From: Armillaria gallica
Taxonomy: Eukaryota; Basidiomycota; Agaricomycetes; Agaricales; Physalacriaceae
Direction: 5' to 3'
NCBI GenBank assembly: GCA_037576215.1
Contig: JBANDB010000003.1
Coordinates: 1,178,001 to 1,242,000 of the forward strand
Length of the DNA: 64,000 nt
Made by a program: the position numbers and the translations under genes. Positions 1 to 64,000 of the stretch are shown here, one piece after another; position 1 is the stretch's first letter, and every line of letters begins with the position of its first letter. The notes under the pieces are model-generated. The model made no database searches. It was not told the DNA's origin and saw only the letters and a program-made list of their open reading frames with translations.

Positions 1-274
1 GAAAATTCGAATCATGAATTCCCAATCGAGTTGTCACCATCAATCAACGTCAGCCATAGTTGCGATACCTCTGGTTGCATTCGCAGTTCAGACCACATGA
101 AATTGTTTACTCTCTCAGTGTTTAGCAATGCTGAAAGATAATGGTGATAAAGGAATGATCGTGACGATTTTTATGGATAGAGGTGCGTAAAGGTATAACT
201 AGACCAAGCTAGTACTTATGCAAGTGATTGTTTGTAGTCCAAGAAATACAGAATCCGTTGAAGATACCAGTGAT
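1..274. other. Flank, nothing recognised
   Basis: No coding stretch, RNA or repeat was recognised here. It lies downstream of the minus-strand phosphatase-fold gene and should contain its 3' untranslated region. Confidence 0.4.
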
Positions 275-1791
275 TTAGACGAACCTAACAGTACCGAGGT
301 TTTTCTCCGCGACCTGGAGGGTCGCCTATGGAAAGTACAAGTCAGTATGCGACGGAGAGATCATGAAGTGTACGGGTCCTACACCGCTGTCGCAAGCACC
401 ATACCCATAGATATTGCAAGTACTCACCTCTTCACCTGCAAGCTTGACGCCCCTCTTCTTGTTCGCCCTCCACTTGAACGACAAGCCAAGCGCAAACACG
501 GCAAAGATGAACACACCCAGAGCCAAGAGGGCGTTGACGTTCAAGTTCTCTGTCGAAAAGGCGGAGGCAGAAGCGGACTTGCCGGTACAAACCTCCCTCC
601 ACTGGCGGTTGTTGGAGATCACAGAGTCCTGGCTCTTGTAGATGAACTCGGTGAGCGGGATGTCTCCCCTGTGGCCGAAGACGTGCACGGTCTGAGCAGA
701 CTGCGAGCCGTTGGCGAACTTGAAGCGGAGGAAGTCGCGTGTGTCGGGGGGCGCGCCGCGGATGAGCTCAATCATCAAGCTGGAGGCAGGATTCGCTGTG
801 GAATTTTTTGGTCAATAAGTCCAGATGGTTCGAGGGGAAAGTAACTCACGGATACCCTTCAGTTCTGGATACGTGTCGACGATATCGGTCGCGTGGAAGA
901 AGGAGATGAAGGGGTGGTAGGACGACTCGATGAGGAGCAATTGCAACGGGTCTCCGTCGAAGGCGATGCGTTCGAGGGATGTAACGATAGTATGCAAAAG
1001 AGTGCGAGCAGCGATGTTACCGATACCGTTAATATCGTCGTCAGAGAACATCGCGTCTTCATGGTAGTTGGCAAGAGCACGGGCAGTGTTAATGAGTGTT
1101 GGAGGAAGGCGGTAGGCGTACGTTTGATTGTACGTGAGTTGGGTCTGTATAAAATCGTAGATGTTCCACTAACCCTCCATGTTAGCGTACAAAGGACAGG
1201 CGGGAGACTGGGAGGACTTACAATGTTCGCCAAGCTTCGCTCGCGACCAAAGACGTAGTCCTTGACTGTGTCAAAGAACCTCACGGTGGCGGCTTCCTTC
1301 TCCTTGGCTTTGAACTCTTCAGAGGCGTGGATCTGCGCGACGCGCTTGAGGAATGCGGGGCAGGACGTCCATGGCTCGAGAGACCTGTCATTTCCAGGCT
1401 CTACGGTCTCGACGGGAACATACTGGTACCCTCCAAGAGGTGCAGTGACGACGGACTCGTTAGCGAGAACGACGGTATTGCGCGGGGTGGGCGGGAAAAG
1501 ACCTTGAAGAAGCGCGATGGTGGAGTCGAAGACCGGATTGCCTTCCCCGCCAGCTTTGGCGCGAACTTTGACCTGCCTGGGGTTGACAACGTCGGGGTTA
1601 AGTCCGGTGATGTAAGACGGAGATGAGGGGTTGAGGTAGGTCGACCTGAGATAAGAACCGAGCTGGTGGGACTGGACAGCGCCTAGAGGAGTGAGGTGCG
1701 TCGAGGAGGATGAATAGGTGGCTGGGTCTTGGACGTAGCCAAGCCTGTCGCCGTTGCGGGCAAGAACGATGACTCCGAGGACGTTAGGCAT
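275..1791 (-). CDS. Histidine-phosphatase-fold protein with C-terminal membrane segment, probable pseudo-phosphatase
   Basis: Member of the histidine phosphatase (phosphoglycerate-mutase-like / acid phosphatase) fold. Four exons: 1791-1222, 1168-850, 795-428, 325-275; they sum to 1308 nt, 435 aa. The last intron (427-326) is optional: unspliced, the frame stops at the TAG at 326. The protein starts MPNVLGVIVLARNGDR, so the motif normally reading RHGxR is RNGDR: the phospho-acceptor His is Asn. The region where acid phosphatases carry HD (around residues 280-290) reads ESSYHPFISFF, so the proton donor is also not evident. A later GHRGDIPLTEFI block is conserved-looking. Near residue 395 a hydrophobic helix (ALLALGVFIFAVFALGL) followed by KWRANKKR suggests a single-pass anchor with basic cytosolic tail. 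No N-terminal signal peptide is obvious. The frame is intact, so the gene is probably expressed but not a classical phosphatase. Confidence 0.8.
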
Positions 1792-3968
1792 TTTGGATGC
1801 GAGCTTTTGTTGGGGAACACGAGGCTTTCCAGAGGTTGGAATGCTGTTTGAAGAGTCAGGAGGCCGCCCTTATAAAAGAATACAATGGCGTGAACTTGGC
1901 GTTTGAAGAGTGCGCACAGTAAATGGCGTGCACTCCGTGCGTTATTCATTCAATTGTCTAATTTCCATATCACGTCGTATGTTTTACTCTATACAGCGTG
2001 CTTGATGACTATCGACACGCTCGTTGATGGTCGTGCACGCATCCCTTCGGCATGAGAATTCTCCTTTTCTTCGAATGTAGCACCGAAGGCGACATCCGAC
2101 TTGTTTGCTGCAAACGGTCATGAAGTAGGCGTGTACACCATCCGTCGATCGCCTTTCTCCCTGTCACATTGCTAGAATTTCGGAAGCACAAACGCCGTAG
2201 GAAGCCGCGTGTTTGAGATAAATTCTGCTCGGAGACTTCTTATAAGGCCTTGAACAACAGCCTGGGAGGATTCATCATAAAATCAAGCAAAGTGAAGGGG
2301 TATAGGCATGATTTTGCTTCTAGGGAGCGGCATAAAGTAGGAATTGGCGGCATTCTCATCCTCGCGTTGTCCACGATGTCCAGTTTGAAATGATGTATGG
2401 AAGCCAACCTCAGGCCAGTGACAAGGTACGTAAGTCAGTACTGCGCTAGCCACGCCGCTAGAGTTTCGACCGCTAGATGCTAATATTTTCAAGTTCAGCC
2501 GCACCGCACTGCACTTTCTTCTTTACACTGATTTTAAACCCGAATTTCTATCAAGTGCCGGTTCGTTAAACAAGATCTTGGCCTATTCTAGTGTATCCGA
2601 GACGCCCTGTTTGTAACAATGAAATACACATTCTAGATTATGCAAATTCTGCGCCCACCTAGGTCTCCCGCCGACTCATATTCGACTTTTCAAACCTACA
2701 AATCAGGCTTCTCACCGCTGTATGTATTGCTGTCAAGGCCTTCTAGAGTTTTTCGAGCTCTATCGACATCAAAATGGATGTTACTATCCAACTTTACTCA
2801 ACTTTAGAAGCAGGTGACAATAAGTCTCCTCCTGTAACGAACTATCCGAAGACAATGATTAAGACGAAGTCTCAAGACATCGTCTTGAGGCGCGTAATAC
2901 CTATGTAGAGGAAGACAGATTTCAAACGCTGCCTACGAAATATGGTCATTCAAGTTTTCGCCACCACTCATGCATCATGGCCGAGGAGATCTGGAAATTC
3001 TGTTATTTAAACTCTGTCTTCTCCCGGGATAAACCGAGGAAGAATCATGATGAAGGCTATTGAACAATATGGAATCCATCGATAAGGTCCTCAGGGAGAT
3101 AAACTACTGTCTGGACGATACCTTTAGCCGGTCCACGATGAAGAGGGTAGTAGCTTGTCACTGTGAAATCGACCTCGAAATTGAACTGCACACGCACGCC
3201 TCAAATGAATTCATTGATGGGCATGTGGACCCTCAAAGATCCTGATTTTTGCATACTCCACACTCGACACTCTTTTTGATTTATCAGTACAAGTTTGTGT
3301 TCTAAAGGGAATCCCAGGAAGGTTCTGAGAAATGAACTAGAGGACCTGCTTCATTTTAGTCTCAGCTCGGTCGCCTACAGCGAATACAGGTCATAATAAG
3401 GTACGACGCATCTACATCCCCGTCCTTGACCGTGGTGAGCACACTCCTTTCGATCATGGTCTGTACAACACTGTGGACAGGTCTTTGTTTAAGCAACGTT
3501 TATCGAAGTATCGGAAGCTCGTTCGCATCTCGACCGATTCGACCGAATCTCGCCGCTTCATGCAACAAACAACAAAGTCAACTTTGGGCTCGAACTCTGG
3601 ACTAGTGGTTTTATATGTTGTTCATTTTCCTAAGAGTCCACCGTGCCGTCTACCGACTTATTGTCTCGAGAGGGACTTACGAATAACCAATGCATTGACC
3701 CACAGTATCCCCACCAAGTCCCATGTCACGACATGCGGAAAATTCCCCGCAACGAAAACGAAAACCGGAATTGATCCTTTGTGGTCGCTTGGGCTCACCG
3801 ATGACATGATCGGCTTTCCTCCCAAGAGGCCACACCCTCAGAGTCCTTGCGACATGCTCCATCCGGTCCACACTTTAGCTCGATGAAACGACACGGTGAT
3901 GCACGACAGCTGGTGTTACGAATCATGTCAATTGCTAGTGCATGTACTCAAAAATACAAGATGATAGT
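1792..3968. other. Intergenic region
   Basis: About 2.2 kb without a gene I can support. Short open frames around 3060-3245 and 3473-3886 on the plus strand lack recognisable motifs and splice partners. A TATAAAAG string lies at 1871-1878 on the plus strand, but the neighbouring gene is on the minus strand, so it is not a convincing promoter for it. Confidence 0.4.
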
Positions 3969-5316
3969 TTAGATTCCGGGGTGAGCCACTGCCGGGAAGC
4001 TCCTGGCCAGAGCTCTGAGCAACTCGACGCAGAAAGCTATACCCCACCCATGGTAACTGGGGTTAAAATCTGCAAGATGTTCGCCACGAAGTGATTCGAG
4101 CAGTCAGCGAATCATTATCGCTAGTGTTTGGAACGGAGCTGATGAGTGACGTGTGAGTTGCTACAAAGCAGAATTAAACAAAGCTCACTGTCGAGTGTAT
4201 GTGTCTGCCCTGAAGAAGAGTCAATAATAACTCGTACGATGTGTTAGAGCGAGCACTCACCTGTTATGAGGGCTGCCTCCTCTGAAGCTAGAAAAGAGAC
4301 TGCGCGCGCGACCTCTTCAGGCTGAGCGACTCTTCCAAGAGCCGTCTGAGCTTTCATTATCTCGACGTATGCTCTCGGACCTACATTTAATAGATCTGCG
4401 ACTCGAGCATCCATTCGTTGAACTAGGTCACTTGAAGTATCAGCCCTCCACTCAAAGTTCCTCGATCACGGCACTTACGGAGAGGTGCATCAGGCACGCC
4501 AGGCGCGTAACCGTTGACCGTGATACCGTACTTTCTCCACTCACAGGCTAAATGAGAAAAGGGTCAGAGAAAACTAGATAGTAAACGACGTCCACACACC
4601 GGCAATCTGGGTTAGACCTCGGATGGCAATCTTGTTGGCACCAAGGCTGCAGCGGTCTTCAAATTTTCAGCCAGCATCGACACCAAGTGGTACCGAACTT
4701 ACTTGATTTTCCTAGTGAAGAGCATGTACCGATTATTCTGCCTCCTCGGTTCTGCTTGATCATGGCCCTCGCAGCAGTTTTGTAGCATAGCAACGTATCT
4801 AGGGGTTGGAATAGGTACGATGGCAAGGGGAATCAGATAAAATGAAGGCTGACTCTTGACGCTAGGGTCGAAGACGCGTCCCCATTCCTCGACAGATGCT
4901 GCAAATTGAATTGGAGTCAATGTACATGATCGGAGTCAGTCTCACTGCTGATGGCTTACTGTCCAAGATAGTGGGCGCAGTTGGCGCAGCGACATCGTCA
5001 TTCGCAACCTGGAAAATTCTTAGCACTGGCAAAGAAGTAGCGCCCAACATACCATGATATCAATGGATCCGAAATGAACGACTGCTTCAGCAACAAGATC
5101 TTCAACGTCCCTCTCCACTGATACATCGGCTGTGACTGCAACTGCGGCGCGGCCAGTCCGAGTGATTTCAGAGACAAGGTCATCAAGAAGGGACTGCTGA
5201 GCCGGCAAGTCGCTGACTACGACCTGGCAGCCATCGGTGGATAAGCGTAGTGCAATCGCTCTACCAACACCCTGGGCCGCGCCTGTGATTATAGCAGTCC
5301 TTGGAGCAGGAGACAT
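3969..5316 (-). CDS. SDR-fold (short-chain dehydrogenase) gene with degraded active site
   Basis: NAD(P)-binding short-chain dehydrogenase/reductase fold, resembling fungal diacetyl/acetoin-reductase-like SDRs. Proposed exons: 5316-5053, 5008-4960, 4898-4854, 4798-4703, 4656-4600, 4547-4479, 4422-4261, 4209-4189, 4069-3969 (864 nt, 287 aa). The N-terminus has the cofactor motif TGAAQGVG and the D-V acidic pocket (TADVS). Further blocks are SVEEWGRVFD, AARAMIKQNRGGRIIGTCSS, IAIRGLTQIA and the tail LGRVAQPEEVARAVSFLAS, all typical. Expected NAG reads NDD, expected NVKG reads SVKN, and the YxxxK pair reads LGANK, so the catalytic Tyr and Asn are missing. The usual VDGG near the C-terminus is also absent, so the last two exons are uncertain. 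Either a pseudogene whose frame is still open or a non-catalytic SDR-fold protein. Confidence 0.7.
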
Positions 5317-6402
5317 GAAGGATGGTCAAGGAAAGGTCGATACAGCTCTATATACCCTCAGCACCGGCGCGCCCATGACGTCTAATGGCGTTGGCGGGGA
5401 CGCGGACACACATACGGTGATCTCGTCTGACTGCTTATCGTATGCCTCCAAGTACAGATGATCCATGATACTTCGATGCCGCCTGGGGTGATACTTGAGG
5501 CGATGGCATAAGCGGATGATTCGTCACAGTATCCCCGTATGAATACGGGGTCTCTCTGACGTCTAATACTAACGTTCTGACTTGTATTGATTCACAGGCT
5601 TTCCCATGGTGCCGGTGGGATTCATCACTGCCGTATGATTGTTCGCTACCGCCCCCGAAAATGAACAAATTTAAGGAATGTGAGTGGTTAGAGGTGGGAC
5701 CAGGCAAGGAGTGCTGCTACTTCTTTCTATTAGCCAGATATCAAAGCAGCGGAATGAACTTCACCGTCCGGAACCATAGTATCGATCGCTTCGCCAATAG
5801 TTTGATGATGTACTAGTGGCGGTTTATTGCAATTCGCAACGAAATATATTGGCGAGTTTCGATGAGTTTTCACGTCTTCCATCAGAGTCTGCCCGACCCT
5901 GCATCAGTGTATCGCTGGGAGGGCGTGGTTAGCATCTGACCTATAGATCAACCCGTGAGTCCCAGAAGCCAGAATCAATCAATCATCACTGCACCCACAT
6001 TCCATGAAAGAAGGATTCTTCTGATCCAAAGACGAAACAATGGGAAGCATCTCTTCAGGTTACACAATCATTCCAGGATAGAATCGAGGAAGACGCAGCA
6101 GACTTCCCAGAAGAGCATCGGGATGGTCGGGCTAAGGCACGTGTAGCGAAAGAATGGAATCCATACCTGGAAACTGACTGTCTGCCCTAAACCTGCCGAT
6201 CATGATAAGTGCGCTGATATGTCTATTGTTCACGCTCGCTGAAAATCTGGAAGATCATGCGGAGAACTACTAGTAGTACATTCCGTCGAACAATGGACAA
6301 ATAAAAATGCAGGGAAGTTCCTGAAGGGTCGTGGGATGGAGTAAGACCTGGTAAAATGTTGATAGCCACAACCAGAATCAATGCAGAAACACTTACCTAC
6401 GC
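5317..6402. other. Intergenic region
   Basis: About 1.1 kb between two minus-strand genes. I see no coding stretch, RNA gene or repeat that I can support. Confidence 0.4.
5349..5354 (-). promoter_or_regulatory. Possible TATA box of the SDR gene
   Basis: TATATA reads in the gene's direction 33-38 bp upstream of its ATG. Spacing is short for a TATA box plus leader, so this is only a candidate. Confidence 0.3.
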
Positions 6403-6861
6403 CTAGGGATACAGCTCGAGTAGACTGAAATCCCCATTGCCCATGTCGACAATCCTCCGCTTGCCCCAGTATCCGTGAGCATAATTCATGTACCAGCATG
6501 GCTCTTCAATTTCGAGAAACTTCATCAGAATCTTGATGTGCTCTTGGGAAGGAACATGGCCGTCTGGAGGATAGTTGCTTGTTATTGTGATGCAATCCAC
6601 AATTTCGACCGGAAACTCGGTGATGATGTCCTCAGTATAAAGTCTCGGCGACGTGCCAAACTCTCTAGCAAGATAATCTGCGACCTTCTTCATCGTCGAA
6701 TTGGAACTGTAGACTTGCACAGGCTCTTTGCTGTCAGGATAGCGAAATATCGCCATGGCAATAAGCTCCGGGGCCTTCGATTCCAAGACTCGGCGCGTAC
6801 TTGCTTCGGGAAGCCGAAGTTGAGCTTGGGAGGCTGGTAGGCGAATCTGCCTGTCTGACAC
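6403..6861 (-). CDS. Hypothetical protein
   Basis: A 152-aa open frame I do not recognise. It is soluble and mixed in charge, with segments such as STMKKVADYLAREFG, EHIKILMKFLEIEEP and GYWGKRRIVDMGNG that look protein-like, not random. A second frame just upstream (minus strand, 6940-6790) also looks coding (ALTVIKNLAPHDLPEGLF) and may be an earlier part of the same gene. No good intron separates the two frames, so either a frameshift is present or the join is elsewhere. Function unknown. Confidence 0.4.
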   Translation of the reverse strand: MSDRQIRLPASQAQLRLPEASTRRVLESKAPELIAMAIFRYPDSKEPVQVYSSNSTMKKVADYLAREFGTSPRLYTEDIITEFPVEIVDCITITSNYPPDGHVPSQEHIKILMKFLEIEEPCWYMNYAHGYWGKRRIVDMGNGDFSLLELYP

Positions 6862-7619
6862 GGGAAGAGTCCTTCGGGTAAATCATGAGGAGCCAAGTTC
6901 TTGATAACAGTCAGAGCCTTGCGCGAGCCGTGCTAATGGGCAAAGGTAAGCGGTAACCCATCACACTCGAGTGGAAGGACTTTACGCGGAAGCCCACAGA
7001 TGTGCATGAGAGCTCGATGAAGGAGAGGAGAATATCTGAGTCTTTGACTAAGCGACTGACTGACTGACTGGAGGTCCTGGAATACCGCAAGAATCAGCAG
7101 AAACCACAGCGGTTTTCCACAGTTACACAAAATTGTACATATTGTGTGTGTTCTGAATGCAAAATGACGAGGAAAACTGAGACAGTTCCTACACCGGGCC
7201 GTACACCGAATGCGACGCAAACAGGACCACACAGACGGCGACAATGTTTCCTCCAGACTCGCTACTGATGCATATAAAGTACTTGGAAACAGCACTCATC
7301 CAGAACCATAGTAGCGAGCCAGCGCTCGTGTCATCGCTATCATCTTAAAAATACGCGAAAGGACATGAGATCAGATAACGTGAGTGGAACGCTTGATGTA
7401 GCGTCGGCGTGTAACGTGTTTCTGATAAACGAGGTAAAAAAAAATACTTTCGCATTGAGGCCGAGGACCTATGTATATTCATCAAACGTTCCGAGGCCGC
7501 GGAGGGGGGATAATCATAATCCGCTTTTTCGAATCCACCATGGCCTTCGCACGGTCCAGCGCGGACATCCCGTCCTGTCGCTCGCGATCAATATCACATC
7601 AGGGAGTATATAGAGATCA
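6862..7619. other. Region possibly holding upstream exons of the hypothetical gene
   Basis: A minus-strand frame at 6933-7295 (120 aa, Cys- and Leu-rich) and the fragment near 6900 could be 5' exons of the gene ending at 6403, but I could not join them. A (GACT)4 microsatellite lies near 7061. The rest is featureless to me. Confidence 0.3.
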
Positions 7620-9726
7620 TTAACTTACAGAGGGTGCTGGTGTCGGTGGCTCCAGCTCCGGCTTCTTCATTTCTACTTTTGCCTGTCGCTTTGGGTGGGG
7701 TATCTTCGCGGCAGGATGTTATGAATGGAAGAACCTATATTATTCCCAAGTCACTCACGTAACGTCGTTCCTCGGGGGACCAGGCCTTCTCGGGGAGGGG
7801 AATAGGTCGCGTAAGGGTGTGCCAAGCTTTGTCGAGGACCAGGCGCTGATAAAGAAACAAACCTTCAGTTGTTGCATCTTTAGTTATAAGTCATGGAGAG
7901 AAACGAACGAGAGGAGACGGTTCCCCCGCCTTGGGAGTCTGAGATCGCTGGGGGCGTTTAACCTTGGTAAGTACGTGGTATGAGTGACACCTCCAGACAT
8001 TGGGAAAGGATTCTCACAGGATTCTGCTGTTCAGATATCCAATGCTCGTTGGTGACAGTGGAAGAGGTAGAATAATACAACGCTCACAGGAGTATTAGAA
8101 TCTCGCTGCGTCGGGCGCGGTCCATGGAAGCGATCCCATCTTGAAGCGTACCGATGATTATTTTGCGAGCGATCCTACACCTCGTTAGAGTCGGACCAGA
8201 ACTGGTAGCGCCGAGGTGCTCACAGGCTGAATATCCGGTTCCTCCTCATCTTCCATGGGTGTCAGTAAGATGTCCTTCTCGGCGTCTTCAACGACGTCAT
8301 CCAAGAATGAGATCCAAGAAGAGTTGTCCCTCTTGTTAAGGGAAGGAGTAATCGGCGCCTGAAAGTGTGGTGTAAGGTGAGGTCTGATCTGTAGAAGAAC
8401 GAGTACCGACAAAGTTGTCATCCTCAATCATCTCGGCAGGTATTTCAGGCATATGATCTGCCCACAGCGACGAGGAGCTGACCTGTTCGAAAACCCTAGG
8501 CGGAATGCCCCCGTCTTCACTGTTAGAGTAGTCAGCGGCTGATGATACGGAGTTCCTTGATAAATCGCGTTGCCGAGGCTGGTCGAGGGAATGACGTTGG
8601 GTATTGTCTCCCTAAAGTGACATAAGTAGGAGGTTCAAGAGACGGTGGCAAAAGACTCACAGGCATAGAATGGCCAGGGCCTTGCAACAAAGGCTCACTT
8701 GAAGGAAAGGTTTTGCCAATCGTCTGAGGTGCTCCTAAAACAGCCGTATTTTCCTGCAACATCATGAGCAACAGCCAAAGGATATAAGCCAAAGGGTGCT
8801 CACGAGCAAAAGGTCGTCAAGTTGAAGCTCAGTCTCAACGGCCGCATCTCTGCGTCTCCTCTCCTCATTTTCTCGCATCTTGGCACGCATCTCAGCCAGA
8901 GTTGGGTTCCTAGGACGAGCACGAGTAAATCGCGCTTCTTCTCGTCTAGAGTACACATGTTCCTCCTTCGCCGCCCATTGCCGCTCCAGTTGCTTGATGC
9001 CGCTCGAAATCTGCAACAGCGACTTGCGTAATCCTTTGACGAGATCTTCGAAGGGCATTCGATATATCTCGAGCTGCGGCGAGATGACATAACTCCATTC
9101 TGTGAGGTTATCATCGGGGTGACTACTGGTCAATTATAGCGAGGCAACTTACCATCTACGATCAGCTTATCACAATCCTCCCTGTCAATCAGCACCAGCT
9201 TTCCATCACTCCCGACATCCAAACCCCTCGACATGATGAGTGCAATGGCCGTTTTGATTTTGCGCGCAATGATTACTCTGAGGTACTTTTTCTTGTGCAC
9301 GGTTTTCTTCGGCATCAACAAGTGAACAGGGAGCGAAATGCTCGACACGTCCGTCTTCTCCAAAGGCGAATCCTTCAACCTAGCGACGCGACTCTCCCAC
9401 AGCTCGACCGGTCTCTCGAAGGTCACAGCATTTTCTGGCTTGGTGAGGATGCCAAACGGTATTGCCTTGATGGCCAAGAAAGGCTGCGATACGATTGGGA
9501 GGACCTTGAGGTTGACTCTAAGCGCCGGATGTTTTGGATCTAGCCGCGCCGCGGAACGGTTGGGGATGGGGAATGCACCGGTCAGAGCGCCAGGCTTGCA
9601 TCCACGGAACTGCGAGTCTACAAGTCAAGAAAAGGAAGAAACAGAAGAAATATCTTTTTTGCTTACGACGACAGACGATTTTCCGTTGAGTTTGGATAAT
9701 TTGCTAAGCTGGCGACATTTGAACAT
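7620..9726 (-). CDS. Predicted mitochondrial protein of unknown function, 11 exons
   Basis: Protein of about 535 aa not assigned to a named family. Exons by splice signals and phase: 9726-9667, 9609-9153, 9099-8804, 8753-8661, 8611-8411, 8388-8224 (or starting 8358), 8174-8088, 8044-8018, 7962 to about 7909, 7845-7759, 7703-7620. The first four sum to 906 nt, exactly in frame. The N-terminus MFKCRQLSKLSKLNGKSS is basic and Ser-rich with no acidic residue, like a mitochondrial presequence. Residues about 100-150 contain a highly basic block (PKKTVHKKKYLRVIIARK) followed by IKTAIALIMSRG, suggestive of RNA or rRNA contact. Residues about 180-220 read EWSYVISPQLEIYRMPFEDLV, then a charged coiled-coil-like stretch. 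The C-terminal half is low-complexity, Ser/Pro/Arg rich, ending in KKPELEPPTPAPSVS. A mitochondrial RNA- or ribosome-associated role is inference only. The exon 5/6 and 9/10 borders are the least certain. Confidence 0.6.
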
Positions 9727-11135
9727 AAAGATGGCATAAAGTAATAGTAAGCCTGCTCATTGTCAGTGCCATCGTGGAGGCAAATAATCAGCATTCACCT
9801 TGATTATGGAGAAACCAGATCCAACTCTTTCATTCGAAGTACAGTCGCTGTCCAGTGAGAGTGGAAAGAAAAACGCGCGCCTGCCGATGCCATTGCCGGT
9901 TTCGTTCGATGACGTAACGTTCATTTTGAGCGCCGACAGACAGCGATCATAGTACTTCCAGTAAAACCAGTCAAAAGTATAATAAATAACGTAGCAACAA
10001 TATCAAGCTAGATAGATGAGCATCCTTGAGATCCCTATTATTTATATAAATATGCTTGTCAGGTTCTTCCAATTTTGTACCAGCTTATCGTACGCAAGGG
10101 GGCAGCGGGATTCAAGAAAGACACATGGCATACATTTTCGCGTTTAAGGATGGCCTGGACCCCCCCCTCCCCCCCTCTCCTGCCATATACGGCAATAATA
10201 TGTACATATTAGGACGGCTTAGTAACACAATCTTAGTGACCGGAGAGATGCCGGTATGTGCCGGTTAAATGCCGAGAGTTGCCGGGTAGCTCGCCCCTCA
10301 CAGATCAGTCTGTTAGCACTAAACAATCTCTATTCACATGAAGCCATTGAAGTATTGCTATATTGGACCACCAGGTAAGTCCTAGAGTGTTATATAGCCT
10401 AAAATGGAGCATGCAAAGTGTATGTCACTTTCGTGTTTAAGGCTCAGACCCCTCCCCCCCTCCCCCCCTACCATATGTGCCGGATTTTAGCCGCGCCTCC
10501 CCCTTGGTCGTACGTACCCGCGAAGCTTAGCTCAGCGGCACAGGCCTGCCGGGTACCGCCGACTTGCCGAGAGACATGAGATTCCATGGGAAAAAAGAAG
10601 ATGCAAATTCGGAGTTGACATTGAATTTCCACTGCGCAGAAATCGAAGAACAGCGATCCGACAGATCGAGAGATGTGTGACGGGGGTCGCCTTTACAGAG
10701 CGGATAAGCAAGGCAATGAAGGCATCGCTGTGTTGGCGATTTGATTACTTTGCATCCCACTTCTGCTTCTTTCGAACGAGTCGAATTCTGTGAGGTCGCC
10801 GAACGCCTTGCTTTGCGCAGCATGTGTCGAACTACCATAGCCGCTTGACATGGAGAACTGGAGGTTTCTGTCCTGGAATCGTACCACATAATGTATAAGC
10901 AGCTACAGCTGAACAACATGGGACTTCATGACGAGAGATACTAATAGTAGTGAGAAGTCTTGGTTCTGGTTGGAGGTACGAAAATGATGGATAAGTAGCC
11001 TGTGAACACATTGGGCCCGTGGGTGGCTGCAGAACTCGACTGACACGTTTTATCGAGAAAACATCTTCCTTTCAGATGTCGAGGTCCAGGTTGAAATTTC
11101 CCTCCGGTGTCTGAAGACGCGTAGCGGAACAATAA
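9727..11135. other. Intergenic region with C-rich repeats
   Basis: No gene is supported. A minus-strand frame at 10527-10919 (130 aa) has no recognisable features. The region holds the degenerate C-rich direct repeat listed separately and a cluster of TGCCGG words near 10250-10290. Confidence 0.4.
10136..10485. repeat. Degenerate direct repeat, two copies about 294 bp apart
   Basis: The block around 10136-10190 (TTCGCGTTTAAGG, then a C-rich tract, then CCATATACGGC) recurs around 10430-10485 (TTCGTGTTTAAGG, C-rich tract, CCATATGTGCC). Further similarity (TGCCGGGTA) follows each copy at about 10285 and 10548. It looks like a diverged tandem duplication or a remnant of a repeat element. Confidence 0.5.
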
Positions 11136-11649
11136 TACTGTAGCTCCGTGTATGGAAGCAACTTTGGAGGACCCCTTACGCTGACTAATTCATACTATTC
11201 ATGCAACCAGGGGGGCCTTACCCCTTATGTTGCCTAAATTAAGCAACCGCCCCGCAGGGAGCGAACTATTTCGAGTCACTGCTGGTCACATACTAAGAAT
11301 TTTGGACATGTCTCGGGTCTGACCTAAGCAACCGACCCCTCCTTACGCCTTATGGACATTGATTGTTGGAATATGGCAATCCGGCATCATGCCGATCTTG
11401 CTTATTAAGGAAGAAGATATAGGAAAAGTGTAGAAGATTCTAGTAAATAGTCTTTTAGTATAAAAGTAGGTACTGTAGTGTACATCCTCATGCGTTTGCA
11501 GAGCTCAGCCAAGCGCAATACTATTGGCTCGACACCGCGCATGTATATACTGGGAACGAACTGATCCCCCGTTTTACAACATTGATAATAGGCAACGCAA
11601 CCGACCCCCCCTTACGCCTTACGTTGCTTCCATACACGGAGCTACAGTA
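11136..11649. mobile_element. MITE-like non-autonomous DNA transposon, 514 bp
   Basis: Positions 11136-11162 and 11623-11649 are perfect 27-bp inverted complements, beginning TACTGTAGCTCC. The outer TA of each arm can be read as a TA target-site duplication, as for Tc1/mariner-type elements. Inside are subterminal direct repeats of the form GCAACCGACCCC...TTACGCCTTA at about 11327 and 11597, and a related GCAACCGCCCCG at 11241. There is no transposase, so it would depend on an element elsewhere. The perfect arms suggest fairly recent insertion. It lies about 220 bp upstream of the esterase duplication. Confidence 0.8.
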
Positions 11650-12071
11650 AGGGAAAAGATCGCTCACCACGGTGTACTCGGCGTCCAGGTCAAACAACGA
11701 GATAAAGTTAACCAAACAAACAACGCGTCTCTCGTCCTTACTGTCATCCCGTGAATCTTGATACTCGCAAGATACTCGACAGTTATTTTTTTTTCGATGC
11801 CTGGTAAGGGTGGTATGCAAGGATATCTATTAACGGCTAAATCTCTTTGAGCGGCAGTCGCAAACCCCGGTGCTCAGTGAAAAGCCTGAGTCAGAATGCT
11901 GACAATTCGGTATGTCAATGCCGCGTCTTGACGCGTCGGATTTTTGTATCGTGTTAACAACAACTTGAAGCGAATAAAGAGTTCTTCCATTTTTCTCGCA
12001 GCACCTGCGCAGCGAGAGAACCCGATATTTCCTCGTCTACAAACGGCCATCCTTCCCTGAATGCGAAATGT

Positions 12072-12079
12072 TATATAAA
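12072..12079 (+). promoter_or_regulatory. Candidate TATA box of esterase copy 1
   Basis: TATATAAA lies 38-45 bp upstream of the ATG of esterase copy 1. The matching place in copy 2 (about 15190) reads CTACATGAG, so the box is not conserved there. Confidence 0.45.
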
Positions 12080-12116
12080 GACATGTTATTCTCCCCCATT
12101 CCCCATCGCATGAACC

Positions 12117-14296
12117 ATGCTCATCGTGATATTCGTTCTGTGCTGTGCTCTCTTTGCGGTTGCAGCCCCCCGAGGTCCAGTTGGGCAAAACTAAGCTCAT
12201 TGGAAGAGACGTTACAGGGCTACAGCAAGAGTTCTTTGGAGGTGAGCCAACATACCATGCAGCCATGACCAAGGCTAACGATAAAGGCTAGGTATTCCAT
12301 TTGCCGAACCTCCGGTTGGAACGTTGCGTCTCCAGCGTCCTGTATTGAAAACGGACATCGATGCTGATGAATTCGACGCCCAGGATTTTGGACTTCCTTG
12401 TTTACAGCGCGTAGGCCTTTTTCGCTTGACCTGAAATTCTATTTTAACCGTAGAGACAACAAAGCCTTGATACCGATGAGATGTCGGAGGATTGTTTGAC
12501 TATCAACATATTTCGGCCGAAGGGGCGTCTTCTGAAAATCCATTGCCCGTGATGTTCTGGTAGAAGTGTTTTTCATTCATGCGGTCTTTGCGCTAATGAT
12601 GCTGCAGGACGTATGGTGGTGGTTTCTCCGCAGGCGGTTCGTCATCGTTCAATGGAAGCAATATCGTTGCCCAGAGTGTTACCAGAGTAAAGTTCTGTGT
12701 TCCATCTACGTTTGTTTGGCTAATTGCCTCCAGGGCACTCCCATTATCTACGTGAACTATAACTACCGTTTAGGGCCACTAGGCTTCCCCCAAGGACAGG
12801 AGGCTGACAACAGAGGACAACTCAACCTCGGAGTGAGAGATGTGCTAACCGCCTTGGAATGGGTTCAACAGAATATTGGCCTATTCGGTGGCGACAAAAC
12901 CAAGGCGCGTACTTCATTATATGTCGATTCTCTTTAATAACGAGATTGAGCAGGTGACAATTTTCGGAGAAAGTGCTGGAGCAATGTTGACCAATCTGGC
13001 CCTTCTGAACGCGTCGATTTCTAACTTTGCCCGGGCTGCGGTAAGCATACAGTCGTTTCACATGAATCACCATTCCGAATCACTGGTTAGATCTCTGAGT
13101 CTGGTTCCGCATCGTCGCCCGTAATTTATAACGCATCTACGAGAGAATCTACCTGGGAGTATTTCGTAGCCGGGACACCAGGATGCGAGTCTGTCGCTGG
13201 TACACAAAACACTTTTGACTGCTTGCAGGCGGCGAATTCATCTGCTATATATCAAGGATTTGTGGAGGCCTATGAGTGAGCCATCGAAGACGTGGCTTTC
13301 TATCCTGCACTGAACGGTCCTTCAGGCGCTATTCTTCCTGATCTGCCTACACGTCTATGGGCGAAAGGCCAGTTTGCCACGATACCGTTTATATCGGGCA
13401 CGAATCTAGACGAAGGTATGATATGAACACTTTACAAAGTCCGAAATTAACATCAGTGCTCACTAGGGACGCTCGGCCTGTCGACCACTACCGATTTCAC
13501 TGACGAGAACATCAAGGATTATATACAGACCACCTACTCAGCATTCCCGCCTTATCTCTCCGATACTATCCTGGACCGACTTCTTGAACTGTACCCTGAC
13601 GATCCGTCCTTGGGCTCGCCGTACGGCACCGGAAATGAAACTTTTGGGTTGCCTGTAGGATGGAAGAGAGTAGCGTCCATGAGTGAGTATGGTCCCGCTT
13701 TCTCAATGAAATACGCTCAATCGTCTATATCAGCTGGGGACTTGACATTTGACGCCCAACGTCGAACATGGACACAGACTGCTGCTCAAGCAGGCGTGAA
13801 AGCATACGGATACCAATTTACGCAGAATTCCTCGACAAGCTCGGCCGAATCAGGAGGTAGATATTTCCATTCCTGAATCCGCTCGACTGATACTAATATG
13901 TTTGCCAGTTCATCACGCATCTGATATAGACTTTGTCTATGACCAACTGAACTCCTCCAGCGAGCCTGCCTCATCAATCTTGTTGAGTGAGATGATGGTG
14001 AACTATTGGGTTTCGTTTGCTACGAGCTTGGATCCCAATGATGGCTTAGGGACGTCCCGTGAGTAGTTCTCATGTTGTTAGCAGAATGCTTGTTAATCGT
14101 TTTACAGGACCCTTCTGGCCCCAGTACACGCCGGAGAATGAGGTACGTACTCATCTAAGCAGTTTTATCTCTTCACTGATCATGGTTCCAGGTGCTCTTA
14201 CAACTGAATGGCGACAATACGACTGTCATTCCGGATGACTATCGGAAGGAAGCGATCGAGTTCCTTAGAGATAACGCTGACGCCTTCCACCGGTAA
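12117..14296 (+). pseudogene. Type-B carboxylesterase/lipase, copy 1, inactivated
   Basis: Alpha/beta-hydrolase of the type-B carboxylesterase (COesterase) family, which hydrolyses ester bonds of secreted or extracellular substrates. A signal-peptide-like start (MLIVIFVLCCALFAVAA) is followed by blocks IPFAEPPVG, WTYGGGF (oxyanion hole), FGESAGAM (nucleophile Ser), SGTNLDEG (acid Glu) and VHHASDIDFVYD (His region). The true reading needs about ten short introns. Lesions visible against copy 2: one extra C in the run at 12166-12171, which shifts the frame just after the signal peptide; a 1-nt loss near 12524; a TGA at 13277-13279 where copy 2 has a sense codon; and a GC in place of GT at 12905. 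The catalytic motifs survive, so decay is recent. Ends at TAA 14294-14296. Confidence 0.85.
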
Positions 14297-14970
14297 AGCG
14301 AGTATCTCTGTTGTGATCTGTAGCATCTTCTTGATGGTTTAGTTTCGTTACCAATCGACGTCAGCGAGGCTTGAGCAGCCCGGTAATGTGTCCATCAATG
14401 TGTGAAGTTTTTTTTTCTTCTCCTTTGCTCTCTATTTTTGACTATGCTATGTAATACAACGACAACCTACCTTCTCTCCTTCAGATCAGTTCTTTCTGAG
14501 TTACTGTACTTGCCTTGTTTCTGCTATACTAAGATGCGCGTTTCTTGTATAACTCGTGCCACCCGACCTGCTCGCTTCCAAGTCAAATATGGTGGGCTGT
14601 GGACAGTAGTTAGCGGATCGACCTGCCGTATGCCAGGATGCAAACACCTCTACGGAAGTTCCTATGCAGAGAATTTTACCAGCTGGTTCATATCTTCTCA
14701 AGCTCATCGTTCCTAGACCGGCCCGCCTGCTGCCGGGCTTCACGCACGTTGCCGTTGATGACTCGATTTTCCCCCTGATTTTCTTTCCGACGGCCATGGG
14801 TATCTGACACGGCAAATCCGTGATCTGTAAAAAATACCATTGTCGCCGCCATGTCGGACTCGTCGCAATCGGATGGCATCCAGATGAAAAGCAACACGTT
14901 TCTTTTCCTTGTCACTATCATCCCGCAGTGGTCGACACTTTTTTTCCCATAGGACTGGCAAAAGGTATTA
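14297..14970. other. Spacer between the esterase copies
   Basis: Unique sequence without a supported gene. A plus-strand frame (14402-14716) has no recognisable features and overlaps T-rich and simple sequence. Confidence 0.4.
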
Positions 14971-15236
14971 TGCCGTGCTCGAGTGATGCCAAGGCTTCAC
15001 CCATAATTCGGTAGGTCAATCGCCGCTTCACTTGACGCGTCAGATTTTCCGTAGTGTCAACCTTGACGACAAGTCATGGGACGAACAAACTTTTTTCCAT
15101 TTGGTCTGTAGCACATGCACTTCGACCCTGATATTTCGCTCTTCTTCCAATCAACAGTCATGGGTTGTATCCTTCCCTGAGCTCAAAATGCTACATGAGA
15201 GGTCCATTTTCTCCTTCATTCCACGTCACCTGGGCC

Positions 15237-17420
15237 ATGCTCATCGTGATATTCGTTCTGTGCTATGCTCTCTTGGCGGCTGCAGCTCCCGAGGTCCAGC
15301 TGGGCAAAACCAAGCTCGTTGGAAGAGACGTTACAGGGCTACAGCAAGAGTTCTTCGGAGGCGAGCCAGCATACCACGCAGCCATGACCAAGGCTAACGA
15401 TAAAGGCTAGGTATTCCATTTGCCGAACCTCCGGTTGGAGCGTTGCGTCTACAGCATCCTGTATTGAAAACGTACATCGACGCCGATGAATTCGACGCCC
15501 AGGATTTTGGACTTCCCTGTCTGCAGCGTGTAGGTCTATTCGCTTGATATTTTCAGTTCTATGCTAATGGTGGCAGCCGTAACAGGGCTATACTACCGAT
15601 GCAATATCAGAGGATTGTTTGACTATTGACATATTTCGGCCGAAGGGTGCTTCTTCTGAAAATCCTTTGCCCGTGCTGCTCTGGTAGAATCAGGTTTTTC
15701 GCACATATGATTCGCGCTAACATGCCAAAGGACCTATGGTGGCGGGTTCTTTGCGGGTGCTTCGTCGTCTTTCAATGGAAGCAACATTGTTGCCCAGAGC
15801 GTTACCAGAGTAAAGTTTTGCGTTCTATTTACGTCTTCTCGGCTAATAGCTTCTAGGGCACTCCCAATATTTATGTGAACCACAACTATCGGATAGGGCC
15901 GTTAAGCTTTCCGCAAGGACAGGAAGCCGATGACAGAGGGAAGCTCAACCTCGGAGTCAGAGATCAGCTGGCCGCCCTGGAATGGGTTCAAGAGAATATT
16001 GGCTTCTTCGGTGGTGACAAGACTAAAGTGCGCAAGTTCATTACCTGATAATTCTCTTGAACAATGGGTCCGATTAGGTGACAATCTTCGGAGAAAGTGC
16101 TGGAGCAATGTTGACGAATGTCCTGTTTCTAAACGCGTCTGTTTCCAACTTGGCCCGGGCTGCGGTAAGACTGCAGTTGTTTCAGAGAAGCATTCATTCT
16201 GAACCATTCGTCAGATCTTTGAGTCCGGTTCTGTGTCGTCGACCGTAACTTATAATGCATCCACACGAGAATCTGCATGGCAGAATTTCGTAGCCGGGAC
16301 ACCAGGATGCGAGTCTGTCGTTGGCACGCAGAACACTTTTGACTGCCTGCAAGCGGCGAATTCGTCGGCTATATTTGAAGAATTCGTTGAGGCCTATGCA
16401 TTGGCCATTGAGGGATTTCCTTTTGATCCCGCACCGGATGGTCCTTCCGGTCTTCTTCCCGATCTGCCTTTACGACTCTGGGCAAAGGGCGAGTTTGCTA
16501 CGCTTCCTTTCATTTCAGGCACGAACCTAGACGAAGGTACGGCATGAACACTTTACAAAGGCCGAACTCAACGTTGGTGCTCGTTAGGGGCGCGGTTCTT
16601 GCCAACAAATCGCAGCTATACCGACGAGGACATCAAGGATTACATGGCACCCACTTACTCACCTTTCCCACCTACCATCCTCGATGCTATCCTGGAACGA
16701 CTTCTCGAACTGTACCCTGACGATCCATCCCTGGGGTCCTCATATGGCACCGAAAACGAAACGTTTGGATTGCCTTCAGGCTTCAAGAGAGTGGCTGCGA
16801 TGGCTTAGCACTGCTCTCCGTTCCCAATATCCTATACTTAATCGTCTATCTCAGGCGGGGACGTGTCCTTTGACGCTCAACGTCGGATATGGACCCAGAC
16901 TGCTGTGCAAGCAGGCGTGAAAGCCTACGGATACCAGTTCACACAGAACTCATCGTTGTACTTGTCCGAATGGGGAGGTGAATTTTCTATTCCCAAGTCC
17001 ATCCGACTGATACTGAAGGGTTTACTAGTTCCACATGGATCAGAAATACCCTTCATTTACGGAACGCTGAATTCCTCCACTGAGCCCTAGCCTTCGATCT
17101 TGTTGGGTGAAATGATGGTTGACTATTGGGTTTCATTTGCTACGAGCTTGGATCCCAACGATGGATTAGGAATGTCTCGTAAGTTTTTCCTCTGTTGTTG
17201 GTCGAACACTTGTTCACATTTGCCAGGTCCCTTCTGGCCACAGTACACGCCGGAGGATGAGGTATGTTAAGGCATTTATCGAAGCGGGGATTTCTCTCAC
17301 TTATTGTGGCCCCAGGTACTCTTGCAATTACATGGCGACTACACGACCATCATCCCGGATGACTATTGGAAGGAACAGATTGACTTCATCAGAGATAACG
17401 CTGAAGTTTTTAGCCGATGA
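15237..17420 (+). pseudogene. Type-B carboxylesterase/lipase, copy 2, inactivated
   Basis: Tandem paralogue of copy 1 with the same intron layout. The first two thirds are open: signal-like MLIVIFVLCYALLAAAA, IPFAEPPVG, WTYGGGFFAG, FGESAGAM, GTNLDEG. The first intron begins with GC (15361) where copy 1 has GT. After KRVAAM the donor equivalent to copy 1's GTGAGT is altered to GCTTAG, so an in-frame TAG follows at 16806-16808. A second TAG stands at 17088-17090 just after the catalytic-His block VPHGSEIPFIYG, where copy 1 has a sense codon. The remaining 3' exons still match to the TGA at 17418-17420. The product would be truncated before the catalytic His. Lesions are not shared with copy 1. 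Confidence 0.8.
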
Positions 17421-20175
17421 TGAGTACGACCTATGTCTTCGTTCAGTTCTAATACATATGACTTCTCATCTTGATGTTGACCTAGAAAAAACACATCAAG
17501 GTTGCTCACGATTCAAATAGGCTTCTTCCTGGAGTCAAAGTATCCAACACCACGCCATCGCACTGAAAGCAAGGAACGCGTTACTCCGGAGCTGTCCTCA
17601 GTCAACATATGGGTTCACCCGCTCATGTGTCACCAAGTGAGGACATTTGCAATGACACGAATCGTATTGGGTAGAATCACATACGGACTAGCTACCACTT
17701 GGGTCACCAGGCCAAAGATAGGCGGCTACTTAGCATCTTCGACGTGCGGATATTTCCGCCCGGCGCCAAGGACTGGGATACACCCTGAGCTTCGCGACAT
17801 GGAGTGATGTTGACGCCCAGCATCAATCGAACTTGGATAAAAAGGTGATCATATTGTCTCTTTTTGATGAGGAAGACGTCTGTAGCGTACGTACCGTCCC
17901 AGCTACCTTGGCGTATCCTTCGGATGGCTAGAAGCAGCAAGTGATAAGTCGATGCCGCCGACACCCGGACACGAGGGTCGTGTTGATCGCAAACTTAAGT
18001 ATACCGGCACCACCACCAACACACCAACACCAAACGCGTCAGGCTTTTCACGGATGTTACGGCATCCGGTATGTTGTGTCATTATTAGATCTGTTATCTT
18101 TCCCAAATTGTTCAGTGACAGAACAAACCTTTCAAGTAGCATGAGTGATGAGTTATCTACTATTTCCGATCCAGATCTACCGGAAGTCGAAGATTCGGGG
18201 AAGCTCCGGCCGTGTTAGGGCGAGTGGCGAGTAGAGCGAGCGAATTAATTGATTGACAGAGCTCACAGTGGCGGGCTGCCGCAGCCATGCAAGGCATGCG
18301 AGCGGATGGGCAGTAATGGCGAAATATGGTCCTCAAAAATGAGGATAAACGTAACTAACACCAAATAGAAGGCAAACAGCGAGTTAGCGTACTAGTCCCT
18401 CTTAGGATACAGACCTATTGAGGGATGGTCTCAGCGTGTACACTTTTGTCGATGACAGGACTAAAGCTCAAAATTTCACACTCCCGCAGGTAATACAAAC
18501 GATAGGCTCTAAAGCAGATTGAGTACATCACAATTATGTTATCTGTCCAACGACCCCTATTTTTCCTCTCATCACTAAATGAATGTAGTAAAGTTTGTGT
18601 AAAGTTGCACCAGGCTTTTCTGTAATTTGAACATGTGTTGACATCATCGAGTCGTTGAAGCCGAGTCGAAAATGTCCCGTGGTCGCGAGATTCGAGAGCA
18701 TCCATGTCGAATGAATTGTCTCTTGACCACAGTTGGCAGAAAATGCGATGTATAGCAATCCGGTGTTGATGGGGATGTAAGTTCGGACCTGTGAGCCAAT
18801 CAGTAGGAGGCAATATCAACAGAAACTTCATACCCATATGCTAAAAAAGCACAATGGAAAGAACGATGCCAATATGTATCACTGTAAACAATTTGACCTA
18901 GTACAGAGTTACAGGGAGGAAGACAATGTCCTATCGAGGCTCACAAGCAGACGCACCTTCTGCTGCAACCAAGATAGCAGTCTATATACTCATCGTTATC
19001 TGTCGCAAAGGAAAACTCTTGCGATAAGCAAGCGTCTCGGGTGATTTTCGAGATGTGCGAAGTGTTCAGGCACGCAATCGCTGGAAATAAAGGTAAAGGA
19101 TGGTAAAAGCATCCAGCGGAACGCAAAATAGCTGGAGTCGGTAGTATGTCGGACAACAGTCACAGGAAAAGTAGATAGAGTAAGTAAGATTGAACAATGG
19201 TGAGGACTGACAGTGCTGAATCTCTGCGTGATGCTAATGGAGGCCTCCGAGGCGACACGAGCGGTAACATAACATTGGCGTCGACCATCTTCGGAGTAGA
19301 CTATGAGTTAGCTTTGAAACGAAGATGAAAATATCGAGACACCCTTTATGTAATTCCCACAACCAACATAATCTTTCAACGAAATACAAAAATGTCTGTT
19401 ACTTCTGGCACCATGCACACAAGGAGCAAGATTCTATTACGTTTAATCAGATGATACATTGGGTGTCTTGGCATCCAGAATTAATAGCATTGTCAGATTA
19501 AAAGTTACTGTTTGGAGATGGGCAGTTCCGGATTCGGAACCGTGCTGCTTAGTCGGCGATTTGATCGATAAGAGTGACCCATTCACTCGTCTGCCTTTCC
19601 CCCTTCCCTCGATGACCCTGTGACTGTTGCTTATCGACAGACAAAGGACTGCGAGGTTGTGTGGTGTTCGAGCTCACATTGTCACCAAGTGAAGGTGCTG
19701 ATCATTAAATGTCGAGATACTTGTCTTTCCAGTCGCCGCTTGTTGACGTCTTGTTATTGTTCTCTTATTAATGGTACATATTCGTTGCTTATACCCGCGG
19801 ATTTTAGTTAGAATCGTCGTATAAAAGGACTGTACTTGTGTACTATACGCCATCTCGTTTGCAACGGATATACCATACCCTTTCCTCTCGCTCATTTCGT
19901 GGTCCCGAGCCTCGCTATTGAGGTGACACAGTACTAGTATAACCAGCCTGAGCATAACGTCACTTGGCGCCAGTCCTGATTTGGGAATTTGAAGATCAGA
20001 GATCGGATTCGGGATCATCCGAACAGTCAAAGATCACCTAAGACTCAAGTGGCATCGAATCAGTCTGCTGCCACACTATGTTCTCTTCAGACCGGATCGG
20101 GGCAAGTACTACAAATCAAAATGACAAACCCCGGACGGAGGAGCTCGCTGTTTTGTCTGCATTCTCATGGTTGCA
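17421..20175. other. Intergenic region
   Basis: About 2.75 kb with no gene I can support. Open frames at 17502-17807 (+), 17952-18218 (+) and 18415-18837 (-, 140 aa) show no motif, and I could not join them with splice sites. They may be noncoding or decayed. Confidence 0.4.
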
Positions 20176-20183
20176 TATATAAA
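20176..20183 (+). promoter_or_regulatory. TATA box of the P450 gene
   Basis: TATATAAA 39-46 bp upstream of the ATG at 20222. A first in-frame ATG at 20183 overlaps the end of this box and would be upstream of the expected transcription start, which is why 20222 is preferred as the start codon. Confidence 0.5.
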
Positions 20184-20221
20184 TGCCAACTTTCCTGTTT
20201 TATGTTTCCCATATTCATAAA

Positions 20222-22323
20222 ATGCCCCTGGAAGAATACGTCGATCTCGCCCGACAAATTGACAAAACCTTAGTGTTACGCAGTCTTGGTTTGGCCACCG
20301 TGCTTCTGCTGGCGCTCCAAGTTCGAAAGGCCTTAATCACTAGACAAAAGGTAATTGTTACACCAACTTCGTCTCGGTAAATGCTGATATCATCTCAGCT
20401 GAAATCAATTCCTACTGTTGGGTCGTCTGGTATCATCGGGTCATGGATAGACGCTTTCAAATTCATTTTTCACGCAAAGGATATCATTGAAGAAGGTCAG
20501 AGAATGGTGTGTATCGGTCTGTCTCACGATCTGTGAATTGACTCGTTGTGAATAGCATGGATCGATATTCAAAGTGCCCTTGCTCGACAGATGGACGGTT
20601 GTGGTTACCGGAGCAGAGAGAATTAATGACATGCGAAAGGCTTCACTAGAAGAACTGTCTTCCGTTGTCGTGGATGAAGACGTGAGTGTTATGTGTCGTG
20701 CACGAATGATTGCGCTTATGACAACTAGGTGGACTATACTTTTGGTCACTACAACAGGGCTGACCCTTACCATTTCGAAGCGGTACGAGGTGCCTTGACC
20801 CGCAATTTCGCCTCTTGCTTTGCGGACATTCAGGATGAGATCGAAGCGGCTATCAGAGACAACATACCGATGACTGAAGGTGCTAAGACTAACGATGTTT
20901 TTGAGTAACTCAGGCTAACGTTACTGCAGATTGGATTGAGATACCCGCATACGAAACTATTTTGCAAATTGTATGCAGAGCGACCAACCGGATGTTTGTC
21001 GGGCTTCCTCTCTGTGAGTCACCTCTCCGTCTCGAATCTCGATACCACATTGATATAAATTCGTTCTTGAGGCCGCAACCCCGAATATATCAAACTCAAT
21101 ATCAACTACACCATCCATATTTTCGCTTTTGCTCGTATTATCAACATTCTCCCTACGGTCCTGAAAATGCAAGTCATTCTCACTCAATACTGTTCATACT
21201 GGCACTATAACTTGACACAATTAGGATTCTAAGTCCTATCTTTACGCCCCGCAGGAAAGCTACAGCCAAAACAGAGAAATTCCTTGGCGATACCATTCGG
21301 GAACGAATGCACCAGCAGGATGTCTATGGGAAAGATTGGCCGGGAAAACCAGTGAGGAAGTTTTGATTTCATTCCGTTTTTGTCTGACATGACGGTAGAA
21401 TGACCTCGTCTCGTGGCTGCTTGACATAACTTATGGTAACGACAAGAGACGCTCAGTAAAGGGTCATTGTGATCGGATGCTCGTGTTGAATATGACAGCT
21501 ATCCATACGACAGCTATGGTATGTCGGATTACGCATCACAGAGCTACAGTTGATTGCGTGCCTACAGGCTCTCACTACTGCCCTGTATGCATTGGCTACA
21601 CACCCTGAGTATGCTGAAATTCTTCGTGACGAAGTGGAAGCTATCATCAACGAAGAAGGTTATACGAAATCTGCAATGGGAAAGATGAACAAGCTCGACA
21701 GCTTTATGAAGGAAGCGCAGAGATTGTATGGTAACATAGGTGTCTGTGAGTCGTCAATCTGTTCATTACATAAATCCCTTCTGACGATTGGGCACAGTCG
21801 CAATGATGCGTACGACCCGTAAGGATTTTGTATTTTCAGACGGGACGGTGGTTCCTGCTGGAGTTCCAATGGTTGTGGCTTCTCTGTCCACGCATAGAGA
21901 CGAAGTACATTTAAGCTTTTTTTACCCTGACGGTCCCTCTCATCATGTCTCTATAGAAGAACTACGAAGACCCCTTAGAATTCAAACCGTGGAGGTTCTC
22001 TGAAAAGATGAAACAAGAAGGCGAAGACATTCGCCACTACATGGCCACATTGAGTCTGGATTTCGTCTTCTTTGGCAACGGGCGGCCAGCATGGTGCGTA
22101 TAGGTCGAACTCTCTGAAAACTCCTCAGGTCGACATATTTGTGTGCAGTCCGGGCCGATTCTTCGCTGTCAGCGAGTTGAAAGCTATCATGTCCTACGTT
22201 CTCCTGAACTTTGACGTGAAGCTTGACAAGTTCCCCACGCCAGTGTGGATTGCTGAAAATCAGCTGCCAAATCAGAGCAGCAAGGTGTTGTTCAGGAAGC
22301 GCGTATGTACCCCGCGAAAGTGA
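20222..22323 (+). CDS. Cytochrome P450 monooxygenase
   Basis: Haem-thiolate monooxygenase, probably ER-anchored, resembling fungal P450s of the CYP512 / ent-kaurene-oxidase-like group; the substrate is unknown. Twelve exons: 20222-20350, 20399-20506, 20556-20681, 20729-20879, 20930-21013, 21072-21168, 21225-21351, 21399-21518, 21568-21745, 21798-21904, 21957-22093, 22149-22323. They sum to 1539 nt, exactly 512 codons plus stop, the usual P450 length. Features: N-terminal membrane helix (SLGLATVLLLALQV), I-helix region TAIHTTAM, K-helix KEAQR, FKPWRF before the haem loop, and haem loop FFGNGRPACPGRFFA, with the cysteine codon split by the last intron. Intron 6 starts with GC (GCAAGT at 21169). 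No stop or frameshift was found. It is the only clearly intact enzyme gene here, and no biosynthetic cluster surrounds it. Confidence 0.9.
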
Positions 22324-22870
22324 CGATCAAAAGCAGTTGAGCATTGAAGAGTTAAGAAATAGTGCCTACTATGGCGTTCCTGTACCAGTATGAATCTTTG
22401 ATGAAGTGGTGAGCCATCGCGGGGCGTGGCACGTCCGAGTCCTGTATGAGATCCAGCAACAATGCTGAAACAGTATAAGGTTTAGAAAGAAAGAATACTC
22501 ACCACGAGCCACGACTGATCGTCCTGGGCAATGGGCAATATCATCAATACGCTGCATCTTCGCTGGTTCTTGACCATCGATCGGCGTCCCAGACAACGAC
22601 AAAGCAATCGTGTCGCTCGACTTCCTTTTTCCGTTCTCCGCATGATCTTCGGCGACCTGCGCTATTCCATGAGATCAGCCTTGCTTCAAAGAAACAGGCT
22701 TGAGAAGCTTTACTTAGCGGGAAAGGCACGTCAAAAAGCGGTGTTGTACATAAGAAAAAGAGGTGAGCTGCAGGATGTATATAAGTCTATGCAGACCTCA
22801 CGCTTCTTGGAATACCCAAGTCGTGTTCATTCTGCTTACACCGTAAACCCTGCCTTGTCAAGACAGGGTC
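22324..22870. other. Region with possible minus-strand exon, ending at a retroelement
   Basis: A minus-strand stretch at about 22620-22500 reads like coding (SSDTIALSLSGTPIDGQEP, IDDIAHCPGR) and ends in a good GTGAGT donor. I cannot recognise it or find convincing partners. The retroelement starts at 22876, so an interrupted gene is possible. Confidence 0.3.
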
Positions 22871-22875
22871 AATAG

Positions 22876-23073
22876 TGTTAAGGTATGGAAGCTAAGGAGC
22901 ACTGAATGATCACGAGACGGGTGCTAAACGGGTGCTGGATGGGTATGGAACGGTCACAAGATGATGGTAAAAGTGTGAAATTGAACAATCAAAAATGCCA
23001 TGTAACTACTGTATGTACATATTTATGAGTACCATCCACACATGGAAGTGCTGGCCCAGTAGAAACCTCAACA
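22876..23073 (-). repeat. LTR of the gag-only element (3' LTR in element orientation)
   Basis: 198 bp. Differs from its partner at 17 sites, all transitions. Fourteen of them fall in nine positions explained by an ancestral CG changed to TG or CA in one or both copies. Confidence 0.9.
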
Positions 23074-23277
23074 CTCCCCCTCACTGACACGGAGGACACA
23101 AGAAATGAGAATAAAAAGAATATACAAGAATATAACTCCCCCTCTTCCAGAATCATGGCCTTCAATTGGAATCCTCCTCATAGTCGGATGAATCTGCATC
23201 TTCAGGCCACCAATCATCATCAAGGAATGGACAGTCAATGAGAAACCTCATCCTTGTGATCCGGTGAACTGAAAGGG

Positions 23278-24318
23278 TCAAAGGTAGAAGGTGCACATTG
23301 GAGGTGATGATGAGCGAGATTGGGAATTGGAATGTGAGTGAGAGCTGTGATGATTGGGATGGACGTACGGTGAACTATCATAGGCATGATTGGAGTACTC
23401 CATACGCTCCTTCCCAGGATGGTCCAAAACCCAATCCTTGATCTCCTGAGGCATGTCTGCAATGCACATGACAGCAATGTGACCAGTTTGACCACAGCAA
23501 TGGCAATGGTTGTCATGTGAGGGGTCACACCACTGATAACCACAACTGTCAATTGCACCAGATGAGCCATGGGAAGTGGATGGTCGGGATGAATGACCAG
23601 ACCGATCAGATGAGCCATACTCCCCCTGGAACCGAGCACCACGAGCATTGCCACCACTTGCTTGGTTCCTTGCAGAATGTGCAGCAAAGGCAGACTCCCC
23701 CTCTTCCTGCTTCACCTGAATGCTTGATACTCCCCCACTTTTGACAGTCACCTCACTTGCCATCAAAGACAATTTGATGTCTTCAAGCAATGGTTCAGTA
23801 GCCCATGTGAGAAGAGCAGTGTGGGCAACATCAAAGGAGGAATCAAGGTTGCGGATGATGGTGTCTCAGATGAGGAAGTTGGGGATTTCATGATTCATGG
23901 CCTTGAGAGCTGCAGCAGTATCAACAATGGTGCAGATGTAGACATCGACAGGTTTGGTGGAATCATGGACAGCACCAAAGAGGTGGGACACATACTCAAT
24001 ACGAGTAGCAAACTGACTCTGCTTGAATGCAGACTCCAGTGCAATCCAAAGAGCACGGCCAGATGTGACACCATCAGTGATGTAGCGGTAGTCCTTGTTG
24101 ATGCGGGAATACATGATACCAAGTGCCTCCTGGTCCTTCTCTATCCAGAGAGTGGCTTCAGCTTTCTCAGAGGGCTTGGGGATGGAGCCATCAATGATAC
24201 TGAAGGTCTTGTTTGCATAGAAGGCCATTCTAATGTCTTGCTTCCATTCAGTGTAGTTGGAAGCCTCCCAAAGCTTGGGGACTTGATCGAGCATAGCAGG
24301 GACACCAGATGCAACCAT
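23278..24318 (-). pseudogene. gag: Copia-type Gag with zinc knuckle, one premature stop
   Basis: Gag polyprotein of about 346 aa, packaging retroelement RNA into particles. The N-terminal half (LWEASNYTEWKQDIRMAF, then LGIMYSRINKDYRY) is the UBN2 / Retrotran_gag_2 type of Ty1-copia elements. The zinc knuckle CHCCGQTGHIAVMC fits CX2CX4HX4C near residue 265. The tail is Ser/His-rich and low-complexity (to TGA at 23278). A single TGA at 23866-23868 interrupts the frame after PNFLI; both sides are otherwise open and in the same frame. Start is the first ATG after an A/G-rich leader containing a GAAT microsatellite (about 24340-24365). Confidence 0.85.
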
Positions 24319-24458
24319 GGTGAGAGCAGGGATAGGAATGAATGAATGGGAATGGAATGAATGAGTGAGAAGGATGGAAAAGAGAGTTTGGGGGGTGGAA
24401 CACAGATAGCAGCACAGATATATCAGATTTAGGTCAGAGGAGTGTGGGGCCCATAACC

Positions 24459-24656
24459 TGTTAAGGTATGGAAGCTAAGGAGCACTGAATGATCATGAGA
24501 TGGGCACTAAATGGGCACTGGATGGGCACAGAACGGTCACAAGATGATGGTAAAAGTGTGAAATTGAACAATCAAAAATGCCATGTAACTACTGTATGTA
24601 TGTATTTATGAGCACTATCTGCACGTGGAAGTGCTGGCCCAGTAGAAACCTCAACA
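24459..24656 (-). repeat. LTR of the gag-only element (5' LTR in element orientation)
   Basis: 198-bp partner of 22876-23073. Just inside it, on the minus strand, GGTTATGGGCCCC occupies the primer-binding-site position; I did not match it to a tRNA. Confidence 0.9.
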
Positions 24657-24661
24657 AATAG

Positions 24662-27491
24662 ATCTTACGCTGACATTTCCGAAATATGGCATACTGGGAT
24701 TTTCACCTATCAACATGAAAGATCATGAACACACCCTGGCAACCATGTTTATATCGGTCACTTACTGCAGGCATGTCTGCAGAGCACATAATAAGTCAGT
24801 TCCTCAGATTTTATCAAAGCCAGAGACATGCCGCCATCCTGGTGGCAGACTAGGGCCAGGAAAAGAGTTATTGATTTGATAATGCGATTCAAAAAGCATT
24901 GAGGAAAAGGATCATGAATGCCTTAATACCTGTACATTGTTGAAACTTCCATGAGCATTTCATGTGCAACACATGTAGAATTGGGTAGTATCAGGGCTGT
25001 CATAATGCTGGCAATAGAGAGAGGGTATGCATTGTCATGAGTATTCAGATCATCCAAGCTTCAAAGCCATGGCTGCGTGGTTCCCTTGAGAGAGTTGTCG
25101 TCCATGGCTGAAGCACCCTCAATTACTACTTCAAGACTGCTACCGCATGGCCACACATCTCAAGCTGGCTGTACACAAAGCTCTCAACACCCATAAGAAG
25201 ACCCTTGTCAATGAGAATGTACGTTGGTCTCGTTGTGCTATATCTTCGTGTGCTTGATAAGGGTTGGCTTGGTTCCAGGCATGAATCAGTCGTTCTCGGT
25301 CCTATCATAGAAATTTGGGGGTGGTCCTGCAGATTATTGCAAGTACTGGCATTGAGCAATTGTTGCAGCATGTATATGGGCATGGTGACAAGGGGGAAAA
25401 GAGTAACAACAAGACAGATATGCCGAAATTCCAGCCAAGAAATGATGTCAAATCTTGCTGACTAATCCTGGCAACACCTGGGATAACCAAAATGCACCAC
25501 CACCAAGGACCCGCCACATAAGACCGAGCCTGTAATACACAGGACTCGGAATATATCCTGTATGTAGGAATCAATGTGTATCTATCGGTCATGATTATTT
25601 TGTGGACTATTTATTCTGAACAGGCATGCTAAAATATGGACAGTTGACTTGCTAGCCCAGCTCCATATCCATCATGTCACCTCCACCTACTATTTTGACC
25701 ATGCTCGATGAGGCAACTGGGCCGATAATGTGCTACCGCGATGGCAATGCCTTTGGATATATTATGGAGGCTTGTGATGAAAAGATCTCATGATCAAGCA
25801 TTGTGGACAAAGCTACATAATCATCTTGGTGCTGGCAGACTGGCATTAATGTTCCAAGCAGACTTGGAATGCATCTTTGTTGAAATGTGGAAGCTCCAAT
25901 ACCCACATAGTCTTTGTACCGTAAGGACCAAGAACAGTACTTGCTCTTATGATGGCAAAGAGCCGCATGCTAGCACAATGTGACCAGAGCAGTCATAAAG
26001 GAAGAAACCTGCACAACCAAAAAAGAAGCAAGCATGAAACCACATCCAAATAAGAGTAAAATGAAAGAGAAAGCCTCCCTGCTCAAATAGGCTTCGTCTC
26101 CCCAAGGGCACTCCATATGTCTCCAAAACATACATTCGCTCCTGCTATTGTGAAGAAGAGATATGGTGTGAAACGTGCAACCCTTCCACACAGGACTATC
26201 CTGTCTGCATCCAAGAGGGTAGAGTCATACGGAAAAATGGTATGGCAGTCACAGAAGCCTGAATTAAAGGTCTCAATATGAATGAATGTCTCCCAGAATG
26301 GTGCTTGACCTCTTGTTTTGGCATCCTCTGTCCTTCCTCCAATTATGGCAGGCTCATATGCCACAACTGGATTACTGAAGTAAGGTCTACTCTTTTGGAG
26401 AATGATGGTTGAGGCTATACTGTCTATCAAATACAAAATATCTCAGTAACTACTGGGGAATGTGAAGTACAAATTATCCAGTAACTACTGAAAGTGTCAA
26501 AATACATACATTATAGAGACCTGAAATATATCTTTCATATTTGACATGTCTCCAAAAAATATGTATTTTGATGTGCTTTCAGCCATTGTATCCCCCCTTG
26601 TATACCGCCCCTGACCCGCCTCCTGCCTGATGATGCACCTTGTATTTCCCTTTTCATCGTATCCTGTATTGTCACGATCCAGTATTCTTCATCCCAGTTG
26701 ATGGGATCTCCTTGTGCCTTTGCCCTGGTTTTGCTCTGGTAGATCCTGGATATAACCGATCTCGGCTACCCTGCTTTATCATCAATGCACATGCTATGGT
26801 AATGGCGGTTTCATTTCTCCCAGTTTTGGCCTTTCCCATGGTCCAAAATGTTAGCAGCCATTCCTACCATATGATAGTGCAAGAACTCCCAGTGCTGCTT
26901 GCTTGATGAACATTGGAAATTCTTCAGCATCGCTTGCTTCATTATCCACTTCCTACTACCATCCAACTGCAACCTTACTGCCATCGTCCACAGTGTGAGA
27001 ATTCCCAGTGCTGCTTGCTTGACGAACATTGGGAATTCATCAGCATTGCTTGCTTCGCTATCCACTCCCTACTATTGTCCAACTGCAACCTTACCGCTTG
27101 CTCAATCAGGTTATTTTCATGGGTTTTAAGTATGGGCTGGAGTTCATTCATGTAGGTACATCTTTGATGCTGGTATTTCACTGTTGTTTCCAATGAGATA
27201 TTTACATGTTCATATTGTGGCATATATCAAACTCCCTTTGCCAACCATAAACTGGCCTTATCCCACCCCAGCATTGCTTCGCCACCCAAAGGAGTGCATT
27301 AGCTTTAGGAATCGGTAGACATAATGTGGACATGTGATATAAAAAATATCTATATTCTCCAGTGCTCTATTGACCTGTACTACAAAGCTGTGAAAGTCCA
27401 ATCTGTGAGAATCGGTCAAAGCTTGCCAAAATCTGACAAATTAAATGCCGCATAGAAGCCCTATTGTTTCACAACAAATCTATATTTGATT
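24662..27491. other. CpG-poor degraded sequence
   Basis: About 2.8 kb, AT-rich and poor in CG compared with the first 22 kb. Many short open frames on both strands lack motifs. It holds the 116-bp tandem repeat listed below. Likely old mobile-element debris. Confidence 0.4.
26883..27114. repeat. Tandem repeat, two units of 116 bp
   Basis: The unit starting GAACTCCCAGTGCTGCTTGC at 26883 recurs at 26999 as GAATTCCCAGTGCTGCTTGC, with the same order of words (GAACATTGG, GCTTGCTTC, TATCCACT, CCAACTGCAACCTTAC). A few mismatches, mostly transitions. Confidence 0.8.
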
Positions 27492-27552
27492 AAAATTGTA
27501 CTTTGTCGAAATGTACTTAAATATATCAAAATTGTACTTTGTCAAGATGTAC
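27492..27552 (-). repeat. CTTGACA-type repeat cluster, left of the KDZ gene
   Basis: Two 25-bp copies, 27492-27516 and 27528-27552, period 36. On the minus strand each reads GTACAT(C/T)T(T/C)GACAAAGTAC. The orientation is opposite to the related clusters at 36375 and 57481. Candidate subterminal repeat of a DNA transposon. Confidence 0.5.
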
Positions 27553-28403
27553 GTACATTACAGGACATATATATTTTTAACATCCCTTCTTGGATTCCCA
27601 GGTCTTTCAAAAAAGAGCACGTACCCAGCTTGCTACTTATGGCTGCCCCAGCCCTCCATGAGAATCCATCTACTGGCATCCTACCTAACGAACAGGATCT
27701 CATCTTTGATTACTTCTTCGACTTCGCCTCCTTTTTGAATGGGGCCTCAGATGATGACTTCGAAATCCATGTTGAGAGCAACCCTTCTGCACCAACTATT
27801 AGCATGGGTCTCCATGGATGCCATCCCTACCTGGACATTGGTAGTCTTGAAGAGTAGGTCCCTCATTATGTTGATATCTCAAAATAGCACTAACATAATT
27901 CTGCAGCAGGACAATCATTGGCATGCTGTACATTCCGAGGCTGTATCGCTATGCCATTCAGCTGGATTATTCCACTGAACAGCTTCTCTGGCTAGCAGAC
28001 CAAGGTCCACTCTTTGAGAGTGTTGTACTTGCCGATTGCACATTGACATTTTTCAAATGTCTGTACTCGCAATGGTTTAATAAGTGGGATTCTGTTGACG
28101 AAGCTGAGTGAGAGCAACGAAAAATTGTGCATCCTTCGTGTTGAGATCTATGAATACACCGTCACACTGAAAATTAGGAAATCTTTACTCTGTATATCAT
28201 GGGTCTCAAATACAGATGAATGATCATGGGCCAAAACCCCTGCGATGGACTATGAAGCAGGTCTTCAAAAAGTTGGACTATTTGGAGGAGATTGTCATGG
28301 CCAAATATGAAAGAGTCAGTCATGTATTTAGAACAAATTAGTGTACACTGTGTATAGTCCACTAATACTGGTACATTGCAACAAAAGCGTGCGACACGCT
28401 GAA
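27553..28403. other. Spacer beside the KDZ transposase
   Basis: Plus-strand frames at 27486-27857 and 27923-28111 look partly protein-like (DFASFLNGASDDDFEI, YRYAIQLDYSTEQLLWLADQ) and may be two exons of a small gene with an intron near 27855-27906. I do not recognise the product. Confidence 0.3.
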
Positions 28404-31400
28404 TCAAGAGGATGATGCTAAGGTACGTTGAGGGGAATCGAGATTCAGTGTCGGGTCAGGCACCTCATGGGAAAGTGGAGGAAGGGATGCCAGGGTACTG
28501 TTCCATTGTTCAGCGGCACTCTTCTCAAGCTCCTGCCAGAGAGTGGCCTGTTTCAACAGGTATGCTCTTGCACCAGGTAAGTCTACCTTCTTTGCTCTAT
28601 CTTTCCACACTATCTCATAGAACTGGAATGTCACCTTGACATGACAGATCTCCTCTATCAAAAGCTCACACTCTTCTTGCCAATGCTGTGCTCGAGCACA
28701 TGACTTGCACCACTTGATACGTAAAGCTAGTGAGTGCATGTTAGTTATAGAGTAAGGTTTGATTTGGAGAAGAGCCTAACCTTCTTGGAGCCCTTCCGCT
28801 CCTCCTTGAATGTTTGTCTTCCAGATCCATGACAACGAACAGTGACCCTCTGATCTCAGATCATCATAAGAATCTAGACCAGAAATATCCTCTGGTCTCA
28901 GAGGGAATAGGCCTATCTTCCATTCATATTGACGCAAATAAGTTGATACTGCATCTAGTGCAGCATACACCCTTCAATATTGGGCCGCATCTGCTAAAAT
29001 TTTGCTTCCACCCTATGCATGAGGGTGTTGGCTTTCATTCTGTATCGTTGACCTCACAAGAACTGTTGGTGCCATATCATGAGATATGACTTGAGGAGCA
29101 AATGATCGCATAACATGGCTAGTGTGTTGTGTGCTTGTGCTAGCCATAGCTGACGCTCATCATTGATGATAGTATTTTTTGGACTGGTATCCACCGCACC
29201 GAGTCGCAAGGTCGCTGAAGGCAGATATAGGGGAATTTTGGTAGGATGAGTTTCAACACCTGGAGCATGCTGGTCATCGTCCCTGGCACAGAGAAGACTT
29301 GTCTTGGGCATGTACACCTTCTGGATTTCAATCCAGGCATCAATTTTGCGGGAGATGCGGTTAGCTTGTTGTTGAATCCTAGTTTGCTGCAGGTCAGTTG
29401 AATGGGCTCCAAGTTCCTTGATGTCGTCAATTAGGTGCACTCTGAAAATACATTCTGTTCAATGCAAAGTTTGGATAAGCTCCTGGTGAACAGACGTACT
29501 GTGCTTCCTCAAGCTGCAAACCTTGAGCAATAAATTCACTCGGACTCACATTGTGACGAATTTCTATGATGTTTTTAGTTCTTTCTTCTCAGGCCAATTC
29601 TAACCGTACAGCATTCTCAGTAATTGCTGAAAAGTTGTCAGCATACGTGCTGACTTTAGATTGTGCACAGACTCACAACGTAATGTGGGAGAGAAAGGAT
29701 TTGGTTTTGTATGATCACTTTCCCATGCAAGTACCATTGCTCTCCATTGATCAACAGCAGTCAAGTGCTCAGCCCACAAAGCATCCTCATAGCTGATAAA
29801 CTCGGTAACATGCTGTGCTTGGGCAGCAACAGCATCCTTATATTTCTCCCAGATAATTGATGCTATATTCTGTGGTGTCAGCTTACATTCTCCAGCAGTT
29901 TATAGGCACATACACACCTATGATGATGATCTTGCACCAATGATTATCACCGAAATGGTCATCCAAGGTGTCTTGATGAGAGCCTGGACCCATTTCCTTT
30001 GTACTGTTGGCCAAAGCATTCGTTGCAGCCCAACCCTGCTCAGGTGCCTCCCCATCTGTCCGTCCAACCTTAGCAGAGAAATTGAAGGAAAAGTCATTGC
30101 GACATTTCAAAATGTGTGGTGGGAGATGGAATTTGGAGATGAGATACAAATTATTGTGTTCAATGTGGTGCAGCCTCAGCTAAGCAGGATACTTATCCAT
30201 GTGAACGAAGAAATTCTTATGCCACTGGCAGGCTATATTGTAAGAGATGACCAGGTCAGGAGGTGTGTCGCATGAGAGCATAGATAGAATGAAGTAATCC
30301 ATATTGAGGTATCTATGGAATCAACAGTCAAAAGTATGAATGTGTGACAAAAGAGCCAATGTACCTCTCTCCCTTCTGCAGATCCCCAACAGATAAAGGG
30401 CGTTTCATGTCGTGGCATCCACAGACTATGGCACCGACACCTGTCACTGCAGCACCCTTCCCTTTTCAGCTATTTGCAAGCTTTACTGCATCGTGGTTAT
30501 TACACGTACCCTTCTCCTCCTTGGGAATAATATCACCATATTCCTTCAAATGACCTTTGAAACCTTCCTCCTCTATGAAGTACATATATCCCTGGTTCAA
30601 ACTGGGATCATTGAGCTCATCTGATACATTGAGGTGATGCAAATGGAAGTTCGCATTGACAGCAATGAATAGGCGGTACAGCCATTGCTTCTCCCTGAAT
30701 CACCTTTCTTTAGTTATGCATAACGAAGGACACAAATTCCCTTACTGATTTTGTAACCACCCGTCTGGCAAGTTAATGCGTGGGTGTGGACATGCCGGAC
30801 AGAAGAACGCCAGCTCACCTGGCTGAGTCCCTTCAATATGACTCGGCTCATGCCCTCGTCCAAAGCATTTCAGCGCTCGCAGGTGACGCCATTCATGCAT
30901 GATTCGAAGGAATGCATCATAGCAATCCTAGAATAAAGTTAGAACTGTACAGCATCATCTTTACCAATGATCATACTGGTGGTGGATGAAGTCCTGTATT
31001 ATCGGATAGGCATGCCAAAGTATGATAGAACTCATAAGCAGAAACCTTCGACATAAATGATAATACCTGGAATAGATTAAGAACACAGAAGGTCACTGCC
31101 GTCTGAGGATAGATAGTTGTGGCCAGCCAGAGACGGCTTCAAAGAAGCTGCTGATGTCGTTCCACTTCAACATTTCATGTGCATTCACAAAAGCTCATTT
31201 GAACCGTGTGTATCCCATCAACATCAATCATGATGAAAGAATGAACAACGGCAGGAATTTGACACATCTGCCCTAGTTTGTGTCCCAGCTGGATGACAAG
31301 GCCAAGGTCCCCCAGTGAGATCTTTTTGAAGTAAGACCCAGTCCAGCCCTGGAAAGGGTTCTGAGGAAAGTGGATAAAAAAGGGGTAAGGGCATACCTCC

Positions 31401-32036
31401 ACTTTATGAAAGGGCATAGCCTGATGAACCGCAATGATACATGTACGACACAACATTTGACCATCAAAGCAAGATAAACAGCGATGTTCTCCCTGCTCCA
31501 GACCACACCTATCACAATCGCTATGAGTTGTCTGTTCAGATGACTCTGAACATAAAATCTCCTTGAGAAATTCATCACGCTGGGATTTCCAGACCATCAA
31601 TGGGTGATCCTATGAGGTGGGTCACAAGATAAGAAACATTTCAGCAACAAGAGCAACTCACACCCAATGGTCTGGGTTGATGCATCCCCTTGCTTTCATT
31701 TGATGCTGATGTGAACTCAGCAGGAGCTTCATGGTCAGGATCAAGGAACAACATGGTGGACATGCTTGTAGCAAGCAAGGTATCTTGTGTGGAAGACACC
31801 AAATAACCTTGGAGTGATATTGTAGTGGGAAGAGAATTACTGCCAGTGTCAGTGCCAGAGGATAATCCTAGAGGAAGATGGGTTGTTGTAGTGTGAACAC
31901 CTCTGTTGGTACGTCACATTGAGGTGGATGCCGACGGTTGTGAATAGTCAGTATCCCAGTGAAATTCTTGCATCAGTGTAGTATCAATGTTAATCTGTGC
32001 TATATTGTTGTTGTCTGCAACGTCAAGGATAGCCAT
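28404..32036 (-). pseudogene. KDZ (Kyakuja-Dileera-Zisupton) transposase, decayed
   Basis: Transposase of the KDZ DNA transposons, expanded in mushroom-forming fungi. From the N-terminus (ATG 32034-32036): Ser/Thr-rich leader; CxC2-type cysteine cluster (CDRCGLEQGEHRCLSCFDGQ, then FFIHFPQNPFQGWTGSYF and LGDLGLVIQLGH, 31600-31175); WRHLRALKCFGRGHEPSHIE and FFCPACPHPRINLP (about 30890-30770); LFIAVNANFHL; TGVGAIVCGCHDMKRP with GDLQKGER; SYNIACQWHKNFF; ISKFHLPPHILKC with VGRTDGEAPEQGWA and NSTKEMGPGSHQDTLDDHFG; then a helical C-terminal region with SEGHCSLSWIWK. Motifs usually reading DANFRL and YDIACQW have Asn for Asp. Several stops occur (for example TGA near 31914 and 30468, TAG near 30189). 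The order is intact, so this is one decayed gene, not fragments. Confidence 0.88.
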
Positions 32037-35000
32037 TCTGAGTCCTATATGTATATATAGATATTCGGTCTTTATACCATCCTGAATCACAATTTTTGAT
32101 CATCCAACATGGCATTTGCCACCGGTTTCTACCTGGCCTTTTCATGGGAAATTTTTGGCAACATTCATCATTTCCCTGGGAATATTCTTCCTTTTTTCGA
32201 TTTCACCTCTTCCACGCATGTTGATGGGTCATCCTTTGCCTTCCACCACCTAGGTCCTGCATCAGATTTGAGTATTCAATCTTTCACATTCAGAGTGCTA
32301 CATTGTTTTGCAGGCGAAACATAAAAACCATGCTTTTCCTTCAATGTGTGCAGGAATGAGAATGGAGCCCGGCTAAAGCCTGATGGCCCGTCTTGCAAAT
32401 CAAAATTGATTGTGCAAGTACATCAATCTTGGACTTTTTCTGTTTTTGTTCTCCTGTTTACCTGCCTTTCTAGGGATGCGACCTATCTGAATTTTGAAAG
32501 CTGTAAAAGTACACGGCACTACCACCTGTCGTGAACAGATATGTTATTGTAGGTGATTTGCATCTGGGCTGTTCCGCTCTGATGTTCAGTGTTTAGAATG
32601 TTAGCGACCCATGTGCAGGCCTAAATGTCGGCATCAATATTCCATCGGACAATCAGCAATGTGGCAACATTGTCACTGGCATCAAGACCAACAATCATAC
32701 CTCTACCAGGGCAAGCATTACCAGTGATAACAACAACAGCATGCACAAAGCCTCCTCTTGCTCCAGCACTGCCAATGACGGCAACAATGCCACCCTCAAC
32801 ATTCCCTCTTGCTCCAGCACTGGACAGCGGCATTGATACCTCTAGCACCAACTCTGCCAGCAACAGCGACGATGCCGCCTCCTCCAGCTCTAGGAGCGAC
32901 CTCTCTTACCTTATCCATGTCTCAGTTTGCAACGATGCTGCCCATATCCACAATAACACTTGTGCCAGCGATAGTCTCATCAATGCCCACATTCAAACCA
33001 TGCATCCTTGCACCGAGGAGTATCGCTTCACCGACTCTGAGTGCGACGATGCCATCGATTCTGGCAATCAAACCACTTGTTGTAACACCAATGACTCCCA
33101 CCTCACCAAATTCAACTGCGCCAGCAAAACTCTCATCAATGCCCGCATTCAAACTACTCATACTAATACCAATAACACCTGTACCACTGATGCCAACCAT
33201 GGCAGCATGCACGTCTCATCACACATCCCATCGTTGTCCATATTGAGGATAGTAATAGATGTTATGATGACTTACAGCTCCTCTTGTGATCCCCCAAGGA
33301 CTTCACTTTTGACACAATCGAGGGATCAAGATAGACGTGTCTTCCTTCATGAGTACCCAAACCATTTTTCCCTTGTGCTCTGACGGGCGAAGCTCCGCAG
33401 GTGGATACCACACTACAGCTTCCGACGGTTGTGTTTGCATGCAAGTCGGACTTATCATGTTGCATCCCTCCAGCAGATCAACGTTCGCCTTGTTGAAGTC
33501 TATAATGCCAACAATGTAGGAAAACAGAAGATGCGACAGTCATTTGACTGGCTCATAGAAGCAGGCCTTCATGACTGACATATGTCTGTTTCATTGTTAT
33601 CAAGCTCATGTCTGAACTGATCATCTGACATCCTGGTGCCTTGAGAAGCGAATTTGATGACTATCGAAATCCTGCTTCCCCAGATATTCTCTATGGGAGA
33701 AGTTGGATTCGACGACCGTGACACTCATCCATCCTGTGACCACCCTTGGTGCACTGAGTGATTGGTGTCGATATGTGAGTTTCGAGTCTCATGATCGCAA
33801 TTGGTTCCCTTTTGGGCATTGTCCATTGAGTTTATTTTATTTTGACAACCACTGTTGTCGGGCACACGGTGGGTCCTTCCCTCCATCCTCTGGTTTCTTA
33901 TTTCATCTCAATCTCATTTTAGGTTCTCTTTCATAGTGTTGAGCATTGTGGCACCCAGCCCAGTCATGAGCTCAACAGCCCTTCTAGGTCGCCCTCTGTG
34001 TCATTTTCATTGTTGTTGCACTAACCCAATTTTGGTCTTCAGACACAACACTTACATCACCAAGAGCCACAATGTTTACTTCATGAACAGCTCAGTCTCT
34101 CTGTGTCCTCCCTCATCATCAGCAACTCACAATGTCTCAACGGTGACCGCTCTTGAAAGTTCCCTTCCAGGCTTCCCTTCCCTCCACCATGCCTCAATAA
34201 ATTAACCTTTGTCTGCCCCTTCCTCGGTATTGTTTGATCAGAAAGATCTCGCCTCTCAATGTGGCATTCCAATGATTCTTCCCTAGCCATTAAACGGTGA
34301 ATACTGCACCTCATTGTAACACCCAGTTAAGACCAGCACCCTCATCGTCTCTCAGTTTGAGATTCTACAGCACGATTATCTAGCTATGTTAAACCAACCA
34401 TCATCATCTAATTTGATTGTCAAACTCTACTGCAGCAATGCGGTTAATGGTAACCCTGGCCAACTTGCTGGCCACAGCAGGTGACAACTTTAGTGAAGAG
34501 CCAGGTGATTGGGATTAGCTGTTTCTTGATGACAATGGACTCACTGACTTATCATTGCCAGGCTCGTCGCCCAATATCAAGGATCTCAATGAATTACCAT
34601 CAGGTAACTTTCTCATGGGTGTGAGCACATTGCCGTCCTCAATACTCCTTATAATGATACCTATGACTTGTTCGATTCATCACCGTTCAACACTTTCTCC
34701 TTGACTCCTTCCTCACGAATCCCATTTTCCAGGATGGTGATGTCCCTCTAATATCTGACGCTGATGAACCGATGTTCTGCTTGTACGAAGAACTGATAGT
34801 GGCTCCTGCACCACTGTCTGCCCCGGCGGGGGTTCCTCAGCTCCTAGATTTGGCAAAATTGTACACTATGTCACTGACCACGCTGGTGATCGACTTCATA
34901 GATCCCATTTCCGTCTATTACCCCTCTCCCCTTCTGCCCATTGACAGTCCCCTTTGCCTTCCCCCTCTTCCACTGCCATCCGCCTGACGATACTCACTCC

Positions 35001-35745
35001 TCGCAAGTCATCTGCAACTGGTACCTGTAGAAACATTACGCTAGAGACCATATTGACTTGCTGCCAACCTGGGTACACTAATGGTTTTGTTGGAGTGCTT
35101 GGTGGGAAGTTGAAAGGGTCAAACTAATAGCTATGTCTATCAGTGCTCAAATGTTGACAAGATATAACTGTGCAGAAGTTTCAACCAATTCTTGATATTT
35201 ATGTAGTGTATTCCCTTACAAACAATAAAAATGGATGGGAGGTGTGTGGAATAGGACTCGGATCCTGCCACTCGAATGCGATGGCCATCAAATGCTAGTT
35301 GTTTGAAAACAATGACCCTTCTTGCAAGGATTGCTGGTCATGTTGGAAGGGAAAGCATCAGTGGGGTCTGAGAAAAATGGGCAGGGTGATTTTGTGATTC
35401 ATTTGAAAGAGCCTCTCTCTCTTATACAAGTAAGGAACTACTGATGCACTGTAAAGTTACCAACAGCGAGAATCCGACACCTGGACAGAATTTTGAGCAT
35501 CTTACCGCTAATGCATGGTCGTCCGATACCGAATTGCCTTAATATAGACATCATAGGACAAAGTCACAGACCGACTTAAAGAGAGAGAGGCAGTAGCACA
35601 GAAGAGAGCGTAAGGAGCAGAATGTGCATAATCACATGCATCGTGTTTCAAGATGACAAACATACTAAATATAGATAGGGGTCTATGGAAAGTCTTCTTC
35701 TGCATTATCAACCAACTTGTGCAGCTTTGGCATCCTCCCACTCCT
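32037..35745. other. Region upstream of the KDZ gene
   Basis: Short frames on both strands. Plus-strand pieces near 34440-35000 (LANLLATAGDNFSEEPGDWD, then stop; SLPGSSPNIKDLNELPSG) look like a decayed gene related in style to the piece near 27690. A Thr/Ala/Ser-rich minisatellite-like stretch is listed separately. Nothing else recognised. Confidence 0.35.
32640..33230. repeat. Degenerate minisatellite-like region
   Basis: Repeated words occur at multiples of about 52 bp: CTCTTGCTCCAGCACT at about 32755 and 32806, and GTGCCAGCG / GCGCCAGCA followed by CTCATCAATGCCC at about 32962 and 33118. The stretch is open on both strands (plus 32625-33383, minus 32922-33212), as expected of a repeat whose unit avoids stops, so I do not call a protein. 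Confidence 0.45.
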
Positions 35746-36265
35746 TCAGATCTGCTCATCTGATACCACTTCTTGCCTACCACCACATGTCTGTGCTGCT
35801 CTGGCTACCTTTGCCCTGACCTTTGATCTTTGGGCCACTTCACGTTCATGACCTGCAGTATAGAAAGGTTCCCACATTTCAAGAGTACGAATAATCCCAG
35901 CAAGATCCTGCAATGAGAATGAATGATTCTGGCAGTAACCAAACAAAACCAGCTCTTGGGCTTACCTTCTGGTGACAGGCGTACCAGTGCTCACAAGCAC
36001 TCTTGTCTGCAGGATCAGGCAGTTGCAGCTGGGAACAGAAGCGGTCCGTCCACAGCAACCAGAGCCATGACTGAAAGATGGAATATGGCTTAGGATGTTC
36101 ATGGGCTCTAGCTTTCAGGCAGCGATAGTAGCCAATGTATGGCTGAAGGAACTCCTGTTGTTCTCTGGAGATGTTGCTGACGTGCGGACATTTAGACCTG
36201 GACACTTCAGCAGTCTGCAGAGCAAAACAGGGAGGGAAATGTACATTTTTCTCACTGCTGAACAA
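35746..36265 (-). CDS. Hypothetical protein, two exons, within the KDZ block
   Basis: Two exons, 36265-35966 and 35907-35746, joined by a 58-bp GT-AG intron in phase 0, give 153 aa without a stop. The first exon is rich in aromatic residues (SWLWLLWTDRFC, CEHWYACHQK). The second ends with a basic stretch (SKVRAKVARAAQ) before the stop. I do not recognise the family. It lies 3.7 kb upstream of the KDZ transposase on the same strand and inside the span bounded by CTTGACA repeats, so it may be cargo of that element. Confidence 0.45.
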
Positions 36266-36374
36266 GGGGAGGATCGTCTGACTTGATCTCTTGCTAAATT
36301 ATTCTTTTATTTAGCTTGAATGACCAGGAATCCATACAAGTACAATTTAAATTCTATTCAACATAGGTTAATAA

Positions 36375-36444
36375 GTATGTATCTTGACATTATGGTGAAG
36401 TGTGTATTCTTGACATTATGACCAATACATATTCTTGACATTAC
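36375..36444 (+). repeat. CTTGACA-type repeat cluster, right of the KDZ block
   Basis: Three copies of TCTTGACATTA (36382, 36408, 36433, spacing about 25) in AT-rich sequence, in plus orientation, inverse to the cluster at 27492-27552. A further TATGTACATTG follows at 36451. Confidence 0.5.
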
Positions 36445-36455
36445 ACTAGATATGT

Positions 36456-37683
36456 ACATTGTTGTTCGGCTTGGGGGGTTGCCATGCTCGGCTTCCACCG
36501 GGTTTTCTTTCACCATTTCTGATGGTCAGGGTGAAAAGTCCTGAAGAGTGTCGAGTAGCACACAATGCTAGTAGTCGTCACAGCTATGCCAAGTATCTCA
36601 AGTATTCCTGTATTGCTGGCATACTGATCCTTTTTTAGGCACTGCAACTCAATCAACCAGAAGTGACGGTGACATGCTTGAAAAGCGTTCACACGTGTAA
36701 TTTCACGAAATGTATTAATACATACATTTTATAAAAGCTAGATACCGAGGAAATGAGATATACCTTAGAGCGCAATGTCCTAAGTGCAGGCAATGCAATA
36801 CCTTGAGTGATGTTCGGTGGAGCACATGGCTTAACTGTAGAGTGATACCAGAAGGGTCATGCTAAGTCTAAAGCCCCAGCACTTGACACTGAATATGCTG
36901 ACAATGCACAGAAGACGTGCGCTAAGAATAGAACCAGCAAAGCTCAGGAGATAATTGATACTTCACGCAACCTTGATCTATGATGCACAAGGCACTGCCA
37001 TGCCAGGAGCTAGCGCTCTAGACCTCAGAATGTGTAGAATTGAAGTAAGACCGATGTCTCTGACTTCGGCTGAGGCGTGCAAGGCCTAGACTAAAAGCCA
37101 GTGGTCCTAGAAGACCATGTAAATCACTAGAAGATATTATTACCATAAAGACGAGTTGCACTCTAGGCCACAACTCCGAGGAGATACTAGGCGACGTCAG
37201 TACGTGTGTATAGCGTGGCTAACCGATGTCGCACAGCTGAGAGACCAGGATCTGGCCCCGAGCCGGAGCTCTGAGTAAGCGCCAAGCAATGGCATGATTA
37301 TGGTGACATGTGCGGGACCCAGGAAAGGAAGTTCCGCCAGCCAAGAGTTACTATTTAAGGTTGTATTAATATGTAGAGCGCATAGTATAAATACCATAGT
37401 ATAGTAATAGTGTACAAGTTTCGGACCCCCCTTGTTGGAGCGCGCAGGCTCTCAGCTTAGCGCTCTAGCTTTGGGATTAGCTTGTAGCTTCGAGCGAGAG
37501 AATAGACCTTTCATTGATAACATTTGAGTGACTTGAGTAGCACGCGAGGCATAGAAAGCTAACGCGGCGCTTGTGTGACTGTTGAGTGATTGGTTGACTG
37601 TGCTCCACCCTGAGAATAAGAGATAGTGTGTCATTGCGGACGCGCTCTTGAATTTTGAGGGTTTCTTGTGACGTGTGGTGCTA
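36456..37683. other. Uncharacterised sequence
   Basis: No gene supported. CpG returns to moderate levels here. The TATA-like strings near 37383 are compatible with a solo LTR, but I found no matching pair or target duplication. Confidence 0.35.
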
Positions 37684-38090
37684 CAGGCGGCAGAGGTTCA
37701 AACCCTTTGGTCTGATTAGCACGCGCTTAGTTGGGTATACCATTCCGCAAGTGGCAGAGGTTCAAACCCTTTGGCTTGTCGGATGGTGTTTCTTGGTGTG
37801 CGAGATACTACAGGCAGCAGAGGTTCAAACCCTTTGGTCTGGTTAGTGTTCGTACAGAGGCCTTCTGTTAACGTGCGGCACTACAGGTGGCACAGGTTCA
37901 AACCCTGTGGTCTGATTAGTGCGCGCTTGAGGGTTCTCATTTCTGCAAGCGGCAGAGGTTCAAACCCTTTGGCTTGTCGGACGGGGTTTATTTGGTTATT
38001 GTTTCTCTGGATCGGCACAGGTTCAAACCCTGTGGGTCTACGATCGGTTTGGAAGCTTGAGCGTGTGGGTTCAAATCCTGTGGCTTGAGT
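37684..38090 (+). repeat. Array of seven tRNA T-arm / B-box-like repeats, period about 63 bp
   Basis: GGTTCAAACCC (last copy GGTTCAAATCC) occurs at about 37695, 37759, 37822, 37895, 37957, 38020 and 38068. Each is flanked to form a T-arm-like hairpin with a 7-nt TTCAAAC loop. The 5-bp stem is AGAGG/CCTTT in copies 1, 2, 3 and 5 and ACAGG/CCTGT in copies 4 and 6. Flanks alternate between a CTACAGG...GGTCTG type and a GCAAG...GGCTTGTCGG type. No complete tRNA could be folded by eye. Confidence 0.75.
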
Positions 38091-39177
38091 GGATGTTTTG
38101 TGAAGGGTTTCTGCTCAGAGTGCAAGCTTTGAGTCGTGTTTAGGGTGTGTTTAGGTTGTTGTGGTTACCTGTGTGTGACGTGTGTGACTTATTGAGGGTT
38201 TTGTTGGTGTGTGGCGACGAGTTGTGTATTGTAGTACACCTTGCCTTGAGGCCCGGCGACATCTGTCACCCCTCTTGTTATAAAAGCCTTTGGACTTAGA
38301 GAGATCTAGATACCCTACAAGCGCTATTGCTATATGTGTGTATCGTATATTCTGAGAGTTTAGTTGTATTGCTTCAATCTGCTTCTATCGCATAATATCC
38401 CCCCAAGAACTTTGAGGGTTTGTGTGTGTAGTGTTGGGTGTGGGTGTGATCAGTGTCTTTGACGCAGTTGCATTTCTAGCCTGCGCGCACAGAGTCTCTT
38501 CAATGGGACAATTATCAAAAGAAAAAAAATCAAAGACATGGCTGCAGGTGTGTCAGTTACCTTTCTCCATCCAAACATCTCTCACTAGAATGATAGGCTT
38601 GAGCCTCTGATATGACATGTGGTGTGCCTTGCCAAAATTGATGTGAACAGTGGTTATTCACATATCAAGTATGTATCCTTTCTCGATGCTGTCATCTATA
38701 CACATACTCTGAGCTTCGCAGGTGCTGTTCAATACTTGCAGAAATGATGGACCAGCTTGAACATCTCTCTATCAGATTCTCACTTGTTATGCATGGCTCG
38801 CTGAAAGCACATGCCAATGCCGTCTATCAGCTCTACCAGAAAAGCATCACCACCGAATGCCCCAAAGGCTACTGCAGTGTCCTTGACAATGCTGTTTTAG
38901 AGATATCATCCATTGAGCACTCAATACTGCAGCACAAGCACATCATTTTGAATATGGTGGGTGTTGGGAAGGAGATGAGACAGCTTCGTGCAGTACTTGA
39001 TCCAGTTCAGACTTTGGTAACCTGGCTGGAAGAGATCCTTATGGAGGCAATGATTAGTCCTGCTGGTTTAAAGGGAAAATATCTCAACTGCGGGCTTTCT
39101 TTTCAAATGTGATGAACAATTAGAATATATTTATCGTATCATTATCTAAATATCTTTGCCTCTCTTTGCCATGCTAG
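38091..39177. other. Sequence left of the gypsy element
   Basis: Contains GTTATAAAAGCC at about 38277, a TATA-like box possibly of a solo LTR or of the repeat array. A plus-strand open frame 38744-39112 (122 aa, helical, no recognised motif) stops 65 bp before the gypsy LTR. Confidence 0.3.
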
Positions 39178-40120
39178 TGAAAGGTGCTGAGCGCTTATAT
39201 GAATGCAAAGTGCTACACACTAAACACCACACAAACACTCAGTAATTGCAGTTTGAAGAGAGGTATGTTATACCAAGTTACAACACTTTGTACCATAGTT
39301 AACAAGTTCCGGGTGCAATGAATATGATTTGTATAAAGAATATATTGCGATGTCCACTCTAAGTTCGACATGTTACTGAACACAAACTTAAACTGATACA
39401 GAATAACTGCCTGGTGCAGGTTCTGAACTCGTGCTGGCTGCCTGGTGCAGTTTCAATACTGATACGTTGCGCCTGGTTGCAACTTAAAACACACTGACTG
39501 GTTCTGAACTGTTTCTCGGGTCTGACTTTCTGTTTCTAGCTTAATACTGTTTGCTTGCTTGTCAGTTCTTGCACACACAGAGTGACCAGGTCACAAACTT
39601 TCTATTCCAGGTGAGTCTACAACTCGAAGCTCTTAACCAATTAAACCCATACTATTCGCCTGGTAGCATTCCGGGGGTCAGAAACCTGATTCCCCACTAG
39701 ATACATGACCTGTATTTATACTAGTCTACTGGTACACTATTACTAATCCTTTTTACTACTGACTAATACACTTGCTGACCCAGCCTGGTGAGGATAAACG
39801 CTCTACCTGGCAGATATTATCTCATCTGCAGCTACCAGGTCGATCGATCACTTGCGAAATCTGGAGATCACATATCGGTGCCTGCCGGGAAGCCGAATCT
39901 GACTGTACCAAATGGACTGGACTACCGGCTACCGGGTAGAATCCCTGTGCTTCATTCTTGGTTTTTACATGTCTTGCTTATGATTCCCGGGGAACCTTCT
40001 TGTTGCTAGTGGTACTTACTGCTGGTTTCTTACTTATCGTAGGTAGATAAACTTGCTTGAATTAAATTACAGTGAACTTTATATGTGATTTTCAGAGGTG
40101 TATGCCAGGCAGGCGTATCA
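39178..40120 (-). repeat. 3' LTR of the gypsy element (element orientation)
   Basis: 943 bp. All 12 differences from the partner are transitions and 10 sit in CpG contexts. CCWGG occurs about ten times, several-fold above chance. The LTR begins about 315 bp from the start codon of the first antisense gene, so it could supply that gene's promoter. Confidence 0.93.
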
Positions 40121-40436
40121 TCTCCCCTCAACTAAAGATCGACTGTCCCAGTCGAAGCAACGTCGTGCTTCCTAGGTTACCAGGAACTGTGATTTCTAGA
40201 TGGCTGTGTGTATAGTTCTGTATTACGTTGTTATCGGCACCGAGACGGCATGCATCATAGAGTTTGATTGAACTTTCCGATGATAATTTATCATCATTCC
40301 AAGGTATGCTTCCTGGCTTCTGATGCACGGACCTTCTTGCCTTTAAAATTTCTTGCACTTGGGCTGTGTTCCCCATTCTTGCTTTCTTTCTCGTACGCGT
40401 TGAGCCTTCCTGCTCCACTTTCGTTCTTGCTGTCTT

Positions 40437-42383
40437 ATGGCTAACTCATATGCCCTTCTTCATTCCGCTCTAAATAAAGCTCCAGCCCTATGGGATACCG
40501 ATCTTTGCAACGTGCTGAGTAACCCCACTATCACGAGCCAAGTGGAAGAGGCAGATGTCTTTTTGGTACATCCAATGCCTCCTTTTCAGGTTTTTCTATT
40601 CACAGTCCGCGTCCCATAGTCTACTTACCGTCCGACGTATTCCCGACCTTTTCCTGAGGTCGTTGATTGACTCTATGCCACTGCTTCGCGTACTGCTCAT
40701 GAACTTCCCATCCATCTTCAGAAGGGGCACTGGAAGGCATGGATGTTGGGTCCTGATGAAGTTGCTAAAATTTTGAAAGTATGTTTTTCTGCATACTTTC
40801 TTGTTCTTCCTTTTCTTACAGTCTTGCCTTCAGGACAGTACTTTTACTTCGAAGGATCTCAAGTACCTTAAAGAGAAAACTCCACCCCTGGAGCCATCCT
40901 CTAGTACCCAGAAGAGTTTGCAGCCGATTACGAAGAAGAGGAAGACCCGCGACCATTCCCCTTCGACTCAATCTGTCAAGCCGTCGTCTACCAAACCCAG
41001 ACCGAAATCCAAGGTTGACAAACCGTCCAAGAAGCGACCGAAATGCGATCCTACTCCTCTCTCCCACGAGCAAACTGCTGAACATATGCCACCCTCTCCC
41101 AAATCGTCGACTTCCAGAGTTAAGAACAAACCATCTTTTCCAGAGAAAGAGGGTTCTGTCGCCTCTGGGAAGGCTCCTGTATGCTCTCGTGCCTGTAAAG
41201 GTGGTAAAGTTCCTATCGTCGAAGTTTCGGCTCTCCGTTGCAAGAAAGGAGTTACTCCCCCTCCGGCCGTCATTTCCGAAGATACTCATGCCGACCCTCG
41301 GGGTCGCTCTCCTACTCCAATCACTGCTGAGCTCATGCTCGATCAGATTTTTACTGACTTGCCTTTACTATCTGCGCTGCGTTTGCCGCACAAGGTATGC
41401 TGTTCTTACTTTCTAGTGCGATTTTCTTACACTTTTCTTTCTAGGATGCGACAGGCTGCACTATGTGTGCTGGTCATCGGGTCTTGTGCCAACACAAGAA
41501 TCCTCTGTCATTGTGTGTGAACTGTCACAATTGGGGACACTGTACCTGTCGTCTCCAAGCCGACGACTTACAGGATGTTCGCGATAACTTGCTGCCGCTT
41601 GCCCAAGCTGCACACCCGCGTACGTACCCTTAACTCTTGCTTATTCTATTTGCTAATCTACTGTTCCAGTTGTCAAGATGCATGACTGCAATTTCCTTGC
41701 TGCTGATCGCCAGATCCGTCACCTCCTGAATGCTTTGCACGAGGCTTACCAGCTTCGCACCACTGCATTGTGCAACCTTCTTCAAGCATTCTCGCAAGTC
41801 GAAGGATCCCATGATATGGATGCATTCGAGAAGTTTGCCAGGGAATACTCCACTGGCCATCGTCTTTTGATTGACATGGGTCTCATCAGGGATGAAGATG
41901 GGGTACTCCAACGCGTTGCCGCACCTCAACTTCGCCATTATTACCCTCGTCCCTTGACCGTTCACAGTGAAACTACCCCTGAACCTCAACTTCCCATGTT
42001 CACAGTACTCCAGCCTACCGTCAGGCCCGTAGGTGGGACGGAGAGCGATGAGGACAGCGATGGTGATCACCAGGACAAAGCGACCGTGGAGAAGGACTTG
42101 GAACAAGACCAACTGGTGCCGTTGTCTCCGGTTCATCCCGATCCTAAAGCGAGTTCTTTGGTAAGGTCTTTTCTCCTTGTTTCACTTTCATTTTAAACTT
42201 ACTTGGTCAGTCGCGCAGATCTTGAACTATGGGTCATCGGTCTGGCCAGATATGGCAGGGAGTGCTCACGCCTTGGGTATCTTGCGTGATAGTTTACGGG
42301 AGCGAGAATGGAACCATCCACCCTCCCAAAGCTATCAGTTGTATCCTGGATTGGAGGCTCGACGTCTGTTTGGCCCATATTAA
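40437..42383 (+). CDS. Antisense cassette gene A, Cys/His-cluster protein, one premature stop
   Basis: Six exons: 40437-40565, 40620-40778, 40822-41394, 41445-41619, 41670-42160, 42219-42383. They sum to 1692 nt, exactly in frame (563 codons plus stop), which strongly supports the model. One TGA at 40678-40680 (after PFPEVVD) interrupts it and fits a CGA origin. Exon 3 is a Lys/Ser/Pro-rich basic linker (KKRKTRDHSPSTQ, KPSKKRPKC), NLS-like. Exon 4 holds a metal-binding-like cluster: CTMC, C, C, then CVNCHNWGHCTC. Exon 5 is helical and ends acidic (ESDEDSDGDHQD). I do not recognise the family. A nucleic-acid-binding nuclear role is inference. It runs opposite to gag-pol inside the gypsy element. 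Confidence 0.65.
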
Positions 42384-42828
42384 TCTTGAACTTTTTTTTT
42401 CTTTTTTTCTTTACTAAATGACACTGTGGACAAGTATTACCTACAAATGTTATGTAGAAAAATGTCATAGATATCATTGCTGAATGCCATGCTCAAAAAG
42501 GGCTTTTTACTTGCTGTTTCTTTACAGCCTGGCACAAACATAAGTTATATGTCCAACCTGGTAGGTGTCACCAGGCATAGACGTCATACAACTTTTGAAT
42601 CTGTGATGGCCGAGAGTTTTCTTACAAGGGTTTATGCTGTACTAGGGTGATGAATGCTTCACGACGACTCCCCGTGATCGGGTATCTTGATCGCAATCTG
42701 TTGAGACCGTCCCAAAATAGCTGAATTTGAAGTTTCTTGCGTTGCAGGGCTGGCCAGGCATGGTAGAGCATGCTGGATATAAAACCCTTTTCTTGAGGAT
42801 TTTCTCTGTGTTCTACTTGTCCTTCTGA

Positions 42829-43509
42829 ATGGTTCACAAAGCGTACTCGGAGCCTCTTGCCCTTGATACCGGGATTCCCCCAGAGCAATTTAAGTCTCTC
42901 CTGGTTGCGGACCATTATATTCTACTTTGCCAGGCTCGCAATCGCCACCCTGCCATAGTAGATATGAACACCCTGGCAACCTACTTGCAACCCGAAATCA
43001 AGTCTATCCTGGATTCCATTCATCCTTTCCTGGTACATCCATTTTCTTGCTTTTACTCTTACTTTGTCTTATTTACTTTTCCAGGCAGCGCATGAATCCT
43101 ACTTCCCCAAAGACAGTGATCCGATTGTCATTCGTTTCCTGGCGACGGCTACTGTGCTGGCTAACAACCTTAGCCCGGCTTTTCAATCCTCTCAGTGGGA
43201 TGCCTGGAAAATCGAGGATTCCACTAGGATGTTCAAGTTACTCGGGGTGCGTCGTTATTATTCTCTCTGCTACCTTGTAGTTAACATTCTTGGTAGCTTC
43301 TGAAGCCTAGATTCGATCCTTTGGATACTTTTCCTGGCGAAACTCATGCCCCTTCTTTACTGAGCCTTCCGCTTAAGCGAAACCGCTTCCAGGTAGCTTC
43401 TGAGCACGTCTTTCGTCAAGGTCTTCGTTGGGAACATTTCCAAGGTGCAGCCTCCGACGCTTGGTTTGTGAACCTCGTGCATCAAATTCCTTTATTTTCG
43501 GATCTATGA
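42829..43509 (+). CDS. Antisense cassette gene B, intact, paralogue of gene C
   Basis: Three exons, 42829-43032, 43085-43246, 43297-43509, sum to 579 nt: 192 aa without any stop. The core reads SLLVADHYILLCQARNRHP, IHPFLAAHESYF, DSDPIVIRFLATATVLANNL, then KPRFDPLDTFPGE. It aligns with gene C across the first two exons, with the first intron at the same place after HPFL. No known domain recognised; mostly helical, no membrane segment, no metal cluster. The absence of stops contrasts with neighbouring gag-pol. Confidence 0.65.
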
Positions 43510-43743
43510 GCTTATCTCCTAGTCCAGTTGTCTTCTTCCAATACTGTAGCTCCTTCTGAAGCCAACAGCTATTTTTAGAGTACATGTACTTAGTATTTGC
43601 GCTCGCCTCCTAAATGGCTTGATGTGCACATGAATGCAAATTTGTTTACTAAGTCCAGGTGTATCTTCAAATTTCGATGCCCAGAGGTTTCCATGTATGG
43701 CTGACTTAGGATTTATCCAGTGTCTAGCTACCTTCCTCTATCA

Positions 43744-44544
43744 ATGGTTTCCTCCACATTCTGGCCTGAAGATTTGCCTCTTCCTTTCGCCTGGAAGGAT
43801 CTTCCTTCCTTGTTACAGGTGGATCACTACCTCTTCTTACGTTTGGCACGTACCCGGTATCCTCAAGTGCTCAATTTTGACATCCTGGTTAATTGGTGTC
43901 AGCCAGACGTGGCAGATTTAATTAACCATGTGCACCCTTTCCTGGTGAGTGTTCCTGGGATACAACGTCTTTTTCTTACTAAGTCTCCAGGTAGGTTGCT
44001 CATGTCGAGCATTTTTCAGATGATGAAGATCCCTTGGTCTTGCAATTCCTTATGACAGTTACTGCGGTTGCAAGTAACTTAGGACCCTGCTTCTTTGACC
44101 CAGATTGGACTCTGTGGTTGGAGCGGGACTGTCTCTGTCTGGTTATCAGTTTCCAGGTATCATATCCCTGTCTAACCCGTTATGAGAGTCTAACTCTTCT
44201 TAGAACTTCAAAACCCCGTTTCCTGGTGACTTGCATTTTCCAGGTAGTCAGCACTTGGTAATCCAGTCGGATTCTTTGCCAAATTCAAAGGCTACTCCGT
44301 ATACCAGCGACTTGCCATTTTTCCAGGTAGGTCTCGGCTGTTATCTGCGGGACCTGGACAAACTGCCAAGTGCGATTGCAGATGCCCTTCGACTTGTAAG
44401 TTTCTTTCCTTCTGCTGGGTACCTGTAACTGACTTGAAATCCTTGTTTCAGCTGTCTCAGGTGGGAGTTTACCCTATCCATCTGCCTGCACAGTTGTTTT
44501 CTAAAGTCTTTACCTGGCCAGATGTGGATATCCCTTCTATCTAG
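43744..44544 (+). CDS. Antisense cassette gene C, paralogue of gene B
   Basis: Four probable exons: 43744-43944, 43995 to about 44157, about 44205-44396, and about 44453-44544. The shared core with gene B is SLLQVDHYLFLRLARTRYP, VHPFLVAHVEHF, DEDPLVLQFLMTVTAVASNLGP. The third exon (FPGDLHFPGSQHL) matches the PRFDPLDTFPGE part of B loosely. The C-terminus SKVFTWPDVDIPSI precedes TAG 44542-44544. No stop interrupts it in this model, though the exon 2/3 border is uncertain. Function unknown; B and C arose by duplication inside the cassette. Confidence 0.55.
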
Positions 44545-45038
44545 CAGCTTCTTCCCGTTTTTCCCTGTTTCCTAGTTCTTTTGAACGTTCTTCTTACTTT
44601 CTGAACTCCTCATTCTTTTCCCTTTTTCTGTTGGTACTTAGAACCGGCTGTTTCATGTCGCAGGTTGCCTGATTGTGACTTCTTTTCTGCATGCTTGGTT
44701 CATTATTACTATTGTCCTGGCGTACTTTATTTAGCTTTTTATTCCATATCAGGGTGAAATTAAATCGAAATTTTAATTTCTAAGGCCCTCGCCTCTCTCC
44801 CCCCAACTAAATAAAAGCCTGTCCCAGGCTATCCTCGATCGTGCGATCACTTCCAATCAGAGTGATCAAAGCCCTCAATCTTGACATGGAGACAGTAATC
44901 ATGACCTCAGCAATCGTGCTGCACGAGCTTACCACTGCTTGTGTCATACACCAGTCTGTACTAGGAAAATAATAGAAAGCCTTTGTCTTCTATAAAACCC
45001 GTCGCCTGGTGGACTCAGCGAAATAATACTCATTTTAC

Positions 45039-46613
45039 ATGGCACCCGAGTCTATGCAAGTTGCTAGATTCAAGGCCGCTCTTGCTCTTCTCCATTCACA
45101 CTGCAAGAATGGAGTTTATCTTCCCACTATTCCCTCCGTTCTGCCGACTCTCAAAGATGGCACTCCAGATTTCGATGTGGTCCTGGTTATTAACAAGGAG
45201 AACCTTCAGTTCTTAGAAGGAGTTGTGCATGTTTGAAGGATTTTTGCCTGTGCCATACTAAATAATCACCTAGATGCCTCTTTTCGATAACAAGGAGCGC
45301 TTTATGCAGGCATACCAGGAAGAACCATCGCTTCTCCATGAAGGAGCTTTCGGTGCCCAGCGGGATTGTCAGAACAGGAAGCTCCTGCTTGAAATCCCTC
45401 ATGGCTCTAAAGCTCCTGAGAACTCGATGTTTCCTGGTCACGCTACTGGATGGATTCATTCTGACCGGGAAGAGAAGCAGGCTGCGGTGAATGCCCAAGC
45501 TATTGCTGCCTCTCTTGCTCCTAAACCGGCGGTGTCAACTCCAGTGCGTTACTTATTTCTGTTATCTTTTCCTGGCTAACTTGTATACTCTCTCTGTAGC
45601 TTCCCAAGATCAAGAAAATGACGAAGACCATCAAATCCAAAGCTACGGTTGGCCTTGATACTGACCCGGAGACTATCATTATTGACGAGGATGTCAAGAT
45701 GAAAGCCACGGAGGAAAGTATGGTTGTTGACTTGGATAGCGATGAATCTGACAGCGTACATAGTCTGAACTTAGTACAGACTGTATTGTTCAACTTGCTT
45801 TTGGTATTTCACAGATGAGCGTCAATGAGGATTTACCTGGTGAGTCTCTTAGCTTATTCTAATAGTACCCGGCTAACTTTCAAATCTTTCTTTCTGTAGC
45901 CAAAGGTGCTACTCGAGGCCGGACTACTCGCAAACATCGTGGTCGGGTCTCTAAACGCGCCGCTACTCATTCCCCTGCTCCTGTTGCAGTTTTTTTTGCA
46001 GTAAGTCTGTCTCTGATCATTTTTCATGAAGCCATTCTGACTACTTGGTAGCGTACTACCGATTCTGCGCAATGCGATTCATGTGGGAAGGAGTCTCACA
46101 GTCTTTCCTTATGTACTACGGTAATTGTACTTCCTTATTGCGATGTTCCAGGGCTTACGAAGAGTGACCCTATGTATCGCAAGGCAATCGACGTTCTAGA
46201 GAAGCAAGATAGGATCCTTGCTGAGAGAAGTAACAAGCGCATCCGTGCTGATATTGCTCTCATGGCTCACGGTGGAGACCTTGGAGATAATCAACTTGTG
46301 TTTCCGATTGCTGGTGAGTCTTCCAGGTGTCAGGCCATGTTTCGGCTCACTGACATTCGTTGGTACAGCCTGGGTGAATCAATTCCAACTTCAGTCGAAG
46401 TACGAGTCCGTTCAGGACGCTCTTAAACTTCTTTCTGCAGAGCACGTTTGAGATGGAACTCTTGCGAGTTTCCAGCTTCATAAACGCTGTCTCGATGCCG
46501 AGTTAGAGTTGCTTGTTCACCGCCTGGAGGCTACTGTCGTAGCTTACAAGTTCTGTGATCAACAGCTGAATCTGGTTTTGGCTGAGATAGACCGCCTCTG
46601 TCCTGACATGTAG
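45039..46613 (+). CDS. Antisense cassette gene D, Cys/His-cluster protein with coiled-coil tail, premature stop
   Basis: About eight exons: 45039-45230, 45274-45543, 45600-45773, 45815-45839, 45900-46000, 46052-46120, about 46152 to 46312, about 46368-46613. Phases agree through exon 6; the exon 6/7 join needs a shifted border or carries a 1-nt lesion. Exon 3 is acidic and Lys-rich, exon 5 very basic (TRGRTTRKHRGRVSKRAA), exon 6 has CDSCGKESHSLSLC, resembling a zinc knuckle. The last exons are helical, coiled-coil-like (ESVQDALKLLSAEH, LDAELELLVHRLEATVV). A TGA at 46449-46451 interrupts the last exon and fits a CGA origin. The order basic linker, Cys/His cluster, helical tail parallels gene A. 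The gene ends 188 bp from the convergent end of pol. Confidence 0.55.
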
Positions 46614-46800
46614 GGTGAAATTAGAATCTAATTTCTACTTGCCTTCATACCATTCTTACTATATGCTTATCTTACTATATGTTTTTCTTTCTTAGTAGAC
46701 ACCATCCGGGTGATTTTAATCGTGCCGTAGATAGCTTTTGATCGAGTGCTTTCACATTCTCGGCTTGTATGTAGACCTATGAATATATGCTCAAACCATG

Positions 46801-48516
46801 TTATGCTCCTTTTACTTTGAGAAGGGGATCCAAAGACTCATAGTCGTCATATTCTGGGTGAGAATAAGCGAAGTCATCTGGTACCTCCTCTACCAGTTCT
46901 GGTGAGTTCTCTAACTGGTCTAAACTTTCTTTTGACATATCTAGGAGAGCTTCAAGCTTCTCTGGTAGGTCGACCTTTTTCCTGGCCATGTAAGGAATGA
47001 CCCGGAAAGCAGCCACCTTGAATCCTCAGGTGCTACCATTCATCTCGGCTACAATGTATGATCCTCCTTTTGTGCGTCTTACAACCATTACTGGTCCCAA
47101 ATATCTGGGCCTCATCTTTCCTCCAATGGCCTTTTCAATGGCAGTGTTTTGTACCAATACAAGGCTGCCAGGTTTGAAGTTTAATTGCTTAATGGTTGCA
47201 GTGTGCATGCGGGCGTACTTTAGTGTTTCTCGGACCTTTATCTCGTGTAACTTGTTGCGTAACTGGGCGACATCTGACAAGTGCTTTGCTAAAGCGCGAG
47301 CCCGGTAACTGATAACTTCTTCAGTAGTGAGCATGCGACCCGGGTACTTCACCAACCAGGTTGCTTCTACAATGTCCAAAGGGAGTACTGGGTGCGTGCC
47401 TGTCACTGTGAAGAAGGGGGAACAGCCCATTCTTCATCTAGTGGTTACTCTATCTGACCACATGATGTGTGGAAAATACAAGGCCCACTTAGAGGTGACG
47501 CCATTACATGCCTTATACAGTGCCTGGTGAATGTCTAAGTGCAGTCTCTCGATCTTTCCATTCACCTGGGAATTGTAACCAGAGATTTGAATACCTCAGA
47601 TGCCATAGGTGGCTTCCAGGTAGGCTATAGCTTTGAGGAAGGGAGGTCCATTGTCAGTTATGATCAATGATACGCATCCCCATCGACAGAACACTTCATG
47701 AAATAGCCAATCCCCAATAGCTTTTCCTGTCTCAGTTTTCAACATTTCCCCTCCATCCAGCTCGTCAATGCACATCTCCCATGTACAATGTACTGATATC
47801 CCGATGATACAGGCATGTGCATCATATCTATGTGGATTACTTGGAATATGGATGGAGTGTGGGTTACCATGGGTGGAATCCGAACTTTTCAACATCTGAC
47901 ATTTCTGGCAAATCTCACAAGTCTTTACATACCAGGCTACATCTCGTTCCATCTTGGGCCACCAGAACCTCTGCTTAATTAGTTCTGTGGTTGCATAGAC
48001 TCCCCGATGTCCTAGGTAATCATGACTTGCTTTCATGATATGTACTCGTCTTGACTTCTCGATTACTAACTTGTGCTCTCCTTCCAAGCTTTTGCAGTAC
48101 ACCCATCCATTTTCTTTGAAGAAATGCGTTGCAAATCTCACAAAATTTCGGACTTGTGCATCTGCCAGGTTGGTTGGTCTCTCAAGTGGATTATCAAGCC
48201 AGGCTGATACCAGAGCTAGCCGTTTGTCCATTTCTTTGCCAATCTTGCCTTGATGTTCTTCTGAATACTCTTCAGTGTTGCTGAACTCCTCTGCCTCGGG
48301 TAGTACCGGCGTGCCATATAACACACTCACCACTTGCCCTCCATTCTCGGCCAGGAAACTTTGATCTATTTCAAGGTCGACCAGTGCCCTGGTTATTGTA
48401 ACATAACCATGCCTGGTATCGATCCTGTCAGAGAATTCTTCGAACTCTAATGGTACTGGCTCTTGACTGTCGTCATATTCCAGCGGTTCGTGCTCTATTT
48501 CCGTGTCTTCTTCCAG
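46801..48516 (-). pseudogene. pol: Gypsy integrase region of pol
   Basis: Integrase end of the polyprotein. A H-H-C-C zinc module (HDYLGHRG ... CEICQKC, about 48070-47910) precedes the catalytic core with ETGKAIGDWLFHEVFCRWG and IITDNGPPF. The first catalytic Asp block, usually IHxD, is not evident. After the TGA at 47596 the frame continues with QISGYNSQVNGKIERLH (conserved Glu), then after TGA 47434 with [17 protein letters not shown]-terminal [17 protein letters not shown] / [12 protein letters not shown] module follows (SH3-like, GPY/F type). Further TGA at 47026. Ends at TAA 46801-46803. All three internal stops fit CGA to TGA. Confidence 0.88.
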
Positions 48517-50627
48517 TCATCCATATTCGTCATCTCCTGGTTGGAAATCCCTCCTGGAAAGTCCATCTGGTCCATGAACTTTACCAGGGACATGTACTAA
48601 CTTAAAATGAAATAGAAGTATAGCTTCTATCCACCTGTTGATTGCTGTGTTCGGTACACTGTCCGGATTTCTCAACATTCCTAAGATATACTTTGCATCA
48701 GTTTCTACTATCAGGTTCCTTGATCCCCATACCCAATTTTTGCAAGCTATCAGGGCCAGGTGTAGCCCGTATAATTCTCTCTTTGGTTGGGAGAAGTTTG
48801 CTTCGCGTTCATTCAAGGTGATGGAGCCAAACCGGCAGTAGTACCTAGTCTTAGGATTTTCAGGGTCGGATTGACATATGTAGAATCCTACTGCTCGCCA
48901 GGAAGTGTCGACGCACAAGATGATCGGCCAATCATAATTTACTGATTGTAGGGCTGGGCTCTTGGCTAGCATATCCTTCAAAGCTTGCATTGATTCTTCT
49001 TGATCTAGTCCCCATTGGAATGGTACTTTCAACCTGGTGAGATTAGTCAACGGCTCTGCAAGCTTTGAATAATCTTTAATAAACATGCGACAGGTTCCAC
49101 ATGTTCCCAAGAAGGCTCGTACATCTCCAAGTTCTTTACAGGGTCCCCAATTAAGGATGACTTTCATGCGTTCGGTTTCAGGCTTTCTTCCCTCGTATGT
49201 ACATCGATGTCCTACTACAATGATTTTGGAAGCACAGAGAACTGCTTTTGGTCCTGAGAAGGTTCCCCCACTATACTTCATCCTCTGAATGATGTGATTG
49301 AGAACTTGGAAATGCTCCCAGAAAAATCTGCGGATTCCCTGGTTCTCAGGTATAGTCTCGTACCCTCCTCCTGGTAACTCGTACCTGGTCTCTGGTCCTC
49401 TTACTGGAACATTGTCGATGCATGGCCTGGTAAAATGCGGTATCTCATCTTGCAAAATGAAGGTTACATCATCGTGGAATATGGGTACTGAATTGGTCCA
49501 GCCCATCGGCAAAGTAACCAGGCGCAGTGCTCCAAATGGCATTTGGAATGTGGTAAGATCCTGGGATGATTCGGCTAAGGATCTTTCATCATATCCTACG
49601 AATAAATCCAAGATCCCACCACAGGCTCTGCCTGCGAAATGGGCTGCTAATTCTTCCATTGCCGGGGGAAGGCCAGAGTGCGCAATGGTAACCGCATTCA
49701 ACAGTTCCAGGCTGTGCACTAGTCGCAAACTTTTCCCATCTTTCTTTAATACACAAAACCACCTGGAGCGGTATGACAAATTTGAAGGTTCGTACACTCC
49801 CGCATCTATCTTGGTTTTGATTATCTTGCATACATCCTGGTATATCGGAGCTGGGATTGCAATATTCTTAAGTACCCAAGGCATATGTGGAATTACTGGG
49901 ATGTCTACTGGTGGAAAGAAGTCTTCCCAGAAATGTCCTCATTCAGAGTCATCCCAGGCAAACCCTTCGTTCTGTAGCATCATAAAATGGTGCATCAACT
50001 TATGTTCCTCAGCCCATAAGAAGTCTTCCCCATGTATCTTGTCAATCTTAAGCTTTCGCTCAAGAGAATACCTTCCAGTTGGTTTAAAATCTTCCAAGTG
50101 AGGTGATAATTCAGGTATCCCTTCGAGTGGATCTCCTTTAATATCACGGATGATTCTAAAGTTGGAAGGCAGTGTTGTCAGCACTGGCTTGGTTTTCAAG
50201 GCCACCAGTTTATATTTCTTGGTTACAAGAACCGCCTCTCATTGCCAGGTATTGCTACCAACATTCGAGGGTGTGTCATACAACTCTTCCAGGTCGAACT
50301 CAGCTTTACCTGGTTGCCTCCCCTGGTTTTCTCTTCGATTCATTGCTTGTATGTCAAAGACAGGTAAGGTTTCCCTTACTTCTTGTACTAGGACACCCTC
50401 TCGTCCACTTGGCTTACTGCCTAGGTACTTCTGGGTGTAAAACGTGCTAATAAGTGACCCGGCTAGCAGATCCTCTTTTACTTGCTGACTTGCGCTGAGA
50501 TAGAAATCTCGGATATTCGTCCTAGTGAATGAATCCTGTTTGCCTGGAGGCCCAGCATAACTTTCAATGATGAAGTTACCCTCCTTATCCTGTGTGAGAA
50601 TGACTGCTAGCTCTCCTTGATCTGGGA
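48517..50627 (-). pseudogene. pol: Gypsy reverse transcriptase and RNase H region of pol
   Basis: The longest open stretch is 49884-48517 (455 aa). RT blocks: AGVYEPSNLSYRSRWFCVLKK, LDLFVGYDERSLAE, FQMPFGALRLVTLPMGWTNS, FHDDVTFIL. The active-site box reads CIDNVPVRG where this lineage normally has FIDDVPV, so the second catalytic Asp is Asn. RNase H begins near ILCVDTSWRAVGFYI with RELYGLHLAL and VETDAKYIL. It ends VHVPGKVHGPDGLSRR, as in Ty3/gypsy. Upstream linker sequence (FDLEELYDTPSNVG, RYSLERKLKIDKIHGEDF) is in the same polyprotein but cut by TGA at 50239 and 49939. TGA at 48517 separates it from integrase. Confidence 0.92.
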
Positions 50628-51467
50628 TCAGATCTTCGAGCTCTGAAAACCCATCGCAGGCTCCCTTTGGAGTACTGCTGGAGCTTGTCCTCTTGGATAA
50701 GTATGTACCAGGGTCCGCTTCTTGGTATTGGGATCCATAAGAATCATTGTCTGGTCGCCATCTGATGAGTTCTTTACTTCACTCGAAGTTAAAGTATCAA
50801 ATGGTCTTCCAAGTAATAAATCGTACACTAGGTTGGCTAGTACATGAACTTGCAGGTACACGGTGACTTCCCCAAACAAGAAGGCCACATTCTTCACTAG
50901 TCCTAAAGACTTCTCAACTCCTCTATTCGCGCTCTCCATCAAAATATAGATATCCGGGTCGTATTCCCATCCCATCTGCTTAGCCAGGTTGGCTGAACAT
51001 GACACGATTTGTGACCCAGAGTCGCAAAGACACTCTAACTTCTTTCTTCCTGAGACCAATGGGTAGACTGACCGTAAAGACTGTGAGGACGAAGCTACGA
51101 CTACCACTGTCCTGGGCTTTTCGCCTTCTGGAATAGACTCCAGATACTGGACTATTGGATCACTAATAATAGTTGACCCTTCCAGGACAAGACCTTGCCA
51201 CATTGTGGTTACATAGAAGCTGCATTTGACCGGTAGGTCTTCAATTCTAATACAGTTCTCCAGACCAGGCTCCAAAATATTGGCTACTGATCCCAAAGGT
51301 ACTCTAGTTTCTTCTGGTTTCTCATCATCTTTGGTGTCAGTGACATCCTCCAGAAGTACTTTACTGGTAGGAATCCTCTTAGGCGTAACATAGGTTTTCA
51401 TCTTTTGCCTAGCACCTGGTGATGATGCCAGCCAATGTTCTGCAGTAAGGGTAACGGGAGCCTTCAT
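50628..51467 (-). pseudogene. pol: Gypsy aspartic protease region of pol
   Basis: Retropepsin-like protease that would process Gag-Pol. The active-site motif CDSGSQIVS lies at about residue 145 of the 279-aa open stretch, preceded by RKKLECL. The second half carries LVYDLLLGRPF, the conserved hydrophobic-GR block. The open frame ends at 50628, but the coding pattern continues in another frame (ELEDLIPDQGEL), so a frameshift lies near 50640. Upstream sequence to gag is the Pro/Ser-rich linker, with stops at 51957, 51780 and 51576. Confidence 0.85.
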
Positions 51468-52103
51468 CGTTTGGTCCCAGACATCCTTTTCTAAGTCACC
51501 TGACTGCGCTTCTACTTTCTTTCTGTAAGCCGGCTCTTTCCTAACTTCACCTGGTAAGACAGAGAATTTCTCAACTCATCCCGGAGAGGGGAGCAAGGTC
51601 ACATCAGGTACTGTGGCATATGGATTTTTGGGTTCCAGGTAACCATCGTTCCTGGTAGTCGAGATTACTGGGGGACTTGATCGTGGCTGATCGCCCATGT
51701 CTTGATTGCCAGGTACAAGGTTTTCATTATTATCACTACTAAAACTAGGAGTATATTTGCTTTGCAATTTTGGGCGTGATCACCAGTTCTCTGCCTCTGC
51801 TCCTTGCTTTTGGTTTTGGTTTACGTCCTCTGGTGAAGAGTCACCTAGCCTGGTCACCACCGCAGCCTTTTTATGGTGCTCTCCTGCCTTCATTGAACAT
51901 TTACAAAAATCCTGGGTATCTTGCGAAGGTTCATTAGCCTGGCTAGCCTCTTGCCGTCATTGGCCTCTGGTTTTCACAACAGATTCCCATTGTGGTCCTT
52001 CCAGGTACTGATCAACTTTCTCTGGTGCCATGTGTGAGGTTTGTTGTACCAACTTCTCGAGCATGTTCTTCAAGTAGCTGATATCCTCTTTCTCTTCCGC
52101 TAT

Positions 52104-53722
52104 TTAGTGAGACATAATGTACTGAGGCACCGGGCCCGACAATTGCGGGGCCGCGATATAGGTCTGTCCAACAGTGTTAGATCCAGAAGCCTTACACGAT
52201 TCATAATAATGTTGAATCCTTGCTCTTGGGCTCATCCCAGCAGGTTCTTTCGGTGGAGGATTCCTGTCCTGTAACCTGTACATATTCTGCATACCTGGTA
52301 CATGAACTAGTTCCCCAGTAGTAATCATCTCTAGCTTGTAGGGACAATCTACCTGGAAATGTCCAGGCGTCTCACAGAAATGACAGTTACCAGGCGCGTT
52401 ACTGCCATACTGCCCATGAGTACTTTGGACAGGTGCAGATTGAGTGATCTTTGGTTGGGTCTTAATCTGCGCCAACATCTTGTGTAACTCCTCATCTCTC
52501 TTACTTTGTGACGAAACACTAGTCTCCAGCAACTTCACAATGAGCCTGTTACTATCAGCCATCGTTGCCAGGAAGCTATTCATTTCTTCTGGTAACTCAG
52601 CCTTAGCAGGTTCCTTCTTGTAAGTTATTATGCCTCTGTTCGATGGCATGCTTGGAGCTTCTGCCTTAGTGGTACTAGGCACCACTGGTAAAGCACTATC
52701 AAATATTTCATTGTAAATGGCACCAGGTCCCTTCAATACCCAGGTCCCAGCATCGAATACATCTTCCAATACCCAGGGATCGCATGCATTTCTCGCCGGG
52801 TTAGTCGCAGTAGCCACAGCCACTGGAAGACTACTCAAGCGATCCTTCATACACTTCCACAAGACTTCTGTCTCAAAAGGCGAGATGAACAGTCTCACCA
52901 GGTCCAGGTTGGACATCAAGTTCTCCTTAATGACCTGCTTACTTTTGGCCTGGAACTCTCGTTGATAATTCAGGTAATCAGCAGAGTCCATGATACCTTC
53001 TCTCTTGTACTTATGGGCTACTTTAAGAAGCCCTTTGCGTGCATCTTCATCATCCTCCGCAGCACCATCATAGCTGCGCATCACTTCATCCTTAAATTCT
53101 TTCCAGGTCTTCCTGGATTTGAATGTAGGGAACGCTCTCCACTGATCTTTGATGTCTGTATCGGTGTAGCGTACAGCCCAGTCTTTCTTCTCGTCATCCA
53201 TGGTCACTCCTTCATGGGTCTTAAACATTCCTTCTAAAATCCTGAAATGCTTTCGGATTGCCCAGGGATTTGAAGTCTCTAGCCTGGGTGCATCTCTCGA
53301 TGACTCCATCGGCATCTGTCGCTTGGCAGCCATGTTTAATGTCTGCGGGGGTGGGTGATTCTGTTGAGGTTGTGAGTTCAAGTTTGAACTAAAGTTGGAT
53401 ACTGGCCTAGCGCTATCAGGAAAAGTTGAACTCGATGGGGTAGGTTTCGGGGAGGCGTTGTGCAATTCTCTTTCGATCCTTGCATGTTCCAAGGCTGCTT
53501 CAGCAATGTTCGCTTCAATCTTGGCTTCTATGTCCCAAGGTTCTGTTCTTATTCTTTTCAGTGTTACAAGCGGGACTATACCAGCTGCTACTTCAGCTTC
53601 GTGGAGTGCTTTACGCTCAGCTGCCTCTTGTTCTGCTCTATGCTTTTGTGCTTCTCGTGCAGCTCGCTGCAACAATTGAGCACTATTCGGATCAGGTTGA
53701 AGACAGGAATCGTCTTCCAGGT
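52104..53722 (-). pseudogene. gag: Gypsy Gag with zinc knuckle
   Basis: Capsid/nucleocapsid polyprotein. The N-terminus is a charged coiled coil (REAQKHRAEQEAAERKALHE). The gag core follows: WAIRKHFRILEGMFKTH, WAVRYTDTDIKDQWRAFPTF, WKEFKDEVMRSYDGA. The zinc knuckle CHFCETPGHFQVDC (CX2CX4HX4C) is at about 52385-52345. The frame is open from about 53722, but no ATG lies before 53333 in frame, so the original start is lost or further upstream. It ends at TAA 52104, after which the same frame continues into the pol linker. Confidence 0.88.
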
Positions 53723-53778
53723 TGTAGAACTGTTACGTTCAATACAAAGTTTCGAATCTAGATATAAACCCCCCCTTG

Positions 53779-53790
53779 CGGTGGGCTCCA
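53779..53790 (-). other. Candidate primer-binding site of the gypsy element
   Basis: TGGAGCCCACCG on the minus strand, 2 nt inside the 5' LTR, where the tRNA primer should anneal. The TGG start is as expected; the tRNA was not identified. Confidence 0.5.
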
Positions 53791-53792
53791 GA

Positions 53793-54735
53793 TGAAAGGT
53801 GCTGAGTGCTTATATGAATGCAAAGTGCTACACACTAAACACCACACAAACACTCAGTAATTGCGGTTTGAAGAGAGGTATGTTATACCAAGTTACGACG
53901 CTTTGTACCATAGTTAACAAGTTCCGGGTGCAATGAATATGATCTGTATAAAGAATATATTGCGATGTCCACTCTAAGTTCGACATGTTACTGAACACAA
54001 ACTTAAACTGATACAGAATAACTGCCTGGTGCAGGTTCTGAACTCGTGCTGGCTGCCTGGTGCAGTTTCAATACTGATACGTTGCGCCTGGTTGCAACTT
54101 AAAACACACTGACTGGTTCTGAACTGTTTCTCGGGTCTGACTTTCTGTTTCTAGCTTAATACTGTTTGCTTGCTTGTCAGTTCTTGCACACACAGAGTGA
54201 CCAGGTCACAAACTTTCTATTCCAGGTGAGTCTACAACTCGAAGCTCTTAACCAATTAAACCCGTACTATTCGCCTGGTAGCATTCTGGGGGTCAGAAAC
54301 CTGATTCCCCACTAGATACATGACCTGTATTTATACTAGTCTACTGGTACACTATTACTAATCCTTTTTACTACTGACTAATACACTTGCTGACCCAGCC
54401 TGGTGAGGATAAACGCTCTACCTGGCAGATATTATCTCATCTGCAGCTACCAGGTCGATCGATCACTTGCGAAATCTGGAGATCACATATCGGTGCCTGC
54501 CGGGAAGCCGAATCTGACTGTACCAAGTGGACTGGACTACCGGCTACCGGGTAGAATCCCTGTGCTTCATTCTTGGTTTTTACATGTCTTGCTTATGATT
54601 CCCGGGGAACCTTCTTGTTGCTAGTGGTACTTACTGCTGGTTTCTTACTTATCGTAGGTAGATAAACTTGCTTGAATTAAATTACAGTGAACTTTATACG
54701 CGATTTTCAGAGGTGTACGCCAGGCAGGTGTATCA
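53793..54735 (-). repeat. 5' LTR of the gypsy element (element orientation)
   Basis: 943-bp partner of 39178-40120. Would carry the promoter for minus-strand gag-pol. It retains more CpG than the other LTR at the sites that differ, except at three of them. Confidence 0.93.
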
Positions 54736-54739
54736 CTAG

Positions 54740-55131
54740 CCTATTCCTGCTGTATGTGACACATAAACCATAAGGACCATCAATTCCAGCATGCCATATA
54801 TCCTCCAACCACGAAATAAGCCTTCTAATTTATTTCCTGTACAATCCAATTTTTTCTGGCATTCACTGAGGCCATCCACTTGAAGTGCTTTCATTGAAAT
54901 AGACTTGTATGCATCCTGCATCTTATAGAGGACATCTAAAGGCTCCACAAAGAGGCCTATCTTGCCTTGCTGCTGAGAACTGTCCTTGAAATAGCAACAG
55001 AGGAGAAACTTGATGTAGTCAGAAGGCGCCTTGCTGACAAGGAAGTCTTCAAATTGCTGTAAGATCTTCAAGGCTTCTGCATCAAACTGTGGGAAGGGGT
55101 CTGGGGGAGGGGGAACCATAGGTACCGTCAT
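54740..55131 (-). other. Open frame ending at the gypsy insertion site
   Basis: 131-aa minus-strand frame, Pro-rich start (VPPPPDPFPQFDAEALKILQ) then mostly helical. Not recognised. Its TAG stop lies in the CTAG target duplication, and the same TAG would have existed in the unoccupied site, so the insertion fell at its stop codon. Confidence 0.3.
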
Positions 55132-58100
55132 GGGTCTGGAAATATCGTACTCAGGTTCAAGTATCAGAAAGTAAGAATAGTGTTACACTGATATGACCTC
55201 GTATTGATTGGTATTTCATATTTTCTTTTGTTGAGTGATGAATTTACTTGTCGAATGTGGGTCCTTGTGGCCAGTTGACTGGCTTGTGTTTCGAACCTTG
55301 GGAGGTGTGGCCTGTTGGGTGATCGGAAAAGTCTCCTGTCTTTCACTGGTACACTCTATGTTAGAATATCAAGCAGGACTAAATACTATAGAACATACCA
55401 AACATGATTACTAGATTGGGTTTAATAGGCAAGTTTTCGCCAAGCAGATATGTCCTGTCTATGTCTACAGAAAAATGAGTTAGCAGCTGTTACTAAATGT
55501 ATAGGGGATCACACTTACTTTGCATAGTAGCATTTGCTATTTTCTCGAATAGCCTGCAGCTTATCTTCCTGCGTGTGATATTTTTTTGGGCAGCCCATGT
55601 CAGAGTAAGTCACAGAACAAGAATCGAACTGGGTCTGTTAACTCTCTTTGATCCTTTTCAGGAATTTTGTCTGATCGTCTCATCAAAACTCTTTATACTG
55701 ACTTCAAACCACTTTCGACGTCAACTGGATACAATTTGAGTGGTATTATACATTTATTATGCATGTATACTTTCAGTACTCCATGAATCTCCCATTGAAC
55801 CAGCGTCTGATATATTCTTTACATTGAACAAGCTGTTTCAGCCATTCTCCATCAATACCACCGTGTTTTTGCATATATCACAGTAAATCCATTGGATACA
55901 AGATCATATTCTGAACTGGTTTTAAAGGTGTGTATCTAGTTGGAATCTAGTACAACTGACAGAGTATTAACCAATTAAAATTCTTGCTAGCTGTTATTGA
56001 CTTATTATTGAAGGTCACTGTTGAAAACCAGGTATTATGTTAGTATTTATATACAAATATCATTGCATAACATGGAGGTTCATTTTCCCCCAATACTCAA
56101 GATTCTAAGTCAAGAAACCATTCACTTGCATGGCCGACAGCCAGATTTATCACAGGAGATTGAGTTGATCAAGGAAAAATAAGTTGTCATCAATCACACG
56201 TATGAGTCTGCTAACGGCCTACTGTGGGTTTCTCATGAATTGACTCCAGCCAAACTCGAGAAAGGAAGCAAGGAAGCAAGGGAATGCCCTTATCTCAGTC
56301 TTTCTTACATGATGCCATTTCACATGACCCATTAAAGTTCAAAAGTTCATGTCCCAGTGTTTATGTGCAATTCACTTTCTTTCACCTGTGCATCTAAGCC
56401 CTTTCTTTTTGGAATGGAATCTGCAAGTTACTCTTACTGTTATTTACTGAGGCTGAAAGCTCACAGCCTGACAGGCAACACATTCTCTCACCAGCAACGA
56501 CTTGGACACAGGCCTCTCTCTCAGAAATCAAGCATATGAGAAACAATTGCCAGTGAGTATTCTTCTGAATCACAGCCACTCTTAATATGCTTTACTGATG
56601 CTGAGGGCTCACATTCTGGCAGGCGATGTGTTCTCTCACTCAGACTGGCAATGATTCGGACAGGAGCCTCTCATTCAGAATGCAAGAGTATGAGAAATTA
56701 TTGCAGGTAAATCTTCTTCTGAATCACATTCTATAGCTACTGATGGCTGAAATCAGTCAGCTCATTGACTCACACATGATCAGCATGACTTCTTGCTTAA
56801 GAACATGAATGACTACCTTCATGCCATATTTGATGGCCGTCAAAAGGCATGGTGGGGCCTCTTTTTGCTGCAATTTATCACCCTCTACCCAGACACCGTC
56901 TTGGATCAATGTTATGGAATTCTGGCGCACCAGTGGAGTGTCAAGTCTTTACAAGAGGTTTGTTTCAGCTATCTTCTTTGAATAGTAAGCCTTGGCTTGA
57001 CTCTGTTGTTAGCATTTAGAGGAGTGGATGGACCACAACGGGAGCGGCCAGGCTAAAGATGGTTATGCTATAAAGCAACATATACTTCAGGCGTGCAAGC
57101 CACAGGCATTGGAATGCCATCAAGATGAGCAGAGCATGGGCACCAAACAGATGTCTCTGGAGGTTTCTGTTTCTGACAAATCTGATGGAATGGTTGATAC
57201 TAGTATGACTGCCCAGATTAAGCATTGGAGGGCATTGATATCTGAGACTATGGATGGCACAGTGGATAAAGGTTTGGAGAGCAAAATTGCTCTCATTGTA
57301 GAGCTCAGGGAGTGACAAAATGAAGCTCGTCATGCTGCCATTGCACTCTGGGCTGCTAATGTGTATAAGAAGCAAGATTAGTCTGCTTAATCATTCTGTG
57401 TTCGTATCTACAAGTATCTGAATGATTCTTCAATGTCAATCCTCATATTCTGATAAGACTCTCACTTGAAATGCACAAAATAACTTGACATGTACTAAAA
57501 TTGGCATCTCTATATTAAGATCTCAGCGAACTTGCACATACTTACACTTTTGTGATGACGATATACTTTTTCAATGGTGTACATATTTCCCAGTATATAT
57601 ATTCTCATGTTGCGCTACATACACTGGCATACTCTTGACAAGGTATGAAATTTTCAAACAGATGTATACTTCTTGACAATGTGCTGCCCCATGGATATAC
57701 TCTCCCGATGGTGTACAAATTTTCTCTATAAATTGAAAGATCCTTGACAACACACAGCACCTCTCGACAATGTAAAATATATTATATATTCCTGACACTT
57801 CGAACTTTGTACATAAGGAGAGCAAAGTCTTGGAAAATTGGCCAGGCTCGAGAGTTGTCCAGTATCTGTCAGAAGATGTCAGCAAATAGGACAAGGCAAA
57901 GAATCCACACATGTAGCAGAACTCAAGCCAGATGAAACAGACATTGGCATTTGAAAGCCTCTGAGATACAATGAAAACAGATGAAACAGACGAGAATTGC
58001 ATCCTTGATACGCATTATTTCCTCAATTGAGTTTCCATTTTGATATGCCATTCCAACGTGGAACGAGGGAGTGAACTGAAATAAATGCCACAGAGTGCAG

Positions 58101-58437
58101 ATGACTATGGCGGAACAGACTTAGGGATTATTTTGGAAACGAGAGATAGCGGACAATAGGATAACATTCGATGGCGGCAGGTATGGAAGGACAAGGGTAG
58201 GAGGTACGTAAACACTAAATACAAGAAAAATAAATAACAAATGTTATATATCAAAAAACAAGTAAAGACCATGTTAGAAAGGAGGGTGGGTCTGATGATG
58301 CCAAGAAAAGTAGAAATTCTACTAGAAGGAGGAGGAATGTAGTGAATACCGGTACCAATGTAGATATTTTCATTGAGATAGAAAGAGTCCAAGATATTTC
58401 ACGGTGCAAATTGTTGCACCACCACTGGTGCCACTCA
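55132..58437. other. CpG-poor degraded sequence with a possible two-exon ORF
   Basis: Mostly featureless AT-rich DNA. On the plus strand 56793 to about 56956 and about 57015-57380 can be joined across a short intron into a helical protein (AIFDGRQKAWWGLFLLQF; ARHAAIALWAANVYKKQD) broken by one TGA at 57313. Not recognised. Confidence 0.3.
57481..57795 (+). repeat. CTTGACA-type repeat cluster
   Basis: Six variants of CTTGACA or CTCGACA/CCTGACA in about 310 bp (57484, 57636, 57673, 57734, 57765, 57790), several followed by ATGT or AAGGTA. The first (CTTGACATGTACTAAAATT) resembles the repeats at 27492-27552 on their minus strand. Orientation as at 36375. Confidence 0.4.
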
Positions 58438-59150
58438 CTACAAGATTTCAACAACTCCTGCTTGGACAGCCTCATTGAAGGCAGTGAGAGCAGCAGCCTG
58501 GGTGGGATAGTGAAAAAAGCAGGCATGGCCAACACCGGTGACTAAGTGAGTTACATTGGACCTGAAGTGTTTGTAAGAATACAGCTATATTGTGATAATC
58601 AAGCGGGCGAACATACCAACTGTGGTAAACCCTGACCGCATGGCCTTTTGTGATAGTGTACCATGGACCATCTGGTCTGATAGTGGTCTGGATGGAAGGA
58701 CCAGCAACAGGGGCAGTCACGACATTTTGAGTATTCTGAACAGTGGAGACATTGTGTGGCATGGTGGTGGGAGCAGCAGGGCTAGCATTGACAGTGGTGG
58801 CCAGGGGTCCAGCAGAAGTGGCACTGACAGCCGCAGAAGTGGCTGGAGGAGGACCACTACTGGTTCGTTGCGCAATGTTCTGATGTTTAGGGACTACGAA
58901 GAGAGTTGGAATCACATTGACTGCGATCACGTTGGGATGCGTGCAGTTGAAACAATAGAAGGAATGCAGTGGCCCTGCCACAGCTTCTGAGGAATCATTG
59001 TTGTGTGCATCGTGGATGGGTGAACCAGTAGCTGCAGACAACAAATCAGACCAAAGGTTTAGGAATAAATAGCTACAAATATGCACAATTGCTGGTGATT
59101 CCCAAAGCAGCCAAGGCCACAGCAAGTTGATCAGGGGTGAACAATGTCAT
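58438..59150 (-). CDS. Small protein with viroplasmin / RNase H1 N-terminal-like domain
   Basis: Three exons: 59150 to about 59092, about 59034-58617 and 58561-58438, giving about 200 aa. The N-terminus MTLFTPDQLAVALAALGITS is followed by a CxxC-type stretch (FYCFNC), an Ala/Thr/Pro-rich linker, then PWYTITKGHAVRVYHSW and, after the second intron, VTGVGHACFFHYPTQAAAL with TAFNEAVQAGV. The pattern WY-x-V-x-x-G-...-V-x-x-W ... G ... F ... Y-x-T-x-x-A-A fits the Cauli_VI / RNase H1 N-terminal fold, which binds RNA-DNA or double-stranded RNA in characterised proteins. Such single-domain proteins are familiar in mushroom genomes, with unknown roles. No stop interrupts it, unlike its neighbours. 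Confidence 0.6.
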
Positions 59151-59600
59151 GGCTGAAAGGAGATTGTGTAGCTGGAGGTTTTTGGCAGGAGAGGTTTTTT
59201 GGTGATGTATACTAGACACATTGTTATGGGGATTATATATGATTTTTATGACAGGCAAATTGTATTTTCTTGGATCCAGTGAAGTACATTTTGAATATCC
59301 GCCTTATCTGCAAAGTAGTATGCAGCCTGTGCATCATCTAAGAAATATGTCTTGAATATAAAAGGGTATGTTGATCTTTTCTGTTCTTCTATTCATCAGA
59401 TATATTTTCCTGTTTGTCTGTTTCTCGTTTGTTGCGGGTTTCCATTTTTCACACTTCAGCTATTGGCAGGCACAACCCAGTGTGAGGGCGACAACCAGAC
59501 AAATCAGACTACTCAGTAGGCTACTAGGCAAGTAAGTGCAGTTGTTCATCATATTAATTCTCAGAGATTCAACTCAATCAAACTATGTTTAGCTGCATCT
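59151..59600. other. Spacer
   Basis: Between divergent genes. No feature recognised. Confidence 0.4.
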
Positions 59601-62579
59601 ATGGGCCATACTTGGATCAAAACTACCGCTTTCCCATGGAAGCAATCCAGCAATCAGAGCCAGATGCTCCAAAACTGCTGCCATGACCTTGCCTACAGCC
59701 TTATCAACTCTTTCAGTTCTTCCTCTTCCTCTCCTGACTCTTCCTCTCTCAACTCTTCTGTCGACACGTTATCAGCTGTTTTACCAGTCTTAACAGATGG
59801 TGATGCCAAGGGATTATCTATCCTTTCCCACAGGAATCAAAAGATGAGCGAGGTGCAGACTGGAATCCTTAAACAGCTCTTGCCTGACTACCACCATCAC
59901 TCGGCCAACAGCCACCTGCGCAAATTCAGAGCACATGTCAACTTTTAATGAGCAGTGCGGTTCCCAGAAACCTTTCGTTGCTATCTTCTGGATTGGGACA
60001 AGGGTATTTGTCTGATCCCACGGGAATTTATAGGTGTCATTAACTCTCCTCCTGGTATGCCTTATCCTAGGATGTCAGAGGGAGTTCTGGACTTTGGTCC
60101 TGGCATCCCATGCTACAATAAATTTCCAGTCATCTGTCAAGAGGATATACCAGATTATAAGGAGGTTCTTGCTGTTCTGCTGAAATTTCTTCAACAGTGC
60201 TGAGACATGAGTTCGATCCTTCTTCCATTTTTCTTTGCACTTATTACATGTTACAGCAATTGAAAAATTAGTTCAATAACAACCAATGTACTCACATCAT
60301 CCCCAAGATTGGCTCTTCTTCTATGGGGCGCCAAGTTACAGTTATACCATCATGCTTGTCGCACACCATTGATCTGTTTTCAAGAAAATATTACTGCCTA
60401 TGGGTTTATCCACACATTGTTGAAGAGGCTGCTCGACATGGTCTCCCTGTCAACAACATTTCCCTGGTTTGAGATATGACTACCCATGTTTGGAACAATG
60501 AGGTCCCGGAGATCAAGGCCAATATTGCCATATGTGTAGACAAGGAGAGAGAGTTGATTCGAGCGTTCAAGAATGGCACCCCAAAGAGCTCAGATCTCAC
60601 CGATGATGAAAAAGTTTTGTATGTCTCTCAAACAACCTTGGCCGCCACTGTTTTAATATTTAACATTGTTGCAGGGTTATCAATTCTCTTTACCAACAAT
60701 TTGGACATACAGTCAAAAATTTAGTCGAATACCTTAAGTGGGGTGTCATAATCATCGCTGGAGGCGTTGATCCTCACACAGGAAGAATCAGGACAGTTGG
60801 GTAAGGAGAACCATACTATATGCTCAGACATAGGCTGACTATCTCAAAGATACAATTATGGGTGTACCACGGCTGACAGCAAGAATTTCATCAGCTCCTT
60901 CAACGATGCAGCTGAGGCCAGATATATCCCCAGTACAAACGAAGGTGAGAGCAGGGCCTTTAATCAATATTATAGTCTCTCATTTATGCTCCATATGAAA
61001 AAAGTCCACCGTAAGTGCTCTATCTGTCCTTACCACTAGTCTTCTCACTAGATGATACAGTGAGTCATAATGGACCACCGCCAACTGCTGAATAGAAGGC
61101 ATATGTTGAGAGTCCTGCAGACGTTGATCCAGCGACACTGATTGCCAATGATGCTTCGGATTCGATCCAGGCCCCAGTTGAAGCTAGCACTCCTGTTCCC
61201 CTGCCACCAGCATACCCCTCGGTTCCCTCAGATATGACCCCAGCAATGTCTGTGCTGTCATATAGCATCTCATCCCATCCCTTGCTGGTCACAGCATTGA
61301 CTCCATCTTTGGTATCTAGTCCCTCATCACCCACCATGGCACCTCACCCTCAGAGGACAGCATCCATCTTGCCTCAGCCTGGCACAGTCTATAGTGCTGT
61401 TCAGAACATTGAGCCATTGTCATTTTTCCCATCAGAAACATTGATGGATACTGATACCGATAGTCCTGATGCCTTGTCGTGGGCATATTCCCATTCCGGA
61501 GATTTGATCATCACTTCTTCATCGACTTTGTCAGGCATCGACAACAATCTTGCTCAATCTGGCAGGGTCACAACAAATGGAGTACTCTTCTGGAATGGAT
61601 ATTGATACAATATCGCAATTTCTCAACTTCTCTCATATATCCTGGGATACTGAAATATCTGATAGTACCAATAACTTGGCTCATGTTATGGAGGCCTTAG
61701 GATTAGGTGACATGTTCATCACTGATACAACCACTGATCCGAGATCGACACACACAATTACTGAAGATCCTTCTGCTACCCATGCCTCATCTGACTCGCA
61801 GCTCCCATTGTTTGACCAACCTATTGTGGACATAATTATGGATGATGGCAAGGCAGCCACTGACTGTCACACAATGCCAAAATCTGATGTTCCATTGGCC
61901 CCTTCTTCTCCACTGTCACTTCCCAATATCGTGAACCTGCCAAGGCAGCGTAAAGTGGCCCCTCCAAGGGAAGTGACCACCCTTTGTGGTGCTGAACAGG
62001 AACTGGGTTTGCCACAGTGGCACCGAGATAGTTTGATGGCTCTGCAAGATCATTCTCTCAGCTCTGATTGGATTAGTCTCATCAAAAAGTGGTACACACT
62101 TGAATCTGGCATGTGGAAGATGAAGGCAAATACAGAGGTATATATCTTGTGTTTGAAAAGTATGATTTTAACTGATTGTCATATAGGGCAAGTACTGCCT
62201 CGGGAAGCGATGGCCCCAAGAGCTCAATGAGTGGCTAGATGGCAGTCAGCAATTCAATGCCAGAGTCTTCATCTCGGATCTGTCTCTTTATAGTGTGCAG
62301 CTGATCAACTGGTGGAACCACCTCAACCCCGCCTGGAGGTGTTCGAAGGATAACTCTGGGTTTCCGTGACCAGATTACTCAAAGTCGATAAAGTGTCTTC
62401 GTAAAGGAGGCCGCCAAGGTATTGTTACCATCATCTTTGGACTGTTTTGGTGAGGCCGTGCATGCAATTGGATGGAGCAACTGTGGCAGCACATGGTCGA
62501 GGATGTATCGAAGACAATGATGAGCCTAAGACTTCTGTGGCAATGGCAACACCAACTCGGAATGAGATTGGGTAATTAA
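59601..62579 (+). pseudogene. Lineage-specific hypothetical protein gene, degraded
   Basis: Successive plus-strand open pieces (59601-59948, 59955-60203, 60476-60724, 61234-61605, 61550-62230, 62190-62579) appear to be exons of one gene. The tail is diagnostic: WHRDSLMALQDHSLSSDW, WYTLESGMWKM, KRWPQELNEWLDG, then LINWWNHLNPAWR and GRQGIVTIIFGLFW. This pattern (W-L repeat, WWxxLxPxWR, G-x-x-G-hydrophobic-LFW) occurs in large families of uncharacterised mushroom proteins. In-frame TGA codons at about 62368 and 62440 (the latter in place of the usual second Trp) and missing joins upstream indicate decay. Function unknown. Confidence 0.5.
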
Positions 62580-64000
62580 CATAGTAGCATGGCAATCAAG
62601 GCGATCATGTGTGCAAGTGGTTTGAGGCACCTCCGTGCAGTAGAACAATTCCTCTATATGCAAGAATACACTGCGACTTTAAGTCTGCAAAGTAGTACTG
62701 CTTGGTAGTCAAGTACTAGATGCTAAGGCTATAAGCCGGTAGGGTTCTCTCGAAGTGAGAGGGAATGAAAACGGGTATGACGTGAATACCACAAATCCGT
62801 AGGAGAAAACGCGAGACGAGACTAGAAAACATTGCTCAACAGTAATCAGAGCGGGGCAAACAATGGAGGATAGACTAAACAGTCTGCGATAGTCTATGGG
62901 TGAGCTCGGCGATGAGAAAACGGTGGGGGGGACTGCGAGTGGCGAAATAAACATGGAATAAGGTGCTGGGGGTGGAATGGCAAGAGAAAATGTGGAACTA
63001 CAAAAACTGGCGATAATACTGGTCCTATATGATGCGAGGGTGCTGAGTCGATGTCGAAACTGGTCTGGTACTGAAACGATCCTATCTTATGTCAAAACTA
63101 ACCTTCAAGTCCACTCGAGGGGCTGATACTATACGAAAACTGGCTGAACTGATCCTAAGTCTGCTCTGAGACTACCCAAGTTGGCGACGATAATGATGGC
63201 GAAAGAGAAACGGTAAAAACTCCAATGGTGTGAAAGTGAAACAATGACAGCCTATAAAAGATAACAGGGACGAGGTATGGCATGGCGATCATGTATTGGC
63301 ACAGTATGAGCGTGCACCAATAGTGTTAAGAGCGAAGAGCACGTAACGAAGGACTCTTCACAGTTAAAAACCATGGAATAACTTGGGTGAGCTCAAGAGT
63401 CGACGTGCAATCGAGAATATGCTGGGGTAAATGGTATATTGCTGTAGAATGGTAAATAGACGTGGTTTACTGGCGATAGACTAGTGCGTGACGATAATTG
63501 ACGTAGTCTGGGTCAACTAGAGATGAACTGCCTGTAACTATGTTTTCTAGCTAGTTTTTATACTAAAAGTACGAATTTATAAATAGAGTAAATATGTGAG
63601 ACTTAGTAAGGCTGTAAGGCCTTAGCTTTGTAAAAAGTCATAGAAAACATATGGTCCTGGGTCTTCTAAAGTAACAGCAACTTGTTGATGTTGCCTCATA
63701 TGGATGAAAACCGTATGGTTTTGCTGAGCGACACACAGATCGTTAGGTGCTGTTTAGCTGCGGATTACTGAGCAATAGTTGTCATACTGAGGAGTATGTG
63801 TGGGGCAATGTTTTCTTGAGGCCTTGGCAAAGTAACAGCCTTAGTAAACATGGTCTGTAGTTGCTGTAGCTGCTATTGCCATAGCTGGGAGGGTACTTGC
63901 GTCAATCACATCATTTTCATTAAGTGATCAATGAGTGCATCAATGAGGTGCTTCTGAGTGATGCGTCAATTCTGTATTGGGATGATTGTCGATCGAAGGT
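62580..64000. other. Uncharacterised right end
   Basis: No coding or RNA feature recognised. Composition differs from the preceding block (short GA-rich stretches and more CG at 62750-63550). TATACTAAAAGTACG near 63559 and low coding potential would be compatible with an LTR or repeat whose partner lies outside the window. Confidence 0.3.

Follow-up and report, generated by a model that had tools for sequence, protein, structure and literature searches.

The antisense gene HBZ of HTLV-1 encodes a single bZIP protein and has its promoter in the 3' LTR. Accessory genes are also carried by VANDAL elements, which are DNA transposons. In Arabidopsis, these accessory genes (VANC) contain introns and accompany a short motif that reaches high density in the family but is seldom met outside it; the motif differs from one VANC to another, and that of VANC21 is located chiefly in non-coding sequence, often tandemly repeated, and in one orientation, as far as the available sections of PMC5735166 describe them. 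Within gypsy elements, plant Tat/Retand members contain antisense aORFs (Grande gene23, RIRE2 and Retand ORF4 with TRP28), and the available parts of two reviews call the role of such extra genes unknown, and the word 'intron' is absent from their main text (PMC11963269, PMC7264820). In fungi, the gene brtn of Boty/BcGypsy1 from Botrytis cinerea (PMC7264820) was the only antisense gene of a gypsy element that we noticed in the sections of the literature consulted.

Here, we describe four predicted genes (A–D) in a gypsy element of Armillaria gallica, analyzed within a window of 64,000 nucleotides, the whole stretch of DNA under study. Like the plant aORFs, as portrayed in the available parts of the reviews, the cassette is antisense, lies between pol and the 3' LTR, occurs in most copies and is suspected of a nuclear DNA-binding role (PMC11963269, PMC7264820). 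Unlike them, it comprises four genes with 16 predicted introns in a fungal host, and TRP28 (PF04195) was not listed for A–D up to an E-value of 1 in Pfam. By the partial account available, brtn is one additional gene where the cassette has four, both being antisense in fungal gypsy elements. The likeness to HBZ, which the same parts of the reviews also cover, consists in an antisense gene within an LTR element (PMC11963269, PMC7264820), but the cassette has four genes, two with their own TATA boxes, and no bZIP match was found in A–D with Pfam. VANDAL/VANC, in the sections at hand, resembles our system in combining element-encoded, intron-bearing genes (predicted here) with a dense, family-specific short motif; it differs in that our case is an LTR element whose word is palindromic, runs through coding sequence as well and is bound only putatively (PMC5735166). 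No Pfam match to VANC protein domains or to a MULE transposase was listed for A–D or the gag-pol ORFs.

Structure of the element and its antisense genes

The Ty3/gypsy element spans 15,558 bp (39178–54735) between CTAG target-site duplications at 39174..39177 and 54736..54739. It lies on the minus strand and carries two 943-bp LTRs (5' LTR, 53793..54735; 3' LTR, 39178..40120), a gag ORF of 542 aa that encodes a CCHC knuckle (52104..53732), and pol (46801..51575) with protease-like, RT-RNase H and integrase zinc domains; the gag and pol ORFs fall within 53732–47026. A polypurine tract with a small inverted repeat (40121..40154) adjoins the 3' LTR, and a second, internal copy of this tract with its small inverted repeat is found between C and D (44792..44829), both on the minus strand. 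Paired LTRs, target-site duplication, polypurine tract and the order protease, RT/RNase H, integrase are hallmarks of Ty3/gypsy (Metaviridae). In Pfam, RT_RNaseH, RT_RNaseH_2 and Integrase_H2C2 scored above cut-off and the protease below it (23.4 vs 28.2); the RT palm model and the integrase core were not listed for the broken pol ORFs. The LTRs are identical at 931/943 positions, and all 12 differences are transitions, 10 of them in CpG context, as expected if the element family is methylated. The window copy is decayed: gag-pol is broken up into several ORFs, and A and D each contain an in-frame stop. No tRNA genes were found in the window, and plasmid and Rfam searches returned nothing useful for the element.

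The first-pass annotation had placed four intron-bearing genes, running opposite to gag-pol, in the stretch from the end of pol to the downstream LTR, and our plus-strand models reproduced their starts (40437, 42829, 43744 and 45039) and gave 16 predicted introns in all, each GT..AG and 43–60 nt long. Gene A has six exons (40437–40565, 40620–40778, 40822–41394, 41445–41619, 41670–42160, 42219–42383); their sum, 1692 nt, is divisible by three, as had been proposed, but a TGA at codon 60 interrupts the frame in the window copy. The joint between exons 1 and 2 agrees, read by eye, with the A. solidipes model P0031. For gene B (42829–43032, 43085–43246, 43297–43509), the predicted clean product of 192 aa was recovered from three exons totalling 579 nt. 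Its paralogue C (43744–43944, 43995–44156, 44204–44395, 44452–44544; four exons, 648 nt) is likewise open and encodes 215 aa. Gene D comprises seven exons and 1245 nt (45039–45224, 45274–45543, 45600–45755, 45815–45839, 45900–46000, 46052–46313, 46369–46613), the last of which holds a single in-frame TGA, so that neither A nor D is open in this copy. TATAAAA precedes B (42778..42784, plus strand; TATAAA kept in 12/12 rows compared, 11 loci) and D (44991..44997, plus strand; kept in 13/13 rows, 11 loci). Its position about 50 bp upstream of both ATGs is compatible with own promoters. The D box is no better conserved than its flanks (0.892 vs 0.892), and the B box little better (0.875 vs 0.835).

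Relatives, copies and selection

B and C are clearly similar (E 6e-27) and A matches B (E 3e-9); A and C gave no direct match and are linked through B. The three have one N-terminal domain in common, which is helical in a low-confidence model. In the alignment, intron 1 takes up one shared position in all three genes, and intron 2 one in B and C, all in phase 0. Gene A additionally encodes a divergent Zn2Cys6-like cluster, C-x2-C-x6-C-x8-C-x2-C-x5-C-x-C (41457..41549, plus strand). Fungal Zn2Cys6 regulators follow the spacing C-x2-C-x6-C-x5-12-C-x2-C-x6-8-C, with which the cluster agrees if its last Cys is counted; the scan pattern itself requires six Cys. Among the three annotated proteins recovered, P0037 is without the last Cys. 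Against Pfam Zn_clus, the cluster in its A. solidipes form scored below the cut-off of 21 (15.3 bits, E 0.023), and full-length A gave no Zn_clus match. Gene D encodes a CCHC-type zinc knuckle, C-x2-C-x4-H-x4-C (46073..46114, plus strand), like that of gag. Pfam returned nothing identifying the family of A–D and no link to gag-pol, and the AlphaFold models were poor (mean pLDDT 46.9 and 37.3). A fold search with the C model found no match (best E 1.6), the PDB sequence search gave no E-value below 0.009, taken as chance, and neither hhalign of A against D nor an IMG/VR scan with D produced anything useful. An apparent C–D similarity in hhalign was rejected as a false hit produced by the run-on annotation P0028.

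The protein-database search, in which 7995 candidates were scored and B was left out as query, found at least 39 related proteins, and all 38 named ones come from Armillaria or Desarmillaria. Other Armillaria species have annotated run-on A-B-C models in the same order as well as D models with identical exon joints. In the genome analyzed here, a DNA search located the cassette at 16 loci (48 matches grouped by position, with the small fragments C6:5614060 and C5:3137571 left out). Of the pol hits belonging to the same family, nine extend to the end of pol, the window included, and all nine are joined to the cassette (40 of 119 candidates scored); for example, pol end and cassette lie within 12 bp in copy C18. 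Considering the 40/119 pol and 7995 protein candidates scored, further copies and relatives may exist. Protein searches of the genome with B and D gave matches (E ≤ 0.001) exclusively within cassette loci, A and C being covered by the DNA search and the protein database. A one-off insertion is thereby ruled out, and the earlier proposal that the cassette is copied along with the element holds: none of the nine pol ends lacks it, and a search for a single matching host locus found none.

A–D show signs of purifying selection between copies. The dN/dS ratios relative to the window copy, a check that the first-pass annotation had proposed, were below 1 in every row compared (A 0.11–0.40, B 0.14–0.52, C 0.23–0.49, D 0.16–0.52; rows spanning less than half a gene were dropped and insertions absent from the window copy ignored). 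Most splice sites are retained across copies, and together with the dN/dS range of 0.11–0.52 this points to protein function. When the window copy is compared with C10, the full copy closest to it (93%), no exon of A, B or C carries an indel, whereas introns and spacers have them; D shows three exon deletions in this comparison. Stops are present in many copies, the window copy among them. Gene A is open in C6, and D is open in C4b and C6 and, except for its last bases, in C2a.

A short palindromic word in the element family

CCWGG, the core of the near-palindrome ACC[A/T]GGT, occurs about four times as often as expected in the element family. The element contains 127 occurrences where 33.0 ± 5.9 would be expected (200 shuffles peaked at 53), and the rest of the window 103 against 88. 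Across loci L001–L061, which partly overlap (L034/L043, L039/L050, L048/L058 and L045/L047 are the same loci), we counted 1226 in 142 kb of element-like DNA vs 281 in the 138 kb that are not element-like. The word is spread through all element regions including ORFs: the 3' LTR holds 10 (1.4 expected, maximum 5 in 300 shuffles), and the gag-pol ORFs 47 vs 18.2 expected, a count reached in 0/1000 synonymous-codon shuffles. Gene A is not clearly enriched (4 vs 2.4; 171/1000 shuffles). The density of CCNGG is highest in the LTRs and in genes B and C, and CCSGG is in excess too (28 vs 12.7). Strand counts are nearly equal (69 CCTGG, 58 CCAGG), as for a palindrome acting at the DNA level. Conservation of the word between copies is mixed: among near copies, CCTGG ranked 2nd of 35 comparable 5-mers and CCTGGT only 21st of 94, and by region 4/34 (exon) and 4/21 (non-exon) other words did equally well or better.

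In four other gypsy families of the same genome (one 4.5–5.0 kb stretch each, best matches 69–76% alike), CCWGG was near expectation in 4/4. One of these four, the C9 family, which has antisense ORFs and a Cys-cluster protein, shows a different palindrome, ACTAGT, with 39 occurrences vs 2.3 expected in 8.5 kb and 16 vs 3.6 in its ORFs (0/500 shuffles); it is the second family referred to below. A D-like antisense gene follows pol in all three families read beyond pol (window, C8 and C9), those of C8 and C9 being weakly similar to D, and the C8 family has only a weak word (CGCGTT, 13 vs 2.4, z 6.8, shuffle maximum 5.1).

Possible roles of the cassette

The reading we favour, at somewhat short of an even chance, sees the cassette as an accessory module in antisense orientation. 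Its proteins would bind the word of their own element and thereby control expression or silencing of the family. Plus-strand transcription would begin at TATA boxes belonging to the genes and/or in the 3' LTR, and the introns would survive reverse transcription because splice sites in antisense orientation go unrecognized in the genomic RNA, the established logic behind intron-marked retrotransposition. The proteins would go back to the nucleus and bind ACC[A/T]GGT repeated along the element, which may regulate or unsilence the family. Because of its Zn2Cys6-like cluster, A is the leading candidate for reading the word. B and C might partner A through the shared N-terminal domain, and the D knuckle may bind nucleic acid, possibly element RNA or cDNA.

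It is rather less probable, though a serious contender, that the proteins serve the replication cycle (particle assembly, RNA packaging or nuclear import of cDNA) instead of chromatin, with D as a second nucleocapsid and the word used for packaging or something unrelated. The gag-like knuckle of D and the recurrence of D-like genes behind pol agree with this, but a near-palindrome with near-equal strand counts is odd for an RNA signal, and the peak of CCNGG density in the LTRs and in B and C also speaks against it. The word excess could also be a mutational by-product, through CpG decay of CCCGG/CCGGG to CCWGG or conversion among copies, as the CpG transitions between the LTRs and the surplus of CCSGG might suggest; the four control families without excess and the second family's ACTAGT, which contains no CpG, make this improbable.

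We give very little weight to the antisense RNA itself as agent (siRNA or transcript interference, the proteins being irrelevant): retroelement antisense transcription can act in this way, according to the part of PMC7264820 available, but the low dN/dS values and retained splice sites speak for proteins. Equally slim are the prospects of captured host genes riding as passengers, a possibility the first-pass annotation had raised. The introns and TATA boxes look host-like and A–D have no Pfam match to gag-pol; on the other side stand the constraint across copies and the D-like genes in the same slot of other families. Simple host capture is not supported, since genome matches of B and D (E ≤ 0.001) are confined to cassette loci and B links the other two members of the A–C group.

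Returning to word binding by the cassette proteins, this module stands out for its size, its predicted splicing, its constraint and its pairing with a private DNA word. New observations are the domain and first intron position common to A, B and C (the second also in B and C), the cysteine motifs of A and D, the D-like genes of two other families and the words enriched in the window and C9 families. The private word makes recognition accessible to a binding assay, and the second family with a different word in the same genome provides a built-in specificity control. More speculatively, and with the chances clearly against it, fungal LTR elements may have evolved VANC-like, sequence-specific self-recognition independently of plants, with antisense, spliced zinc-cluster proteins co-evolving with a palindromic word private to each family. 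Such a word would run the length of the element, coding sequence included, and would let each family free or control only its own copies. If binding proves true, the cassette would show how LTR elements could retain regulators that have introns, and by what means selfish DNA could mark itself for recognition.

Structure of the element and copies of its cassette

The window copy of the Ty3/gypsy element (39178-54735) is flanked by CTAG on both outer sides and carries two LTRs of 943 bp each (39178-40120 and 53793-54735), which are identical at 931/943 positions; all 12 differences are transitions, 10 of them in CpG context. gag-pol is encoded on the minus strand and genes A-D on the plus strand, between pol and the 3' LTR. 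The first-pass annotation had placed these genes at 40437 (A), 42829 (B), 43744 (C) and 45039 (D), with 1692 nt for A and 192 aa for B, all of which was reproduced by our re-made gene models. The models contain 5, 2, 3 and 6 introns for A, B, C and D, respectively, and all 16 predicted introns are of the GT..AG type and 43-60 nt long. Since A (codon 60) and D (last exon) each contain an in-frame TGA, the window element represents a decayed copy. Its pol is likely inactive, because it reads CIDNVPV (within 48517-49938) where the reverse transcriptase of a relative from another gypsy family (C8) has YVDDVPV. Outside the element, a tandem duplication of ~3.1 kb was observed at 12089-17214 (spacing 3119-3124, 74-92% identical).

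In the 86 Mb genome (28 contigs; the window is C3:1178001-1242000), cassette DNA matched 48 places, which were grouped by position into 16 loci on C3, C10, C4 (two), C6, C2 (four), C11, C5, C18, C1 (two), C19 and C7; this count omits two small fragments (C6:5614060 and C5:3137571). Among the 40 of 119 candidates scored, all nine pol matches of at least 88% that reach the end of pol, including the window, meet the end of the cassette, within a base or two in eight copies and within 12 in C18. On C5 the end of pol is missing, yet cassette pieces adjoin pol. The junction from LTR to polypurine tract (PPT) was found in eight fetched copies. Between the window and the C10 copy (93%), the exons of A, B and C align without indels, whereas introns and spacers contain them; D in C10 shows three exon deletions relative to the window. 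Some copies carry a divergent form of A, termed A', with first exons ~69% alike and closer later exons, which makes it a mosaic. Two LTR subtypes were distinguished (L017-L030 against L001-L016), one matching the window LTR at full length and one only over its first ~672 bases, the latter accompanying A' by position at C4b, C2a, C5, C19 and C4a. At C2:6300832 and 6444909, one copy is apparently interrupted by ~144 kb of unrelated-looking other sequence, after which the cassette resumes within a few bases.

A TATAAA motif lies ~50 bp upstream of B and D and is intact in 12/12 and 13/13 rows, respectively (11 loci each), with the flanking DNA being about equally conserved. A second PPT copy with a small inverted repeat is located between C and D (44792-44829) and was found in 13/13 rows covering that stretch (12 loci), in some of them changed. 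The internal repeat reads GCCTGGGACAGGC, its counterpart next to the LTR GACTGGGACAGTC. This LTR-side counterpart deviates in both of its arms together in L036 and L044. This internal PPT may mark an older 3' end, with A-C added afterwards, or may act as an internal primer site.

Origin of the genes and coding constraint

Genes B and C form a paralogous pair (6e-27; 35% over 121 aa), and residues 1-137 of A match B 26-151 (3e-9); direct protein comparison of A and C gave no match. Intron 1 occupies the same aligned joint in A, B and C, and intron 2 the same joint in B and C; the second joint of A falls in an alignment gap near the latter, and all compared joints are phase 0. Most simply, A, B and C would derive from one ancestral gene duplicated with its introns at the DNA level. 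The cysteine cluster of A has Zn2Cys6 spacing, and the A. solidipes form matched Zn_clus below the cut-off (E 0.023); D contains a knuckle of the form C-x2-C-x4-H-x4-C. Protein relatives were found for A (10), C (10) and D (19), of which 38/39 carry an organism name, always Armillaria or Desarmillaria, and P0038 carries none; this points to Armillaria as the likely host. Where compared by eye, annotated gene models match the predicted splice joints, and in both A. nabsnona (P0033) and A. borealis (P0034) one annotated model spans A, B and C in order.

Pairwise dN/dS of each copy against the window copy was 0.40 (C10), 0.30 (C11), 0.19 (C6; 0.11 in a partial row), 0.17 (C18) and 0.25-0.35 (others) for A, 0.14-0.16 (C18, C19) and 0.20-0.52 (remaining copies) for B, 0.23-0.49 for C and 0.16-0.52 for D. 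Splice donor and acceptor dinucleotides are mostly retained. Constraint is opposed by the stops common among copies (e.g. A in C10, C11 and C18; gene C in C4b), by a 1-nt deletion recurring near the end of B and by the poor alignment of the divergent A' alleles. The family is mostly decayed now, and its coding history appears to have been constrained.

An over-represented word and related families

The 6-mers with the strongest excess in the element share a CCTGG/CCAGG core. CCWGG occurs 127 times in the window element (33.0 ± 5.9 expected), and across the 26 copies listed its density is 5-10 per kb, against 2.0 per kb for the remaining DNA of the loci fetched. As the word was picked for ranking first, it is properly judged against the top-scoring 6-mer in shuffled sequence: the element reached z 15.4, against at most 5.5 in 20 shuffles. 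In synonymous-codon shuffles (n=1000), the observed count was attained by none for gag-pol (47 vs 18.2 expected) and B (9 vs 3.1), by 9 for C (8 vs 3.8), by 22 for D (6 vs 2.8) and by 171 for A (4 vs 2.4). Control families gave 11 vs 8.0 (L061), 5 vs 9.4 (L062), 6 vs 7.1 (L063) and 8 vs 7.1 (L064), and their ORFs 10 vs 7.2, 5 vs 6.0, 6 vs 6.1 and 8 vs 8.2, respectively. Between copies, the word is better conserved than average, though it is not alone in this.

Two other gypsy families carry antisense genes or ORFs that weakly resemble D. In the C8 family (L061 and L066; G000:C8:3772000-3779000), a D-like gene with splice-like joints and a CCHC knuckle (CTHCGVNSHPFADC) immediately follows pol, and its relatives occur at many loci. 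The C9 family (L064 and L065; G000:C9:1174500-1183000) has antisense ORFs beyond pol that include a Cys cluster and a stretch resembling D; five other full-length matches to the 4 kb L065 at 94-99% identity suggest recent activity. Similarity of D to C9 is weak (E 0.001), the D profile matched C8 at 3e-4 in a two-sequence search and C8 matched C9 at ~1e-5; the C8 and C9 genes were not listed in the genome search with D at E ≤ 0.001. This weak similarity is supported by the same slot and, for C8, by the knuckle. The C9 family also shows its own word, ACTAGT (z 23.6; 39 scattered palindromes in 8.5 kb). Weak excesses were found for CGCGTT in C8 (z 6.8, shuffle maximum 5.1) and TGCGAA in L063 (z 7.0, shuffle maximum 6.3).

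A possible link between proteins and words

Antisense extra genes are already known in plant elements (PMC11963269 and PMC7264820), and one in Boty (PMC7264820); the literature searched held no multi-gene, intron-bearing fungal case. Co-occurrence of antisense genes and a strong word in two families, that of the window and C9, leads us to infer a link between protein and word. The C8 family, read up to its D-like gene, is a partial counter-case, combining this gene with a weak word. In our preferred reading, the cassette would constitute an antisense regulatory module targeting the element's own DNA via CCWGG, with A as the likely reader of the word.
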